Assembly: GCA_037447655.1 (NCBI GenBank) | Contig: JBBHKE010003477.1 | Coordinates: forward strand, 265,173 to 329,172 | Reading direction: 5' to 3' | DNA: 64,000 nucleotides | Origin: Zygnema cylindricum | Taxonomy: Eukaryota > Streptophyta > Zygnematophyceae > Zygnematales > Zygnemataceae | Part shown: one piece after another, positions 1 to 64,000 of the stretch | Numbering within the stretch: the first letter of the stretch is position 1 | Layout of the letters: every line of letters begins with the position of its first letter | The notes under the pieces: model-generated | What the model saw: only the letters and a program-made list of their open reading frames with translations | The model's database searches: none | What the model was told of the DNA's origin: nothing | Program-made: the position numbers and the translations under genes

Positions 1-698
1 TCCTTGGGAAAAAAGATGGCAGATATGGCAGCCACAAAAGGAATTCCTGCAAAAAGAGCAATGGCCAATGTCTGACAACCCAGGCACGAAACACACCAAT
101 AATACTGACGGTGAGGAAAGGAATAAAAGTTCACTAAACAAACAAAAGAAGCATTGATTACTTTGTTAGTACAAACAATCTGCGCATCCAATGAAGAAAC
201 AAGACGAAACTTAAAAATGTGCAAAAAAGTACACAACAATGGTTGGTACAAGAATCTCCATTAGGAGTTCAACTTCAAAAACTACATCAAAACTAAAAAA
301 TGTGCAAAAAAGTACACTTATGGTTACTCACTCGGTGACAGCTCGACACAAGGCCGACCGCCACAAAAGGACAAGTAAAGCCGCCCAACCGACCCCAAGC
401 ATTTCCTACTCCAACTCCAGTAACTCTCACATCAGTGGGATATAGCTCTGGAGAATAAGCCCATAAAATGGCAAACGAACCCATAATACAAGCTCGAGCT
501 CCAAACAAGAGAGCAGTTGTGAGGCTTTCTGACAGTACAGCCCAAAGAGGAACAAGAAAGAGGCTTGAACAGAGCATAAGTAAAGAAAGTGCCTTTTTTC
601 GACCTAAAGTATCCACAATAAGAAGAGCTACAATAAGCCCTGGAAGCTCAGCACAAGAAGTTATTAGAACATCTATGTAAGTGGAATCTGCTATTATC
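1..698 (-). pseudogene. Partial copy of the MFS transporter 3' exons
   Basis: This segment is colinear with 5846-6544 inside the complete transporter gene. Positions 1-71 match the second-last exon and 332-698 match the 3' part of the large exon; both splice junctions are retained. The encoded residues (ending in the motifs SPELYPTD and GRLGGFTCP) are the same as in the full gene, and only a few base changes are visible in the exons. The intron between them has several small insertions and deletions. The copy stops exactly at a 10-N gap and does not continue into the rest of the gene. It could be a tandem partial duplication, or an alternative haplotype placed beside the other one by scaffolding. 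The sequence alone cannot separate these. Confidence 0.8.
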
Positions 699-708
699 NN
701 NNNNNNNN
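699..708. other. Assembly gap (10 N)
   Basis: Run of ten N. The transporter-like sequence to its left ends here, and unrelated repeat-rich sequence begins to its right. Confidence 0.99.
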
Positions 709-797
709 AAAACAAATAAACGCCTTACTTACCATGCCCTAATAAGTAAAGGAGTTAAGTAAATAGTAGGTAAAGATCACACTTAACACGTTTACCT

Positions 798-1250
798 TGC
801 TTTCTTACTTACCTTGCTTGCTTACTTAACTACCTACCTACCTTACTTACTTACCTACCTACCTTACTTACTTACCTACCTACCTTACTTACTTACCTAC
901 CAAGAGGGCTCACATATTATTACATTGTGGCGGATTGATGTTGTTTTGGTCGATGGTGAGTGTCGCATTTATTTATTTGTTTTTTTGTTTTTTTGTTTGT
1001 TTGTTTGTTTGTTTGTTTCTTTGTTTGTTTCTTTGTTGTTTCTTTGTTTCTTTGTTTCTTTGTTTCTTTCTCATTCATTCATTCATGCATTCATTCATCC
1101 ATTCATTCCATCAATTCATTCATTCCATCCATCCATTCATTCCATCCATCCATCCATTCATTCATTCCATCCATCCATTCATTCATTCCATCCATCCATT
1201 CATTCATTCCATCCATCCATCAATTCATTCGTTCGTTCCATTCATTCTTT
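798..1250. repeat. Tetranucleotide repeat tract
   Basis: Successive low-complexity blocks: CTAC/TTAC tetramers (about 798-902), TTTG and TTTCTTTG blocks (about 968-1068), then CATT/CATC blocks (about 1069-1250). Long open frames across this stretch are by-products of the repeats (poly-Ser/His/Phe translations) and are not genes. Confidence 0.95.
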
Positions 1251-1862
1251 CGTTCCATTTGCACAATTCACACTAGAAATGGATGATAAATGAATTGAGG
1301 AAATGAATAATCCCGTACCATTCATTCCGCAAATAAACAAAAACAGAGGCGCCAAACAGGTCGACCGCCCGGCTGTCAACCTTTTTGGAGCGTAGCGACG
1401 GACAAAACATGCGGTCAAGTGCGTCAAAACTTGACAACTGTGGTTAATCATCTTCTTTTCCGGAAAACCTTTTCGGAATGCAGAAATCCGACTTTGAAAA
1501 AACACGAAGTCGTATCCCGAATGAATGATCCGTACTGTAACGAAACTTTTTAAGATGCTAACCCATTATCAAATAGCCAATCAAAATCATCTAAAATAGA
1601 TCGTAAAAAAATGTAAACTTAAAACCTTTTTGGAACTTTGACGAAAAGTCTGCCCCCTTTCTTAACGATGGTTTGGTACGGATGGATTTGAGTCATCGGC
1701 GACTAATCGTACGGCAGCATGAATCACATCGAGACGTTTTTGTTGACGTGAGATGACGTCAAGGGTGATTCACATCCAAACAAAAAAAAGGACATTCATT
1801 TCCTCATCTCATTCATCATCCATTTCTAGTGTGAATCGTGCAATTCATTCTTTCGTTCCATT
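1240..1862. mobile_element. 583-bp inverted-repeat element with 20-bp flanking repeats
   Basis: The element spans 1260-1842. Its ends are 49-bp inverted repeats (1260-1308 and 1794-1842) that begin TGCAC and differ at only about four positions. An identical 20-bp sequence flanks it on both sides (1240-1259 and 1843-1862, starting ATTCATTCTTTCG). No coding frame of note lies inside, so it looks non-autonomous. The flanking repeat is longer than usual target-site duplications and lies in a CATT-rich tract, so part of the match may predate insertion. Confidence 0.75.
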
Positions 1863-2480
1863 CATTCATTCATTTATTTATTTATTTTTGGTGACATTAT
1901 TTTGGTGAACCGCGCCTTGGTGAGAGTCGCTCATAGGAGGCTCACCGTGGAGTAGCCACACATGGCGTTAAAAAGAAAGAGCGGAATTATCAAATTGTTG
2001 GTTGATTGGGAGGGTGCTTCTTTGGATGAGTTCCTCGATATTTGTGGTTGGCTATTTTACAAGAGGAGGGGCCATAGGAGCAATAAGCTTTGTTAAGAAT
2101 TCGTGGTGAGCTTGAAAAATTGCACCACTTAAAGAGCTCTTAGAGAGGTTTAGTGTGGTAAGCTCTAGTCGTACAATGTTAGGAAGTATACTCCCACTAA
2201 CTGTCAGCACCATTGGAAGTAGTCATCATTGATTAATTTGTAAAAATTGTGATATTTTCTCTAATTTGCTTGAATTGTAGTTGAACATTAACCAACCAAT
2301 GACATCTTGAGAGAGAGAGAGAGAGGAAGTTGGTGGTTTTGAAAGAGAATTATTGTAAATATAAAGAGCTACTAAATAATCACATGGTAAATCTACAATT
2401 TCACTCGTCAAATTAACATTAAAAAGTGTCAATACATATAGTGCAGGACTAAGTTTGGAGAATTCCGAAAGAGTGTTTTC
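1863..2480. other. Non-coding stretch, no gene recognised
   Basis: Contains a short TTTA run at its start and a GA run near 2310-2325. No convincing coding frame or splice pattern was seen. Confidence 0.6.
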
Positions 2481-2483
2481 CCT

Positions 2484-2590
2484 ACCCTAACCCTAAACCA
2501 AACTTTAACACTAAATCTAACCCTAACTTAAACCCTAATCCTTTTCCTAACCTTAATCCTAATGATAACCTTAACCCCAACCTTACCCGT
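2484..2590. repeat. Degenerate interstitial telomere-like repeats
   Basis: About 100 bp of variants on CCCTAA/CCCTAAA, CTAACC and CCTTAACC, resembling the plant telomere motif CCCTAAA but mixed and decayed. Weak copies of the complementary motif (TTAGGGTT) also occur near 25550-25725. Confidence 0.6.
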
Positions 2591-3594
2591 CGCGGAAGAA
2601 ACACTAAAAAGTGTAATGAGTCTCCAAGATGGAAGGCGTATGAGACAATGTTGTTCTCTAAATCGGCGACAGTGACGGAAAAACAATGATAAGACAGTGT
2701 AATTTGTGGGTATTGTGAAGAAAAGGACCTGTGAAGAAAAGAACCTGCAATATTGTGTTTGTGTGTTTTCATGTGAGTTCGCAACTTGTGCATCATGGGT
2801 TACATGTGAGTTGCTGTACGGTTTCAGATTCATGCAGTCTATTTTACGTAACATTTGGACGAGCAGGTCCACTGTGTTTTGCATCTCAAAATTTGACCGA
2901 TTGCTTGTTACATCACAATTTTTCCACAAAACAAAAAAAAAATACACAGAACCGGCCGCTGCTTGTTTTTTTTTACTGTACTTCATTTTTGCTATCGCAT
3001 AGATATTTGTTATTATTTACATACTGACTGATGAGCTTCCACCCACACACATGCGATTATCATTGCCACAATCTGAACAGGTTAAAGCAAAAATCTTTGT
3101 GTATCATGCATGAATTTTAGTTACAGAAAAGTCATCGATGGCTTGTTCTAATCTGGTTCAGCGCAAGAGAGAATAGATGAATCTCTCAGCATAATTTGCT
3201 TTTTGTTGTTCTTCTGCTCTAGATAGATTTGGTTGACGCAAGTTTTGTTTACGGTACATCATTTTGTTGCTTATTTTGTGCTTATTTTGTTGTTCCTTTC
3301 AAAGTCTTTCGACAGCTTGTCCTCCATCGTGTTTTATTGCTGCTTAGTTTTCATATGTTGTTTTAAACTTCTTTTTTTTGTTCCAGTGTTCACCAATGAT
3401 TGACCATCGGTCTTTCTAGAAGAGCTTTTTTCTTTGGGCTTTTTGTAAAATTGTAAAAATCACGGGATGTAGTTTGTCTGAGCAAGGGATGATATAAGAA
3501 CGAAAATGCAAGTAGAATGAAATACAATGAGAAACCATCACAACCTGAGAACACTACCAAAGGACAAATGACAAACGGAAAATGTAATCAACTA
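2591..3594. other. Non-coding stretch, no gene recognised
   Basis: AT-rich intergenic DNA. Short open frames on both strands around 2700-3000 overlap each other and show no family features. Confidence 0.5.
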
Positions 3595-4247
3595 CACCAC
3601 TCATCGTTATAGGTGTTCGTAGCACTAATTCAGTCGCGACTTTTTTTGGCCAAAAATCACAAAATAGTATTAACAACATTATTCAAGGACGTGGACTACA
3701 ATCTGCCACGTCTCCTTGAATTAAAATAGTATTATTATTTCTGATTTCGCACAAACACTGAGTCTTTATTGCTAATAACAATGAACGGTGTAGTTAATCA
3801 ACATCAACCAATAAAACCTACAAAAGCTAGTGGCAGAACTCTAAATCATCTATGGTAAGGCAAACATAAGCAAAGGAGGTCTCCTATGCCTACATGAAAA
3901 AAAACATTAAGCCTAACTAAAAACCTCTTGATGGTAAAACATTCGAGTAGAAGAAAAATAAAAACGGGAGGAAAAAGGTAAAACGAAAAAGAAAACGTTC
4001 CACAAAAAAAACAAACTCACTGTTAACTTGTTAAAAGAAGAAAAGGTACACTGCCCAATGACATTAGAGTAAATCACTATTTCATCTGTGCATTGTTTTT
4101 TGACTTTTTCATAGGAAATCATAAACTAGTATTCATTATAGTAAGTGACCTACAAGAAGCCACTTTGCAAAAACATAATTTAGTGTTATTGTTTCCAAAA
4201 AAGTGTGACTAGTAAATATTCACCAACTCTAATAATGATGGGCAGTG
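3595..4247. mobile_element. TA-flanked MITE-like element 3' of the transporter
   Basis: Left end TA followed by CACCACTCATCG (from 3595). Right end GATGGGCAGTG followed by TA (4248-4249). The ends are imperfect inverted repeats of the CACYGCC-type termini seen on other TA-flanked elements in this window. No coding capacity was seen. Confidence 0.55.
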
Positions 4248-4249
4248 TA

Positions 4250-5200
4250 GTGCTTGTCCATCCAGAAACTTTTTGTGGTTTCATCAAAATGGGACAAATT
4301 TGACCTTTATTTTGCCTTCTTTTGCGTATTAAGATGGTTTACCATCACATCATGATGATAAGTTCTTAAAATTATGTTTCACAAATTGAGTCTAAATTTC
4401 CAAGATTGAAAAACACAAAAATCCATATCACAACAAAAACTTTCTCATCCAAATTATACTTCACAGTTTTGACTGAAAAGCATAAAGCCATAAACATGAG
4501 TCCACACTACCGCAAAAGACATTCAATTGATATACAATTATGACCTCCTGGGCCGAACAGGGGAAAAAAAAAAAAAAAAGGCATTATTTTTTTAAATTTT
4601 TTTTCCCCTTTAAATAATTACCACCATCCTGGTAATTGTTGCATTCATATGTGCTGATAGAAAAGAACTAATGCCGTTTAAAATAAAGTTTTTAAAAATG
4701 ATATTATCCATGGGATAACTAAAAAGTTATTTCTGAGCTTTGCATTGTTTATTTCCATTCGAAACTAAAAGAATGAGGTCTGTAACTGCTATGTAATCAA
4801 TCTCTAGAAAAAAAAAAAGGAAAGAACGATTTTTTGAAAAAGCACCGTCTTACAAAAGGCATCGGATAAAAATGTAAAACTGACAACCAGAATCTGATAA
4901 AAAAACGATGTTAATAGAAAAATGGTCAAGAAAAAAATGATAAAAGGAAATTAAACTACTATTTCTAACTCGGAGAACTTGGGCATATATGCTACAACGA
5001 AGAAACGTTACTGTTCACAATGGAAAAAAACAAAATACACATGCTTTAGATTTACAGAACTACCAAAAAAACACGGTAAATTGTTATTCATCTCTCAAAT
5101 AAAATGAACAGAACTGGGATCTAAAAAGAAAAATATCAGGAACTTAAACCAGGGAGGGTCACAGAGAAAGAGAGAGAGTACAAGAGGATTTTCCATACAA
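4250..5200. other. Transporter 3' flank, no gene seen
   Basis: AT-rich sequence directly 3' of the transporter stop codon on the minus strand, including a homopurine A run near 4563-4580. Part of it probably forms the 3' UTR. No other gene was recognised. Confidence 0.5.
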
Positions 5201-8200
5201 TTAAGGCATGGGGTTCTTTGTTCCATCCGGACCGGTGAGAGGAACCACGGCTTCTTCATCATAGCTTTCAATATTTAGTGTGGATGGCATCCCGTCCACC
5301 ATTGCATGACCCTATTATAAGCGCCAATCCAAAATAAGAATGTAAAAAAGTTAATGTGCTTTCAAAAATATCCAATGACCGTTCTCTTGTCCAAACTGTT
5401 TTTCCAATTAAACAAAGCAAAAAAAATGTCAATATACAACTACGAGGTCAACACCAAACCATGAAAGCATATGAAAACACGAAAACCATAGACGAAAACT
5501 CTACCAATCCCCAAAACATAAGGGAGTTTTACTCAAAAAGCACTTTTGTCTTGATCTACGAGAAGACGACTTTTGACTTTTTCGCAGGATCTATGGGAAT
5601 GAAAAATTACAAAAAAAAATAAAATGTCCTGTTATTAAGTAGCACAGGAGAGGTCTTTACAAAAAGTCTGGAGGCAAACATTTATCTAAAAATGCCATAA
5701 AAGGAAGCCATGACAAAGATTACCATACACTATCATAGAAGGAAGTAATGGCAAAGATTTACCATACAGTATCATAAAGGAGATGATGAGAAAAAGACTT
5801 TACCGGACATGATCATAAAAGGAAATAACGACACTCACCCCAGTCTCCTTGGGAAAAAAGATGGCAGATATGGCCGCCACAAAAGGAATTCCTGCAAAAA
5901 GAGCAATGGCCAATGTCTGACAACCCAGGCACGAAACACACAATAATACCGAAGGTGAGGAAAGGAATAAAAGTTCACTAAACAAACATAAGAAGCATTG
6001 ATTACTTTGTTAGTACAAACAATCTGCACATCCAATGACAAAACAAGACGAAACTTAAAAATGTGCAAAAAAGTACACAACTGTGGTTGGTACAAGAGGA
6101 GTGCAACTTCAAAAACTACACCAAAACTAAAAAATGTGCAAAAAAGTACACTTATGGTTCATAAGAAAATTACTCACTCGGTGACAGCTTGACACAAGGC
6201 CGACCGCCACAAAAGGACAAGTAAAGCCGCCCAACCGACCCCAAGCATTTCCTACTCCAACTCCAGTAACTCTCACATCAGTGGGATATAGCTCTGGAGA
6301 ATAAGCCCATAAAATGGCAAACGAACCCATAATACAAGCTCGAGCTCCAAACAAGAGAGCAGTTGTGAGGCTTTCTGACAGTACAGCCCAAAGAGGAACA
6401 AGAAAGAGGCTTGAACAGAGCATAAGTAAAGAAAGTGCCTTTTTTCGACCTAAAGTATCCACAATAAGAAGAGCTACAATAAGCCCTGGAAGCTCAGCAC
6501 AAGAAGTTATTAGAACATCTATGTAAGTGGAATCTGCTATTATCGGTCGCTTATCAACCGTACATTCATCGTCCACAGAACCTCTTAATTGTCGATTATG
6601 ACTAAAAATATCTATATGTCCATCAACTCCAGAAATGTCTTCTTCAGTTACACGATCAGAAATTGGCGGTCGTTCGACGTTTTTGAATTCGAACCTTTGG
6701 TGATGACGTGTCTTCGGTTCAGCACCTTCCTTCCAAGAGTGTTTTCTGTGTGAAAGTTTTAGAATTCCAGAAAGTACATTGAAGCCTTGTTGAAATGTAC
6801 CTTCTTCGAATTGTTTTGCCATAAGACCACGCTCGTCAACATTGCTTGTTTTATTTTTATTTACTGAATGACATACAGGACTAGTTGGATCTCCGGACAC
6901 TGACAACTGAGTTGTTAAAAGGACCTGACCGTAATAAGTGAATGCGCTCGCATAAAAAACCAGCCAGAGGATGAACGTGGTACGAAGTAGTTTTCTTGAC
7001 AATAGTTTCGACAGTTTTTTCAAAGGGTTGCTCTTGTGATCAGAATGGCTTTTCCCATGTGAGTGAGATGACATAGCCTCGTCCTCCATAACAGCATGGG
7101 TTTTTCCACGAGTCTTCCTTTCATGGTTGTCCTGTAATTTTGAATGATCTGTATCATAAAAAAGGAGGAAAACATTAAGTTGGTTTACAACGACAAAAAA
7201 GACAAAGAAATAGAGTCTCAGCATTGACATTAGAAAGTGGTCATCGCTGGAGTAAGGTTCATAAACAAAAAAAAGAAAAAGAACACATCGACATTATGAA
7301 AGCAGGGGAACCTAAATGACAAAAGACAAACACAAGAACAGCAACCTTTTGTTTTGTCTAAGCTAACTCAATTATGCCTCTAAACTACACAGAATCAGCA
7401 TTGAAATCATATTTCCTTGTTGGCGAAACACAAACTACAGTACACCTTTCATCGTCACTTTAGTTATAAATTTTTTCGAGGCGCGCAAAGTTCTCTATTT
7501 CATGAGATGAAATAAATGGAAGGTACAACAACACAATTGGGACTTAATGAGAAGACCAAAATTGAAAAAGAAACAGAAGCAAAGTAGAAGTAACAATACT
7601 CACACTCAGATGATGACCCCTCATCACTGGATCGGGTTGGACGAGCGTGAGAAGAAAATACCAGTCTCCCACGAGGCAACAGTTTCCCATTCACTTCAGC
7701 GATCCTTTTCAAGATTGCTTTTGCCCCTTCTAAGTCGCCTTGAACCTGTATATCAACCCCCAATAATAATAATAAATTATTGCCCAAAACATCGTCTACA
7801 AATGAAGGCACAAAACTGCGACACAAAAGCGACAGGACCCAAGGGAACGTTCCACAAAAACGTAAAACTACTAAAATCGTCAAAACATGGTTTCTACACC
7901 TTGTTGACACAACAAAGAAAAATACGTCCCAAGAAAACATAACTGTATATGCGAGAAACATCGTTATTAGCTTAAAGGAATAATAAGCATTAACGATAAA
8001 CTAGTGTCAATTATACTTATTTTGTGCATAGTTACATCACCGATTTAATTCCACTCCCTTAAATAGTGTTACTAGCACTATTTAATCACCCCGAACCAGT
8101 TTTATTAACAGCAATACTGATGGGCAGTGTAGTGTGATTAAATACTGTTTACAGCCGAAAACTGTTTACTGTTTGTTAAGCCATGGATCTCACTGTTCTT

Positions 8201-11200
8201 CCATAGTTTTCATAGCATAGGCCCTCAAAGAGAAAAAAAGGAGAAGGAAGACGTCTCCACCAACCATGAGGAAGCGCGGCGATTCAGGGAGGATAGGATA
8301 AAAAATCAGCATAATGACAAAAGGCAATGCTGAAATCAGCACCAACCACCTGCACACCAACACCAACCCTCTAAGAAAAAATATGACACATTTGTTTCAA
8401 TGAAGATTTTTTTTATTTTTTTTGAAAGGGAACCTTGTCAACCGGTGATCTATATTTACAACTGACAGAAGAGATAGCGGTTTTCTTTTCACACCCAAAG
8501 CCTTTTGCAAACCTTAGCAAATATTTTCAATCTGATCTGTATGGCGGAAAACATTTGAGCACTGCTCTGTTCAAGGAAAAAGCACAAGAAAGTTGTCGCG
8601 TAGACAGGTAACTTCTGTTAACCATTCTGTCAGCCAATAAATTTCTATCTACGGCTAAAAGCGTTTCCTATCGACAGCTTTAATGACCCCGAGTACTTGG
8701 AAAACCAGTTTTATCACGCAGTTTGATCAGTATAGCCATACCAAAAAAAGAATCTCGTAGGTCAACGAAATCGGAATACATAATTTTGTACCCCATATTC
8801 TTCTCGCATTCCTTTTTAAGTTTCCGAAGGAAACAAGCAAAATCAATTTTGATTCAGTTTGCAAGCACAAGCGCAAGAAGCTTTAGTGTGAAACACCTTC
8901 AAACTCGGACCAATAACTAAATTTGTCAGAAATTGAACTTTTCGTCACCGACATTTATGGGATTCGAACTCGTGTCAGCAATGTTATTAAAATAATTGAA
9001 CCAAGTGTTACAACTAGGAAAAAAGTGTAAGTCCTGAAAGTCTTAGAAACTGAGCAGGCCTAGGATGGCAAAAAGCAAAACCAGATGGAAACAAGACACT
9101 AGCCTTTCGATCACAATAATTTCATAAAAATATCAACAACTGTGCACGGAAAAAAAGAAAAATTAAAATGTAGAAAAAACAATTGATTTTAATAACAATG
9201 ATGGTGAAACCATTGATTCTAATAAAAAGGACAGAGAAGTTGTCGAAAATAAAATTTTAAAAAACAAATCATTTCTTACTTCGATTTTAGATTTCAAAAA
9301 TAAGATTTAGTGCTTACCGCCATTGTAAGTGAGGCATCACAATCCAAGCTAATAATGCCTCGGCCACAGTACCTACCTGCAGTCAAAGAAGCCCACCACT
9401 CATTTTTTATTCATATTAACTTACGGAGTAATGCTTTTATTAAACTTTGCATTTAATAAGGTTTGTTCACACAATTTTCTAGCTTATTTAGGGCTTAAAT
9501 GCTAGCTTCAAGCACTTCAAAAAATCTCAAATAAGGACAAACTTGTTACACGGGTTTTTAATCAAATGACTTCAGGATGACCCTTGATTTTTAAAATTAT
9601 CGATGAGAAACTACATGGCAGTTTCCTGCAGAACTTGAATTTACATTTAAGCAAAAACTTAAAAAAGTTTGTCAAGAAAAGTGCAAGAAAGGATGTCGGC
9701 CAATAGAGAAAAAAATAAAAATACAAAAAGACATTTCACTAACACAAACACTGAAGATTTACAAGCGTCTTTATCCAAGGATCTCCATTATGCAGGGTCC
9801 AAACGAGCTTGGGCTAACATTGAACAGAAAATGGAGGTTAGTTCTCACCGTCCAGAAAAATTCAATAAAAACTAACCAAAATCCACGAGATGAGGATGGA
9901 AGGAATTCTGAACAAAGAGACAAGATTACCTGCAACATGAAAAGCAACTACGCCGTGAATAACATAATAACACCATAATAACAACAAGAATACTAATTTG
10001 TAACACCAATTAGGTGCCAGTTTTTTTTGCGCCCGAAACATAGAATAGTGCTGTAAAAATAAATGGTTTTTCTTACCGCAAATTCTTTCCTGTTCACAAT
10101 CGTCCAGTCATTCAGACCAGAAATATAATTTTTTAACAATAAAAACAGTCCTTGTGCTGATTTTTTCTTAACCCTAATAGTGATTCACAGTGTAGCTTAT
10201 TGGACTAAGTAGTAAAAGAAATAACACATTGAAAAAAAGGAATAAATAACAGAAACAGGTTTCCCTTCTTTCATTTGATGGATTTGAAGTCTTCATAAAA
10301 TGTCAAGGAAAAGTGCAAACCAGCTCCATGACAACCGAGAGCCATTCACAACTTATAGATTTTCCAGGGTTTTCAAAAATAAAAGATAGCTGCAAAAGCA
10401 AAAGAAGGTAGAAAGAGAGATAGGACTCACAGGTGCACCCCCCAGACCGAAGCCCACTAATAGACGAAATAGTAGAAGCATCCAAAAATATGGTGCCCAG
10501 GCACTGCCACACACCCAACCAGAAAAAAAACTTCAGGTAAGACAAGTCTATAACCTTCACTTATACTGATAAAATAACCAAAAACTTTCTTTCACCAGGA
10601 AGATACTTGTCTTAGAAAGAGAAAGACAGCCTTGAGACATTCCGACACTATGATTAAATAGTGATCTTATTTGGTGGTTAAACTCCCACGCTTACTCTAG
10701 GACAAGAACATACACAAAAATAAAACGGGACAATCTCTCTTCTTTGACTAAAACACATGACTTACCCTCTATCCTTGTTTAAAGAGGGAACAAGCCTGTG
10801 ATGCTACCAGAGAAATGAACGATTCTCTTGCAAGGTCCAAATGTCTGTGACTGCCTGTGGGCAAACATGAGAATCAGGATGAACGAGACAACGGTCAAGA
10901 AAGAACAACAAGGATGAAACGACAACTATAATCCATAGTTCAACGTGTGAAAAGGTAGGGAAACGCTACATGTGGTTGCTCTGTACTATAGGCGTTTACA
11001 CCCGAAAAACCCATATAATAGGTGTACAATACAGGAAAACCAAATATAGAATTTCCACTAAATTTTGCACTTCTGAAACAGAAGAAGGCTCTCATCAAGA
11101 AGTAACATACACATGGTAATTCACATCTTGTAATACCCGTGCGCGAGTGAATGTACAGGGGAATGAATGCCCAAGGTGTATGGGATTTTGACCAAAACAC

Positions 11201-13901
11201 TGTCTACCTCTGTTAGAGTGAACATTTATTGATTTGTATTCAAATCAATGTGTTTCACACTAACAGCATTCACAGACATCTGAGAGATCTCCAAAGTAGC
11301 ATGTCAACAAAGCTACACTACCCATCGCTATCGTAGGCGATTATCTTTCAATTTTTTTTGAGGTAGGCAGTTGAAAGGTAATGGTCTTATCTTCCCTGGT
11401 GTCACTAATAAAAATCGCAGGTGCGTTTAATGCAAAAAATACGTTTGACTGATCGAGAAATGTTTAAACCTACTGGTGATGGGCAGTGAAGTGTGACATA
11501 CAAATACTTGTGCATATTCCAAAAACTTAAAGGTAAAGTTGGCGTTGGATTATTGGTGGACTAAGTAGACAGGCGAACACAACAACTCTCTAACTCTCCT
11601 TCGAAAGTGAATTCAATAAGAAGACTATTTACCTCAACAAACCAAACATTAGTGTGAAAACAGCCGTTGCAAAGTACCCACGCCGACGGCCTCTGATATC
11701 CGAAACGATTCCCCAAATATAGGTTCCCCTAACACACGCAAAGATAAGATCCACAAGGTAATTGATCTAATCAGCTCAAAATTGGTGGTATAAATGAGCA
11801 AAAGCGTGATCGCTACAATTACAGACTTGGAAATAATTCAGAAACATGAATGTAGAAACAGCAAAAAAAAAAGCATTGTAGGAGAAATCAAACCGTTTGT
11901 TATTGCAGAATCCCATTTTGGGTTAAATTCAAGCTCTGGTCTGAAGTGCGTACACCTTTCTACATATCATCAAACTTCAGCACGGAGATGACCACTCTCA
12001 CTCAAATGCATGTTAATTTGAGCTAGAATCATGAAATAGTGTTATCAACACTGGTACATTAAGTGGCCAGCAATGCGCCACATGGCAGAACATAGTGTAA
12101 TTAACTCTAACAACATGTTAACGCTAGTAATTCACCAAGTCTAATGGCGCTGTACTCCAAAACTTACAAGAAAACGCCAAGAAATACTGCACTTGTAATG
12201 AACCCCTCCTGCTGTCCTGTTAATCCCCACTCACATCGTGCCTGCACACAAAATCAAGTTTACCACCATGACGTTGAGTAAACGAAATGTCACAGCACTG
12301 TGCCGCTTTTTAGACATTCAGCAAAATTCAAACACTTTCCACCTTGAAATCCAATCTTAGAGAATTTTTTTCAGAGTACACTGCAAGTCCCTACTAGAGT
12401 TAATTCAATCTAATTCATTTACGTGTTTTCTTGAACCAAAATCCTAAAGAAGTGTTCATGACACTATTTAGTTAAGAGAACCATAACCTGCCACAAGGCA
12501 AAACATAATTAAGTGCACTTAATTCTAATAAAGCGTTAACAAAAATATTCACTAAGTCTAACAGCAATGCCAGTGCAGTGCATATTTCAAATGTGTGAAA
12601 ACGCATGGAAAAGATACATGTCGTCACCCAGTATAATATGCATATTATATGGTTTTTTTGCGTATAAACCGCATATAGTACAAAGTAACACATGTAGTGT
12701 GTCTATACCAATTTGCACATTCAAATTGTGGTGTAGTGTCATAAATGTTGAGGGAATGTGCTCACCGCTGGGCCCACATAAGACAAAAGAATCATTTCCA
12801 TTGCATCTGCCATCCAGGTCATTCCTGTGTACGTCACCATGGCAGCTTGGAATTTTCCAAATCCTGTAACAATATCATTACAAGAAACAGTGGTCAGCTT
12901 GAAGAAGAGACAACGAACATTTTTGTCTTTTTTACTGTACACAAGCAACTGCCTACAGTCGTTATCAGCATTTTGTTTCAGCATTTTGTTTTACTTACTC
13001 GTCAACCATTCTTTTACAATTAGAGGAGTTATAATAGAATGTCCTCATGCCTGTCAAAAAGGCACTATACTTGCTTTTTGACCAGAACCTCAAATGAAGT
13101 TGCTTTCTCACTCAAGACTCCAATATCAATAACAAGACGCAAGCATACTAATTGTTCCAATGTTGACAGTAACAAGACCTAAAATGTAAAAAAACATCTC
13201 AAACATCTCGGATGGCAACACTTGCAAATTGCACGTAATGACCGGAGATCACACATTATACCTTGGAAACGAAGCAGGAAGACCATTATCAGCGAGGTAA
13301 AAACACCAGACAGACAGCTTACCCTGACCTACAAGCCAGCTCTTATTAATCAGCTCACGTATACTCATCAATTTATTGTGAATCATGGAGGTCAACAACA
13401 TATTCCTTAGGAAGCTCATAAACATACTGACTTCCTTGTCAACAGAGGAAAAGTGCAAAAAAAAACGGGATGCAAATTACACAATCCTATAAAACGTGCA
13501 CTTTGAGCCCATAAAAATCCATACAAACCTGCTTTACATATACCTAAAGGTTGCAAACGGACATAGTTTCAAAAAGCGAAAGGTTTGTCCTTCTTATTGT
13601 GACTGCATAAACAAAAGAAACGACTACACTGAAATGTGTAGGTTCGCCTTTTCTAGTGAATACCTAGAAAAATTAGGTTTTCTAGTTTAATTCAAAAAGA
13701 AGAATTAGTGTGAATCAAACTCAGTAGTGGGTCCCATCGACTACAAATGCTTGAAGGTTCAGTTCCAGACCCTGAGAATTTAAAAATAAAGGCGGTTATT
13801 TATAACTCACCTAGATGCTCAATAGCCTCTTCCACGGTGTAAGATTCTCCAGAAGACTCGCAGACATCATCATCGAGAGTCCTTTCCATTCTCTGTTCCA
13901 T
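5201..13901 (-). CDS. MFS transporter, plant OCT7/NiaP/SVOP-like, 12 exons
   Basis: Predicted membrane transporter of the major facilitator superfamily; organic ions or nicotinate are the substrates suggested by family only. The exon model, with every junction GT-AG and in phase, is 13901-13811, 12863-12766, 12241-12168, 11728-11633, 10503-10431, 9929-9849, 9376-9318, 8349-8265, 7745-7604, 7148-6178, 5916-5839 and 5311-5201. It gives 652 residues. Family signatures in order: YTVEEAIEHLGFGKFQ with EAMEMILLSYVGPA near the N-terminus (AMEM in the next exon), GIVSDIRGRRRG (motif A), RLLVGFGLGGAP, EFLPSSSRG, PESPRFL, LLSRKLLRTTF, ITSCAELPGL, IVDTLGRKKAL and SPELYPTDVRVTGVG. It is longer than the roughly 500 residues usual for plant OCT7 proteins. 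The excess is mainly a charged, Ser/His-rich cytoplasmic stretch and a loop of about 100 residues after the seventh membrane segment, both in the large exon. The start at 13901 is the ATG that opens the conserved N-terminal exon. Confidence 0.9.
8040..12590. repeat. Repeat fragments in transporter introns
   Basis: Several introns hold related non-coding repeats. A GATGGGCAGTG end followed by TA occurs near 8119-8131. A compact MITE lies at about 11316-11490 (left end CACTACCCATCGCTAT, right end GATGGGCAGTGAAG). Two similar copies of a further repeat lie at about 12033-12155 and 12448-12580, sharing a tract like CACTATT...CTGCCAC...AAGTCTAA. These probably account for much of the intron length. 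Exact boundaries are not resolved. Confidence 0.5.
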
Positions 13902-14870
13902 TTTGAGACACCAATTTCAAGATCACAACAAAAACATCGAAAAAAAACAGTTGAAAATCACATTCAATGACGCTTGCGGAACAAGGACCAGCTTTGTCAA
14001 ATAACCGATTATTTAGAATAACTAACTTTTTGAAATCTTCCTAGACTTCCCCATTCGGAATCTCCCTGGATCATGCGCTAAGCACGATTTCATGGAACAA
14101 TTTCATGCAATAACCATTTGATTTGTGACCTAAGTGCAAAAGACACGAAAAGGCGAAACAAATCGGAAAAGAAAGGATACATTTTCTAATAGAGGATTGG
14201 CCGCCATGGATGTTTTCTCCGTTCCACCTTGGCCCTCTGAAGAATCTGATATTCCTGACGGCAAAGTGGCCAACTGAACATTCGGGGTGACAGAGAACAT
14301 ACTAGCCAAAATTAGATACTCAGCTTACGTGGCAGTCCACCATGTAAAGAAGATCGTCCACCATTGGACGGAGAAAGGACTGCTGCCTGAAACTGCAGTG
14401 GTACTCAGACGTACTTGTGACTCCCGTCTTCAAAGTCCCAAAGTCTTTCAAGAGAAACAACGTAAGTACGTAACATCTAACTGCGACTCCCAAAATGTCC
14501 TCAGCCGAAGATTGCCTAGATTGAATCTCGACCGTCGATGGCAGCCATCTAGTGATAAAATCCGCAATGATGTTACTCTTACGTAGCAGTCACTCCAACG
14601 TCGCGATAATTTTCGTGTTGACACTTTGATAAGTATTTACCCTGTTCACTCAACAGTCGGTCAGTCTCCACTCTCCAGTCTCCACCGCGGTTCCAGCCCG
14701 AGGCACAGAAAAGGCGCTATCAAAGCTAAACCGTGAATCGCTATCAGTGTTAATGACAATTTATCGGCGACCTTAAATTACGACCCCCTTATTATCGATA
14801 ATAATATTTTTTCCTCTACTCTAATATAGATTACTCTTTATTAGTGTCAATTATTCAGGAAAGTACAGTA
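13902..14870. other. Transporter upstream region
   Basis: Lies 5' of the transporter start on the minus strand and should include its promoter and 5' UTR. A short plus-strand frame with a favourable start context (ATG at 14210, 22 codons) is present but has no recognisable product. Confidence 0.4.
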
Positions 14871-15485
14871 CACCGCGAATCGTAATTAGAGTAAATTACT
14901 TTAATTCGGTCGCTTGAAATTTCGACTCTATGACATCAAATAGAGTAAATGATTCTAATTTTTTCATTATTCTAGTTTAGGTAAGTTTAATTAGCGTAAA
15001 AATTTGTAATACAGGTTAATTTTAAATAGTGTGGAGTACGGACGACGTTCGACCGTGCAAAGTTGTACTTTTTGAAGTAAAAAGGTACAAATAATGATTT
15101 AATAAAATCGCACTCGCACGTGAAATCGGACTAAACGAAAAATCAGTCATATCGAAAAAAAGCCGTTCGCATAACTCTCGTGCGTCGACAGCATCGTCGT
15201 CAGTGTGAACATTAACTGACATTCAGCGCGACAAATAATACTAGCGTCATAATGACGTCAAAACTATACGGACTGACAGATTTTGTAGATCTACGTAATT
15301 TAGTGTTCATAATTTCAGCGCGGATAATTATAGCCGACATAACCCAATATAGAGTACTTAAATAAATTAGAGTAAACTTCCTTTGTGAAAAAGTTCTATC
15401 GCATAAATTAGAGTTCATTACTCTAATTGTTTTTTCTGGTTTTTTTACTCTAATTTTTTCATTACTCTAATTACGATTCGCGGTG
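14871..15485. mobile_element. TA-flanked MITE, 615 bp
   Basis: Perfect-looking terminal inverted repeats CACCGCGAATCGTAATTAG (from 14871) and its complement ending GATTCGCGGTG (15485), with TA on both sides (14869-14870 and 15486-15487). The interior is AT-rich and non-coding. Partial relatives in inverted orientation form the right ends of the 1.37-kb repeats ending at 19369 and 23353. Confidence 0.8.
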
Positions 15486-17984
15486 TAGTTTGTGAAACTG
15501 AAATTAAAGCCGAAACTATAATTGTGGCTATAACGTCAGTTTTTACCCAAGTTGAATGGTGCAAAGGCATTGTAGTACTTTCAATTGTCGATGCTAAAGC
15601 AACGCAACCAAACTCAAAAAACTTGTATAAAGTGTATTAAATCCTACTTTGAAAGTTTAAATCATTGGGAATTAAATGTCATATTGTTCTATTCGATATC
15701 CTAAATAATAATAAAAAAGTGGAACCTAAATTTCATCCTCAAGTCCTTTGAGCGTCATTTGTAAACTAACGTGTTCCTTTTCCACTGAATTTTGTCTTTT
15801 TTTGTTGTCTTTTTTTCTATTTTTTCTTTTTTTGGTTAGTTTATTTCGTAAGTGATTTTCATTTTTGGTTTGTTTGATTCTGTGCAAGATCTTCTAGCTT
15901 TGTTTCGTATTTTTTGAGTTTGGGTGTTTCCTTACACTTATACTTTAGCTTCGACGATTGGAGGAACGATTTGCCCAACGGGAATATATAATAGCAGTGT
16001 AGGAGTGACGTAGTTTTGTAGTTTTTTGTTGAGTGTAAGAGCGACGTAGTTTTGTAGTTTTTGCTGCCTTTGGCTTGTCTTACCTGTTTATAAAATGTAA
16101 GGAGTGTAAATATTTAGGAGTAAGGAGTTATCATACACTATTAAAGGGGTAATACGTCGCGTAGTGTGTCTCATTCTATAATGTCATTATTTAAACAATT
16201 TTTTTTTTACTTCATTGTGAAGCATGTATGCCAAAACGATGTATAATACAACCATAATATGAAACACGTTTTTGTTCTTGCAATATATGAGTATGAGTGT
16301 AAGGGCGATGGTTTGTCACACTCAATGTGTTACCGTGTGTTTGTCATTCACTTATGGGAAACATGATGTCAGAGCAGGTGGACAATATTTTTGTTTTAAG
16401 CTTTAATACACAAATATGTTGTTTTTTACGTCATTGATATTAACGACGAGCCCGCTTCATCGCTGCCTGCTTCGCAACTGTGACATGGAATATTTTATTG
16501 TAAGTTGTTCAACGATGACAGTTTCTCGTCGCCCGTAGGTTATCCAGCGATGACATTGCCTCATAGCCAAAGGATTTTCCTCGATGACACAACATCCATA
16601 TTGGTTTTTGGTTAAATGTCAATATTGCCTTATTGTTGTTCAGCGACAACACATTCTCGTCGCCGGTTGGTCTTCCAGTGAGAGACAGTGCTGAAGTCAA
16701 GTGTTTGGACAACGATGACAATGAACTATCGCTGGTTTATAATAAAAAAATTGTCATCATTCCATAGCAGTCGCAAACACGTAAAAAACAAAATCATTTG
16801 GTAAAAAACAAAAAAAACACATATATCAATAGAAAAAATAGCATTAACATCCCAATTGGAGTATTATTCGCTTAAAAATATTTAACATAATAAATATTTC
16901 ATCACAATCATTTATTATTTATGTAAAAAATGACAATTATTGCTCCAAAAAATTAACACTATTTTACACTCTGAATCTGAATATAGGCTCTAAACTTCAA
17001 AAAACTTCTCTACCTTTCCACTTTCTCATGAATATTCTCTCTATTCTCTCCTTTGTATTCCCTTTTTATGCAAATAATTTCACTATCATATTTTAGGGCA
17101 GGAAAAATATAAAGTCCACTCTAAAATGCTATCGAAAATAAATAAAACATATAAACAATAAAAACAATAGCTGTACTTAAAACTGACTTCCGGTCCCTAT
17201 CTCATAACTATTGATTTTTTTTCATCGCTTACTTTTGTTCGTCAGTTACCGTACTTCGAATCCAGTACATCTTCCCATGCCTCCCTTAAAATTTTTTATG
17301 TCGATTGATAAGAAAAACAAAATGATATTCTATGACATCGTTCACCAATGGCACGATGTCCGTCCTCCGTATGGCCCGGAACGCACGGTTAACTGACAAA
17401 GGTTCCGCGTTTTACTGTTGGCCGCAGCCACAGTCGCTCGCCTCAAGATCCCCGTTGTGTTGATAGGCCTGTATTCCCACTATCAAAAAGTTAAAATAGG
17501 CAAAATTGATAATTTTGTATTCCAAAAATTTAGATGGTGAAATGGGCAAAATTGATAAGAGTATATTTTGGGGGTCGTATTGGTAAAATGGGCAAAAAAT
17601 CATAATTGGGCACTCTTTTATGAAAATGATAACGAATCCTAAAAAAGACAAATGGGGATACTTGTAATCAAAATGGTAACATGTGGGAAACCTGATAGGT
17701 GCACACTAGTGTGGTCAAAATGATAAAAATGCGTAAAATGGTAGTTTTCTTTCGTAAAAGGAGACTTTTGACGACTCTCATAGTTAGTAAAATTGACTTT
17801 TTTTGCCGACTCATTTTTTCACATTTTTTTCTCATCTTGTACAAGCGGATGGTTTTCAAAACAGACATGACATCATTAAAAATATATAAACAAAAAGACA
17901 TATATAACATGTGACATTAAGTGTATTAAAAAAAAATGGACAATGCCGATACATAAAAAAAGCTTGAGAACTTACTAGCAAATT
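15486..17984. other. AT-rich intergenic DNA
   Basis: No gene recognised. Two related segments near 16505-16560 and 16630-16690 both contain TTCTCGTCGCC and look like an imperfect local duplication. A low-complexity block of GGCAAAATTGATAA-type motifs lies at about 17490-17660. Confidence 0.5.
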
Positions 17985-19369
17985 CACTGTTTCTATTTGA
18001 AAGAGATAAAAGAGAGCAACTTTTCCCTTTCACCAAAAAGAAAACATCCTCAAACACACAGCATGGATATTCCAAAACTTTCTATATACCTACAGTTGAT
18101 GAGTCTTCCTCAAATTTTCGAGGCATTGAATTTTTTTACTGTTATAATCTTTTCTCACCTTTCAATTGGGGCCCACAAAGTCGGAATGAATGACATCTCT
18201 TGTGGTTCCGCTCAAACCCTAACAATGGACCTTTATTCCCTAATTAATGCATTTAAAATACTATTTTTTCCCACATTTAGTCTTCCTGTAGTAGCAAACG
18301 CCAATGGTCAAATTTCCTCATCGCCCTTGCCAAAAAAAAACCTAAATGTCCCCTAAATACGAACGATCTTGCCACGTCATCGATGGCGGAGTTGGCGGGC
18401 AGCAAAATGTTCGCCATTTCATCCTGCAAAATTCAAATATGTAAGAATATCGCGTGAAAGCTGATGATGACGTGGGCGGAGTGTAACCCATGTCGGTGAA
18501 AGAGGAGGCGGGACTTTCACTAATCTCTGTTCCAAAAATTTTGAACAGACTTTAAGCTGGACGGCTGGACGGCGGGACGACGGGACTTTCAAGATGGCGA
18601 CGCAGTCGTCTGATTCCACACCGAACCCTAAAAAGAAAGAGTGGCTGTGATTGGTCCAAAAGGATTTTTTTTTGTGTGGTCTGTCCGCATTTGGCATGAC
18701 CTTACGCCACATATCACCCACTCCAAAGATTGTATGTTTACTCTTTTTTTGTATATTTTGTTACTCTAATTCATGTCCAAGTATGTTAAAAAACCCATAT
18801 TAGAGTTAAAAGTTACTCCTTTTAAGGGACATTTCGGTAAAATTTACGCTAAAACAGACGCGATCCTATATTATAATACAATTTTAATGAAATTGGTATG
18901 AAGTTCCCTATTCTAACTAAATAAGTGGAACGTCAAACGATAGTTACAAAGTTATTATAGAAATAAACGCAAACACGTGTTGTCGCCGTTATCCTATAAA
19001 CTTGTAACATGTAACTTAAGGTTAATGTTCTCAGTGACGACGATGTTGTCGACGGATGAAAGATATGCGAACGGATTTTTTTCGATGTGATTGAGTCATT
19101 TTATTTATTGCGACTCCACATGCGACCGCGTGTCTATTAAATCGGTATTTGTATTTTTTTATTTAAAAAAATAGAATATTGCACGGTTCGACGTCGTCCG
19201 GACTCCATACTATTTAAAAATAATCTATATTATAATTTTTTACGCTAATTAAACCTCACCTAAATTAGAATAATGAAAAAAATAGAATCGATTACTCTAT
19301 TTGATGTAATATAGTCGAAATTTCGAGCGACCGAATTAGAGTAATTTACTCTAATTACGATTCGCGGTG
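17985..19369. repeat. 1.37-kb dispersed repeat, left copy
   Basis: Direct repeat of 22003-23353, about 90% identical by eye in the compared part. It begins CACTGTTTCTATTTGA and ends GATTCGCGGTG followed by TA, so the right end belongs to the TA-flanked MITE family. The central part (about 18360-18720) is more GC-rich than the rest. It holds a short conserved frame, ATG at 18594 to stop at 18650 (18 codons, MATQSSDSTPNPKKKEWL), that is also present in the other copy with conservative differences. It may be a non-autonomous DNA element carrying captured host sequence. Confidence 0.65.
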
Positions 19370-19371
19370 TA

Positions 19372-19560
19372 GGTTCCAGTTTCACTTTTGGTTTTGGTTT
19401 CAATTTCAGTTACAATTTCAGTTTCGATTTCAGTTGCAGTTTAACTTTTGGTATTAGTTGGCATTAGTTAGAGTTTCAGTGTTTTCAGTTTCAGTTTTGA
19501 TTTCGATTTCAATTTGAGTTTCATTTTCAGTTTGGATCTCAAAGACACCAAAATTTCTCA
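19372..19560. repeat. Degenerate TTTCAGTTTCGATTTC repeat
   Basis: Pyrimidine-rich degenerate hexamer/dodecamer repeat between the 1.37-kb repeat and the Copia remnant. Confidence 0.7.
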
Positions 19561-19651
19561 AATACGAAATTTATCTGCCAAAGAGGGAGGAGGAGAAGGA
19601 AGATGAAGGAAACTCTAAAATGACAAAAAGAAAAAATAGTCTAAAGAGAGA

Positions 19652-21775
19652 GTGTTTGGAAGTCAAGTGTTTAGCTTCGATAATGACAAAACAAAGTGGA
19701 AGTTAGAAGGAAGAAGAAAGCTTGGATACTTGGTCGGATATGATGAAGATAGCAAAGGATACCGAGTGTATGATCTAAAGAAAAATGATATGATATTAGC
19801 CAAACATATTGTAGTTATGGATGAAGTAAAATCCATAGATCCGTTTAAATACACCAAAGAAGTTAAAATCATGATAGTCCCGGATCTGGATTTTAATCCT
19901 GACCTAAAACTAATTCAGGATGCACACAAGGTAAAAATTGAATTTGCAAGAAATTCAGATGACAAGAAAGTGGAGGAGACACATGAGGCTCCACTTCAAA
20001 CTGAAACTGAGAAAAAACCCACAGTCGGCGGATAGTGGAGATGAAGCTGTACCCAAACGGAATCCGAGGATGCCCACAATATCGACATCAAAATTTGAGG
20101 GAGGACGAAGAAGCAACAAACATATTAAAGAGAGAATGGCCAACAGTAAGTAAACCAAACTCCCCTATCCGGAATAACCTAAAACATATTTGGAAGCCAT
20201 AAATAGCTTGGAAGAGGATTGATGGAAAACAACTATTAATGAGGAAATGAGTTCTATAATGGAGGCAAACACATGAGAGTTAGTAGATTGTCCTCCGGAT
20301 GGAAAGCCAATTTGGTTGTAAATGGGTTTTTAAACTAAAATTGAACCCAGATAACTCTGTAGAAAGGTACAAGGCTACATTGGTAGGAAAAGGATACACT
20401 CAAAATGAGGGAATTGACTATGATGAGACCTTTGCACCGGTAGTCAGGTTTCCCTCAGTTAGAATCCTAATAAGTATACCTGCAGCGAAAAAGCATGGAA
20501 ATACATCAAATGGACATAAATACTGCTTTTCTAAATGGGGAACTAGAAGAAGAAATTTTCATGAAACAACCAGAGGGATTTGTAGAGCAGGGAGAAGAAA
20601 GTAAGGTGTGCAGGTTGATTAAATCACTATACGGGTTGAAACAAGCGCTTCGACAATGGAACATAGAATTGGATGAGTTCCTTACTGGTCAGGACTACAT
20701 ACGGATCAGCTCAGATCACTCCATTTATCTTTTTGAAGATGAAGATGGTGCAATTTTCATTGCATCGTATGTAGATGATTTGCTTGTCTTGAGTTAATAT
20801 ATTGAGAAAATAAATCAACTAAAAAGAATTTTGAGTAGTCGCTTTGATATGAAAGACTTAGGAGAAGCTAAGTACATTTTAGGAATACAAATGGAAAGGG
20901 ATAGAGAAAGGAAAATAATCAGACTAACTTAGAAGGAAGCAATCGGTAATATGCTTCAGAAATTTCAAATGGACCAAGCCTATGGTTGCTCTACACCTAT
21001 GGAACTTAAAAGAGTTAGTGAGGGGGATGCTGAAGGGGGAGTAATAGTCTTAGATGATTAGATTACTTTAGAACAATAGAAATTTATGCAGAATATTCCC
21101 TATCAACAAATTGTATGAAGTTTGATCTACTTTATGAACTGTACACGTCCAAACATAGCGGCAGCTGTAGGAGTTCGTAGTAGAAGTATGAATAATCCGA
21201 GAAAGAAAGACTAGGAGGCAGCCAAGAGGGTAATGAGATATCTTATGGGACAAGGGAATAATGATTAAATGTGGGAGGGGAGAATACTAAAATCACCACT
21301 TAGAGTGATGCTAGTTATGGAGATGTGTCACTTACAATGTCAACTTCTGGATATGTTTTGCAAATCGGGCTGGGTGCATGTTGTAGGAGCAGCGAACAAC
21401 AGAAATTTGTTGCTCAGTCTACAATGGAGGCTGGGTATATGGCATCATGCGCAATTGTGAAATAATTAATGTGGGTGAAATCTTTGCGGCAAAAATTAGG
21501 ATTTATAAAGAATGGAGTGCAAAACATTTTATGTTGTAACCAGGCAACAATTGCAATTGCTGCAAATCCCAAACATCATTTTAAGGCCAAACATATGGAC
21601 ATAAAGCTTAGCTTTGTGAGAGAAAAAGTTGAAATCAAAATCATCAAACTTGTGTACAAACCGGATGGGAAAATGCGGGCTGATATGATGACCAAAACAA
21701 TTCCTTCATCAAAATTAGTTTATTGCAGAAATGGTTGTGGGTTGAGAGAAAGAGAGAGCTAAAAATTAAGGGGAG
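19652..21775 (+). pseudogene. Degenerate Ty1/Copia retrotransposon, 5'-truncated pol
   Basis: Only the 3' part of pol remains. The integrase C-terminal part comes first (19652-20035; LGYLVGYDEDSKGYRVYDL). Reverse transcriptase follows (about 20299-20940): WVFKLKLNPD, ARFA-type DETFAPVVRFPSVR, MDINTAFLNGELEEE, SLYGLKQALRQW and catalytic YVDD near 20770. Decayed RNase H runs to 21762 (KHMDIKLSFVREKVE, ADMMTKTIPSSKL). Several frameshifts and stop codons break it. A polypurine tract (AAGGGGAG, 21768-21775) precedes TGTTGAAAAAGG, the probable start of the 3' LTR. Gag, protease, integrase core and the 5' LTR are missing. Confidence 0.85.
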
Positions 21776-22002
21776 TGTTGAAAAAGGTAATTTATATCTT
21801 GTCTCTATTTTTGTTTAGTCTCTAATGAGAGAGAGAGAGAAAGAAAGAGAGAGAGAGAGAAAGAGAGAGAGAGATGTTGAAATTTATAGATTTTTATAGT
21901 ATTTTCTAGGTTTAAATATGTTTTTATAAAAGGAAAAAGGACGGACAGCCTGCCTCCACCTCCGCTCTCTAGCTTCCATACTTGTTGTAGTCACTGAAGG
22001 TA
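21776..22002 (+). repeat. Probable Copia 3' LTR start with GA microsatellite
   Basis: Sequence after the polypurine tract begins TGTTGAAAA, as expected for a Copia LTR. It contains a GA-rich microsatellite (about 21822-21874). The LTR end cannot be placed because no 5' LTR remains, and the next repeat begins at 22003. Confidence 0.45.
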
Positions 22003-23353
22003 CCCTGTTTTTATTTGAGGGAGATAAAAGAGAGCAACTTTTCCCTTTCACCAAAAAAAAAACATCCTCAATCACACAGCATAGATATTCCAAAACTTTA
22101 CATATACCTACAGTTGATGAGTCTTCCTCGAATTTTCGAGGCATTGATTTATTTTACTGTTATAATCTTTTCTCACCTTTAAATCGGGGCCCACAAAGTC
22201 AGAATGAATGGCATCTTTTGTGATTCCGCTCAAACTCTATCAATGGACTTTTATTCTCCAATTAATACATTTAAAATACTATTATTTCCCACATTTGGTC
22301 TTCCGGTAGTAGCAATCGCCAATGGTCAATTTTCCTCATCGCCCTCGCCAAAATAATAGCCTACAAGTCCCCTAAATACGAACGATCTTGCCACGTCATC
22401 GATGGTTGAGTTGGCGGGCAGCAAAATGTTCGCTATTTCGTCTTGCAAAATTCAATTATGTAAGAATATCGCGTGAAAGCTGATGATGACGTGGGCGGAG
22501 TGTAATCCATGTCGGTGAAAGAGGAGGCGGGACTTTGATTGACCCCTGTTCCAAAAATGTTGAACAGACTTTCACGATGGCGGCGCAGTCGTCAGATTCC
22601 ACACCTAACCCTAAAAGGAAAGAGTGGCTGTGATTGGTCCAAGAGGATTTAATTTTGTGAGGTCTGTCCGCATTTGGCGTGACCTTACGCCACATATCAC
22701 CCACTCCAAATATTGTATGTTTACTCTTTTTTTGTATATTTTGTTACTCTAATTCATGTCCAAGTATGTTAAAAAACCGACATTAGAGTTAAAAGTTACT
22801 CCTTTTAAGGGACATTTCGGTAAAATTTACGCTAAAACAGACGCGATCTGATATTAGAATACAATTTTAATGAAATTAGTGCGAAGTTCTCTATTCTAAC
22901 AAAATACGCGGATCGTGAAAGCGCAGTTACAAAGCTATTATGAAAATAAACGCAAACACGTGTTGTCGCCATTATCCTATAAACTTGTAACATGTAACTT
23001 AAGGTTAATGTTCTCACTAACGACGATGTTGTCGACGGATGAAAGATATGCAAACGGATTTTTTTTCGATGTGATTGAGTCTTTTTGTTTATTGCGACTG
23101 CACCTGCGACCGCGAGTCTATTAAATCGGTATTTGTACCTTTTTATTTAAAAAAGTACAATATTGCACGGTTCGACGTCGTCCGTACTCCACACTAATTA
23201 AAAATAACCTATATTATATTTTTTTATGCTAACTAAACCTCACCTAAATTAGAATAATGAAAAAGATAGAATCGATTACTCTATTTGATGTGATATAGTC
23301 AAAATTTCGAGCGACCGAATTAGAGTAATTTACTCTAATTACGATTCGCAGTG
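22003..23353. repeat. 1.37-kb dispersed repeat, right copy
   Basis: Second copy of the repeat at 17985-19369, same orientation, ending GATTCGCAGTG followed by TA. It retains the 18-codon frame (22577-22633) with Thr-to-Ala and Lys-to-Arg differences. It lies 3' of the Copia remnant, so the two copies bracket it. They are not its LTRs, because the Copia polypurine tract is followed by a different sequence. Confidence 0.65.
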
Positions 23354-23363
23354 TACAATACAG

Positions 23364-23434
23364 TACACTGCCAATCGCTATTAAATAAATACTCTAATAT
23401 AGAATTTACTCTAATAGCGATTGGCGGTGTACAA
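23364..23434. mobile_element. Very short TA-flanked MITE
   Basis: About 70 bp bounded by CACTGCCAATCGCTATTA and its complement TAATAGCGATTGGCGGTG, with TA at each end. It is essentially two terminal inverted repeats with almost no interior. Same family as 42686-42901 and 53233-53771. Confidence 0.7.
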
Positions 23435-23978
23435 TATAATACAATACAATACAGCCCTAACGTTGATGTTGTCTTTCCTAGTTTTCTACCAAAAACATAC
23501 TTTCTCACTCGTAGGCATGTAAATCGGCGGTTACGATGGAGATACAAGATTCTCACTTTAAGATTGGCGGTCACCGATTTAAAAAAAATGAGAAGTGTGT
23601 ACGGAGAAAAAATATTTCTAAGTAGCAAATGTTAGCAGTAGGGTATGTCCCCATGTACTTATAACTTAGCGAAACTACTTTGTATTTTAATGCGGATCCG
23701 TCGGACCCGGTTTTCAAGTGTCCCTATGTGTAAGAACGTAATCGTAACCTACATTTGTGACGATTGTATGCGCCGACAATACCTGTGACGGCTGTCAACG
23801 TCCACAATCTGTCATGTTGCACGTTTTTTTCGAACTGCTTATGACGTCGCATGTCTTACCGTGACATTGTAGACGTACCGCCTTCTAGCCTGTGCAGTTT
23901 CACGGTTGAAGAAGATGCGATTTGCCTTCGCATCTCTTGTCCGGTCGACGTGAAATGGCATCGGAATTTCGAGACCCC

Positions 23979-25193
23979 TGTCATGCCGCATGGTATCGGA
24001 CGCATACGTGCACAATATTTTGCATGCGTACACGATATCGCGCACGCACGCACAATATTGTGCTCGCACGCGCGATATTCTGCATGCGTGCACGATACGG
24101 TGCACGCACACGCGAATTGTGTCCACGCGCACGATATCGTGCACGCGTTCGCGATATTCGGCGTGCGCGTGATTTCATTCACACGCGCACGATATCATTC
24201 TCGCACGCACGATATTTTAGCGTGCGTGTATGATTTTCGGTCGCACGTGCGACCGCGATTTATTTATGTTTGATGTGTACGCTATTCGCGTACACGTCTA
24301 ATAGGACACATACTAATTTCGTGCGTGGGTACCATGTCGTTTCGTGCGCAGGTACACATTTTTCAAGTATTTCGTGCGATACCATATATTTCGTGCGATA
24401 TGTTTCGTTTCGTGCATACGCACGCGATTTGGGGAGTATCGACGTGAAGTATCGTTTGGAGGCGTATCGCGATTTCCGGGCGACGCGACGATTCATATGT
24501 TTATTTAAGTCGCGAACCCATGTAGGTTCGCGCATACATGTAGTTAGGGAGGGTTTTTACCCTCGGACGGTGGATTTTGTTAGGCGTACGGCAGACGATG
24601 TTGGCCGCCTATTGGCCAAACATTTTAAGTAGTTCGTTCATGTGAACTAGCCTAGACTTAGGTTAGGGTTTGCGTATGCGTAGCGTAGCTAATACTTAGT
24701 CTATTTTCAAACTTATAATTTCTAGCTTTTGGACAAGAATTTTCTCTTGGCGGCGGAGCTTTTCTCTTGCTCTCTCTCTCACTGATTGCTCAAGTTTCTT
24801 CTTTTCTTTTGCTAGCTAGCTGTAGATGCTAGATAGTTTACGTATATTCTCCCTTGTAATTATGCCCATGCTTTTAATCCACGCGGCTCAAAGCCAAGTC
24901 CGTAGGGTTCCCTCCAACTTGTGTCATTTTTGGGAAGTGGTGGATTGGAGTTCGTGTGGAGAAGCATCCGGATCCCGCTGCCCTTTCCAGGGACAGCTGA
25001 ACAGTTTGGGTGTTTGTATTTGTGTTGTTTGTATTTTCGGTTGGGGATGGAAGGGTGAATTTTGGCCGAATTTGGAGTTTTCCTTATTTTTGGTTGGAAT
25101 TATTTATTTTGCTTCGTTGCTTACCTATGAGATAACTCTTGTAAAGAATACGTTTAAGACCCAAGAGCCTAGGGCTACCTTGTGGCTGAGTAT
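23979..25193 (+). repeat. Gypsy 5' LTR body
   Basis: About 1.2 kb repeated at 33821-35036, with roughly 3-4% differences by eye. It starts TGTCATGCCGCATGG and the shared part ends GTGGCTGAGTAT. It lacks the 191-bp segment that flanks the 3' copy on both sides. It contains the 20-bp tandem array, then a run of TTTCGTGCGATA-type motifs, and T-rich sequence that probably contains the transcription start. Confidence 0.85.
24011..24228. repeat. 20-bp CpG-dense tandem array in the 5' LTR
   Basis: Eleven units of about 20 bp, most resembling CACGATATCGTGCACGCACG. Nearly every unit has several CpG sites and a partly palindromic core (GATATC, AATATT or TGCATGC). Two units are 1-2 bp short. The same array occurs in the 3' copy at about 33853-34071. 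Confidence 0.9.
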
Positions 25194-25410
25194 TCTTGTC
25201 CAAAAGCCTTCGCATTTCAAAGGCTTTTATTTGAATTAAATTATTAAAAATATCAAATTTATTTTATAAAAAGAAAAAAAATATCACCTTTCATTTTCAG
25301 TTTTAATTCATAGCTTGGTCTCTTCTATTTTCTTTCCAAATTACATTTCGTTTTCAGTTTTGCTTTGAAATAAAAATATTACAAAATTAATTAATTTTAT
25401 AAATTTTATT

Positions 25411-25446
<36 letters not shown>

Positions 25447-26547
25447 ATATTGTTTTTGTTTCCGCTATTTCTTTCTTTTAATCTTTGTCTCTTATTCTGT
25501 CACCACTATATTTCTTGGCTTTAGTGTTAAACCTAAATTTAGTATCAAATTTAGGGTTAATCTGCAAAATTAGGGTTGCAGCATATTTAGGGTTTATTCC
25601 TTTTGATTCCAGTCCTTAGGTCAGTATCCTTTTATTCTTTGGCTGCAGATTTGGAGTCTTGGCCGTCTAGAATTAGGGTTTTCCTTTGGAATTAGGGTTT
25701 TCCAAGTGGAATTAGGGTTGACTGCTGGCTTTGGATTATTGTGGTCACAAGTTGGGCTGTATATCTGGAGTTTGAGCGGCCTCGTACTTTATTCTAACAC
25801 ACGTTCCCTATCTATCGTATTTGTTTGTCTTATTGTTTATTTTTCTTCCACCGAACGCTATCTTCCCTCCCTTCCATTGATCCCCTAACATTCCACGACA
25901 TACATCTTCACGGTACAAACGGGTCTTGCGGAGGATTATTTTGGAGACGTTGCTCGGAGCGAATTTCGTGGAGTGAATTTTATCACAGGGAGCTGTGCAA
26001 AACCCGACTTGCTTCGAACAAGTTCGGTTCACCCTTAGTGCTCACCAAAGCACTAAAGGTGTCTGTAAGTAGCCGATGCCTTGCGGGTGCAAGAGCGTTC
26101 CGATTTAGTGTGGACACTCGTGTAGGGGATCGGTGTGGAAGGGTTCCATAGTGAACCTTTTTTATAGAGCATTTGCATTTTCCGGCTTTCCCTGCATGCT
26201 ATCTGGCCCTAAGTGGCCTTGGATTTTCTTGTGACTATCTGGAGTGGGATTTCTTGCTAGATCTTGCCGTGGGTGGCACTTTGTAGACCTTTTCCCGGCT
26301 GTGTTCTTGTAGATCTGCACCCTAGGGTGCCTAGATAGCAATTTTCTTGTTTTTATAGATCTAGCCCTTTGGCCTTGCCAACTGTTTGCAGGGTAGAGGT
26401 TTTGGTAAACCGACTTCTTGCTAGATACGACCATCGGGTCTTGATAGTGACTGGTGTGTTGACTGGACGAGTGGATTAGTTTGACATGTGTTGCATCTCG
26501 ATTAGGTCTTGCCAAACATTTCATTATTGTAGTCAGGGTTTTCCCCT
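25194..26547 (+). other. Gypsy 5' leader
   Basis: Non-coding part between the LTR body and gag. It contains a short inverted repeat (AAAAGCCTT...AAGGCTTTT, 25201-25228), a 31-base A run (25415-25445), three GAATTAGGGTT repeats (about 25669-25720), and a CCACGACA motif near 25896 similar to the element's outer end. No tRNA-complementary primer site was recognised. Confidence 0.6.
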
Positions 26548-27171
26548 TTGTTTGTGCCCACAGATTGGGATAACCTTCATTATTTATCCGAGTCCACCCA
26601 AAGAGGTACACTGTATCGTCCTCCGCAGATAAATCCTTCGGATTTTCCCGAATCATGGACCACATCCGATCCGATTACGAATCGCAGATCGTCGTCAGTG
26701 CGGTCTGGTCTCACATCTACGTCATCTGTGTCCTCGGTTTCATCTAGGTCACAACTAGAGGGGACCGAAGAAGACTTCCTAGAGGAAACCTTTCCTACTC
26801 CTCACACTCGTAGGTCCCCTATCAGCCCATCTTTGGCACAACCGGCCAATCCTTCCCTTTATGACATGGCTTTCTCTTCAGAGGGATCCATGGGAAGGAT
26901 GCAATTCTGCTTTTCCAGATTAAAGGACACCATGTCCTTGTCGCATTTCCGTATGTTATACAATACGGAAATGAGGGATTTAGCATTTAGATATCAGGAT
27001 AGGTTTGACCTCTGTGTCGCTTTTTCCCTACACGGTCGATACCTTCGTGGTACGGCCCGCACACTCTACACTCGCAAGTACAAGGATGTGCTTCCGATGA
27101 CAAAGTACGTGGCTCCCTTTGCGGGGTTACCAGAAGTCTTAGGCCAAGTGGATATCCCATATCAGGCACCA
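26548..27171 (+). CDS. gag: Gypsy gag, N-terminal segment
   Basis: First open segment of the polyprotein. It has a Ser/Thr/Pro-rich start, then the beginning of a capsid-like region (DLAFRYQDRFDLCVAF). The frame is open from about 26548, but the first in-frame ATG is at 26866. Translation may therefore start there, or upstream through a spliced leader; a TTTGTGCCCACAG acceptor-like sequence lies at the 5' end of the frame. The frame runs into a stop at 27184, while the same protein continues in the next frame from about 27171 (a one-base shift near an A pair). Confidence 0.75.
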
Positions 27172-28845
27172 AGACAGCTGTATTAGATGCGAATGGGGAC
27201 GAGTTGTATCCAGCTTTCCCTGAGGTTCCGCGTCAGTATGCGGTGGCTGCCCGAGCGGCGGTCCCAGCTAGAGTTAGGGGCACCATTCGCTTACGTGACC
27301 CTCTCTCAGTCATGTTTGACATCCTCCAAGAGGAGTACCGGATGCAAAATGCGGATCAGATCAAAGAGTTAATGAACTTCGAGCGTAGGCCTGGCGAAAC
27401 TGCCCCTGCCTTGCGAGCTCGGATGGAAATACTACGAGAAGCATTACCAGACTTCATGTCAGATGCGGAGGCTGTCCAGATATTTGTGGGACAGTTTCCA
27501 GGTCCATCAAAGAGGTTTATCCAAAACCACCTTAGTCAGATGTATGGACTGAAATTCACCTTTGAACAAGCGGCTCAATACGCGGTAGAGTATGAGATGC
27601 AGACCTCGTGGTGGGATGCCCATGAGCGTTCCAAACCTCCTCACAGAGAACCAGTTAATCCATCTCCTCCTCCACCTAAAAACCCATGGCCTCCTAATAG
27701 GCCCCAGAAGACGCCGGCCATGGGAACTCCACCCGTTAGTCCCGGAAACCGAATGTGTTTCCGATGTGGAAAAACCGGGCACGATGCCCGCATGTGTCCG
27801 GACAAGGCGGCCACTTGCACTCATTGCCACGAAAAGGGACATTATGTCCATCGGTGCCACATCAAGGACCCTAATTTCACCTATCAAAATCAGATAAAGA
27901 ACGGTGGAATTCCGGCCCGTTCCGCGAAACCAGTCACCCCGTCTAAGGAGACCGAGAAAGAGGAAGTTCCCCCTAAGATCTCTCGTAGAGAGAGAGAAAA
28001 GGCCGAACTTCAAGCCACAATGGCGGCCATGATGAAAGAGCAATTCGCAGCTTTCATGGCGGAAATGAAACCCCAGTTTACTGGGATGGCCAGGACCGTT
28101 GTCCACATGCCGTCGTTGGCCGGGCGAACCCTTCGGGATTCCACCGTCCAACAACGGGTTGCCACATTTGAAAAGGGCTCAGCAGATCATAACCGAGTGG
28201 GCAAATTACAAAATTCTCGTGTCCCACTCTCATTTGCAAAAGAGCCTCTGCCTTCCCTACCGGACACAGTTTATACCATCGCGGCAGAGGCACTGACCAT
28301 ATTGGATGGAACTATTCATGAGGCTCATCGGGTAAAGGAGCGATTAAGTATTCTTTCCGCAATATTAGAGGATGTACCCAAAGCCCTTCCCCTCGTTGAT
28401 GAGGTCGCAGCGGCAACCGCTTTGAGAGCTCTGCAGTTGAACCGCAGTCTCTCAGCGGTTCAACCCGTTACTACGGAAGAGCGTCGTAATCTCGATCCCC
28501 ATATCAGTTTCTTTGATAACTCACGGGGATCATTCTCAGTGAACGGTGTTCATCCCACTCTTCCTCTCATGGACACCGGGGCCAAACTCGTGATCCTCGG
28601 ATCCGGATTTGGGCTCAAGCTTGGTCTGACAATAGACAAGCTTCAGGCGACCACTACCCGTCTTGTTACTTCGGCTGGGACCACGGAGCCGGTCCTCGGA
28701 ATCACAAAGGACCCGCTCAGCTTTCGGTTTGAGACAGGAACCGAAAATGAGTCCGTTGAAATTGCAGTCAAAGCATTAGTCACTAAATGTGACGACTATG
28801 AGTGTTTGGTGGGTCAAACGTTATATTCCGAATTGGCGGTGGTGT
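27171..28845 (+). CDS. gag-pro: Gypsy gag C-terminal part, zinc knuckles and protease
   Basis: Continues the capsid-like region (IKELMNFERRPGETAPALRA, then FEQAAQYAVEYE). Two CCHC zinc knuckles of the form C-x2-C-x4-H-x4-C follow (about 27750-27860; CFRCGKTGHDARMC and CTHCHEKGHYVHRC), which bind nucleic acid in nucleocapsid proteins. A basic/acidic linker leads to a retropepsin-like aspartic protease with the active site MDTGA (Asp codon 28572-28574). The reading moves to the next frame at about 28845, within a GGTGGTGTGG stretch. Confidence 0.85.
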
Positions 28846-29262
28846 GGACATGCACGACCAAACATTTTCTTACCGACCGACACACTTTCCGGAGCGCAAA
28901 ATCTGCCTCCCTCTCATTTCAGCCCGCCGACCTTTGCCCACTATGGCTCACTCGGCTACGGCTCTTCCCGCATTTTTGGGGAACTCCGTTGGGGAGGAAA
29001 TTTTCCACTCTCTTTCGGCCGAAGAAATTATACCGGATAGTTCCCCCTTACCCGAGCTCTTTGCGGAACCGGGTTTTCTTATTAATTCTCACACATTTGA
29101 CAGTATTTATAAGTCCACATTATCTATTCCATTAACGCCTATCCCTCCTATACCTACAGTGGTAACCGATCCTTCGGGTTTCCTCCCAATCAGTTGGAAG
29201 CCCGTACAGCTGAGTCCTCATACAGACGGGGTCGTTATATTAGATCTATTCGCTGGGATGGC
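28845..29262 (+). CDS. Gypsy polyprotein: linker and start of methyltransferase
   Basis: Third open segment. It holds a Pro-rich linker after the protease, then motif I of a cytosine-5 DNA methyltransferase (VVILDLFAGM, about 29232-29262), the loop that binds S-adenosylmethionine. The frame is lost just after motif I in a short G-rich stretch (GGGATGG), and the methyltransferase continues in the next frame. Confidence 0.8.
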
Positions 29263-30230
29263 ACTTCACTATTGTCATGTTTACGGAATGGTCTCCTCAT
29301 CCGTCACTACTATGCAGTAGAAATTGATGCATTAGCTAGGAAAGCACAATTGCACTACTGTAATCTCTTGCATTCACAATATCCACACTTGTTTCCAAAG
29401 TCAGCCTTTCTACACATGCACACTGCTCTTCCACAAGACATCCGCATCCTTAGTAATCATCATCTCCGAGATGTCGAACCGATAGACCTTGTTTTCGGAG
29501 GGTGGGAGTGTCAAGGCATGTCTCGGGCCGGCAAAGGTCTTGGTTTGGCGGATCCCCGTACCAAATTGTTTTTTGAGCTTTTGAGGGTCCTTCGTTTTCT
29601 TCAAACCATGGCCAAGCCTGTCGGATACATTTTAGAGAACGTCGCCGCTTATAATGATCCTCGGCCAACAGTTCTGGCTGACTATAAGCGCATAGAACAT
29701 CTTATCGGACCCCCGCTAATTATTGATGCCGCTCGGCATGGGTCCTTGGCACATCGGGTTCGCTCCAAATGGACGAACCTAATCGATGTTGGTCGTCTTC
29801 GTGAGGCTAATTTGTCGGTACGACCTCCGACTATAGACATTACGACCGCTTTGCTTCCCTTCCACCAAGTCCAATCTTGTGTCCAATCTGACTACCCTCC
29901 GAATTACAACATTAATGTTCCTGGCCAGCCCCTCAAGGTGCTTCCTACTTTAGTGTCTTACCCTAATTCCCATGCATACTCTCATAACGGTCCAGGCATG
30001 CTCCGGAATAATGTCACTGGAGAGTTAGAGGAGCCTACTGCCACAGAACGGGAACATCTCATGCATTTTATTCCAGGCACGACTGCGGCCCCCGGCCTTA
30101 CGGATAGACAGCGTTGCACTTTGTTGGGTAGGGTCATGGATCCTCAATCTTTATCATTTGTCTTAGGTCTCGGCCTTGCAGCTGGTCGCTACGCACAGAA
30201 TCACCCCGTGCAACCAGCTGGGGGGGGGAA
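29262..30230 (+). CDS. Cytosine-5 DNA methyltransferase domain in the Gypsy polyprotein
   Basis: Predicted to transfer a methyl group from S-adenosylmethionine to cytosine C5. Visible motifs after motif I are YYAVEIDALARK (motif II region), GGWECQGMSRAGKGLG (motif IV; catalytic Cys codon 29509-29511), GYILENVAAY (motif VI, ENV), SLAHRVRSKWTNLI (motif VIII-like), and a C-terminal block with TDRQRCTLLGRVMD (motif X region). Motif IV has Glu-Cys-Gln where most enzymes have Pro-Cys-Gln. The SLAHRVR block resembles DNMT3-like and some phage or bacterial enzymes more than the usual QRR form. It is fused in frame to reverse transcriptase downstream. No CXXC, BAH or other targeting domain is seen. 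The domain is clear; activity of this copy is uncertain. Confidence 0.88.
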
Positions 30231-31992
30231 TATAGCGGCTCCTTCACGGCTTGTTTCCTCTCGCACCTCTCCTAGTCTAAAGGGAAATCCATTTCAGTTT
30301 TTTCTCTTCCCTTCTCTCACACCGGCGGTTAAGGACATCTCCATCTATGATTTCCTCAACCCCAGTCATATGTCTTGGGAAATCCCGGCCTATACAGCCG
30401 TTCAATCCACAATTTCATCGTTTCTTGGCCCTCCACCGCACTGGACAGCTGCATTTCCGACGCGTAGCTGGCACCATTGGGTGAATTGCTTGCAGCAAAC
30501 TCCGGTAAAATACGAGTTAGGCCACTCACTCATCGCCGATGAGCAAATTGCATTTGCTCAGGCAATGGAAGCTTTCACTATTAAGAGTCCGGAGACGCCC
30601 AAGTGGAAGTTCGGTTCCAGTCTCACAATGGCGGAACAGGCACTATTAAGTGACACAGTCACCCGTCATATAGATGCGTTTGCTTTCTCCATGAATGACC
30701 TTGGACGTCATTCTACTTACAAAATGTCTATCGACCTTGAAGACGATCGACCTATCTTTAAGCCGAAACACCGTCTCTCTGAAATGGAATGGGAGATGGT
30801 GGACAAAAGATGCGCTGAATTGGAAGAAGCCGGTCTAATCTATCGGTCGGATTCCACCTTTGCCGCCCCCACAGTCATGCCTAGGAAGAAAGATTCCGAC
30901 GGAAATTTTACTGAGCGAAGAATGTGTGGGGACTATCGAGAGCTCAATGCTCGGACCGTTCAAGACCGCCACCCTATGCCTCTAGCGGAGGAAATATTTG
31001 ACCATGTAGGTGGTGCAAAGTTCTTTAGCATTCTTGACTTGCGTCAAGGGTTTAACCAGATTGAAATCGAGGAAAGAGATCGGCATAAAACTGCATTTTG
31101 GGGCAGTGATGGTCGGTGGGAATGGGCAGTCATGCCTTTCGGTCTTAAAAACGCACCCGCCGTGTTTCAAAAAGTCATGGATTCGGTGCTGGGTGGATGT
31201 AAATTTGCCCGGTGCTACATCGATGACTTGATAATCGCTTCCGCCACGGTCGAGGAACACGCCCGCCATATTGAGTGGGTTCTCACCGAGTTGAAGAAAG
31301 TCGGGCTGAAGTGTCACCCAGCCAAGTGTACGTTCGGTGCGGAGGGAGTGCCCTACCTCGGCCATTTTATTTCGGCTGAGGGCATCACCCCCTTGGAAGC
31401 TAAGGTAGAGGCAATCACGAAATTGCCAGCTCCCACAGATCTCACTAGTCTGAGGGCTTTTCTCGGACTAGCCAATTATTACCGTCGGTTTGTACTAAAT
31501 TTTAGTACGATTGCTTCTCCCCTCAATGACCTTCTCAAAAAAGAAGTGCCTTTTGTTTGGGGACCCGCCCAAGTAGAAGCGTTTCAAAAACTGAAAACCG
31601 CCCTCTCTAGCGCTCCCATTCTTCGACCTCCTAACCACAAGCTTCCCTTTTGCCTACAAACCGATTTCGGGAAGCCAGGCATTGCGGCTATTTTAACGCA
31701 AAGAGAGTTGAATGGAGAGGAATACGTAGTGGCATACGCTAGCCGGAGCAATAACCGAGCTGAATCTAATTACAGTAGTTATGAGGGTGAATGTCTCGCC
31801 GCGGTATGGGGTATTGTTCATTTTCGACATTATCTTTACGGCAAGCCATTCACGCTCCTAACTGATCATCAACCCCTTCATTGGTTGATGACCAACGATA
31901 AGCTTTCAGGGAAGCTTGCCCGATGGGCTTTAATTTTACAAGAGTACGACGTTGAGATCATCCATCGGCCCGGTTTGTTAAGCTTGAACGCA
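30231..31992 (+). CDS. pol: Gypsy reverse transcriptase and RNase H
   Basis: Same frame as the methyltransferase. After a linker the RT domain shows KMSIDLEDDRPIFKPKHRLS, MCGDYRELNARTV, FFSILDLRQGFNQIEIEE (first catalytic Asp), MPFGLKNAPAVFQKVMD and CYIDD (31213-31227; catalytic YIDD). GHFISAEGI, LRAFLGLANYYRRFV and a Gypsy-type RNase H follow, with TDFGKPGIAAIL, YEGECLAAVW and LLTDHQPLHWL supplying Asp, Glu and Asp. The frame slips near 31990, after HRPG, where RNase H passes into the integrase linker. Confidence 0.93.
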
Positions 31993-33075
31993 ACGGGATT
32001 TCTCGAAATCCATTACCTCGGACCACCGATAACGGAGTCCGACAAGATTTCGACGAGGATGAGGTACTAGTAATGTTGGCTGGTGCCTATATCATTTGCT
32101 GTCTCTCTTCTGTTCCTCACCCTCGACCGGCCACAGATCCGTGGCGCGACGGCCCATTAATCCTCTTCCTCTCCTCTCAAACACTTCGGCCCGGTACTAC
32201 CGCCGAGGAGGAAGACGGAGTGGAGAAACGAGCCAAAATTTTTTTGTGGCTCGGCGGATCTTTAGTTCGATTGCTGGCGGACAGCAGTCATCGGCATGTT
32301 CCCGGGCCAACCAAGCGTTTGTCCTTGATTGAGCAGATACATACCGAGCTTGGCCATTATGGGACCAAGCGTACTTTGAGCCTTGTACATGCACGCTATT
32401 GGTGGTCTAGAATGCGGGCGGATGTGGCGGCCATTCTCCATAAATGCGCCACATGCGACCGGCTACTCACCTCTTTTTGTAATCGGCAGGTGTCTCTACA
32501 ACCATTGCCCATCAGAGGATTGTTTTATCGCTCGTCTGTGGATCTCGCCGGACCGTTTCCCTTATCTCAAAAGGGGAAACAATACACCATGATAATGATT
32601 GAAAATTTTAGCAAGTGGGTAGATGTGGTCGCTCTTCCCCACAAGACCGCTAAATTGACCACTGCTGCTTTTAAAGAGCACGTTCTCATGCGTTATGGAG
32701 CTCCTGCGGAGGTTCTCACGGACCAGGGTACGGAGTTCCGCGGGGAATTTCAAGAGATGTTGGATGAAGCTTTAATTGATCATCGCCGGACGAGTCGTGA
32801 TCACCCACAAGCCGATGGCTTAGCGGAACGAGCCGTCCAAACTTTCAAGCGGGCTCTTCGAAAGCATTGTTTGGAGAAACACATCTCTGTTTGGGACGAA
32901 TCCTTGGGCTATATCACCATGGGGTACCGGATGTCCGTACAGGCTAGTTTGGCTAATTTCAGCCCGTACTATATTCTCTTCGGCCGAGCACCCTTGCTCG
33001 GTCGGAATATTCAGAAAGCAGCAAGTTTACCTTTGCCTCTAATGTCTGACACCATATTCTTGGAAGAACTACTCG
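31993..33075 (+). CDS. Gypsy integrase
   Basis: Inserts the element DNA into the genome. The N-terminal HHCC zinc-binding region is at about 32335-32465 (HTELGHYGTKRTL...CATCDR). The catalytic core follows with the D-D-E triad in SSVDLAGPF, LTDQGTEF and GLAERAVQTF. The spacing is normal and no stop lies within the core. The frame shifts at about 33075, after the core. Confidence 0.92.
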
Positions 33076-33610
33076 CCGTGCATTGCTTTTCGCTCGTGAG
33101 ATGCCCATGGCTTTTGATAATTTGCAGATTGCCCAACATCGGGATACCTTGCGCTTTGCCACTACGCGAAGTGGCAGTTACAAGCCTCAACTGAAATCTT
33201 ACCAAGTCGGAGATTACGTGTACCTTCGTCGACAATCTTTCGACACTTTGGACACAGATGTTTCACCACACATTCTTCGTGTGGTGGAAATAGATGCTAA
33301 TGGGATGTTGGGTTTGCAGGGTGCGGATACAAGGATAACCCGAGAGCATTCGAAGAACTGTGCACCTTGTTACTTACCGGATTTGTCACAGGATATGGAT
33401 CCGATGAGGATGCCAATCACAGAGGCGACGAAATGTACCATTTGCAGGCGAGCAGACGGCGAGACTTCCATGCTCTTGTGCGACCATTGTAACCAAGGGT
33501 TCCACATGGAGTGTTTAGTTCCTCCATTGACTGCTGTGCCAGGTGGCCATTGGTTTTGCCATGGCTGTCGTGAGCTGCCAGCGGTTTTGACCAGCTCCTT
33601 CGCAGGCTAA
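33076..33610 (+). CDS. Gypsy integrase C-terminus with PHD finger
   Basis: The segment begins with the conserved region after the integrase core (AFDNLQIAQHRDTLRF, then the SH3-like VGDYVYLRR). It ends with a PHD finger at about 33430-33580, pattern C4-H-C3: CTICRRADGETSMLLCDHC, GFHMEC, and HWFCHGC. PHD fingers commonly read histone H3 tails, so this may steer integration, a job done by chromodomains in many plant Gypsy elements. The reading frame ends with TAA at 33608-33610, just before the polypurine run. Confidence 0.9.
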
Positions 33611-33627
33611 GGAGCTGGGGGGGGGGG
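33611..33627 (+). other. Polypurine tract
   Basis: GGAGCT followed by eleven G directly after the polyprotein stop, the expected position of the plus-strand primer. The sequence that follows is the 191-bp repeat, not TGTCATG. Confidence 0.75.
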
Positions 33628-33818
33628 AATTATAGGATTCACTTATTGCTAAGGGAGTATTCTTCCCTTTTTATTCTTTTGCCATCTTCACCTTTATTCT
33701 TTTGCATGTTGTATATACATTTTGACCATCTCATTCATTTGCGTTTGTATATATGTTTGGAGCTTGACTTTGCTGGTTGGGATGCATGTTCGCTCTTTCT
33801 AGTCTCTCATGCACGACA
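33628..33818 (+). repeat. 191-bp direct repeat, copy 1
   Basis: Starts AATTATAGGATTCAC and ends CATGCACGACA. It appears identical to 35037-35227. It sits between the polypurine tract and the 3' LTR body, with GC as the only spacer before TGTCATG. Confidence 0.95.
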
Positions 33819-33820
33819 GC

Positions 33821-35036
33821 TGTCATGCCGCATGGTATCGGACGCATACGTGCACAATATTTTGCATGCGTACACGATATCGCGCACAGCACGCACAATA
33901 TTGTGCTCGCACGCGCGATATTCTGCATGCGTGCACGATACGGTGCACGCACACGCGATATTGTGTCCACGCGCACGATATCGTGCACGCGTTCGCGATA
34001 TTCGGCGTGCGCGTGATTTCATTCACACGCGCACGATATCATTCTCGCACGCACGATATTTTAGCGTGCGTGTATGATTTTCGGTCGCACGTGCGACCGC
34101 GATTTATTTATGTTTGATGTGTACGCTATTCGCGTACACGTCTAATAGGACACATACTAATTTCGTGCGTGGTACCATGTCGTTTCGTGCGCAGGTACAC
34201 ATTTTTCAAGTATTTCGTGCGATACCATATATTTCGTGCGATATGTTTCGTTTCGTGCATACGCACGCGATTTGGGGAGTATCGACGTGAAGTATCGTTT
34301 GGAGGCGTATCGCGATTTCCGGGCGACGCGACGATTCATATGTTTATTTAAGTCGCGAACCCATGTAGGTTCGCGCATACATGTAGTTAGGGAGGGTTTT
34401 TACCCTCGGACAGTGGATTATGCGGAACGTGCGGCAGACAATGTTGGCCGCCTATTGGCCAACATTCTAAGTAGTTCTTTCATGTGAACTAGCCTAGACT
34501 TAGGTTAGGGTTTGCGTAGGCGTAGCGTAGCTAATACTTAGTCTATTTTCAGACTTAGAATTTCTAGCTTTTGGACAAGAATTTTCTCTTGGCGGCGGAG
34601 CTTTCTCTTGCTCTCTCTCTCACCGATTGCTCAAGTTTCTTCCTTTCTTTTGCTAGCTAGCTGTAGAGGCTAGATAGTTTACGTACATTCTCTCTTGTAA
34701 TTCTGCCCACGCTTTTAATCCACGCGGCTCAAAGCCAAGTCCGGAAGGTTTCCCTCCAACTTGTGTCATTTTTGGGAAGTGGTGGATTGGAGTTCGTGTG
34801 GAGAAGCATCCGGATCCGGCTGCCCTTCCCACGGACAGCCGAACGGTTTGGGTGTTGGTATTTGTGTTGTTTGTATTTTCGGTTGGGAATGGAAGGGTGA
34901 TTTTTGGCCGAATTTGGAGTTTTCCTTGTTTTTGGTTGGAATTATTTATTTTGCTTTGCTGCTTTCTTATGAGATAACTCTTGTAAAGAATACGTAGAAG
35001 ACCCAAGAGCCTAGTGGCTACCTTGTGGCTGAGTAT
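33821..35036 (+). repeat. Gypsy 3' LTR body
   Basis: Repeat of 23979-25193, including the 20-bp CpG array (about 33853-34071). It differs from the 5' copy by scattered substitutions and 1-bp indels, with a denser cluster near 34410-34435. After GAGTAT it runs directly into copy 2 of the 191-bp repeat. Confidence 0.9.
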
Positions 35037-35227
35037 AATTATAGGATTCACTTATTGCTAAGGGAGTATTCTTCCCTTTTTATTCTTTTGCCATCTTCAC
35101 CTTTATTCTTTTGCATGTTGTATATACATTTTGACCATCTCATTCATTTGCGTTTGTATATATGTTTGGAGCTTGACTTTGCTGGTTGGGATGCATGTTC
35201 GCTCTTTCTAGTCTCTCATGCACGACA
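35037..35227 (+). repeat. 191-bp direct repeat, copy 2, outer end of the element
   Basis: Identical by eye to 33628-33818. Its last bases GACA are the inverted complement of the element's first bases TGTC, and CCCC follows on the outside. It therefore forms the right boundary of the insertion. Confidence 0.9.
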
Positions 35228-35682
35228 CCCCTGCAAATAAAAAAATTTGTACTGAACGAAAACAGACAAAACCAAACAAAATGTGTACTTTTTTTTGTTG
35301 TATTGAAATTAAACGGACAAAGCAAAGCGAATTCTGAACTTTTCTTTGTCTTTGGAAAGCGTGTGAAATTTTTCGAAAATTACGGCACGTGCGAATATAT
35401 GTTCTTATTTGTTTATAGAAAATCCCTAGTTTTTAAACACATTGCGCATGTGTTTTAAAGATAAGGTTGAAGATGACGTTTTTTTTCGTCAAAGTGGGTC
35501 GAAAAACACAAGACGACAAATTTTTGTACATCCTAAGTTCGAGGATGACGCAAATTGTACTCTACAAATTTGCGATTCTTTCGTGCGGTTCAAACTTAGG
35601 CAGTACGACGCTAAGTTTTACAAGAAAACGACAGAAAAAAACCCTTACTTACGCACATGGGGACATACCCTAATTCTGTTTA

Positions 35683-38600
35683 AGAAACCTAGTGTGTACT
35701 TCTGTACAAAAATGAAAAAAATTACAAAAGTGTTGTACTGAGTTTTTTGTCGTATGGTTAAAATATCTATGATTAAAATGTTTTCGTTTGTACAGATGAT
35801 TCACCCCTCGTTGATTCTTTTTTCCCCCTTCCATACTGCAATATGTTCAGGTTAGGCTTGTTGGACCGTTTTGCGGGTCAAAACTAATACGTTTTTTACG
35901 TTTGTTTTGCGCGTCTAAATTTGTTTTCTGGAATGAATACCCAACTTCGGCGAATCCGATTCCTCTTCAGGGAGACAAAACCGTTTTTTAAAAACATTAC
36001 GGGCAGATTCATTGTTCTTTAGAGGTTTTTATTTTTCTTCGGCTACACGCATTATAGAGTCCGTCTGATTTACCCAATCATTGCAGCCCTATTTTTGCTT
36101 GTCATCGCTTTTTGCAGCACGACCGTTTTTTGAACCGCAAATTGGCCCAAGTGAGCCTCGACCCTAGACCTAAAATAACATTATAGCTCTACAAAGGCAA
36201 AAGCTATGTGAAAGCTTTGTGAACACGACAAATTATAAAACAAGAAACGTGGGATCAGATAAATTATGCCGCGGTAAAATGGTCATTTTGTATTTTTTTT
36301 CCTTACCTATTGCATGGTTTTTATTTTTTTCAACGTGATGGCGCTGAGATTTTGCGAGTTTGATATCCCAATGCAACAAATCATGTCAGACATTGAAGTG
36401 AAAGACGCCAATATGATGGTACAAGTGTCAATGATCTAAAAATGATTATGAATTTTACTGTCCTCGAACTCTCAAATCTAAATTGAAATAAGATTATCTC
36501 CTTTTGGCTTTTCCTTGTCGACAAAAATAGGGTATCGAGGGAGAATTTCCAACAGAGATTTCTATATCCATCGACGTGCTCTCTCGGACTCATGTGTGCT
36601 CATGTAACCGAAAATTTGGATTTTAGTGAAGATTCCGTAGTACTTTCCAAAGTGTTCCCATGTCCAAAGAACAAAATCGTAACTTTAAAACGTGACAGTT
36701 GTAGACGTGGGTACACCTTGTGACGATAGAAGACGACTACAAAAATTCCTAAAAATTTTGACGTAAAAAAAGGAGACGGTTGTAGACGTCGAGTCTTTTG
36801 TGACATTGTAGATGTTTAGGGTTTTGTGACATTTCGAAGTCATGCTACTTTGTGACGTCATTAGTACGTAAAATTTCTCCCATGGCTTCTCAATATCTTT
36901 AATTTATCTTTTGTCACTCAATATGTCATCAAACGTATACCAAAGGTATTCCAAAAAATGTAAAATTAATGCCCTTTTATTTCATACCATTACTGTCATA
37001 TATCATTAAGAGACAAGGGAGAGAGGAGCGGCACGAGGGAGAGAGGAACGGTAAAGCGAGGAAGGGGAGAGACGAGGACGACGTAAACTTTTGTAGGTTG
37101 AGGAAACATTTTTTCGTACATGCTCGTCATTTTTCTACATACATGCGCGTGAAGACAAGCAGGAAAAAATAGCGTGTACTCCCCCTCATGTAAAAAAATT
37201 CAAAGACGTGTTTCACTTTCAATGACATTATCGTATTCCTCCATCACCTATTAATTTAAATAAAATCGACTTGAAGTCCATTTTAAGAGAAACTTGAAGA
37301 TGAGTTGGCATGATATGGAAGTGGGTCGAAAATATATTAACGCCAAATTGGAGTACGTTCGAAGTTTCGAGATGACGCATAATTTTATTTGGTCCTCATA
37401 CATTTTTTGTACGGCTTAAGATTTTTTCGATGTTGATCACATTTTCCGTAAAAACGTCAAGAAAAAACCATTCCTCCAGCACACGAGAATACCGCTTAAG
37501 GGTGTGTGCCCAGCTAAAATAGCTCAACGATGTAATTTTGATTTTCATTGAAATTTCTATGTACTGTTTTTTAGGGGCATTGCAATATCCAATCAACAAA
37601 ATAGCTACTTCATTTTGTGATGGTCGAATACGTCACATGATTTTGATATAGCTCAAAATTGTAAACGTCATTTTTTTATGACGTTCTACGTCTACGTTTT
37701 TATGCCATTTTGACATCATGCTCACTTATGACAATGTCAACGTCATTATTACTATACCTTTATACCTAATTTCTCGTTCTTTTACTTTCTCTCTATTCTC
37801 ACTCAACACATTAAAAACAAAAAATCCTCTTGCTTTAAGATTTTTGCAATGGACCCTGTATAAAATTCGAGGTCTAAGATCATTGCAAAAAATATCACGT
37901 ACATACGCCTTACGGGTAAAGAAAAAATACCGTGTAACTTCCATCGTGAAAAAATGCTCAAAGTTGTGTGAAACCTACGAAAAAAAAAACCATATTCGTT
38001 AGTCAAGTGTAACTTTTAATAAAATCTTCTCCCCACATGAATTGCGTTAGAGTTGAAAATGAACTGGCAACAGGTGGTCGTGGGTCAAACAGGGGGAGTT
38101 GTCAAACAAAAGCCCACACTAAGTTAAAAAATGCTGTAAGTTTTACTTTGGTTTTTACTGTGTTTTCGCACGTTAAAAGAGTTTCGTAATTATAGTTTAA
38201 CGATAAAACATTATCTTTTGTTGATTAGTTTATAGCCAATCATTTAAGTATTCGAATGTCCACAAAACACATCACTGAAATGCGTAACATATGCAACCAC
38301 ATTATAAGTTTGTGACATTTTAATCTTGTTAAAGTCAATATTTCTATGATGTTATATACTTTTGCCTTTGTTGGCATTATGGCATTATGCTTACTCGAGA
38401 GAGTGTAAATGTAGTAATATTGTAAATTTCAAACATGACTTCCGCATTTTGTCTTTTATATTCTTAACCAAATAATTATTCGAGTTTGTTCATTTTAAAC
38501 TCATGTTGTCGCGTTTGAATTCAGAACGTGAGAGTACAAACCGGTTGTGGGAGACGTAGGGGTTACGTATAGATGGTCTACCTTATGCAAAAAAAAGCAA

Positions 38601-40100
38601 TAAAAATTTGAGATCAAGACTCTGACAATTTAGTCTTACGTCGAAAAAATAAATGTGTACACTTTATATTCCAAAGATAATGAAATCATGAAAGGCATGC
38701 AAAAAAAAATCAGCAAATTGCGTGAAAAAATACATTCGAGGTGATTAAATGGTGAGTTTTAAAATGAACTAGCATGATGTGGCAGTGGGTCAAAAAACAA
38801 AAGACTTCAAACAAAAATACACATTGAGTTTCAAGATGGCCTACACAATACTCTACACTTTGTAAGTTCTTAAAATTATAACATACTTTTACGAGACAAC
38901 ATTTGACTTGAGATAAATCAACAAACAGATATACTAGGCGAGGAGCAAAAAGAAAATTCGGACCAAAGATCAAATGGATGAAGAGAATCAAGATCTGACC
39001 AGATAAGGAAAATTAACAATTTACGTTTTAATTATCAACAAATTATCAACAAACTATCTACAAATTATGTTTTAATTATGAACAAATCATCATCAAATTA
39101 TTATCAACTTTTAAAAATTTATCAACAAATTATATGCAATGCTGAATAAAATCATTTTTTTTTACCAACATTCACATTAAAAAGTTAGATGTGAATAAAC
39201 ATAGTATAAAACGAATAATCATTGTGGCACATAACATGAAAAACACATAATTTAAAATTCATAAAAAAACACAATCAATACAATTAAATTCGTTTATAAC
39301 ATAAAAACATAATAATAACACACCACTACGTCAAAAAAAAAAAATTAGCAAAGCACTACAAAAAAAAAGACATAAACAAACACATAAAATATTATTTATA
39401 TCGGTTGTATTGGCCCATATGGATGAAAAATACAAAATAACCCCATTTGTATCATTGTTAAGAATAATAACACTAAACGTACGCCATTGCAATTTAGCAT
39501 TTAAACCCAATCATCATTAACTACCTATTTTAGTTTTGTTTAATCGATAAATAAAAGCCATTCCAATTGTTGAATGAAAGGCAGTAATATAAAACAACAA
39601 ATTTATATTTTTGTTAATCTATTAAAATTTTATGGAGTGGTAACAAAAAAAAACACGAGCAAAACTTAAGTTTTGATAATTTTAGATAGGATGGACCAAA
39701 ACTTAAATAAAACAACGAAACGCCGACTTATAACATCATAAACAAGTACTAACAAAATAGAATTAAAGCCCACAACATGGTTCGAAAGGAAGAAATTGCA
39801 GACATAGTAAGCCGCTTTAATTTCGGCCTGAAATAAAACGGTCGTAAAAAATAGAACCTATGTTCGTAAATAGTCTTTTGGGACCGTCCAACCTGTATTT
39901 TTAAATAAAATGGCCAAGTTAAAATAAGAATACCCATCTTTTCCGTAAATATACACAACCGACGTACAAAATTCATAAAATTTATTGCGATTACAAAAGA
40001 TAGAGCAAAAGACGTTGCACCAAGTTAGGTCGAAGTTCCATTGGGATGCTCTAATTTTGTAAAAAACGACCAATTTTAATTTAAAACTTTCATTATCGTA
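35683..40100. repeat. Region of decayed interspersed repeats, no gene seen
   Basis: AT-rich DNA. It contains parts related to the TA-flanked element at 23641-35670: GTGACG/GTAGACG motifs at about 36640-36870, and GTGGGTC...AAGACG-type blocks near 37300, 38085 and 38785. The stretch 39000-39750 is very AT-rich. No spliced gene or transposase domain was recognised. Confidence 0.5.
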
Positions 40101-41270
40101 CCATAGACTTTCACACCAAGTACCATGTATATGCGTACCAAGTCATTGTACCATATAGACCCGTACTTTTGCCCGAGAAGCCACGAAGGTGGAAAGATGG
40201 TAAAAACTAGTGTTTTGTATTCGGAAATAAAATATGGCGATAAAATAGATATTGATAGTTATCAGCTATCGGACGGTGAGGGGTTCGGATACATCGCTCT
40301 GAGACCAACAATTTATTTATCGGCGATAAGTATAAAGAAATATAATACGCTACATAATAATACTTTGTAATATATTGTATTACATTTTTTACTGTATATA
40401 ACATGACATGCCACGTATGGCAATCTGTTCCGTACTTTATATAATGCGAGTTCATTATAAACAACTATCCTTATAGTTGTAAAAAATACCATACAATTAT
40501 TGTCGATAGTTATCGGTACCGATGTTATGCCGATAAAAAACATATATCGTCGGTTTTTTATCGCGGTAACACCGACGCCGATATATCGTGCCAATGTATC
40601 GATTATCGGTAAGCAAAAAAAAGGGACAATATAGGTTATTGGCAAAACCCTACCGATACACAACATTAGTAAAAACAACGTGGCGAAAGAGCGTTACAAA
40701 ATGTATTTGGACAGGATTTTCGGGTAGCTTTTGATGGACTCACGTCCACCTTGTCCTGAAGGCACATGGCTTATACGGCGTTTAAAAATCTTGATGGTGA
40801 TATATCGTGACACGTGTAGCAATTCTACACGTTTCGTAATTGACTATCCACCTCCCCAGGGTGGGTAACTTAATGGAGAAGCGGATGCAACGATGTTTCG
40901 ATGATGAATATCCAAGCTTAGTCCAATGGTCAATGTTAACTCCCAGACCTTTAGAGAACCTTAGTGTGATCTTCTGTATTGTTGTTTTGCAAGAGAAAAC
41001 AAAAACAACAGTATTATATTGCACAAAAAAATAGGTATTTGTTGGAAACAACCTCACTTTTCGTATGGAGCTTCACCCATTGGACGTCCATAAAAGTCAC
41101 AAGAAATTATGATGTTGACAATTCTAGTATTATTGTGGAGAAATTTTTTGTCGTGATAACTTTGATATTCAATTATCAATCAACAAACAGCGAGAGGGCC
41201 CGATATATGCCCCCGAGACAAACAAAAATTATCGCGATATATTTGATATTTTGATGGAAGGGGTGGATCC
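40100..41270. repeat. TATCG-rich hAT-like repeat fragments
   Basis: Dense TATCG/CGATA motifs at about 40250-40680. A terminus-like CCGATACACAACATTAG near 40654-40670 resembles the end of the hAT-like element at 51040-51900 and a copy near 63247-63263. No coding region was recognised. Confidence 0.5.
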
Positions 41271-41579
41271 GTACAAATATAAGAGTGGAAAGTACGGAGG
41301 AATCGCCCTACCGGAGGGGGCTTTTCGATTCATTTCGATAGACCGACGCACGATGGTATTGCAATAGTTATTGACCCGATAGCTCATCGTGATATGTCAT
41401 AATTTTATTGCGATGTTAGCTTTATCGATATATCGCACTGATATATCGATTATAGGTAGGTAAAAGAAGGCTACATAGCTAGTATAGGCAAGTGGCTCTC
41501 AATACACAAAAGTACATTATCGTCTAGATACCTCACGACTATGAATGACAGACTTTAAATGTTTTTTTCAGTTTTACAC

Positions 41580-42214
41580 CATAGTTAAAATGTAGGCGTT
41601 TTTATGGTAGGCCTTTGGTGGGCGCACAAAACTCGCGTAGAGTAGGCATACTGTATGTGTGTGCGTTGTGCACACTCATGTAGGAACGTACGAATTTGAC
41701 GTATGATCATAGTACAGCGCACGCCGCCGGAGGAAATTTTTTAGCAAACTGGCACGACGTAGGATGACATTCCGCGGGAATGAAAACCCGAAAAAAAAAA
41801 ACGCGGACGGGAAACCATGGGTGGTCAATTTGAGGCTTTATTGGTCAATTTGAGGCTTTATTTAGTGTGGCCTTCAAAATTGCAGACGCCAATATGACAG
41901 ATAGTCTTATCGTAAGTTGTGTTATGGGCTTTTCATGTGATCTTCTTAGATAGCTACTTTGATTAGCCACCGTCCGATCGTCCAAATCTGACGGTTTAAA
42001 TAAAAATAAATTCCCAAACTCACAGGATTTTTCCGATTGTTTTTCAAAATTTAGACATGACGTTTAATTCTCTATCAATCGATGTGCAACTCAACCCTGT
42101 TACTATTTTTTTTCATTTTGCGACCCATACAATTTGGGTATTAAGGTCATATTGTATGTTTTACATACAATAGGCATATTGTATGGGCCTACTTTCACCT
42201 ACTTTTGAACTATG
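41580..42214. mobile_element. hAT-like MITE, copy A insertion (635 bp)
   Basis: Ends CATAGTTAAAATGTAGGCG and CACCTACTTTTGAACTATG form inverted repeats. An 8-bp duplication, TTTTACAC, flanks it (41572-41579 and 42215-42222). The same family lies at 52101-52603 in the opposite orientation. Eight-bp duplications are typical of hAT elements; the interior is non-coding. Confidence 0.85.
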
Positions 42215-42685
42215 TTTTACACCTTCTGTACACATGGTTTTACCATCGCTAAAACCATCGCTATTTTTGCAATACGGAATCCACATGGAAAACACGTACG
42301 TAGAATCGTCATTACGAGACTTATTTTGGTTCGCTAAATTCCGGCTGGGTACCCTTAGAACTTCGCCGCAGTTTAGGGTTCCAACAAGTTCAACATCGCG
42401 CTTTTACGACGGGAAACGGAGCCTCGTGTCAGCCTTATGCATTTCATGTGGGTCGCCTTATTTTCGGATAAGCTTGCGGTCGTTTTCGTCACTTTCCAGA
42501 CAAAAGTTGCATTGGAACTTGTGGATGCACTTGAACAGACCGTAATACGAAATTTTGAAACATACTATTCCGGCGATTGGCCACCTCGTGTGAACACTTG
42601 CCTGGTCTAGTTTGATTGTGGTACACTGGTACAGGTTGCAAATCGCGGTCGAATTTTACCGTATACCGTACGTTGCGGTACGGTA

Positions 42686-42901
42686 CACCGCCAATCGCTA
42701 TTAGCGTTGTGTACGCTAATCCCGTCCCTCTTTTTTTTGTTTCTATTCTCAAATAGAATTATCCACACTATTTTAAAAAGACCTAATTCCTAATTAGAGT
42801 AATCGATTTCTTCCAAAATTTCCAAATTCCCAATTAGCGTACACCACGCTAAATAATAGTATACGCTAATCAAGCCTACACGCTAATAGCGATTGGCGGT
42901 G
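42686..42901. mobile_element. TA-flanked MITE unique to copy A (216 bp)
   Basis: Ends CACCGCCAATCGCTATTAGC and its complement GATTGGCGGTG, with TA on both sides (42684-42685, 42902-42903). The corresponding site in copy B (near 53083) has a single TA and no insertion. Confidence 0.9.
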
Positions 42902-43580
42902 TAGTGTGCCTCGTCCGGATAATAAAACAGTTCGTACCGCTCCGGGAGGCGAGAACGATCTTCTTTACCGGTCATCCAAATTCCAAAATGGCAAATCGAC
43001 AAACCGCTTTTTGGCAGCTCCTTTAGATTTTTGACGTTTTCGATCAACTCTACTGCAAACCGACTGACGGATCTACTTTAACGAGCGGCTGATTCTGCAA
43101 ATGTTGGTTTCCCAGCTTTTTGTACGATAAATGTACGAATTCAGGACCACACGTGGTGTAATTGTATTAGCTCCAATAAAATCTGGCTTCTGGCAGGATT
43201 CGAACCTGAACATTCACGTTTTTGTCAACTTTTTAAATTTCTGTCCTTTCTTCCTGACTTTGTGATTTTATTTTTCACGGCATGAAACAAGAAATAAATA
43301 AATAAAATTCCGTACAGTGAAAAAGTGCCCCTGAGAAAGTGGCCCCTTGTAACTTTTTGGTGTCCATAACTTGCAGCGCGTCTATAAGTGTGCGAGAAAC
43401 GGTCGAAGCCATCTGAGATAACTTTTTCCTCGGGATTATGCGTTATCTTGAAGGCAGTTTTTAAGCATAAGGTTTTTCACTTTTTCGGGATTAGATCACA
43501 AGCAGGGAACCATTCTATCGTTACTACCAACCCTAGCACTTTCTTTTAAAACATAGACCGGTAGACTTCAGGTATTCAGC

Positions 43581-45900
43581 ATGTGTCGTCCTCCTGACGT
43601 CCTGAATCAACTATCTGCGGCTGAGAGACGAAGACAGCTTGCAGCACAGCTTTTTAATGGAGGAGATGAGTCGTACAATGGTGGAAGCCATGGCTCAGCA
43701 GCAGGATTTGATTCCATGGCTGGAAGAGAATGGGAAGACCTACAACAGTCTGACGAGATTCCTGTCTCTCAGGCAGAGAGAGTATGGCACTGGCAGCAAC
43801 AGCTGGCAGCTTCTGGTTTGTCATCGGGGCTACAGACAGGACAAAAAGAGATGTTGTTGAAGCAGTTTGGTGCTCCTGTGATGAATCGTGGACCGGCAGT
43901 GAGCAATATGGGAAAAGCCACTGACCAGTAAGTCAAGAGGAAAACTTATCTGCTTATGTAATTCTGTTGTATTTTTTTGCTCCGTCTTTTTAACAAAATA
44001 CTAGGAAGGCTATGTTTTCCTTTGTTTTTTTTGTTTTCCGTTTTTTGTTACTAAGTTATCTTCATTTTTCTGTTTTCTGCTACTGTTACTTTTCCTATTT
44101 CCGATTAGACTTCTAGCCTTTTTTACTGTACCTTTGAAATTTGTTTCTTGTACCTGTGGCTCTTTATTTCTGCTGTTGCTTTTTTTGAGGTTTCTGGCTA
44201 TGTTTGTATTTGGTTTTCAATGGAGTTGCTGCCCTGTATTACTGAAAAATATTTTGTTTAAACCTATGTTAATAAAAATACTACGTTGTATACCAGTGAC
44301 GTAGAGGTCGAAAGGTAGCGATCTATGTTTATGAGAGTACTATGTCAATGAACACACTGTTAATGAAAACAATTTATTTGTGATATGCAGAGGTCGGAAG
44401 GCAGTTCGACAAATCCGATCTCGAGTCCTGGATGGACACAACAATCAATCAAAGGGCATTCCTACGGTGGACACGGCATCCTGGAAAGCTCCTACGCAGA
44501 GAAATGTCCCTCATCAGGCGCCCGTGCTTTCGCCCTGGGGTTCTATGCCTCCAGCTATGACTGTGACACAGATCACACCTCAAAATGTTATGCCCGGGGC
44601 TGTTTCCCTAGGAGGGAATGCTGCGGCTGCAGCGGCCATGTATGGGCAAATGAGAGTGGCGAATAGGGTTTCAAATAATGCATCATGGACTCCACAGGCA
44701 GATGGTACTGAGAATCTGGACCAGTGGCTTCAGGAAACTGTGCAGTTTCCGGCTCCTAAGGGGCGGAAGATGCAGATTTCTCCATCCATGGCGCCACAGA
44801 TGCAGCAGCCATGGGGAATGAGTGCCATGGATTCTTTCGAGATGAACGGACAAGAGAATCAGTTCGACAATCAGTTTGGAATCGTGGAGAGTTTGGACAT
44901 GGATGATGACGACCAGATGGATAATGACGACGGAACAAATGACAAGAAAATAAGAAGGTATGCTAGGTTTAGTAGTGTCTAATTGACGTGCTGTTTGCGA
45001 TGCATTCTTCTAACCTATCCGATCGCATTTGTTGATGCAATGTCTGACTTCTCTGGGTTGTTTTCTGCTTTAAACAGGATGTTGTCGAACCGAGCATCGG
45101 CAAAGCGATCGCGACAGCGTCGACAGGAGAGGCTTGGAGAACTTGAGATTCAAACAGCCAAACTCCGAGTTGAAAATACAACGATTACCAGAAAATATCA
45201 CGAGGCAGTTGACCAGGCTCGTCGCTATCAGGAAGAGAATCAGAAGCTTCGAATGGACCTCGAGAACCTTCGAAGTGAGCTCGAAACTATGAAGATGCGA
45301 TCACGACATTCTGGTACCAGTCCTGTAAAGCAAGAAAGTGGCAAAACATCGGCACATAGTGCAGCGACGGCCATCCGAGTACCTCCAACAAAGGAGGAAA
45401 TGCATAACGAAGCCCACAGTTACCCAACCACAGACAACCATTTTCCAGAAGAAAAGTGTGATGGGCAAGAGAGTGGTGGCCAGATCAGCAATAATGATGA
45501 CTGCTCCACCAAGATCTTAAATCCCGCTGATTTCGCAGCATTGGTGTCTCCCGGACAATTCATTAACAGGAATGATTTCAAAAAAGGCTTTAGCAACAAT
45601 GAAGAATCGGAAATGCGTCCACCGATGGAGACAGTAAAGGATATTGTGAAAACAGAACAGTGGGTGGACACAATATCTCATGCAATGGAACAGGGAAGTC
45701 ACAAAATCAACAGTCCTCCGGCCAGTGGTGTTACTTCGTCTGGAATGAGTATGCCTGACTCGACCAATCCCGGGAGCCCATCGAACGATATATGCGACCT
45801 TGACAGTCTGGGCTTGCCTGTACTCGATACGGGTCTTTTGGGACCAGACAGTTTAGGAGATGAGTGGTTCGAGAGTCTCGTTCAGTGCATGGATGAGTAG
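43581..45900 (+). CDS. bZIP transcription factor, copy A
   Basis: Predicted nuclear DNA-binding regulator of 578 residues. Exons 43581-43927, 44391-44957 and 45078-45900 join in phase at GT-AG junctions. The N-terminal region is Gln/Met-rich with an acidic stretch (DMDDDDQMDNDD) just before the basic region. The second intron splits KKIRR from MLSNRASAKRSRQRR, giving the plant-type N-x7-R basic region (Asn309, Arg317). The zipper has Leu327, Leu334, Ile341, Ala348, Tyr355, Leu362 and Leu369 at heptad positions. The C-terminus ends in an acidic, hydrophobic segment (DEWFESLVQCMDE) that could activate transcription. The start is the first ATG of exon 1. The subgroup is not assigned; the basic region resembles plant bZIPs generally. 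Confidence 0.92.
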
Positions 45901-48765
45901 ATTTTTTCTGAAATTGTCATTGAAAACTGCAATGTAGGTTTCAGTGAGGAATTTGAAGTTGTCATTTTCTTCGTGGGAGTGCATATCAAATGCGTAGGAT
46001 AAGGTCTTTCAGGGATCCTATTTTCCTTTGAAGTTGGTGCGCCCAGATCAGCGGGAAGGAAGGAATTTTTTTAGGTGGTTTTGGTTTAGCCACTTTCTGA
46101 TTTCTATCTCTCTCTCTCTCTTTGTAGTAATTACCAGGTATGACATGCGTGACTGATTTTTAACTTTGAAAATATATGTCTAGCTTGGTCTGATAAATTG
46201 CTGATTTTGGAAGATTGCTTGTAGTTTTATTTCTGTAAGTGTCTTCTTCATCTCGGTATCTGTACAGTTCCTTCCTTTTTAATGCATACAAGGCCACCTT
46301 TTTTATGCATTCAAGACAGTGAAAGTATATCCTATGGGACTAATATTTGTAGGTGTAAGGGACTGGCATAGTTAAGAAACCCTAAAAGTGGCGTCTATGG
46401 GCATGTGTGCTAGTTGTGACAGTGTTTATGTAGGTAGTATAGCATATTGCCTCACAGGATTAAAAAGAGTAAAAGTTTATGCAAGTGAAAGGTCTTTTAG
46501 TTGTTTTGTTTTTTAACAAACTATGGCTGATTTGTTTTGATATTAGAGGAGGTATTATTTCTAGACTGGTGGACTGCACCTGTATGATGTGTGAACAACA
46601 GTTTCGGAGCTGAATAGAATATAACAAGCTACGAAGGTTTGCCTGTCATGGTTGATCCAGAGTATATTTAGTATTGTGAGTTTTTTTTTTTGTCTGGTTG
46701 GTTTTCACTTTCTAGTGACCTGCGACTATTTGCCTGGAACGAGGATATGGTGATTTTTGCTCTATGTTTCTGGTTTTTTTTATGAAAATTTCTGAGCATT
46801 GTTACTGTTATTTTTCTATTAGTTATTAAAGGACAGGTGCAGACTACAAAACAGTCACTGGTAGGACAGAGACATAGATAGACACTTGGTCTCTATCTCA
46901 GACTCTTCTATCTAAAGACAAGACTTCATAGCACAATACAAATGGGCTGGATGGGCTAGTTTATTGACTGATTGAAGGTATAATTTGTGTGCTAAATTTT
47001 TGGGATTAATCTATTAACTTAAAACTTCTGAGATACACCTTGATCTGCTGTCAGCTATTTGATACATTACTCTGGCTAATCGTAGATTAGCAGATATCGT
47101 TTATTATTATTTAGTGTGGTTAACTCTGGGGCTGATTGTTCATCGGCTAGTTTTGTTTGACTTCCATGTTATGATTCTTTTTTTTGCAGGGTTTTATTTG
47201 CTTCCCTATTTGCTTGTCCTTTGGATTTATATTTCTCTGTCTACGAATCATGCAGAGACTGAGGATATTGACTTGTCCATGTTGTAGTTGTCACATGCCT
47301 ATGTTCCCTGTCTGTGAAAGTACTGTCTGTCTTTAATCTTCTACTAGAGATGTATTGTTAATTATTTTTTTAGGATTTACTTTCTTTCTAAATGGCAGTG
47401 TCTTTATTGGTTTTGGGGATTGGCCAAGCTCTAAGGCAACTAGGTATCAGGTCATGAGTTCTTGAAGTTGCTATCTTGTTGGAGCCCTTATGCATGAGTA
47501 TCAGTTGCTAAAAAGAAAAAAAAATGCACTGATTCTGGAGTTCTGAATTAAATTATGAAACACCCAAGTATTTAGCTACTTTTATTCCCTTGGTTAGCCT
47601 TTCAGATGTCCAATAAGTTCCACAGTGGGATGAGAAAAAGAGAACCGTTGACCAACCATGCATCTGGGAGGTTCACAATACATTTTTTTCTGTTTGATTA
47701 TTCTACATGTTTTTTCTTGTAAAATCTGAATAGGGTTCTCCATACTTTTGGTCTTTACTTTGATCGTGAAAGTCATGTCACCTTCATTTTACCTTCCTTC
47801 AAATTTGATTAGTTATTCCTGAGCATTGAAACTCGATGGTAAATTGGTCACCAATATCAACTCATTTTTCTCATCTTTATTTAAACTTAAAGTCCAAACT
47901 GGAAATAGTGAACCCCCTAATTTTGAAAGAAGCAGTAAAACTAAAATTTACCTAGTTGCATAATTTTGTTGCATATGTAGTTTAGTGACATGTCAACACG
48001 CCACTCTTAAGAAAAAGCCTTTTCCCTGTAAACCCCAAATAGGAGGTTTAAGGGCAACCACAAAGCTCATCGGTGCATGGTAGCAACTCCGTAAATAGCT
48101 GTTTCAGTTAGGAAATATTGAGGGCGCTGTTTATTTCAAAATTATACATGTTGATTCTAGCGATGTGGACAACATTCCAACCGCTCCAAATTTGCGATTC
48201 CAAAAAAACAATTAGTATTATCCTCGCTATTTACGCTCATACCAGTAAAATTCTGGCAACGAAACAGTGTTATTGACGCTCATAGCCCATGATCGTTGTA
48301 CTGTACTTATTGCATGTACTGCGCAGTTACTATTGTGGTACTTTTTTGCACGCAGGCACATGTAACGCGCGTAGTTAGAGGATTAGAGATAACCCTTATC
48401 GTCCACGAGTCACACCGCAATATTCGGCTGCAAGGCTGCTAGTAAGTTTTTCTCAAAAAATTGCCGGGCGGGTAGTTGGGCGCCGGGCGGCATACGAGGC
48501 TACGAGCAATCATTGCGCTTATCTTTTCCCTTTTTCCTTTTGGAGAGTAGATGGTCCCGCTTCCCTCATTTCTCGCGCCACTCTTTGTGAGTGTTGAACT
48601 GTTGACGGTCTATTTTTCGTACGGATGTACGCTTCTCCGTGCCCGAATAATTCGGGCATCCAAAAGTTACTCGACAAACTTACGCCGCATATTAGTGTGA
48701 CATACCTAAGTGACGCTCCTGTGGTGTACGGTACTGTAGTTCCATACTTGCCGGCGACGTTTTGC
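45901..48765. other. 3' flank of bZIP copy A
   Basis: About 2.9 kb retained at high identity in copy B (56624-59454). It should include the 3' UTR and contains a TC run near 46110-46122. No open frame with family features was found on either strand. A CpG-bearing block near 48300-48760 (CGGGCG, ATTCGGGCATCC) is also shared. Confidence 0.6.
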
Positions 48766-50577
48766 CCAAATAGACAATAGATTTTATTTCCAAAAACGCG
48801 ATGGTAATACCATCAAAGTACAAAACATTATTGTCACTAAAAAGTATTGATGACCAACAAAGGTAAAAAAACAAAGTCCTAAGGGACTAAAAACACAACA
48901 AAAATGCTTTAAAAGCCTAAAAGGAAAGAAAACAAAAAAGAAACCAAGTACAAACAACACTAAACTATTGAAACACAACAAACTAACCTAGACGCTAAAA
49001 CTTGAAACTACGCTCAACTAAAAATCAGAACTATGGATATCGTCTATATGCACCGGTTGGCGCGACGGTAAGTCTCGCAGTCCTCGGCCATCAGTCACCA
49101 CCGTGCTCTGTCGTATAATGGCCGAAGCTTGGGAATGTTGAAGGGCGACAGAGATGCGTTGGCGATAGAAAGTCGACATGAGAGCTGAAGAAGGGCTGCC
49201 AAGCCCTCTGACTTCAAAAGATCGCCGAGCACAGTCACGCAAAAAGTTGTCGAAAGACGAGTCTAGGGTCCCAAATATCTCCAAAGCAAATGGTGTGAAA
49301 CTATCCGCTGGGTCTCGGTGCGCGTAGTCACGTTCTTTCGAAGCCCCTGCATCCCGAGCCGCAACACCAGTATTTAATGCCGCGCGCGAGGAAACATGGG
49401 ATCCTGTAGGGTCTGTAAGAACTACGTCCCCCAGAGTTCTCGTCGCGCCATGCAAAAAAATAGATCCACACGAGGACCCCGTGTACCCCTAGATTGAGAA
49501 CGTGGTGGTAATATGTGTGACACCTCGCGCTTGACTGTGTACCGTGCTTCAGAACCCACGGCAGCGATAGCATCCCGTACCATGTCGTGCGATGTTGTTC
49601 GCTCCCCACCATGTGAGCAACGTAGCAAATGTACTCCTTGCTCGTCTATAGATTGGCCACAAATGCAACGAGGCTTGCCTAAAAGGGAAGGGTGCGGTAA
49701 GCCAAGCTGTAAGCGAAGCGCAGTAGAAAATTGAGGAGAAGATAAACGCAGCGAAGTGAAAATTGGTGTAGCAATAAGCCAAGCTCCAGCCCCAGGCCCC
49801 GAACACGATCGAAGTCGACTCTGCGCTTCAGCCGTAGGGAGCGCCTGAAGAAGACCATTGAATTTGGCGGCGGCGACCTTGTTGGCGATGTGTTGTTGCA
49901 CGCGTGAGTGAATTCCAGTAATGAGGGAAGGGAACGCGGGAACTTCAGCTTGGGCCTCGACTGGTAAAAGCGCCCGAGAGGACAATAAAGCTTGTTGGAA
50001 TGAGAGCAAACCCTCATCGACGTGAGAGATCGCATGAGCTAGAATAAGAGTGTCGTCCGCCAAAAACCTTAAAGTAATAATAGATGCTACCAAAGCCCAA
50101 CTCCCTAGATCAGCGGATGGTGCCAAGGTGGCTGTAGGACGTAAACCAAGACCCCCGCAAGAGACTGGTAAAACAGCTTGTCTACGAGCAAGGAGGCCTT
50201 CCGGCTGATCAAAGATAATGTGGCCGACTAGTTGATGAAGAATTCCAACGAGCCGATCATCAAATTCGGAAAGGGAAGAAAGGAAGGAAGAGTTCGTAGG
50301 TAAAGTGCGGGCCAAGTACAATGGGCGTTGGGCAAAACAACGAGTTAAGATAGCAAACGCGACTTGTGAGTCCGGAAGTTTGGGAAGGTCCTCACAATGA
50401 GAAAGGTCATCTAACAAAGCGTCTTTAACAAATTGGTTAACAAAATCAGGGGCTCCAATAGGAGAACCTAAAGCCCTTATACCCTTTTGAGGAGTTGAAA
50501 TACGGAATCCTGAAGGGAGAGAAAATTCCAATGGAAGACCAGCCGGGCTCCATGTGACACATTTGGTGAATTCACGT
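48766..50577 (-). pseudogene. 5'-truncated non-LTR retrotransposon with R2-like endonuclease end
   Basis: Reading frames on the minus strand (about 50577-49422, then 49455-49018) encode the C-terminal part of a LINE-type protein. The start of the frame resembles the region after the RT core (CVTWSPAGLP, GIRALGSPIG, VSCGGLGLRPT). A CCHC-type motif follows (CICGQSIDEQGVHLLRC, then SHDMVRDAI). Next is a restriction-like endonuclease pattern (GPRVDLFF, DVVLTDPTG, KERDYAH) ahead of FTPFALEIFG. One frameshift lies near 49440. The RT core is absent, as expected for 5' truncation. It begins exactly where homology between the bZIP duplicates ends, so it may be inserted at that boundary. The R2-like assignment rests on motif layout only. 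Confidence 0.65.
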
Positions 50578-50604
50578 TAACCGCAAAAATGAAATCAACT
50601 CGTT

Positions 50605-50627
50605 GTCACGTCCACCGTGGACGTGAC
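50605..50627. other. Perfect hairpin sequence
   Basis: Arms GTCACGTCCA and TGGACGTGAC separated by CCG: a 10-bp perfect stem. No T-run or other sign of function nearby. Confidence 0.6.
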
Positions 50628-50724
50628 GACGTGTCATTTTAGTTTCATCGATATTTATACGCGGGTAGTCGGGTACGCATTTTTATTTTGTACGAAGTTT
50701 ATTTGGTTTCGTGCGATTTTACAC

Positions 50725-50734
50725 NNNNNNNNNN
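50725..50734. other. Assembly gap (10 N)
   Basis: Run of ten N, followed immediately by GCTATATAGC-type palindromic repeats (50735-50820). Confidence 0.99.
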
Positions 50735-51039
50735 ATATAACTGCTATGTTATAGCTGCTATATAACCGCTATATAGCGTGATAAATGGAAAAGCTATATA
50801 GCTTCGCTATATAGCTAATAGCCCATGGACTTTATCCTTATGTGAGTGTTTTCCAATGTGGATGTGTATTTTCCAATGTGTGGAATGTGTGGTTGGAATT
50901 GTTTGTAGTAATGGGATTTTCTGAGAGGTAGGAGATCCTGTTACAAGATACAAGAGTGGAAAGTACGGAGGAATCGCCTTGCTGGAGGGGGCTTTTCGAT
51001 TCATTTCGATATACCGACGCATGATGGTATTGCAATAGT

Positions 51040-51900
51040 TAGTGTTGGGTATTGAGGACCATTTGCCGATATTCGATATGTATCGAATTTCAGGTACCCG
51101 ATAATCGATATATCGCTTCGATATATCGAAAAGGTAAATAGTGCGATATATCGCCAATATATCGTCGATATTGTATCGTCAATATATCGAGGGTTTTTTT
51201 TTAAAAAGAAAATTGGAAATTTTCACAGGTCTCCAAATTCACGTGCCTTCGGACAAGGTGACCGTAAAATCTTTGCCGAAAAGAAATACGGTTTTTTCCT
51301 GAAAGTCAACAGAGTGAATGAGATCTCTGAGGTACATTGACGTGGTACACTTGTGAAGTACACGTACGTAATACGCAAGTACGTATTTCCATACGAAAAT
51401 GGTCAGTTTCTAAATCTTTTACTATTTTTGAGATTTGATCGTCAACTTATGTGTAACTACTCAAATCAGACCACGTATGTAAAAACTTATTTACAGACGA
51501 TACGCGATGTAACCGGGGCCTCTGTAATACATAAATTTTGCTTTCCGTACTATTACTGAGACCTCATGATGTAACCATACCCTAAATAAGTAACTATTTA
51601 GTTATTTGAATTGCATAATTAGTACTTTTTTGTCGGTTATATTTTGCGGCGTCTACCTTTATGTCACGGAACGAAAATCACGTCGTACGTGGCGTATCAG
51701 AAGATTTGTCTATTTCGCTAAAATAACATATTATATAAAAATATAAAATATTAAATTTAAAAAATACTATATATCGCGATATATATCGCGATGATTTATG
51801 TTGGTCCAGGTACGATATATCGAAGATTTTGCTCGATCGATATTCAATATATCGAATATCAATATTATCGCGATGTTAATTTACCCCATACCAAACACTA
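51040..51900. mobile_element. hAT-like non-autonomous element unique to copy B (861 bp)
   Basis: Ends TAGTGTTGGGTAT and ATACCAAACACTA are inverted repeats with one mismatch. The flanks GCAATAGT (51032-51039) and GCGATAGT (51901-51908) are an 8-bp duplication with one change. Copy A has the uninterrupted site near 41352-41375. Both subterminal regions are packed with CGATATATCG palindromes. No transposase frame was seen. Confidence 0.85.
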
Positions 51901-52100
51901 GCGATAGTTATTGACCCGATAGCTCATCCTGATTTGTCATAATTTCATTGCGATGTTAGCTTTATCGATATATCGCACTGATATATCGATTATAGGTAGG
52001 TAAAAAAAGGGTACATAGCGAGTATAGGCAAGTGGCTCTCAATACACAAAAGTACATTATCGTCTAGATACCTCACGACTATAAATGACAGACTTTAAAT

Positions 52101-52603
52101 CATAGTTCAAAAGTAGGTGAAAGTAGGCCCATACAATATGCCTATTGTATGTAAAACATACAATTTGACCTTAAGACCCATATTGTATTGGTCTCAAAAT
52201 TAAAAAAAATAGTAACAGGGTTGAGTTGCACATCAATCGATAGAGAATTAAACGTCATGTCTAAATTTTGAAAAACATTCGGACAAAAAAAAATTTATGT
52301 GAGTTTTGAGGTGTTTTTATTTAAACCGTCAGATTTGAACGATCGGACGGTCACTGATCAAAGTAGCGATCTAAGAAGATCACATGAAAAGCCCATAACA
52401 CAACTCATCCTACGCTGTGTCAGTTCGCTGAAAATTTCGTCCAGCGGCGTGCGCTCACTATGATCATACGTCAGATTCGTACGTTCGTACAAAAGTGTGC
52501 ACAAACGCACACACATACAGTATGCCTACTCTACGCGAGTTTTGTGCCAAGTTTTGTGCGCCTACCAAAGGCCTACCATAAAAACGCCTACTTTTGAACT
52601 ATG
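52101..52603. mobile_element. hAT-like MITE, copy B insertion (503 bp)
   Basis: Ends CATAGTTCAAAAGTAGGTG and CGCCTACTTTTGAACTATG, flanked by the 8-bp duplication CTTTAAAT (52093-52100 and 52604-52611). It is the same family as 41580-42214, inserted at a neighbouring site and in the opposite orientation. Confidence 0.88.
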
Positions 52604-53232
52604 CTTTAAATGTTTTTCCAGTTTTACACCTTCTGTACACATGGTTTTACCATCGCTATTTTTGCAATACAGATTTCACATGGAAAACACGTACGTAGAA
52701 TCGTCATTACGAGACTTATTTTGGTTTGCTAAATTCCGGCTGCGTACCCTTAGAACTTGGCCGCAGTTTAGGGTTCCGACAAGTTCAACAACGCGCTTTT
52801 ACGACAGGAAACGGAGCCACGTGTCAGCCTTATGCATTTCATGTGGGTCGCCTTATTTTCGGATAAGCTTGCGGTCGTTTTCGTCACTTTCCAGACAAAA
52901 GTTGCATTGGAACTTGTGGATAAACTTGAACAGACCATAATACGAAATCTTGAAACATGCTTTTCCGGCGATTGGCCACCTCGTGTGAGCACTTGCCTGG
53001 TCTCACTTTGATTGTGGTACACTGGTACGGTATGCAAATCGCGGTCGAATTTTACCTTATACCGTACGTTACAGTACGGTAGTGTGCCCGCGTCCGGATA
53101 ATAAAACAGTTCGTACCGCTACTGGAGGCGAGAACGATCTTCTTTACCGGTCATCCAAATTCCAAAATGGCAAATCGACAAAAGCGCTTTTCGGCAGCTC
53201 CTTTAGATTTTTGACGTTTTCGATGAACTCTA

Positions 53233-53771
53233 CACCGCCAATCGTTATTAGCGTGGGAGTTTGATTAGCGTATAATAATAATTACAGTGGTGTACGCTAT
53301 TTAAGAATTTGAATATTTAGGAAAAAATCATACATTCTAATTGTTTGATTATGGTAATTTGGATCTTTGAAAAAAAAAATGTCGGTCGCAAAAATGCTTA
53401 CACTAATATAGGTATCCGTACAAAATCTGACGAATCGTACACAAATCGTACTTTCACACGGTCGAAACGCGGCTGTCGGACGAATATGTGGGAACGGGAT
53501 CTTTTACGACCTAGTTTTTTTTCCTTTTTAGAACGCACATTCTCATGCGTCTGCGGTTACTAAAACTAATTTATTGTAATTTTTAACTTAAAAAGGTACA
53601 TGTATGTACGGTCTGACACTGACCGTACACAACTCTATTATAGAGACGACGTACTGAAAATAACCCTAAATAGAATAAAGAAAAAAATAGAATGAACTAT
53701 ACTAATGGAGATTAAAAAAAAAAAAAGCGGGACGGAATTAGTGTACACAACGCTAATAACGATTGGCGGTG
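53233..53771. mobile_element. TA-flanked MITE unique to copy B (539 bp)
   Basis: Ends CACCGCCAATCGTTATTAGC and ATAACGATTGGCGGTG, with TA on both sides (53231-53232, 53772-53773). In copy A the matching site near 43052 reads CTCTACTGC with no insertion. Confidence 0.9.
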
Positions 53772-54296
53772 TACTGCAAACCGACTGACGGATCTACTAT
53801 AACGAGCGGCTGATTTCTGCAATTCCATGCTTTTTGTACGATTACTGTACGAATTCAGGACCACACGTGGTCTATTTGTATTAGCCTCCAGTAAAACCCT
53901 GTCTTCTGGCAGGATTCAACCTGAACATTCACGTTTTTGTCAACTTTTTAAATTTCTGTCCTTTCTTCCTGATTTTGTGATTTTATTTTTCACGGCATGA
54001 AACATGAAAATAAATAAATAAAATTCCGTACAATGAAAAAGTGCCCCTGTGAACAATCTGAAGTGGCCCCTTGAAATTTTTTGGTGTCCATAACTTGCAG
54101 CGCTTCTATAAGTGTCCGAGAAACGGTCGAAGCCAACTGAGATGACTCTTTCCTCGGGATTATGCGTTCACTTGAGGGCAGCTTTTAAGCATAAGGTTTT
54201 TCGGGATTAGACCACAAGCAGGGAACATTCCTATCGTTGCTACCAACCCTAGCACTTCCTTTTAAAACATAAACCGGTAGGCTTCAGGTATTCAGC

Positions 54297-56623
54297 ATGT
54301 GTCGTCCTCCAGACGTCCTCACTCAACTATCTGCGGCTGAGAGACGAAGACAGCTTGCAGCACAGCTTTTTAATGGAGGAGATGAGTCGTACAATGGTGG
54401 AAGCCATGGCTCAGCAGCAGGATTTGATTCCATGGCTGGAAGAGAATGGGAAGACCTACAACAGTCTGACGAGATTCCTGTCTCTCAGGCAGAGAGAGTA
54501 TGGCACTGGCAGCAACAGCTGGCAGCTTCTGGTTTGTCAGCCGGGCTACAGACAGGGCAAAAAGAGATGTTGTTGAAGCAGTTTGGTGCTCCTGTGATGA
54601 ATCGTGGACCGGCAGTGAGCAATATGGGAAAAGCCACTGACCAGTAAGTCAAGAGGAAAACTTATCTGCTTATGTAATTCTGTTGTATTTTTTTGCTCCG
54701 TCTTTTTTAACAATATACTAGGAAGGCTATGTTTTCCTTTGTTTTTTTTGTTTTCCGTTTTTTGTTACTAAGTTATCTTCATTTTTCTGCTTTACTTTTC
54801 CTATTTCTGATTAGACTTCTAGCCTTTTTTACTGTACCTTTGAAATTTGTTTCTTGTACCTGTGGCTCTTTATTTCTGCTGTTGCTTTTTTTGAGGTTTC
54901 TGGCTATGATTGTATTTGGTTTTCAATGGAGTTGCTGCCCTGTATTACTGAAAAATATTTTGTTTAAACCTATGTTAATGAAAATACTACGTTGTATACC
55001 AATGACGTAGAGGTCGAAAGGTAGTGATCTATGTTTATGAGAGTACTATGTTCATGAGGATACTATGTTAATGAACACACTGTTAATGAAAACGATTTAT
55101 TTGTGACATGCAGAGGTCGGAAGGCAGTTCGACAAATCCGATCTCGAGTCCTGGATGGACAGAACAATCAATCAAAGGGCATTCCTACGGTGGACACGGC
55201 ATCCTGGAAAGCTCCTACGCAGAGAAATGTCCCTCATCAGGCGCCCGTGCTTTCGCCCTGGGGTTCTATGCCTCCAGCTATGACTGTGACACAGGTCACA
55301 CCTCAAAATGTTATGCCCGGGGCTGTTTCCCTAGGAGGGAATGCTGCGGCGGCAGCGGCCATGTATGGGCAAATGAGAGTGGCGAATAGGGTTTCAAATA
55401 ATGCTTCATGGACTCCACAGGCAGATGGTACTGAGAATCTGGACCAGTGGCTTCAGGAAACTGTGCAGTTTCCGGCTCCTAAGGGGCGGAAGATGCAGAT
55501 TTCTCCATCCGTGGCGCCACAGATGCAGCAGCCATGGGGAATGAGTGCCATGGATTCTTTCGAGATGAATGGACAAGAGAATCAGTTCGACAATCAGTTT
55601 GGAATCATGGAGAGTTTGGACATGGATGATGACGATCAGATGGATAATGACGACGGAACAAATGACAAGAAAATAAGAAGGTATGTTAGGTTTAGTAGTG
55701 TCTAATTGACGTGCTGTTTGCTATGCATTCACCTAACCTATCCGATCGCATTTGTTGATGCAATGTCTGACCTCTCTTGGTTGTTTTCTGTTTTAAACAG
55801 GATGTTGTCTAACCGAGCATCGGCAAAGCGATCGCGACAGCGTCGACAGGAGAGGCTTGGAGAACTTGAGATTCAAACAGCCAAACTCCGAGTTGAAAAT
55901 ACAACAATTACCAGAAAATATCACGAGGCCATTGACCAGGCTCGTCGCTATCAGGAAGAGAATCAGAAGCTTCGAATGGACCTCGAGAACCTTCGAAGCG
56001 AGCTCGAAACTATGAAGATGGGAGCACGACAACCCGGTACCAGTCCTGTAAAGCAAGAAAGTGGCAAAACATCGGCACATAGTGCAGCCACGTCCATCCG
56101 AGTACCTCCAACAAAGGAGGAAATGCATAATGAAGCCCACAGTTACCCAACCACAGACAACCATTTTCCAGAAAAAAAGTGTGATGGGCAAGAGAGTGGT
56201 GGCCAGATCAGCAATAATGATGACTGCTCCACCAAGATCTTAAGTCCCGCTGATTTTGCAGCATTGGTGTCTCCCGGACAATCCATTAACAGGAATGCTT
56301 TCAAAAAAGGCTTCAGCAACAAGGAAGAATCGGAAATGCGTCCACCCATGGAGACAGTAAAGGATATTGTGAAAACAGAACAGTGGGTGGACACAATATC
56401 TCCTGCAATGGAACAGGGAAGTCACAGGATCAACAGTCCTCCTGCCAGTGGTGTTACTTCGTCTGGAATGAGTATGCCTGACTCGACCAATCCCGGGAGC
56501 CCATCGAACGATATATGCGACCTTGACAGTCTGGGCTTGCCTGTACTCGATACGGGTCTTTTGGGATCAGACAGTTTAGGTGATGAGTGGTTCGAGAGTC
56601 TCGTGCAGTGCATGGATGAGTAG
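54297..56623 (+). CDS. bZIP transcription factor, copy B
   Basis: Paralogue of the gene at 43581-45900 with the same structure: exons 54297-54643, 55114-55680 and 55801-56623, identical exon lengths and phases, 578 residues. About 20 residue differences from copy A are visible. They are concentrated after the zipper (for example MKMRSRHSGTSP versus MKMGARQPGTSP). The basic region is unchanged, and the zipper region differs only by Val to Ile. Both copies are open throughout, so both may be functional. Upstream flanks differ by the transposon insertions described separately. Confidence 0.92.
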
Positions 56624-59454
56624 AGTTTTTCTGAAATTGTCATTGAAAACTGCAATGTAGGTTTCAGTGAGGAATTTTAAGTTGTCATTTTCTTCGTGGG
56701 AGTGCATATCAAATGCGTAGGATAAGGTCTTTCAGGAATCCTATTTTCCTTTGAAGTTGGTGCGCCCAGGTCAGTGGGAAGGAAGGAATTTTTTTAGGTG
56801 GTTTTGGTTTGGCCACTTTCTGATTTCTATCTCACTCTCTCTCTCTCCCTCTCTCTTTCTCACTTTGTAGTAATTACCAGGTATGACATGTGTGACTGGT
56901 CTTTAACTTTGAGAATATATGTCTAGCTTGGTCTGATAAATTGCTGATTTTGTAAGATTGCTTGCAGTTTTATTTCTGTAAGTGTCTTCTTCATCTCGGT
57001 ATCTGTACAGTTCCTTCCTTTTTTATGCATACAAGGCCACCTTTTTTATGCATTCAAGACAGTGAAAGTATATCCTATGGGACTAATATTTGTAGGTGGG
57101 CAGGACACTGGCATAGTGAAGAAACCCTAAAAGTGGCGTGTATGGGCATGTGTGCTAGTTGTGACAGTGTTTATTTAGGTAGCATAGCATATTGCCTCAT
57201 AGGATTAAAAAGAGTAAAAGATTATGCAAGTGAAAGGCCTTTTAGTTGTTTTGTTTTTTAACAAACTATGGCTGATTTGTTTTGATATTAGAGGAGGTAT
57301 TATTTCTAGACTGGTGGACTGCACCTGTATGATGTGTGAACAACAGTTTCGGAGCTGAATAGAATATAACAAGCTTTTGCCTGTCATGGTTGATCCAGAG
57401 TATATTTAGTATTGTGGGTTTTTTTTGTCTGGTTGGCTTTCACTTTCTCGTGACCTGTGACTATTTGCCTGGAACGTGGATTTGGTGATTTTTGCTTTGT
57501 GTTTCTGGTTTTTTTTAATGAAAATCTCGGACCACTGTTACGGTTGTTTTTCTATTAGTTATTAGAGGACAGGTACAGACTACAAAACAGTCACTGGTAG
57601 GACAGAGAGACAGACACTTGGTCTCTATCTCAGACTCTTTCTTTACAAAGACAAGACTTCATAGCACACTGCAAATGGGCTGGATGGGCTAGTTTATCGC
57701 CTGATTGAAGGTATAATTTGTGTGTGCTAAATTATTGGGATTAATCTATTAACTTAAACTTGTGAGATACACCTTGATCTGCTGTCAGCTATTGGATACA
57801 TCATTCAGGCTAATCGTAGTTTAGTAGATATGGTTTAATCTGGGTCTGTCATTCATCGGCTAGTTTTGTTTGACTTCCATGTTATGATTTTGTTTTTTGC
57901 AGGGTTTTATTTGCTTTCCCTGTTTGCTTGTCCTTTGGTTTTATATTTCTCTGTCTAGGAATTATGAAGAGACTGAGGATATTGACTTGTCCATGTAGTA
58001 GTCACATGCCTATGTTCCCTGTTTATGAAAGTACTCTGTCTTTAATCTTCTACTAAAGATGTATTGTTAACTACTTTTTTAGGATTTTCTTTCTTTCTGA
58101 ATGGCAGTGTCTTTATTGGTTTTGGAGATTGGCCAAGCTCTAAGGCAACTAGGTATCGGGTCATGAGTGCAAATCTTGAAGTTGCTATCTTGTTGGAGCC
58201 TTTTGCATGAGTATCTCAGTTGTTAAAAAGAAAAAAGTATGCACTAATTAACGGAGTGCTGAATTAAATTATGAAACACCCAAATATTTAGCTGCTTTTA
58301 TTCCCTTGGTTAGCCCTTCAGATATCCAATACGTTCCACAGTGGGATGAGAAAAAGAGAACTGTTGACCAACCGAGCATCTGAGAGGAGGTTCACAATAC
58401 ATTTTTGTTTGTTTATTCTATATGTTTGTTCTTGTAAAACCTGAACAGTGTCCTCCATACTTTTGGTCTTTACTTTGATTGTGAAAGTCCTGTCACCTTT
58501 ATTTTGCCTTCCTTCCACTCCTGCACTTAGGTAGTTTGCCATCCCGGTTTTTAAGATCAAATTTGATTAGCTAGTCCTGAGCATTGAAACTCGATGGTCA
58601 ATTAGACACCAAAACCAACTCATTTTTCTCATTTTTATTGAAACATAAAGTCCGCAATGGAACTAGTGAACCCCCTAATTTTGAAGGAAGCAGTAAAACT
58701 AAAATTTACCTGTTTGCTAAATTTTGTACTAGATGTTTTTCGGTGACATTTCAACAATACACTTAAGAAAAAGTGTCTTTCCTATAAACCCCTTATAGGA
58801 GGTTTAAGGGTATCCACAAAGCTCATCGGTGCATGGTAGCTACTCCGTGAATCGATGTTACAGAAGAAATATTGAGGGCGGAGTTTATTATAAAATCTTC
58901 TATGCTAATTTTGGTTCTAGCGATGTGGACAACATTCCAACCGCTTCAAATTTGCTATTCCAAAAAGACAATTAGTATTATCCTCGCTATTTACGCTCAA
59001 GACCAGTAAAAAACTGGCAACGAAAGTGTTATTAACGCTCATCGCCCATGATCTATGTACTGTACTTATTGCATGTGCTGCGCAGTTATTATTGTGGTAC
59101 TTTTTTTGCACACAGGCACATGTGACGCGCGTAGTCAGAGGATTAGAGATAACCCCTTATCGTCCACTAGTCACACCGCAATATTCGGCTGCAAGGCTGC
59201 TAGTAAACTTTTCTCAAAAAATTGCCGGTCGGGTAGTCGGGCGCCGGGCGGCATGCGAGGCTAGGGGCAATCATTGCCTTATCTTTTCCCTTGACGGTCT
59301 ATTTTTCGTACGGATGTACTCTTCTCCGTGCCCGAATAATTCGGGCATCCAAAACTTACGCGACAAACTTACGCCGCATATTAGTGTGACATGCCTATGT
59401 GACCTTCCTGTGGTGTACGGTACTGTAGTTCCATACTTGCCGGCGACGTTTTGC
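56624..59454. other. 3' flank of bZIP copy B
   Basis: Counterpart of 45901-48765, with small indels such as a longer TC-rich run near 56832-56862. No gene recognised. Confidence 0.6.
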
Positions 59455-61085
59455 TAATTTGCTTCAACACCGGTACACAGAAGGTACGTGTACGGAGGTC
59501 GGTGAGCATTTATGATGATATTATTTGGCATTCTGGATAACGATATATAGATTCAGTCCCTTTATTGTCACGTCGCCTTCACTGGCATGTTTTTGTATTC
59601 GCGGATAACAGTGGACGAGTGGGATTCGTGCAGGCATTGAAGTTCAGACGCCCGTTATCTCTAAACGTCAATGCGACGTCGATTTGGATATTTTATGCAG
59701 ATTCGCTAGAAAAATCACAAGAAAGTCTTTAAGGGATTGCTGGCCACCGACACAAGAGACAACCGTCGATCGGGCAGAACTATTGCTGCCAAATCGTACA
59801 TCTCAAGTATTTATTTAGAAATATTTTTTCTCGTGTTTACCGAAGAATGTACAGTATATCGACGGACTATTCCTCGATATTCTCAAATAGATTCGGTCCC
59901 CATCACGTCACATTCATGCTGGTCTGACAGATACGCGTGAAAGCGAATAACGACGAACGGCGAAGCTATGCGCAGTTATCCGAGAGTGGACGTTCCGTAC
60001 CAAATACACGTGCGTGTGACGTCGAATTGAGATATTCTATTCAGATTTCATCAGAACGATCTTCTAAAAACAGGAAAAATCTGAAGCGATTGCTGACCAC
60101 CGACACAAGCGACAAAAACATCACTTGCCCAGCTTTTGCTGCCAAACGGCCGGGCCCGAAGGACTTTGCAAGTCAAAGGGAAATTTCCACCGGAAAAAAA
60201 TGAAATATGCACGGCCGTCGTCTTTGCAAACACTTTTAGGAAGGGGAAAAATATATTGAAGGGAAGGGAATATCTGAATTTGGTATAGCAACTTTGTTAT
60301 CCACACTATTCTTTTGGCGTGCGACAAACGACTTTGTACGCCGTGTCGTTGTTACCGTCGATGCCACTATATCGGTGCCACTAGATTTTATCCCTCGAAC
60401 ATAAAATACATTATTAGTTCTTTTCTTGACGATTATTTTTTAACGGGATATAATGAGCCACGTCATTTGAAATTGACTCTAAAAATAATTTCACTCAATA
60501 AACCCCACGGTGGTAATTCCTTGAAGCTGACGATACACCGTGTCGTCTTGAGGATTGAATTTGTAAAAATACGTACAGACGAACACAGTCGTACATATAA
60601 AATAGTCATATGTACCTTTCTCACCACTTTTACACGTATATGAAAAGACCTTCGTCATCTTCCCCATTTGTCACACGTTTTTACAGAAAATTCAAGGGGA
60701 TAAAAAAATCAATCTGTCTCATTTTTATCGGTCGGCCAAAACAAATTGAAAATATTAATGTTGTGTATCGATAAGAATTTGACGATAACCGATATGGGCA
60801 TTTTTTCGGGTTGCCTATAATCGATATATTGGTACGATATATTGGTACGATATATTGTTATCGGTGCTATCGCCAATAATTAACCGATAATATCGGTTGT
60901 TTATCGGCGATAACACCAATATCGATAAATATCGGCGATAACTGTACCGAATGTACAGGTAAATGTACGACCAGTACACTCAGCTGTACGTGTTATTCCT
61001 CGGACAAGCCGCCGACCCCCTTCCCCTCGATTTCGGATAATAATCGTGATATTTCCCTGATTATTTCTAATTTAAGGGGGTTTTA
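59455..61085. other. Intergenic DNA with TATCG-rich repeat
   Basis: No gene recognised. About 60750-60960 is rich in CGATAT/ATCGGT motifs and has the terminus-like TTAATGTTGTGTATCG, so it is probably a fragment of the hAT-like family. The stretch 60573-60674 is repeated at 63275-63376. Confidence 0.5.
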
Positions 61086-61836
61086 TGTTAGGATATTGAG
61101 CGAATCGGCGTCGGCCGAAATCACGCCGCCAGTGTTTGGTTCATTTCAGTGCGACAATGATGTTTCGTTTCGTGTGGTACTTTTGTGATGGTTCGGTTTG
61201 GTGCGATCGGTATTCATTTGTACGAATCAGACGTAGGACGATTTCACGGAAATGATGGTTCGCGAAGCGCGATTTGGCGTCTGTGGAATATTACACGTTC
61301 CCGAAGCGTGACGCGATCTTTTCGTCCGGGGAAATATCCTATGTGTACTACGAAGCGGCAATACCTTTTGTACGGCCGATCCTGCTATGATCCTGCAACG
61401 ATCCTGCAAGTTTACATGGAGCAGATTTGTCAAAGTAGAGGTAGCTTAGTGCTGCAGGCGATGGCAGGCGCACTCAGCGTGCATCTGGTCGTTATGTTTA
61501 GGGATTGTTTGCTATGTATTGATTTCATTTATACTTGTTCTCTGTTATGGTAGAGAGTATTTAGGGAGTGAGTAGAGTTAGGAAAAATATCCATCAAAAT
61601 GTATTCAGTGTGAGTGTGAGTGTTAGTGAGAATAAGTGTTCAATAAAAGTTAGAAATATGAGTGAGTTAGATTGGTAAGAGTGAGAGATTGTTTTGGAAA
61701 AGCCTCGGCTTTATATATTTATATTTTGTCGATGTGATATGTCATGTGGTGATTGAGATTTATTTATGTGTAAGCTTCCGCTGTTCATTATTTTCGTTGA
61801 TTATTAAGAAGTGAGTTGATCCTTGTGTTCTTTACA
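61086..61836 (+). repeat. Probable 5' LTR of a Copia element
   Basis: Starts TGTTAGGATATTGAG and ends TTCTTTACA, two bases before a primer-binding site. A TATA-like TTTATATATTTATA lies near 61710-61725. The 5' boundary is inferred from the TG start only, because the 3' LTR is not in the window. Confidence 0.55.
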
Positions 61837-61838
61837 GT

Positions 61839-61850
61839 TGGTATCAAAGC
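61839..61850 (+). other. Primer-binding site (initiator Met tRNA type)
   Basis: TGGTATCAAAGC differs by one base from TGGTATCAGAGC, the complement of the 3' end of plant initiator methionine tRNA. Confidence 0.8.
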
Positions 61851-61910
61851 GGGTTTTGCTATTGAGTGCATAGAATATCCTGTGAGGAAAATCTGGCTAG
61901 TATTGCTATT

Positions 61911-62891
61911 ATGGGGAGGAAAAAGAAACTTGTTTGGTCTCTTGCATCGACTTTTACTCCTCCACCGGAACAACGTGACACATATTCGGAACGGAGTGAG
62001 AAAGGCTTCAGTGGCGAACAATTTGATGAGGTCCTCCCCAATGATCCGTTTGGGCAGAAAAATAAAGAAGCTAATGTTAATGTTACTTTGTCTAAGGAGT
62101 AACTCCGAATTTTGTTCGATGGACTTGTTCGCACCTTCGATGAACGACTCTCGGCTATTCAAAGGGGCAAGTTGCAAGGGTTTGATGATCCGGATCCAAA
62201 TCCGGATGACGATGATGATGATGGTGATTCAGAAGGTGAAGGTAAAAAGAAAAAGAAGGAGAAAATTCGTAGAAGTAAAAGGAAAATGGACGAGGAAGAA
62301 GATTTAGATCTCGGTAGTGAGGCCGAGGTTGAGGAGAATTTTCATATGTCCGGAAAATCAATGTTGTTTAATGGTTCGAATTATGCCGTTAGGAAGAAAT
62401 ATACTTAAGGGAGATTAATCTTAAAAAATTTGTGGAAAATTATGAATGGAGAGGAGAGGGAACCAAAAGATCTCTTTAGTAAGAAATTGTGGAAGCGAAA
62501 AGATATCGCCGCCACTAATTTTTTGATGCAAATTTTCCATGGTTCGGTTTTAGATCATTTCTTAGCTTATGGAAGTGTGTCATGCACGATTACATTTTAT
62601 TGCCTATGGAGGAATTTCGACCCTATTATGACTTCATTGGATGCGGTTTCGGACCAATTTTGGAGTTAGTTATTATTGGGCCGGCAGGGCACCAAAAGCT
62701 ATTTTTGAGAGACGATTTTGACTCCACCGTTTATTGTTTTGATCTGGAATCAAACGTCCTATTACATTCTATGTAGCGTAGCTGATAGAACTTTACTTTA
62801 CTTAATTTGGATAATTAGGCTACGAGATATGTTAGGTCAAAGTAGTCTTTTGGTACAGTTTTTGAAAACTTTGATGTACAGTAACTTTGCA
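61911..62891 (+). pseudogene. Copia gag, broken, cut by assembly gap
   Basis: After the primer site the sequence encodes a gag-like protein in several frames. A first part (about 61911-62102; MGRKKKLVWSLASTFTPPPE) leads to an acidic Asp/Glu and Lys-rich stretch (62112-62330). Then comes the Copia gag signature region with LFNGSNYAV and, in another frame, KNLWKIMNGEEREPKDL and DIAATNFLMQIF. Stops and frameshifts break it, and the N gap at 62892 removes what follows. The assignment to Copia rests on this gag pattern and on the primer site. Confidence 0.65.
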
Positions 62892-62901
62892 NNNNNNNNN
62901 N
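62892..62901. other. Assembly gap (10 N)
   Basis: Run of ten N within the Copia-like gag region. Confidence 0.99.
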
Positions 62902-64000
62902 TAAAAACCCACACTGTTTACCCCTACTACTGCTACTAGCAAAGTATATGCACATTTTCACCACTCTTCCCATGTATACTGATAAAATATACATGCCGAC
63001 ACAAGCAGACATGCACAAAAATGATCACAACACATAGCCATTCCTAAACGGCTATTGGCTATACCCGGAAAAAAGCTCATAGGCTATTAGCTATATAACC
63101 ATGCTATATAGCTGTAGCCAGAATAGCGGCTATTCATCGGTATTATCGGCTACTTATCGGCGATAAGACCGATGTCGATATATCGTACCAATATATCGAT
63201 TATCGGATACTCGAAAAAAGGCCCATATCGGTTATCGGCAAATCCTTACCGATACACAACACTAGTAAAAACACGTACAGACGAACACAGCCGTACATAT
63301 AAAATAGTCATATGTACCCTTCTCACCACTTTTACACGTATATGAAACGATCATCGTCATCATCCCCATTTGTCACACCCAAAAATTCAATGTGGAACAA
63401 AAAAATCTTACACAGTACGTGAACTTTGTAAAAACAATTACATAAGGGTAATTTCGCATGTAACCGAAAATTTAGTCTTGTAACTTTGTTTTTAGGGAAA
63501 ATTCTCCGTACTACTTTCAGAGCATTCGTATGTAAAGAAATGAAATCGTTACTTTAGATTGTGACGAATGTCGACGTGGGTGTAATTTGTGACGGTTGTA
63601 GACGACTACAAAACTCGCGACAGTTGATGACATTTACAAAATAGCGACGGTTGTAGACGTCTAGCTACTTGTGACATTGTAGAATTTTAGGGTTTGTGAC
63701 ATTTTGGCATCATGCTCAAATTATGACAACGTCGACGTCAAAATTCTAAAACTTTCCACCATGGTTTTTCGATTTTGTTTTTTAGGGGGTGTCCCCATGT
63801 TTTAAAGTATATACTTTTCTCTGTCTTTTTTCCCTAAAATTCAGGGAACTTTGACAAAAACTTCAGCCGTACGAGAAAATCATTTTTACCAAAGAGTGAA
63901 CGTCAATTCGTACTTTGGATGTACGTCGTGTTTGTCGTCATGTGAACGCATTTTGGCGTTTTCCCCTTTTCGACCCCCGGGCAAGAGAATCCAGCCCAAA
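62902..64000. repeat. Repeat-rich right edge
   Basis: Contains GCTATATAGC palindromes (about 63050-63130), a hAT-like terminus (CCGATACACAACACTAG, 63247-63263), the second copy of a 102-bp repeat (63275-63376), GTGACGGTTGTAGACG-type motifs (63560-63740), and a likely start of another GGGTATGTCCCC-type element at 63785. No gene recognised. Confidence 0.55.

What the first reader, a model, noticed from the sequence alone, without database searches (positions are those of the whole stretch)
28845..33610. Gypsy retrotransposon encoding both a cytosine-5 DNA methyltransferase and a PHD finger
The polyprotein places a methyltransferase between protease and reverse transcriptase and ends in a C4HC3 PHD finger after the integrase. 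One element would thus carry a DNA-methylation writer and a probable histone reader. Methyltransferase-bearing Gypsy elements have been reported in charophytes and suggested to methylate their own DNA (recalled). The pairing with a terminal PHD finger is what I would examine as new. A possible role is to mark the new copy or choose chromatin where silencing is tolerated; this is inference.
Basis: partly seen in the sequence, partly recalled or inferred. Interest (0 to 1): 0.92.

Follow-up and report, generated by a model that had tools for sequence, protein, structure and literature searches.

The report
Jumping gene with methylator and PHD
An abundant mobile element in this genome carries, in one long protein, both an enzyme that looks able to methylate DNA and a finger domain of the kind that reads chromatin, so copies may mark their own DNA and choose where to land.

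Summary
The window has a retrotransposon (23979-35227) coding gag, protease, Dnmt3-type cytosine methyltransferase (MT), reverse transcriptase, RNase H, DDE integrase and C4HC3 PHD finger, here in broken, overlapping frames. It is not a chance nest: another copy in the genome has all of it in one uninterrupted 2395-codon frame, and a distant relative has it in 2358 aa. The genome search listed 123 MT matches from 119 scored of 1831 candidates. Of 150 listed integrase-tail/PHD matches, 42 have a listed MT 2.3-4.1 kb upstream on the same strand, none in the wrong order. MT and PHD keep 77% identity while fourfold sites are saturated. The ends are split direct repeats X-int-Y-GC-X-Y with 4-bp target duplications in 8 of 11 insertions. 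MT-bearing Gypsy elements with DIRS-like repeats are known from Klebsormidium (PMC5890265). The conserved PHD, the duplications, the palindromic Y/X junction and two MT positions were not met in the papers seen. Function (self-methylation plus PHD-guided integration) is inferred. Host species not identified.

The parts
23975..23978 (.). CCCC, 5' target-site duplication
23979..25193 (+). X repeat, 5' copy (A1); begins TGTCATGC; holds a CpG-rich array of 20-nt units
   Evidence: 96.3% identical to 33820-35036
25194..26532 (+). leader, taken as untranslated; by eye no TGG-type tRNA primer site directly after X
   Evidence: sequence
26533..29135 (+). gag region (by position) in two overlapping frames (26533-27186, no Pfam hit; 27009-29135); zinc knuckle about 27756-27800, aspartyl protease about 28536-28709
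29243..29257 (+). MT motif I (DLFAG) in frame 28802-29320, different from the rest of the MT
29302..30312 (+). Dnmt3-type cytosine-5 methyltransferase: motif IV GWECQ (catalytic Cys codon 29509-29511), ENV from 29635, RVRSKWTN from 29755
30910..31365 (+). reverse transcriptase
31558..31947 (+). RNase H
29490..31990 (+). block identical in several copies, probably a collapsed repeat in the assembly
32310..32807 (+). integrase: H2C2 zinc site 32310-32462 and DDE core (rve) 32538-32807
33050..33433 (+). integrase C-terminal region leading into the PHD
33434..33568 (+). PHD finger, C4HC3, end of the polyprotein
33617..33627 (+). G11 run, probable polypurine tract, directly before Y
33628..33818 (+). 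Y repeat, inner copy (B1), ends GCACGACA
33819..33820 (+). GC spacer; gives the palindrome GACA-GC-TGTC
33821..35036 (+). X repeat, 3' copy (A2)
35037..35227 (+). Y repeat, terminal copy (B2), identical to 33628-33818
35228..35231 (.). CCCC, 3' target-site duplication

Best explanation
It is one copy of a multi-copy retrotransposon family with a Gypsy-type polyprotein (gag, protease, Dnmt3-type MT, RT, RNase H, DDE integrase, PHD) and split direct repeats (X-int-Y-GC-X-Y) instead of LTRs. Shown here: the domain order, its recurrence, selection on MT and PHD, and the 4-bp target duplications expected of a DDE integrase. Inferred: the MT, being in Pol beside RT, methylates the new cDNA in the particle, so the copy enters the nucleus already carrying the host's CG mark; the PHD, sitting where chromodomains sit in chromoviral integrases, tethers the integrase to a histone H3 tail and biases insertion to tolerant chromatin. 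Also inferred: reverse transcription starts Y at the polypurine run and ends at X; joining of those ends gives the X|Y junction; the integrase uses the internal GACA-GC-TGTC junction as its ends, which yields X-int-YXY.
For: Domains. Uninterrupted 2395-codon frame with gag, two CCHC, PR, MT, RT, RH, IN, PHD. Distant relative P0008 with the same order in 2358 aa. Collinear from gag to PHD in 7 of 13 elements examined; MT in 9 of 13, PHD in 12 of 13, the losses going with loss of other Pol parts. PHD in 9 of 9 loci where Y-X-Y and its upstream sequence were held. Pairing in place and order: 42 of 150 listed PHD matches with a listed MT 2281-4103 bp upstream (median 2767), 0 in wrong order, 1 on the opposite strand. 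Selection. Dnmt3 type: the 50 listed fold matches of relative P0018 are all DNMT3 entries, and DNMT3A is the best solved-structure sequence match of the window's own MT. PHD nearest, among solved structures, to PHF12, KDM5 (Lid) and KAT6 fingers, and in the protein search to animal PHRF1-type proteins. Target duplications exact in 8 of 11 evaluable insertions. Same repeat plan in a second subfamily with X repeats 931 of 931 identical. Precedent for MT in Pol and the self-methylation idea.
Against: No activity, expression or methylation data here. The Klebsormidium Gypsy MT showed no methylation in yeast (inconclusive by its authors). Motif IV reads GWECQ instead of the usual PCQ; this also occurs in relatives P0001, P0008, P0018, P0019 and P0020. 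The copy at C1344 has ENI where others have ENV. The PHD lacks the cage-type Trp before the zinc His (Gly there; recalled rule), so what it binds is open. Many listed copies carry stops inside the MT. Three of 11 insertions lack an exact target duplication. No primer site was recognised, so the reverse-transcription model is incomplete. C-to-T differences between copies are raised in CG and also in CHG against CHH, so they point to host methylation as much as to the element's own enzyme, and other substitutions are raised there too: inconclusive.
Confidence: 0.45

Rival explanations
1. The MT limits the element itself: it methylates and silences new or sister copies, lowering copy number and host damage, while the PHD is an unrelated integrase tether.
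For: Slowing of retrotransposition to the host's benefit is one possibility named by PMC5890265; silent KnitGypsy copies are methylated in that alga.
Against: 123 listed MT matches from 119 scored of 1831 candidates and X repeats identical in one copy do not look like a tightly limited element.
Confidence: 0.2
2. MT and PHD form a reader-writer unit like the ADD and MT parts of animal DNMT3: the PHD senses H3 and gates or directs methylation at the insertion site, not only on cDNA.
For: Both domains kept together in copies of different subfamilies and in distant relatives; MT is Dnmt3-type.
Against: They lie more than 1000 residues apart in a polyprotein with a protease and would probably be separated; the finger is an ordinary PHD by Pfam, not an ADD.
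Confidence: 0.15
3. MT and PHD are passengers: captured once and carried without use.
For: Many copies are broken; MT evolves faster than RT (76.8 against 93.4% identity); within the subfamily MT dN/dS is 0.31-0.70.
Against: MT and PHD keep 76.8 and 76.5% identity with fourfold sites saturated (only 14 fourfold sites in the PHD); the Cys, Glu and Arg of motifs IV, VI and VIII are invariant in 13 sequences.
Confidence: 0.07
4. The YXY end and the pairing are assembly artefacts from joining collapsed repeats.
For: A 2.5-kb block is identical across several copies, so collapse probably occurs in this assembly.
Against: YXY recurs in other loci with 79-98% identity to the window and in a second subfamily; exact target duplications flank X and terminal Y; P0008 comes from another data set.
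Confidence: 0.03

Closest known systems
KnitGypsy-Dnmt3 of Klebsormidium nitens (PMC5890265; sections 6, 9, 10, 11 and passages read, figures and supplements not seen)
   Same: Dnmt3-related MT in Pol of an element with Gypsy domains; repeats described in its Fig. 4 legend as the same as those of a DIRS element; MT under purifying selection.
   Different: No PHD in the main text (0 occurrences); no target duplications or junction described in the sections read; fewer copies reported than in Symbiodinium.
SymbioDIRS-Dnmt3 of Symbiodinium (PMC5890265)
   Same: Dnmt3 MT in Pol; A-B-A-B repeats; two gene orders; many copies.
   Different: Tyrosine recombinase instead of DDE integrase; no PHD in the main text.
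DIRS/PAT elements (recalled)
   Same: Split direct repeats A-ORF-B-A-B.
   Different: Here a DDE integrase and 4-bp target duplications; no tyrosine recombinase among the Pfam hits.
Chromoviruses (chromodomain Gypsy elements; recalled)
   Same: Chromatin-type domain at the integrase C-terminus.
   Different: PHD in place of a chromodomain; no chromodomain hit.
Metagenomic polyproteins P0003, P0004, P0005, P0020
   Same: Related MT, Gypsy-type integrase; PHD in P0003 and P0004.
   Different: MT comes directly before the integrase (with RT and RNase H seen upstream of it in P0005 only; the other three proteins show no RT before the MT), not between protease and RT; P0003 and P0004 run on for about 330-360 residues after the PHD.

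Membership tests
Ty3/Gypsy retrotransposons | Pol order protease, RT, RNase H, DDE integrase | tested here: met
Ty3/Gypsy retrotransposons | two complete LTRs | tested here: not met
   X-int-Y-GC-X-Y in the window and in C1344
Ty3/Gypsy retrotransposons | 4-6 bp target duplication and TG..CA ends | tested here: met
   4 bp exact in 8 of 11; TGTC...GACA
Ty3/Gypsy retrotransposons | RT phylogeny within Gypsy | not tested
   no reference RT set was at hand; Pfam hits only
KnitGypsy-Dnmt3 kind | Dnmt3-type MT inside Pol of an element with Gypsy domains | tested here: met
KnitGypsy-Dnmt3 kind | DIRS-like repeat plan | tested here: met
KnitGypsy-Dnmt3 kind | common descent with the Klebsormidium sequences | not tested
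   sequences not held
DIRS/PAT | tyrosine recombinase | tested here: not met
   rve integrase instead; no recombinase in the Pfam scan of the six ORFs
DIRS/PAT | A-B-A-B split repeats | tested here: met
DIRS/PAT | no target duplication (recalled) | tested here: not met
Chromoviruses | chromodomain after the integrase | tested here: not met
Dnmt3 methyltransferases | catalytic Cys, motif VI Glu, motif VIII Arg and Dnmt3-like fold | tested here: met
   (fold model is of relative P0018)
Dnmt3 methyltransferases | DNA methylation activity | not testable with these tools
   needs a bench assay
PHD histone readers | C4HC3 zinc pattern | tested here: met
PHD histone readers | binding to a histone peptide | not testable with these tools
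   needs a bench assay

The most novel reading that the evidence does not exclude
A Gypsy-type lineage has given up its LTR ends: reverse transcription makes ordinary YX-int-YX cDNA, the ends are joined into a circle (leaving the X|Y junction), the Pol-linked Dnmt3 methylates that DNA, and the DDE integrase, steered by its PHD, inserts it through the internal palindrome GACA-GC-TGTC, so that integration runs through a two-LTR-circle junction, a route once proposed and then abandoned for retroviruses (recalled).
Probability: 0.15. Interest if true: 0.88.

Novelty: new variant of a known kind. Interest (0 to 1): 0.7.

Why it matters
Chromatin-based silencing is a main defence against retrotransposons. 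Here a large, partly intact family carries a writer of the silencing mark and a probable reader together, under selection. It makes testable whether elements mark their own DNA before integration and use histone state to choose sites. The split repeats with a DDE integrase and target duplications also pose a concrete question about which DNA form such an integrase can use. If the host proves to be Zygnema cf. cylindricum, the reported 9-fold or larger PHD family there (PMC9915684, passages) may be largely retrotransposon.

Tried and rejected
Considered and dropped. (1) Chance nested insertion of MT or PHD: rejected. (2) Ordinary LTR element with an extra 191-bp piece at one end: rejected, because the same X-int-Y-GC-X-Y plan occurs in other copies and in a second subfamily. 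(3) Frame breaks in the window as evidence of a multi-ORF element: rejected, since other copies have longer joined frames and two of the breaks lie near the edges of the identical block. (4) Primer binding site: no TGG-type tRNA site seen by eye directly after X; left open. (5) Methylation scar test by C-to-T context: inconclusive. (6) Host identification: size and contig lengths resemble Zygnema cf. cylindricum SAG 698-1a (359.8 Mb, N50 214 kb), but its scaffold number (3,587) differs from the 2689 contigs here; Closterium was also considered; not settled. (7) Literature for a PHD in Gypsy polyproteins: searches (open-access text without figures) gave no such report in the passages I opened; most listed papers were not opened. 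(8) Four PHD matches with no listed MT, chosen from near the top of the list, were checked: three do have an MT at the expected place and strand, in all three read in two frames and in one also with stops; the fourth holds an MT fragment on the other strand next to a gag piece. So gaps in the lists are partly due to scoring caps.
Full report
What was checked. The window is G000:C2602:265173-329172 of an unnamed 352.8-Mb genome in 2689 contigs. The zinc knuckle and protease hits fall under Pfam's cut-offs in this copy; one protease model passes in relative P0008 (26.3 against 24.3 bits). The copy's frame is broken, and MT motif I sits in a different frame from motifs IV-VIII.

The element and its ends. 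Self-comparison shows X 23978-25193 against 33820-35036 (96.3%) and Y 33628-33818 against 35037-35227 (100%). The order is X-int-Y-GC-X-Y, the element starts TGTCATGC and ends GCACGACA, and CCCC flanks both ends. In the own-genome search with the Y-X-Y stretch, 10 places (own included) match positions 1-1600 and one more 2-1600; others match X alone or X-Y (only 40 of 1193 candidates were scored). Exact 4-bp duplications flank 8 of 11 insertions for which I held both flanks: window CCCC, C1063 TTGT, C2234 TAGA, C2495 GGAT, C1825 CCCA (a deletion derivative), solo X-Y at C1414 CTTA, C2287 AGAA (a rearranged copy), C1344 TTGG; not C1535, C624, or C666 (3 of 4 bases). At equal base frequencies chance would give about 0.04 of 11. 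Copies with only one flank held were not counted.

Is it one family or a chance nest? Thirteen elements were compared (the window and 12 fetched; L030 and L031 are one element). Seven are collinear from gag to PHD (window, C1063, C2495, C2234, C449, C1317, C228). MT is found in 9 of 13 and PHD in 12 of 13. The four without MT (C1002, C1825, C1535, C631) also lack other Pol parts, and the one without a PHD hit (C631) also lacks RT and integrase core. Among L001-L020, all 9 loci that hold Y-X-Y with its upstream sequence have the PHD; a tenth, L014, matches only the integrase tail and not the finger. A copy at C1344, from a subfamily with 77% MT identity, has gag, two CCHC, PR, MT, RT, RH, IN and PHD in one uninterrupted 2395-codon frame, with X repeats 931 of 931 identical. 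A second sample of 8 MT matches from the table (ranks 25, 40, 55, 70, 85, 100, 115, plus rank 107 added by choice) shows MT followed by RT and RNase H in 7 of 8 and PHD in 5 of 8 (one of the 5 only in part); the other three are cut inside or before the integrase.

Genome-wide. The MT search listed 123 matches, 63-100% identical, from 119 scored of 1831 candidates. The search with the integrase tail plus PHD listed 150 from 150 scored of 1740 (repeated). Both lists are capped, so they are lower bounds and cannot show absence. 42 of the 150 have a listed MT 2281-4103 bp upstream on the same strand, median 2767; none in the wrong order; one near pair lies on opposite strands. Four chosen PHD matches without a listed MT were checked at the expected place: three have an MT there (read in two frames), one has a fragment on the other strand.

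Assembly caution. Between about 29.49 and 31.99 kb the window is identical to C1063, C2495, C2234 and C449 (2.4-2.5 kb), while the neighbouring 400-base bins differ by 1.5-3.8% on the left and 9-10% on the right. C2304 is identical over about 2.0 kb and stays at 99-100% up to about 33.2 kb. I read the block as a collapsed repeat; gene conversion is possible. The evidence above does not rest on that block alone: C1506, C1317, C228 and C1344 do not share it.

Selection. Between the window and C1344, fourfold sites differ at 63-86% by domain (saturated), yet MT keeps 76.8%, PHD 76.5%, integrase 85.2%, RT 93.4%, gag 69.1% (14 fourfold sites only in the PHD). Within the subfamily dN/dS is 0.31-0.70 for MT, 0.08-0.25 for PHD (51 codons) and 0.08-0.42 for RT, values that include decay of dead copies. 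So MT is constrained, but less tightly than RT.

Relatives elsewhere. Protein searches found 7 MT relatives, 6 integrase-PHD relatives (four further hits are animal proteins, three of them named PHRF1 or PHD and RING finger protein 1) and 4 more MT relatives. P0008 has the window's order in 2358 aa. P0005 has RT, RNase H, MT, integrase zinc site; P0003 and P0004 have MT, integrase, PHD and a long tail. In a tree of 14 MT rows the 6 rows with MT before RT and the other 8 are separated with 100/100 support; the order labels of P0002, P0018 and P0021 were set by eye, and P0006, P0007 and P0019 have no known order. A 10-row integrase tree is compatible but weakly supported. So the MT occupies two positions in Pol, while the PHD follows the integrase in the proteins that reach that far; six of those were found by searching with the PHD region, P0003 and P0004 by searching with the MT.

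Enzyme type. The window's MT matches DNMT3A best among solved structures (1.1e-7). A model of relative P0018 (mean pLDDT 68.8 over 503 residues, mostly 75-95 from about 170 to 470) has DNMT3 entries in all 50 listed fold matches. The Cys, Glu and Arg of motifs IV, VI and VIII are invariant in 13 sequences. Motif IV reads GWECQ here; motif VI reads ENI in C1344.

PHD. The finger is C4HC3 and nearest, among solved structures, to PHF12, KDM5 (Lid) and KAT6 fingers, and it aligns with PHRF1 fingers. The position that holds a cage Trp in H3K4me3 readers (recalled rule) lies in CNQGFH, with no Trp there, which fits a reader of unmodified H3 better; this is inference. P0003, P0004 and P0013 do have a Trp next to the zinc His, so binding may differ in relatives.

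How it probably works. Shown: order, recurrence, constraint, ends, duplications. Inferred: MT methylates cDNA in the particle; PHD tethers the integrase. Y begins directly at the end of the G run in both subfamilies (in C1344 with three G kept), as expected if plus-strand synthesis starts there; X ends at the leader. Conventional synthesis would then give YX-int-YX, and joining of its ends would give the X|Y junction seen in the genome. Cutting at GACA-GC-TGTC then gives X-int-YXY. A purely linear scheme with template switching is not excluded.

Against known systems. PMC5890265 (sections 6, 9, 10, 11 and passages) reports KnitGypsy-Dnmt3 with Gypsy domains and DIRS-like repeats, and proposes self-methylation. 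Its main text has no PHD; I did not see its figures or supplements. PMC6338049 (passages) names known accessory domains and cites that work. PMC9915684 (passages) reports a PHD family at least 9-fold larger in Zygnema cf. cylindricum SAG 698-1a, a genome of 359.8 Mb. I could not name the host here, so this is only a lead.

Verdict. A real, conserved, multi-copy element; a new variant of a known kind; functions of MT and PHD untested.

Noticed in passing
43051-48532 and 53772-59292: Large direct duplication (91.5% identical) holding ORFs that look bZIP-like by eye in each copy.
   Followed up: no
17987-19371 and 22005-23355; 14868-15216 inverted: Direct repeats of about 1.4 kb, 89.9% identical, with a related inverted piece; perhaps another LTR element or solo copies.
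   Followed up: no
49422-50576 (-): 384-aa open frame not searched against any library; unknown nature.
   Followed up: no
23979-25193: X repeat has the highest CpG ratio of the stretches measured (1.58 against 0.77-1.04 outside the terminal repeats) and an array of 20-nt CpG-rich units; the C1344 X does not show this (0.87).
   Followed up: partly
29490-31990: Block identical across several copies while flanks differ: probable collapsed repeat in the assembly.
   Followed up: partly
P0003 and P0004, after the PHD: C-terminal extension of roughly 330-360 residues with no Pfam hit at E 0.01.
   Followed up: no
L027 5742-6701 (-): A more distant integrase relative (about 49% identity) on the opposite strand inside the C1535 copy.
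   Followed up: no
PMC9915684: Published PHD family expansion in Zygnema cf. cylindricum may reflect PHD-bearing retrotransposons; host identity not proven.
   Followed up: partly
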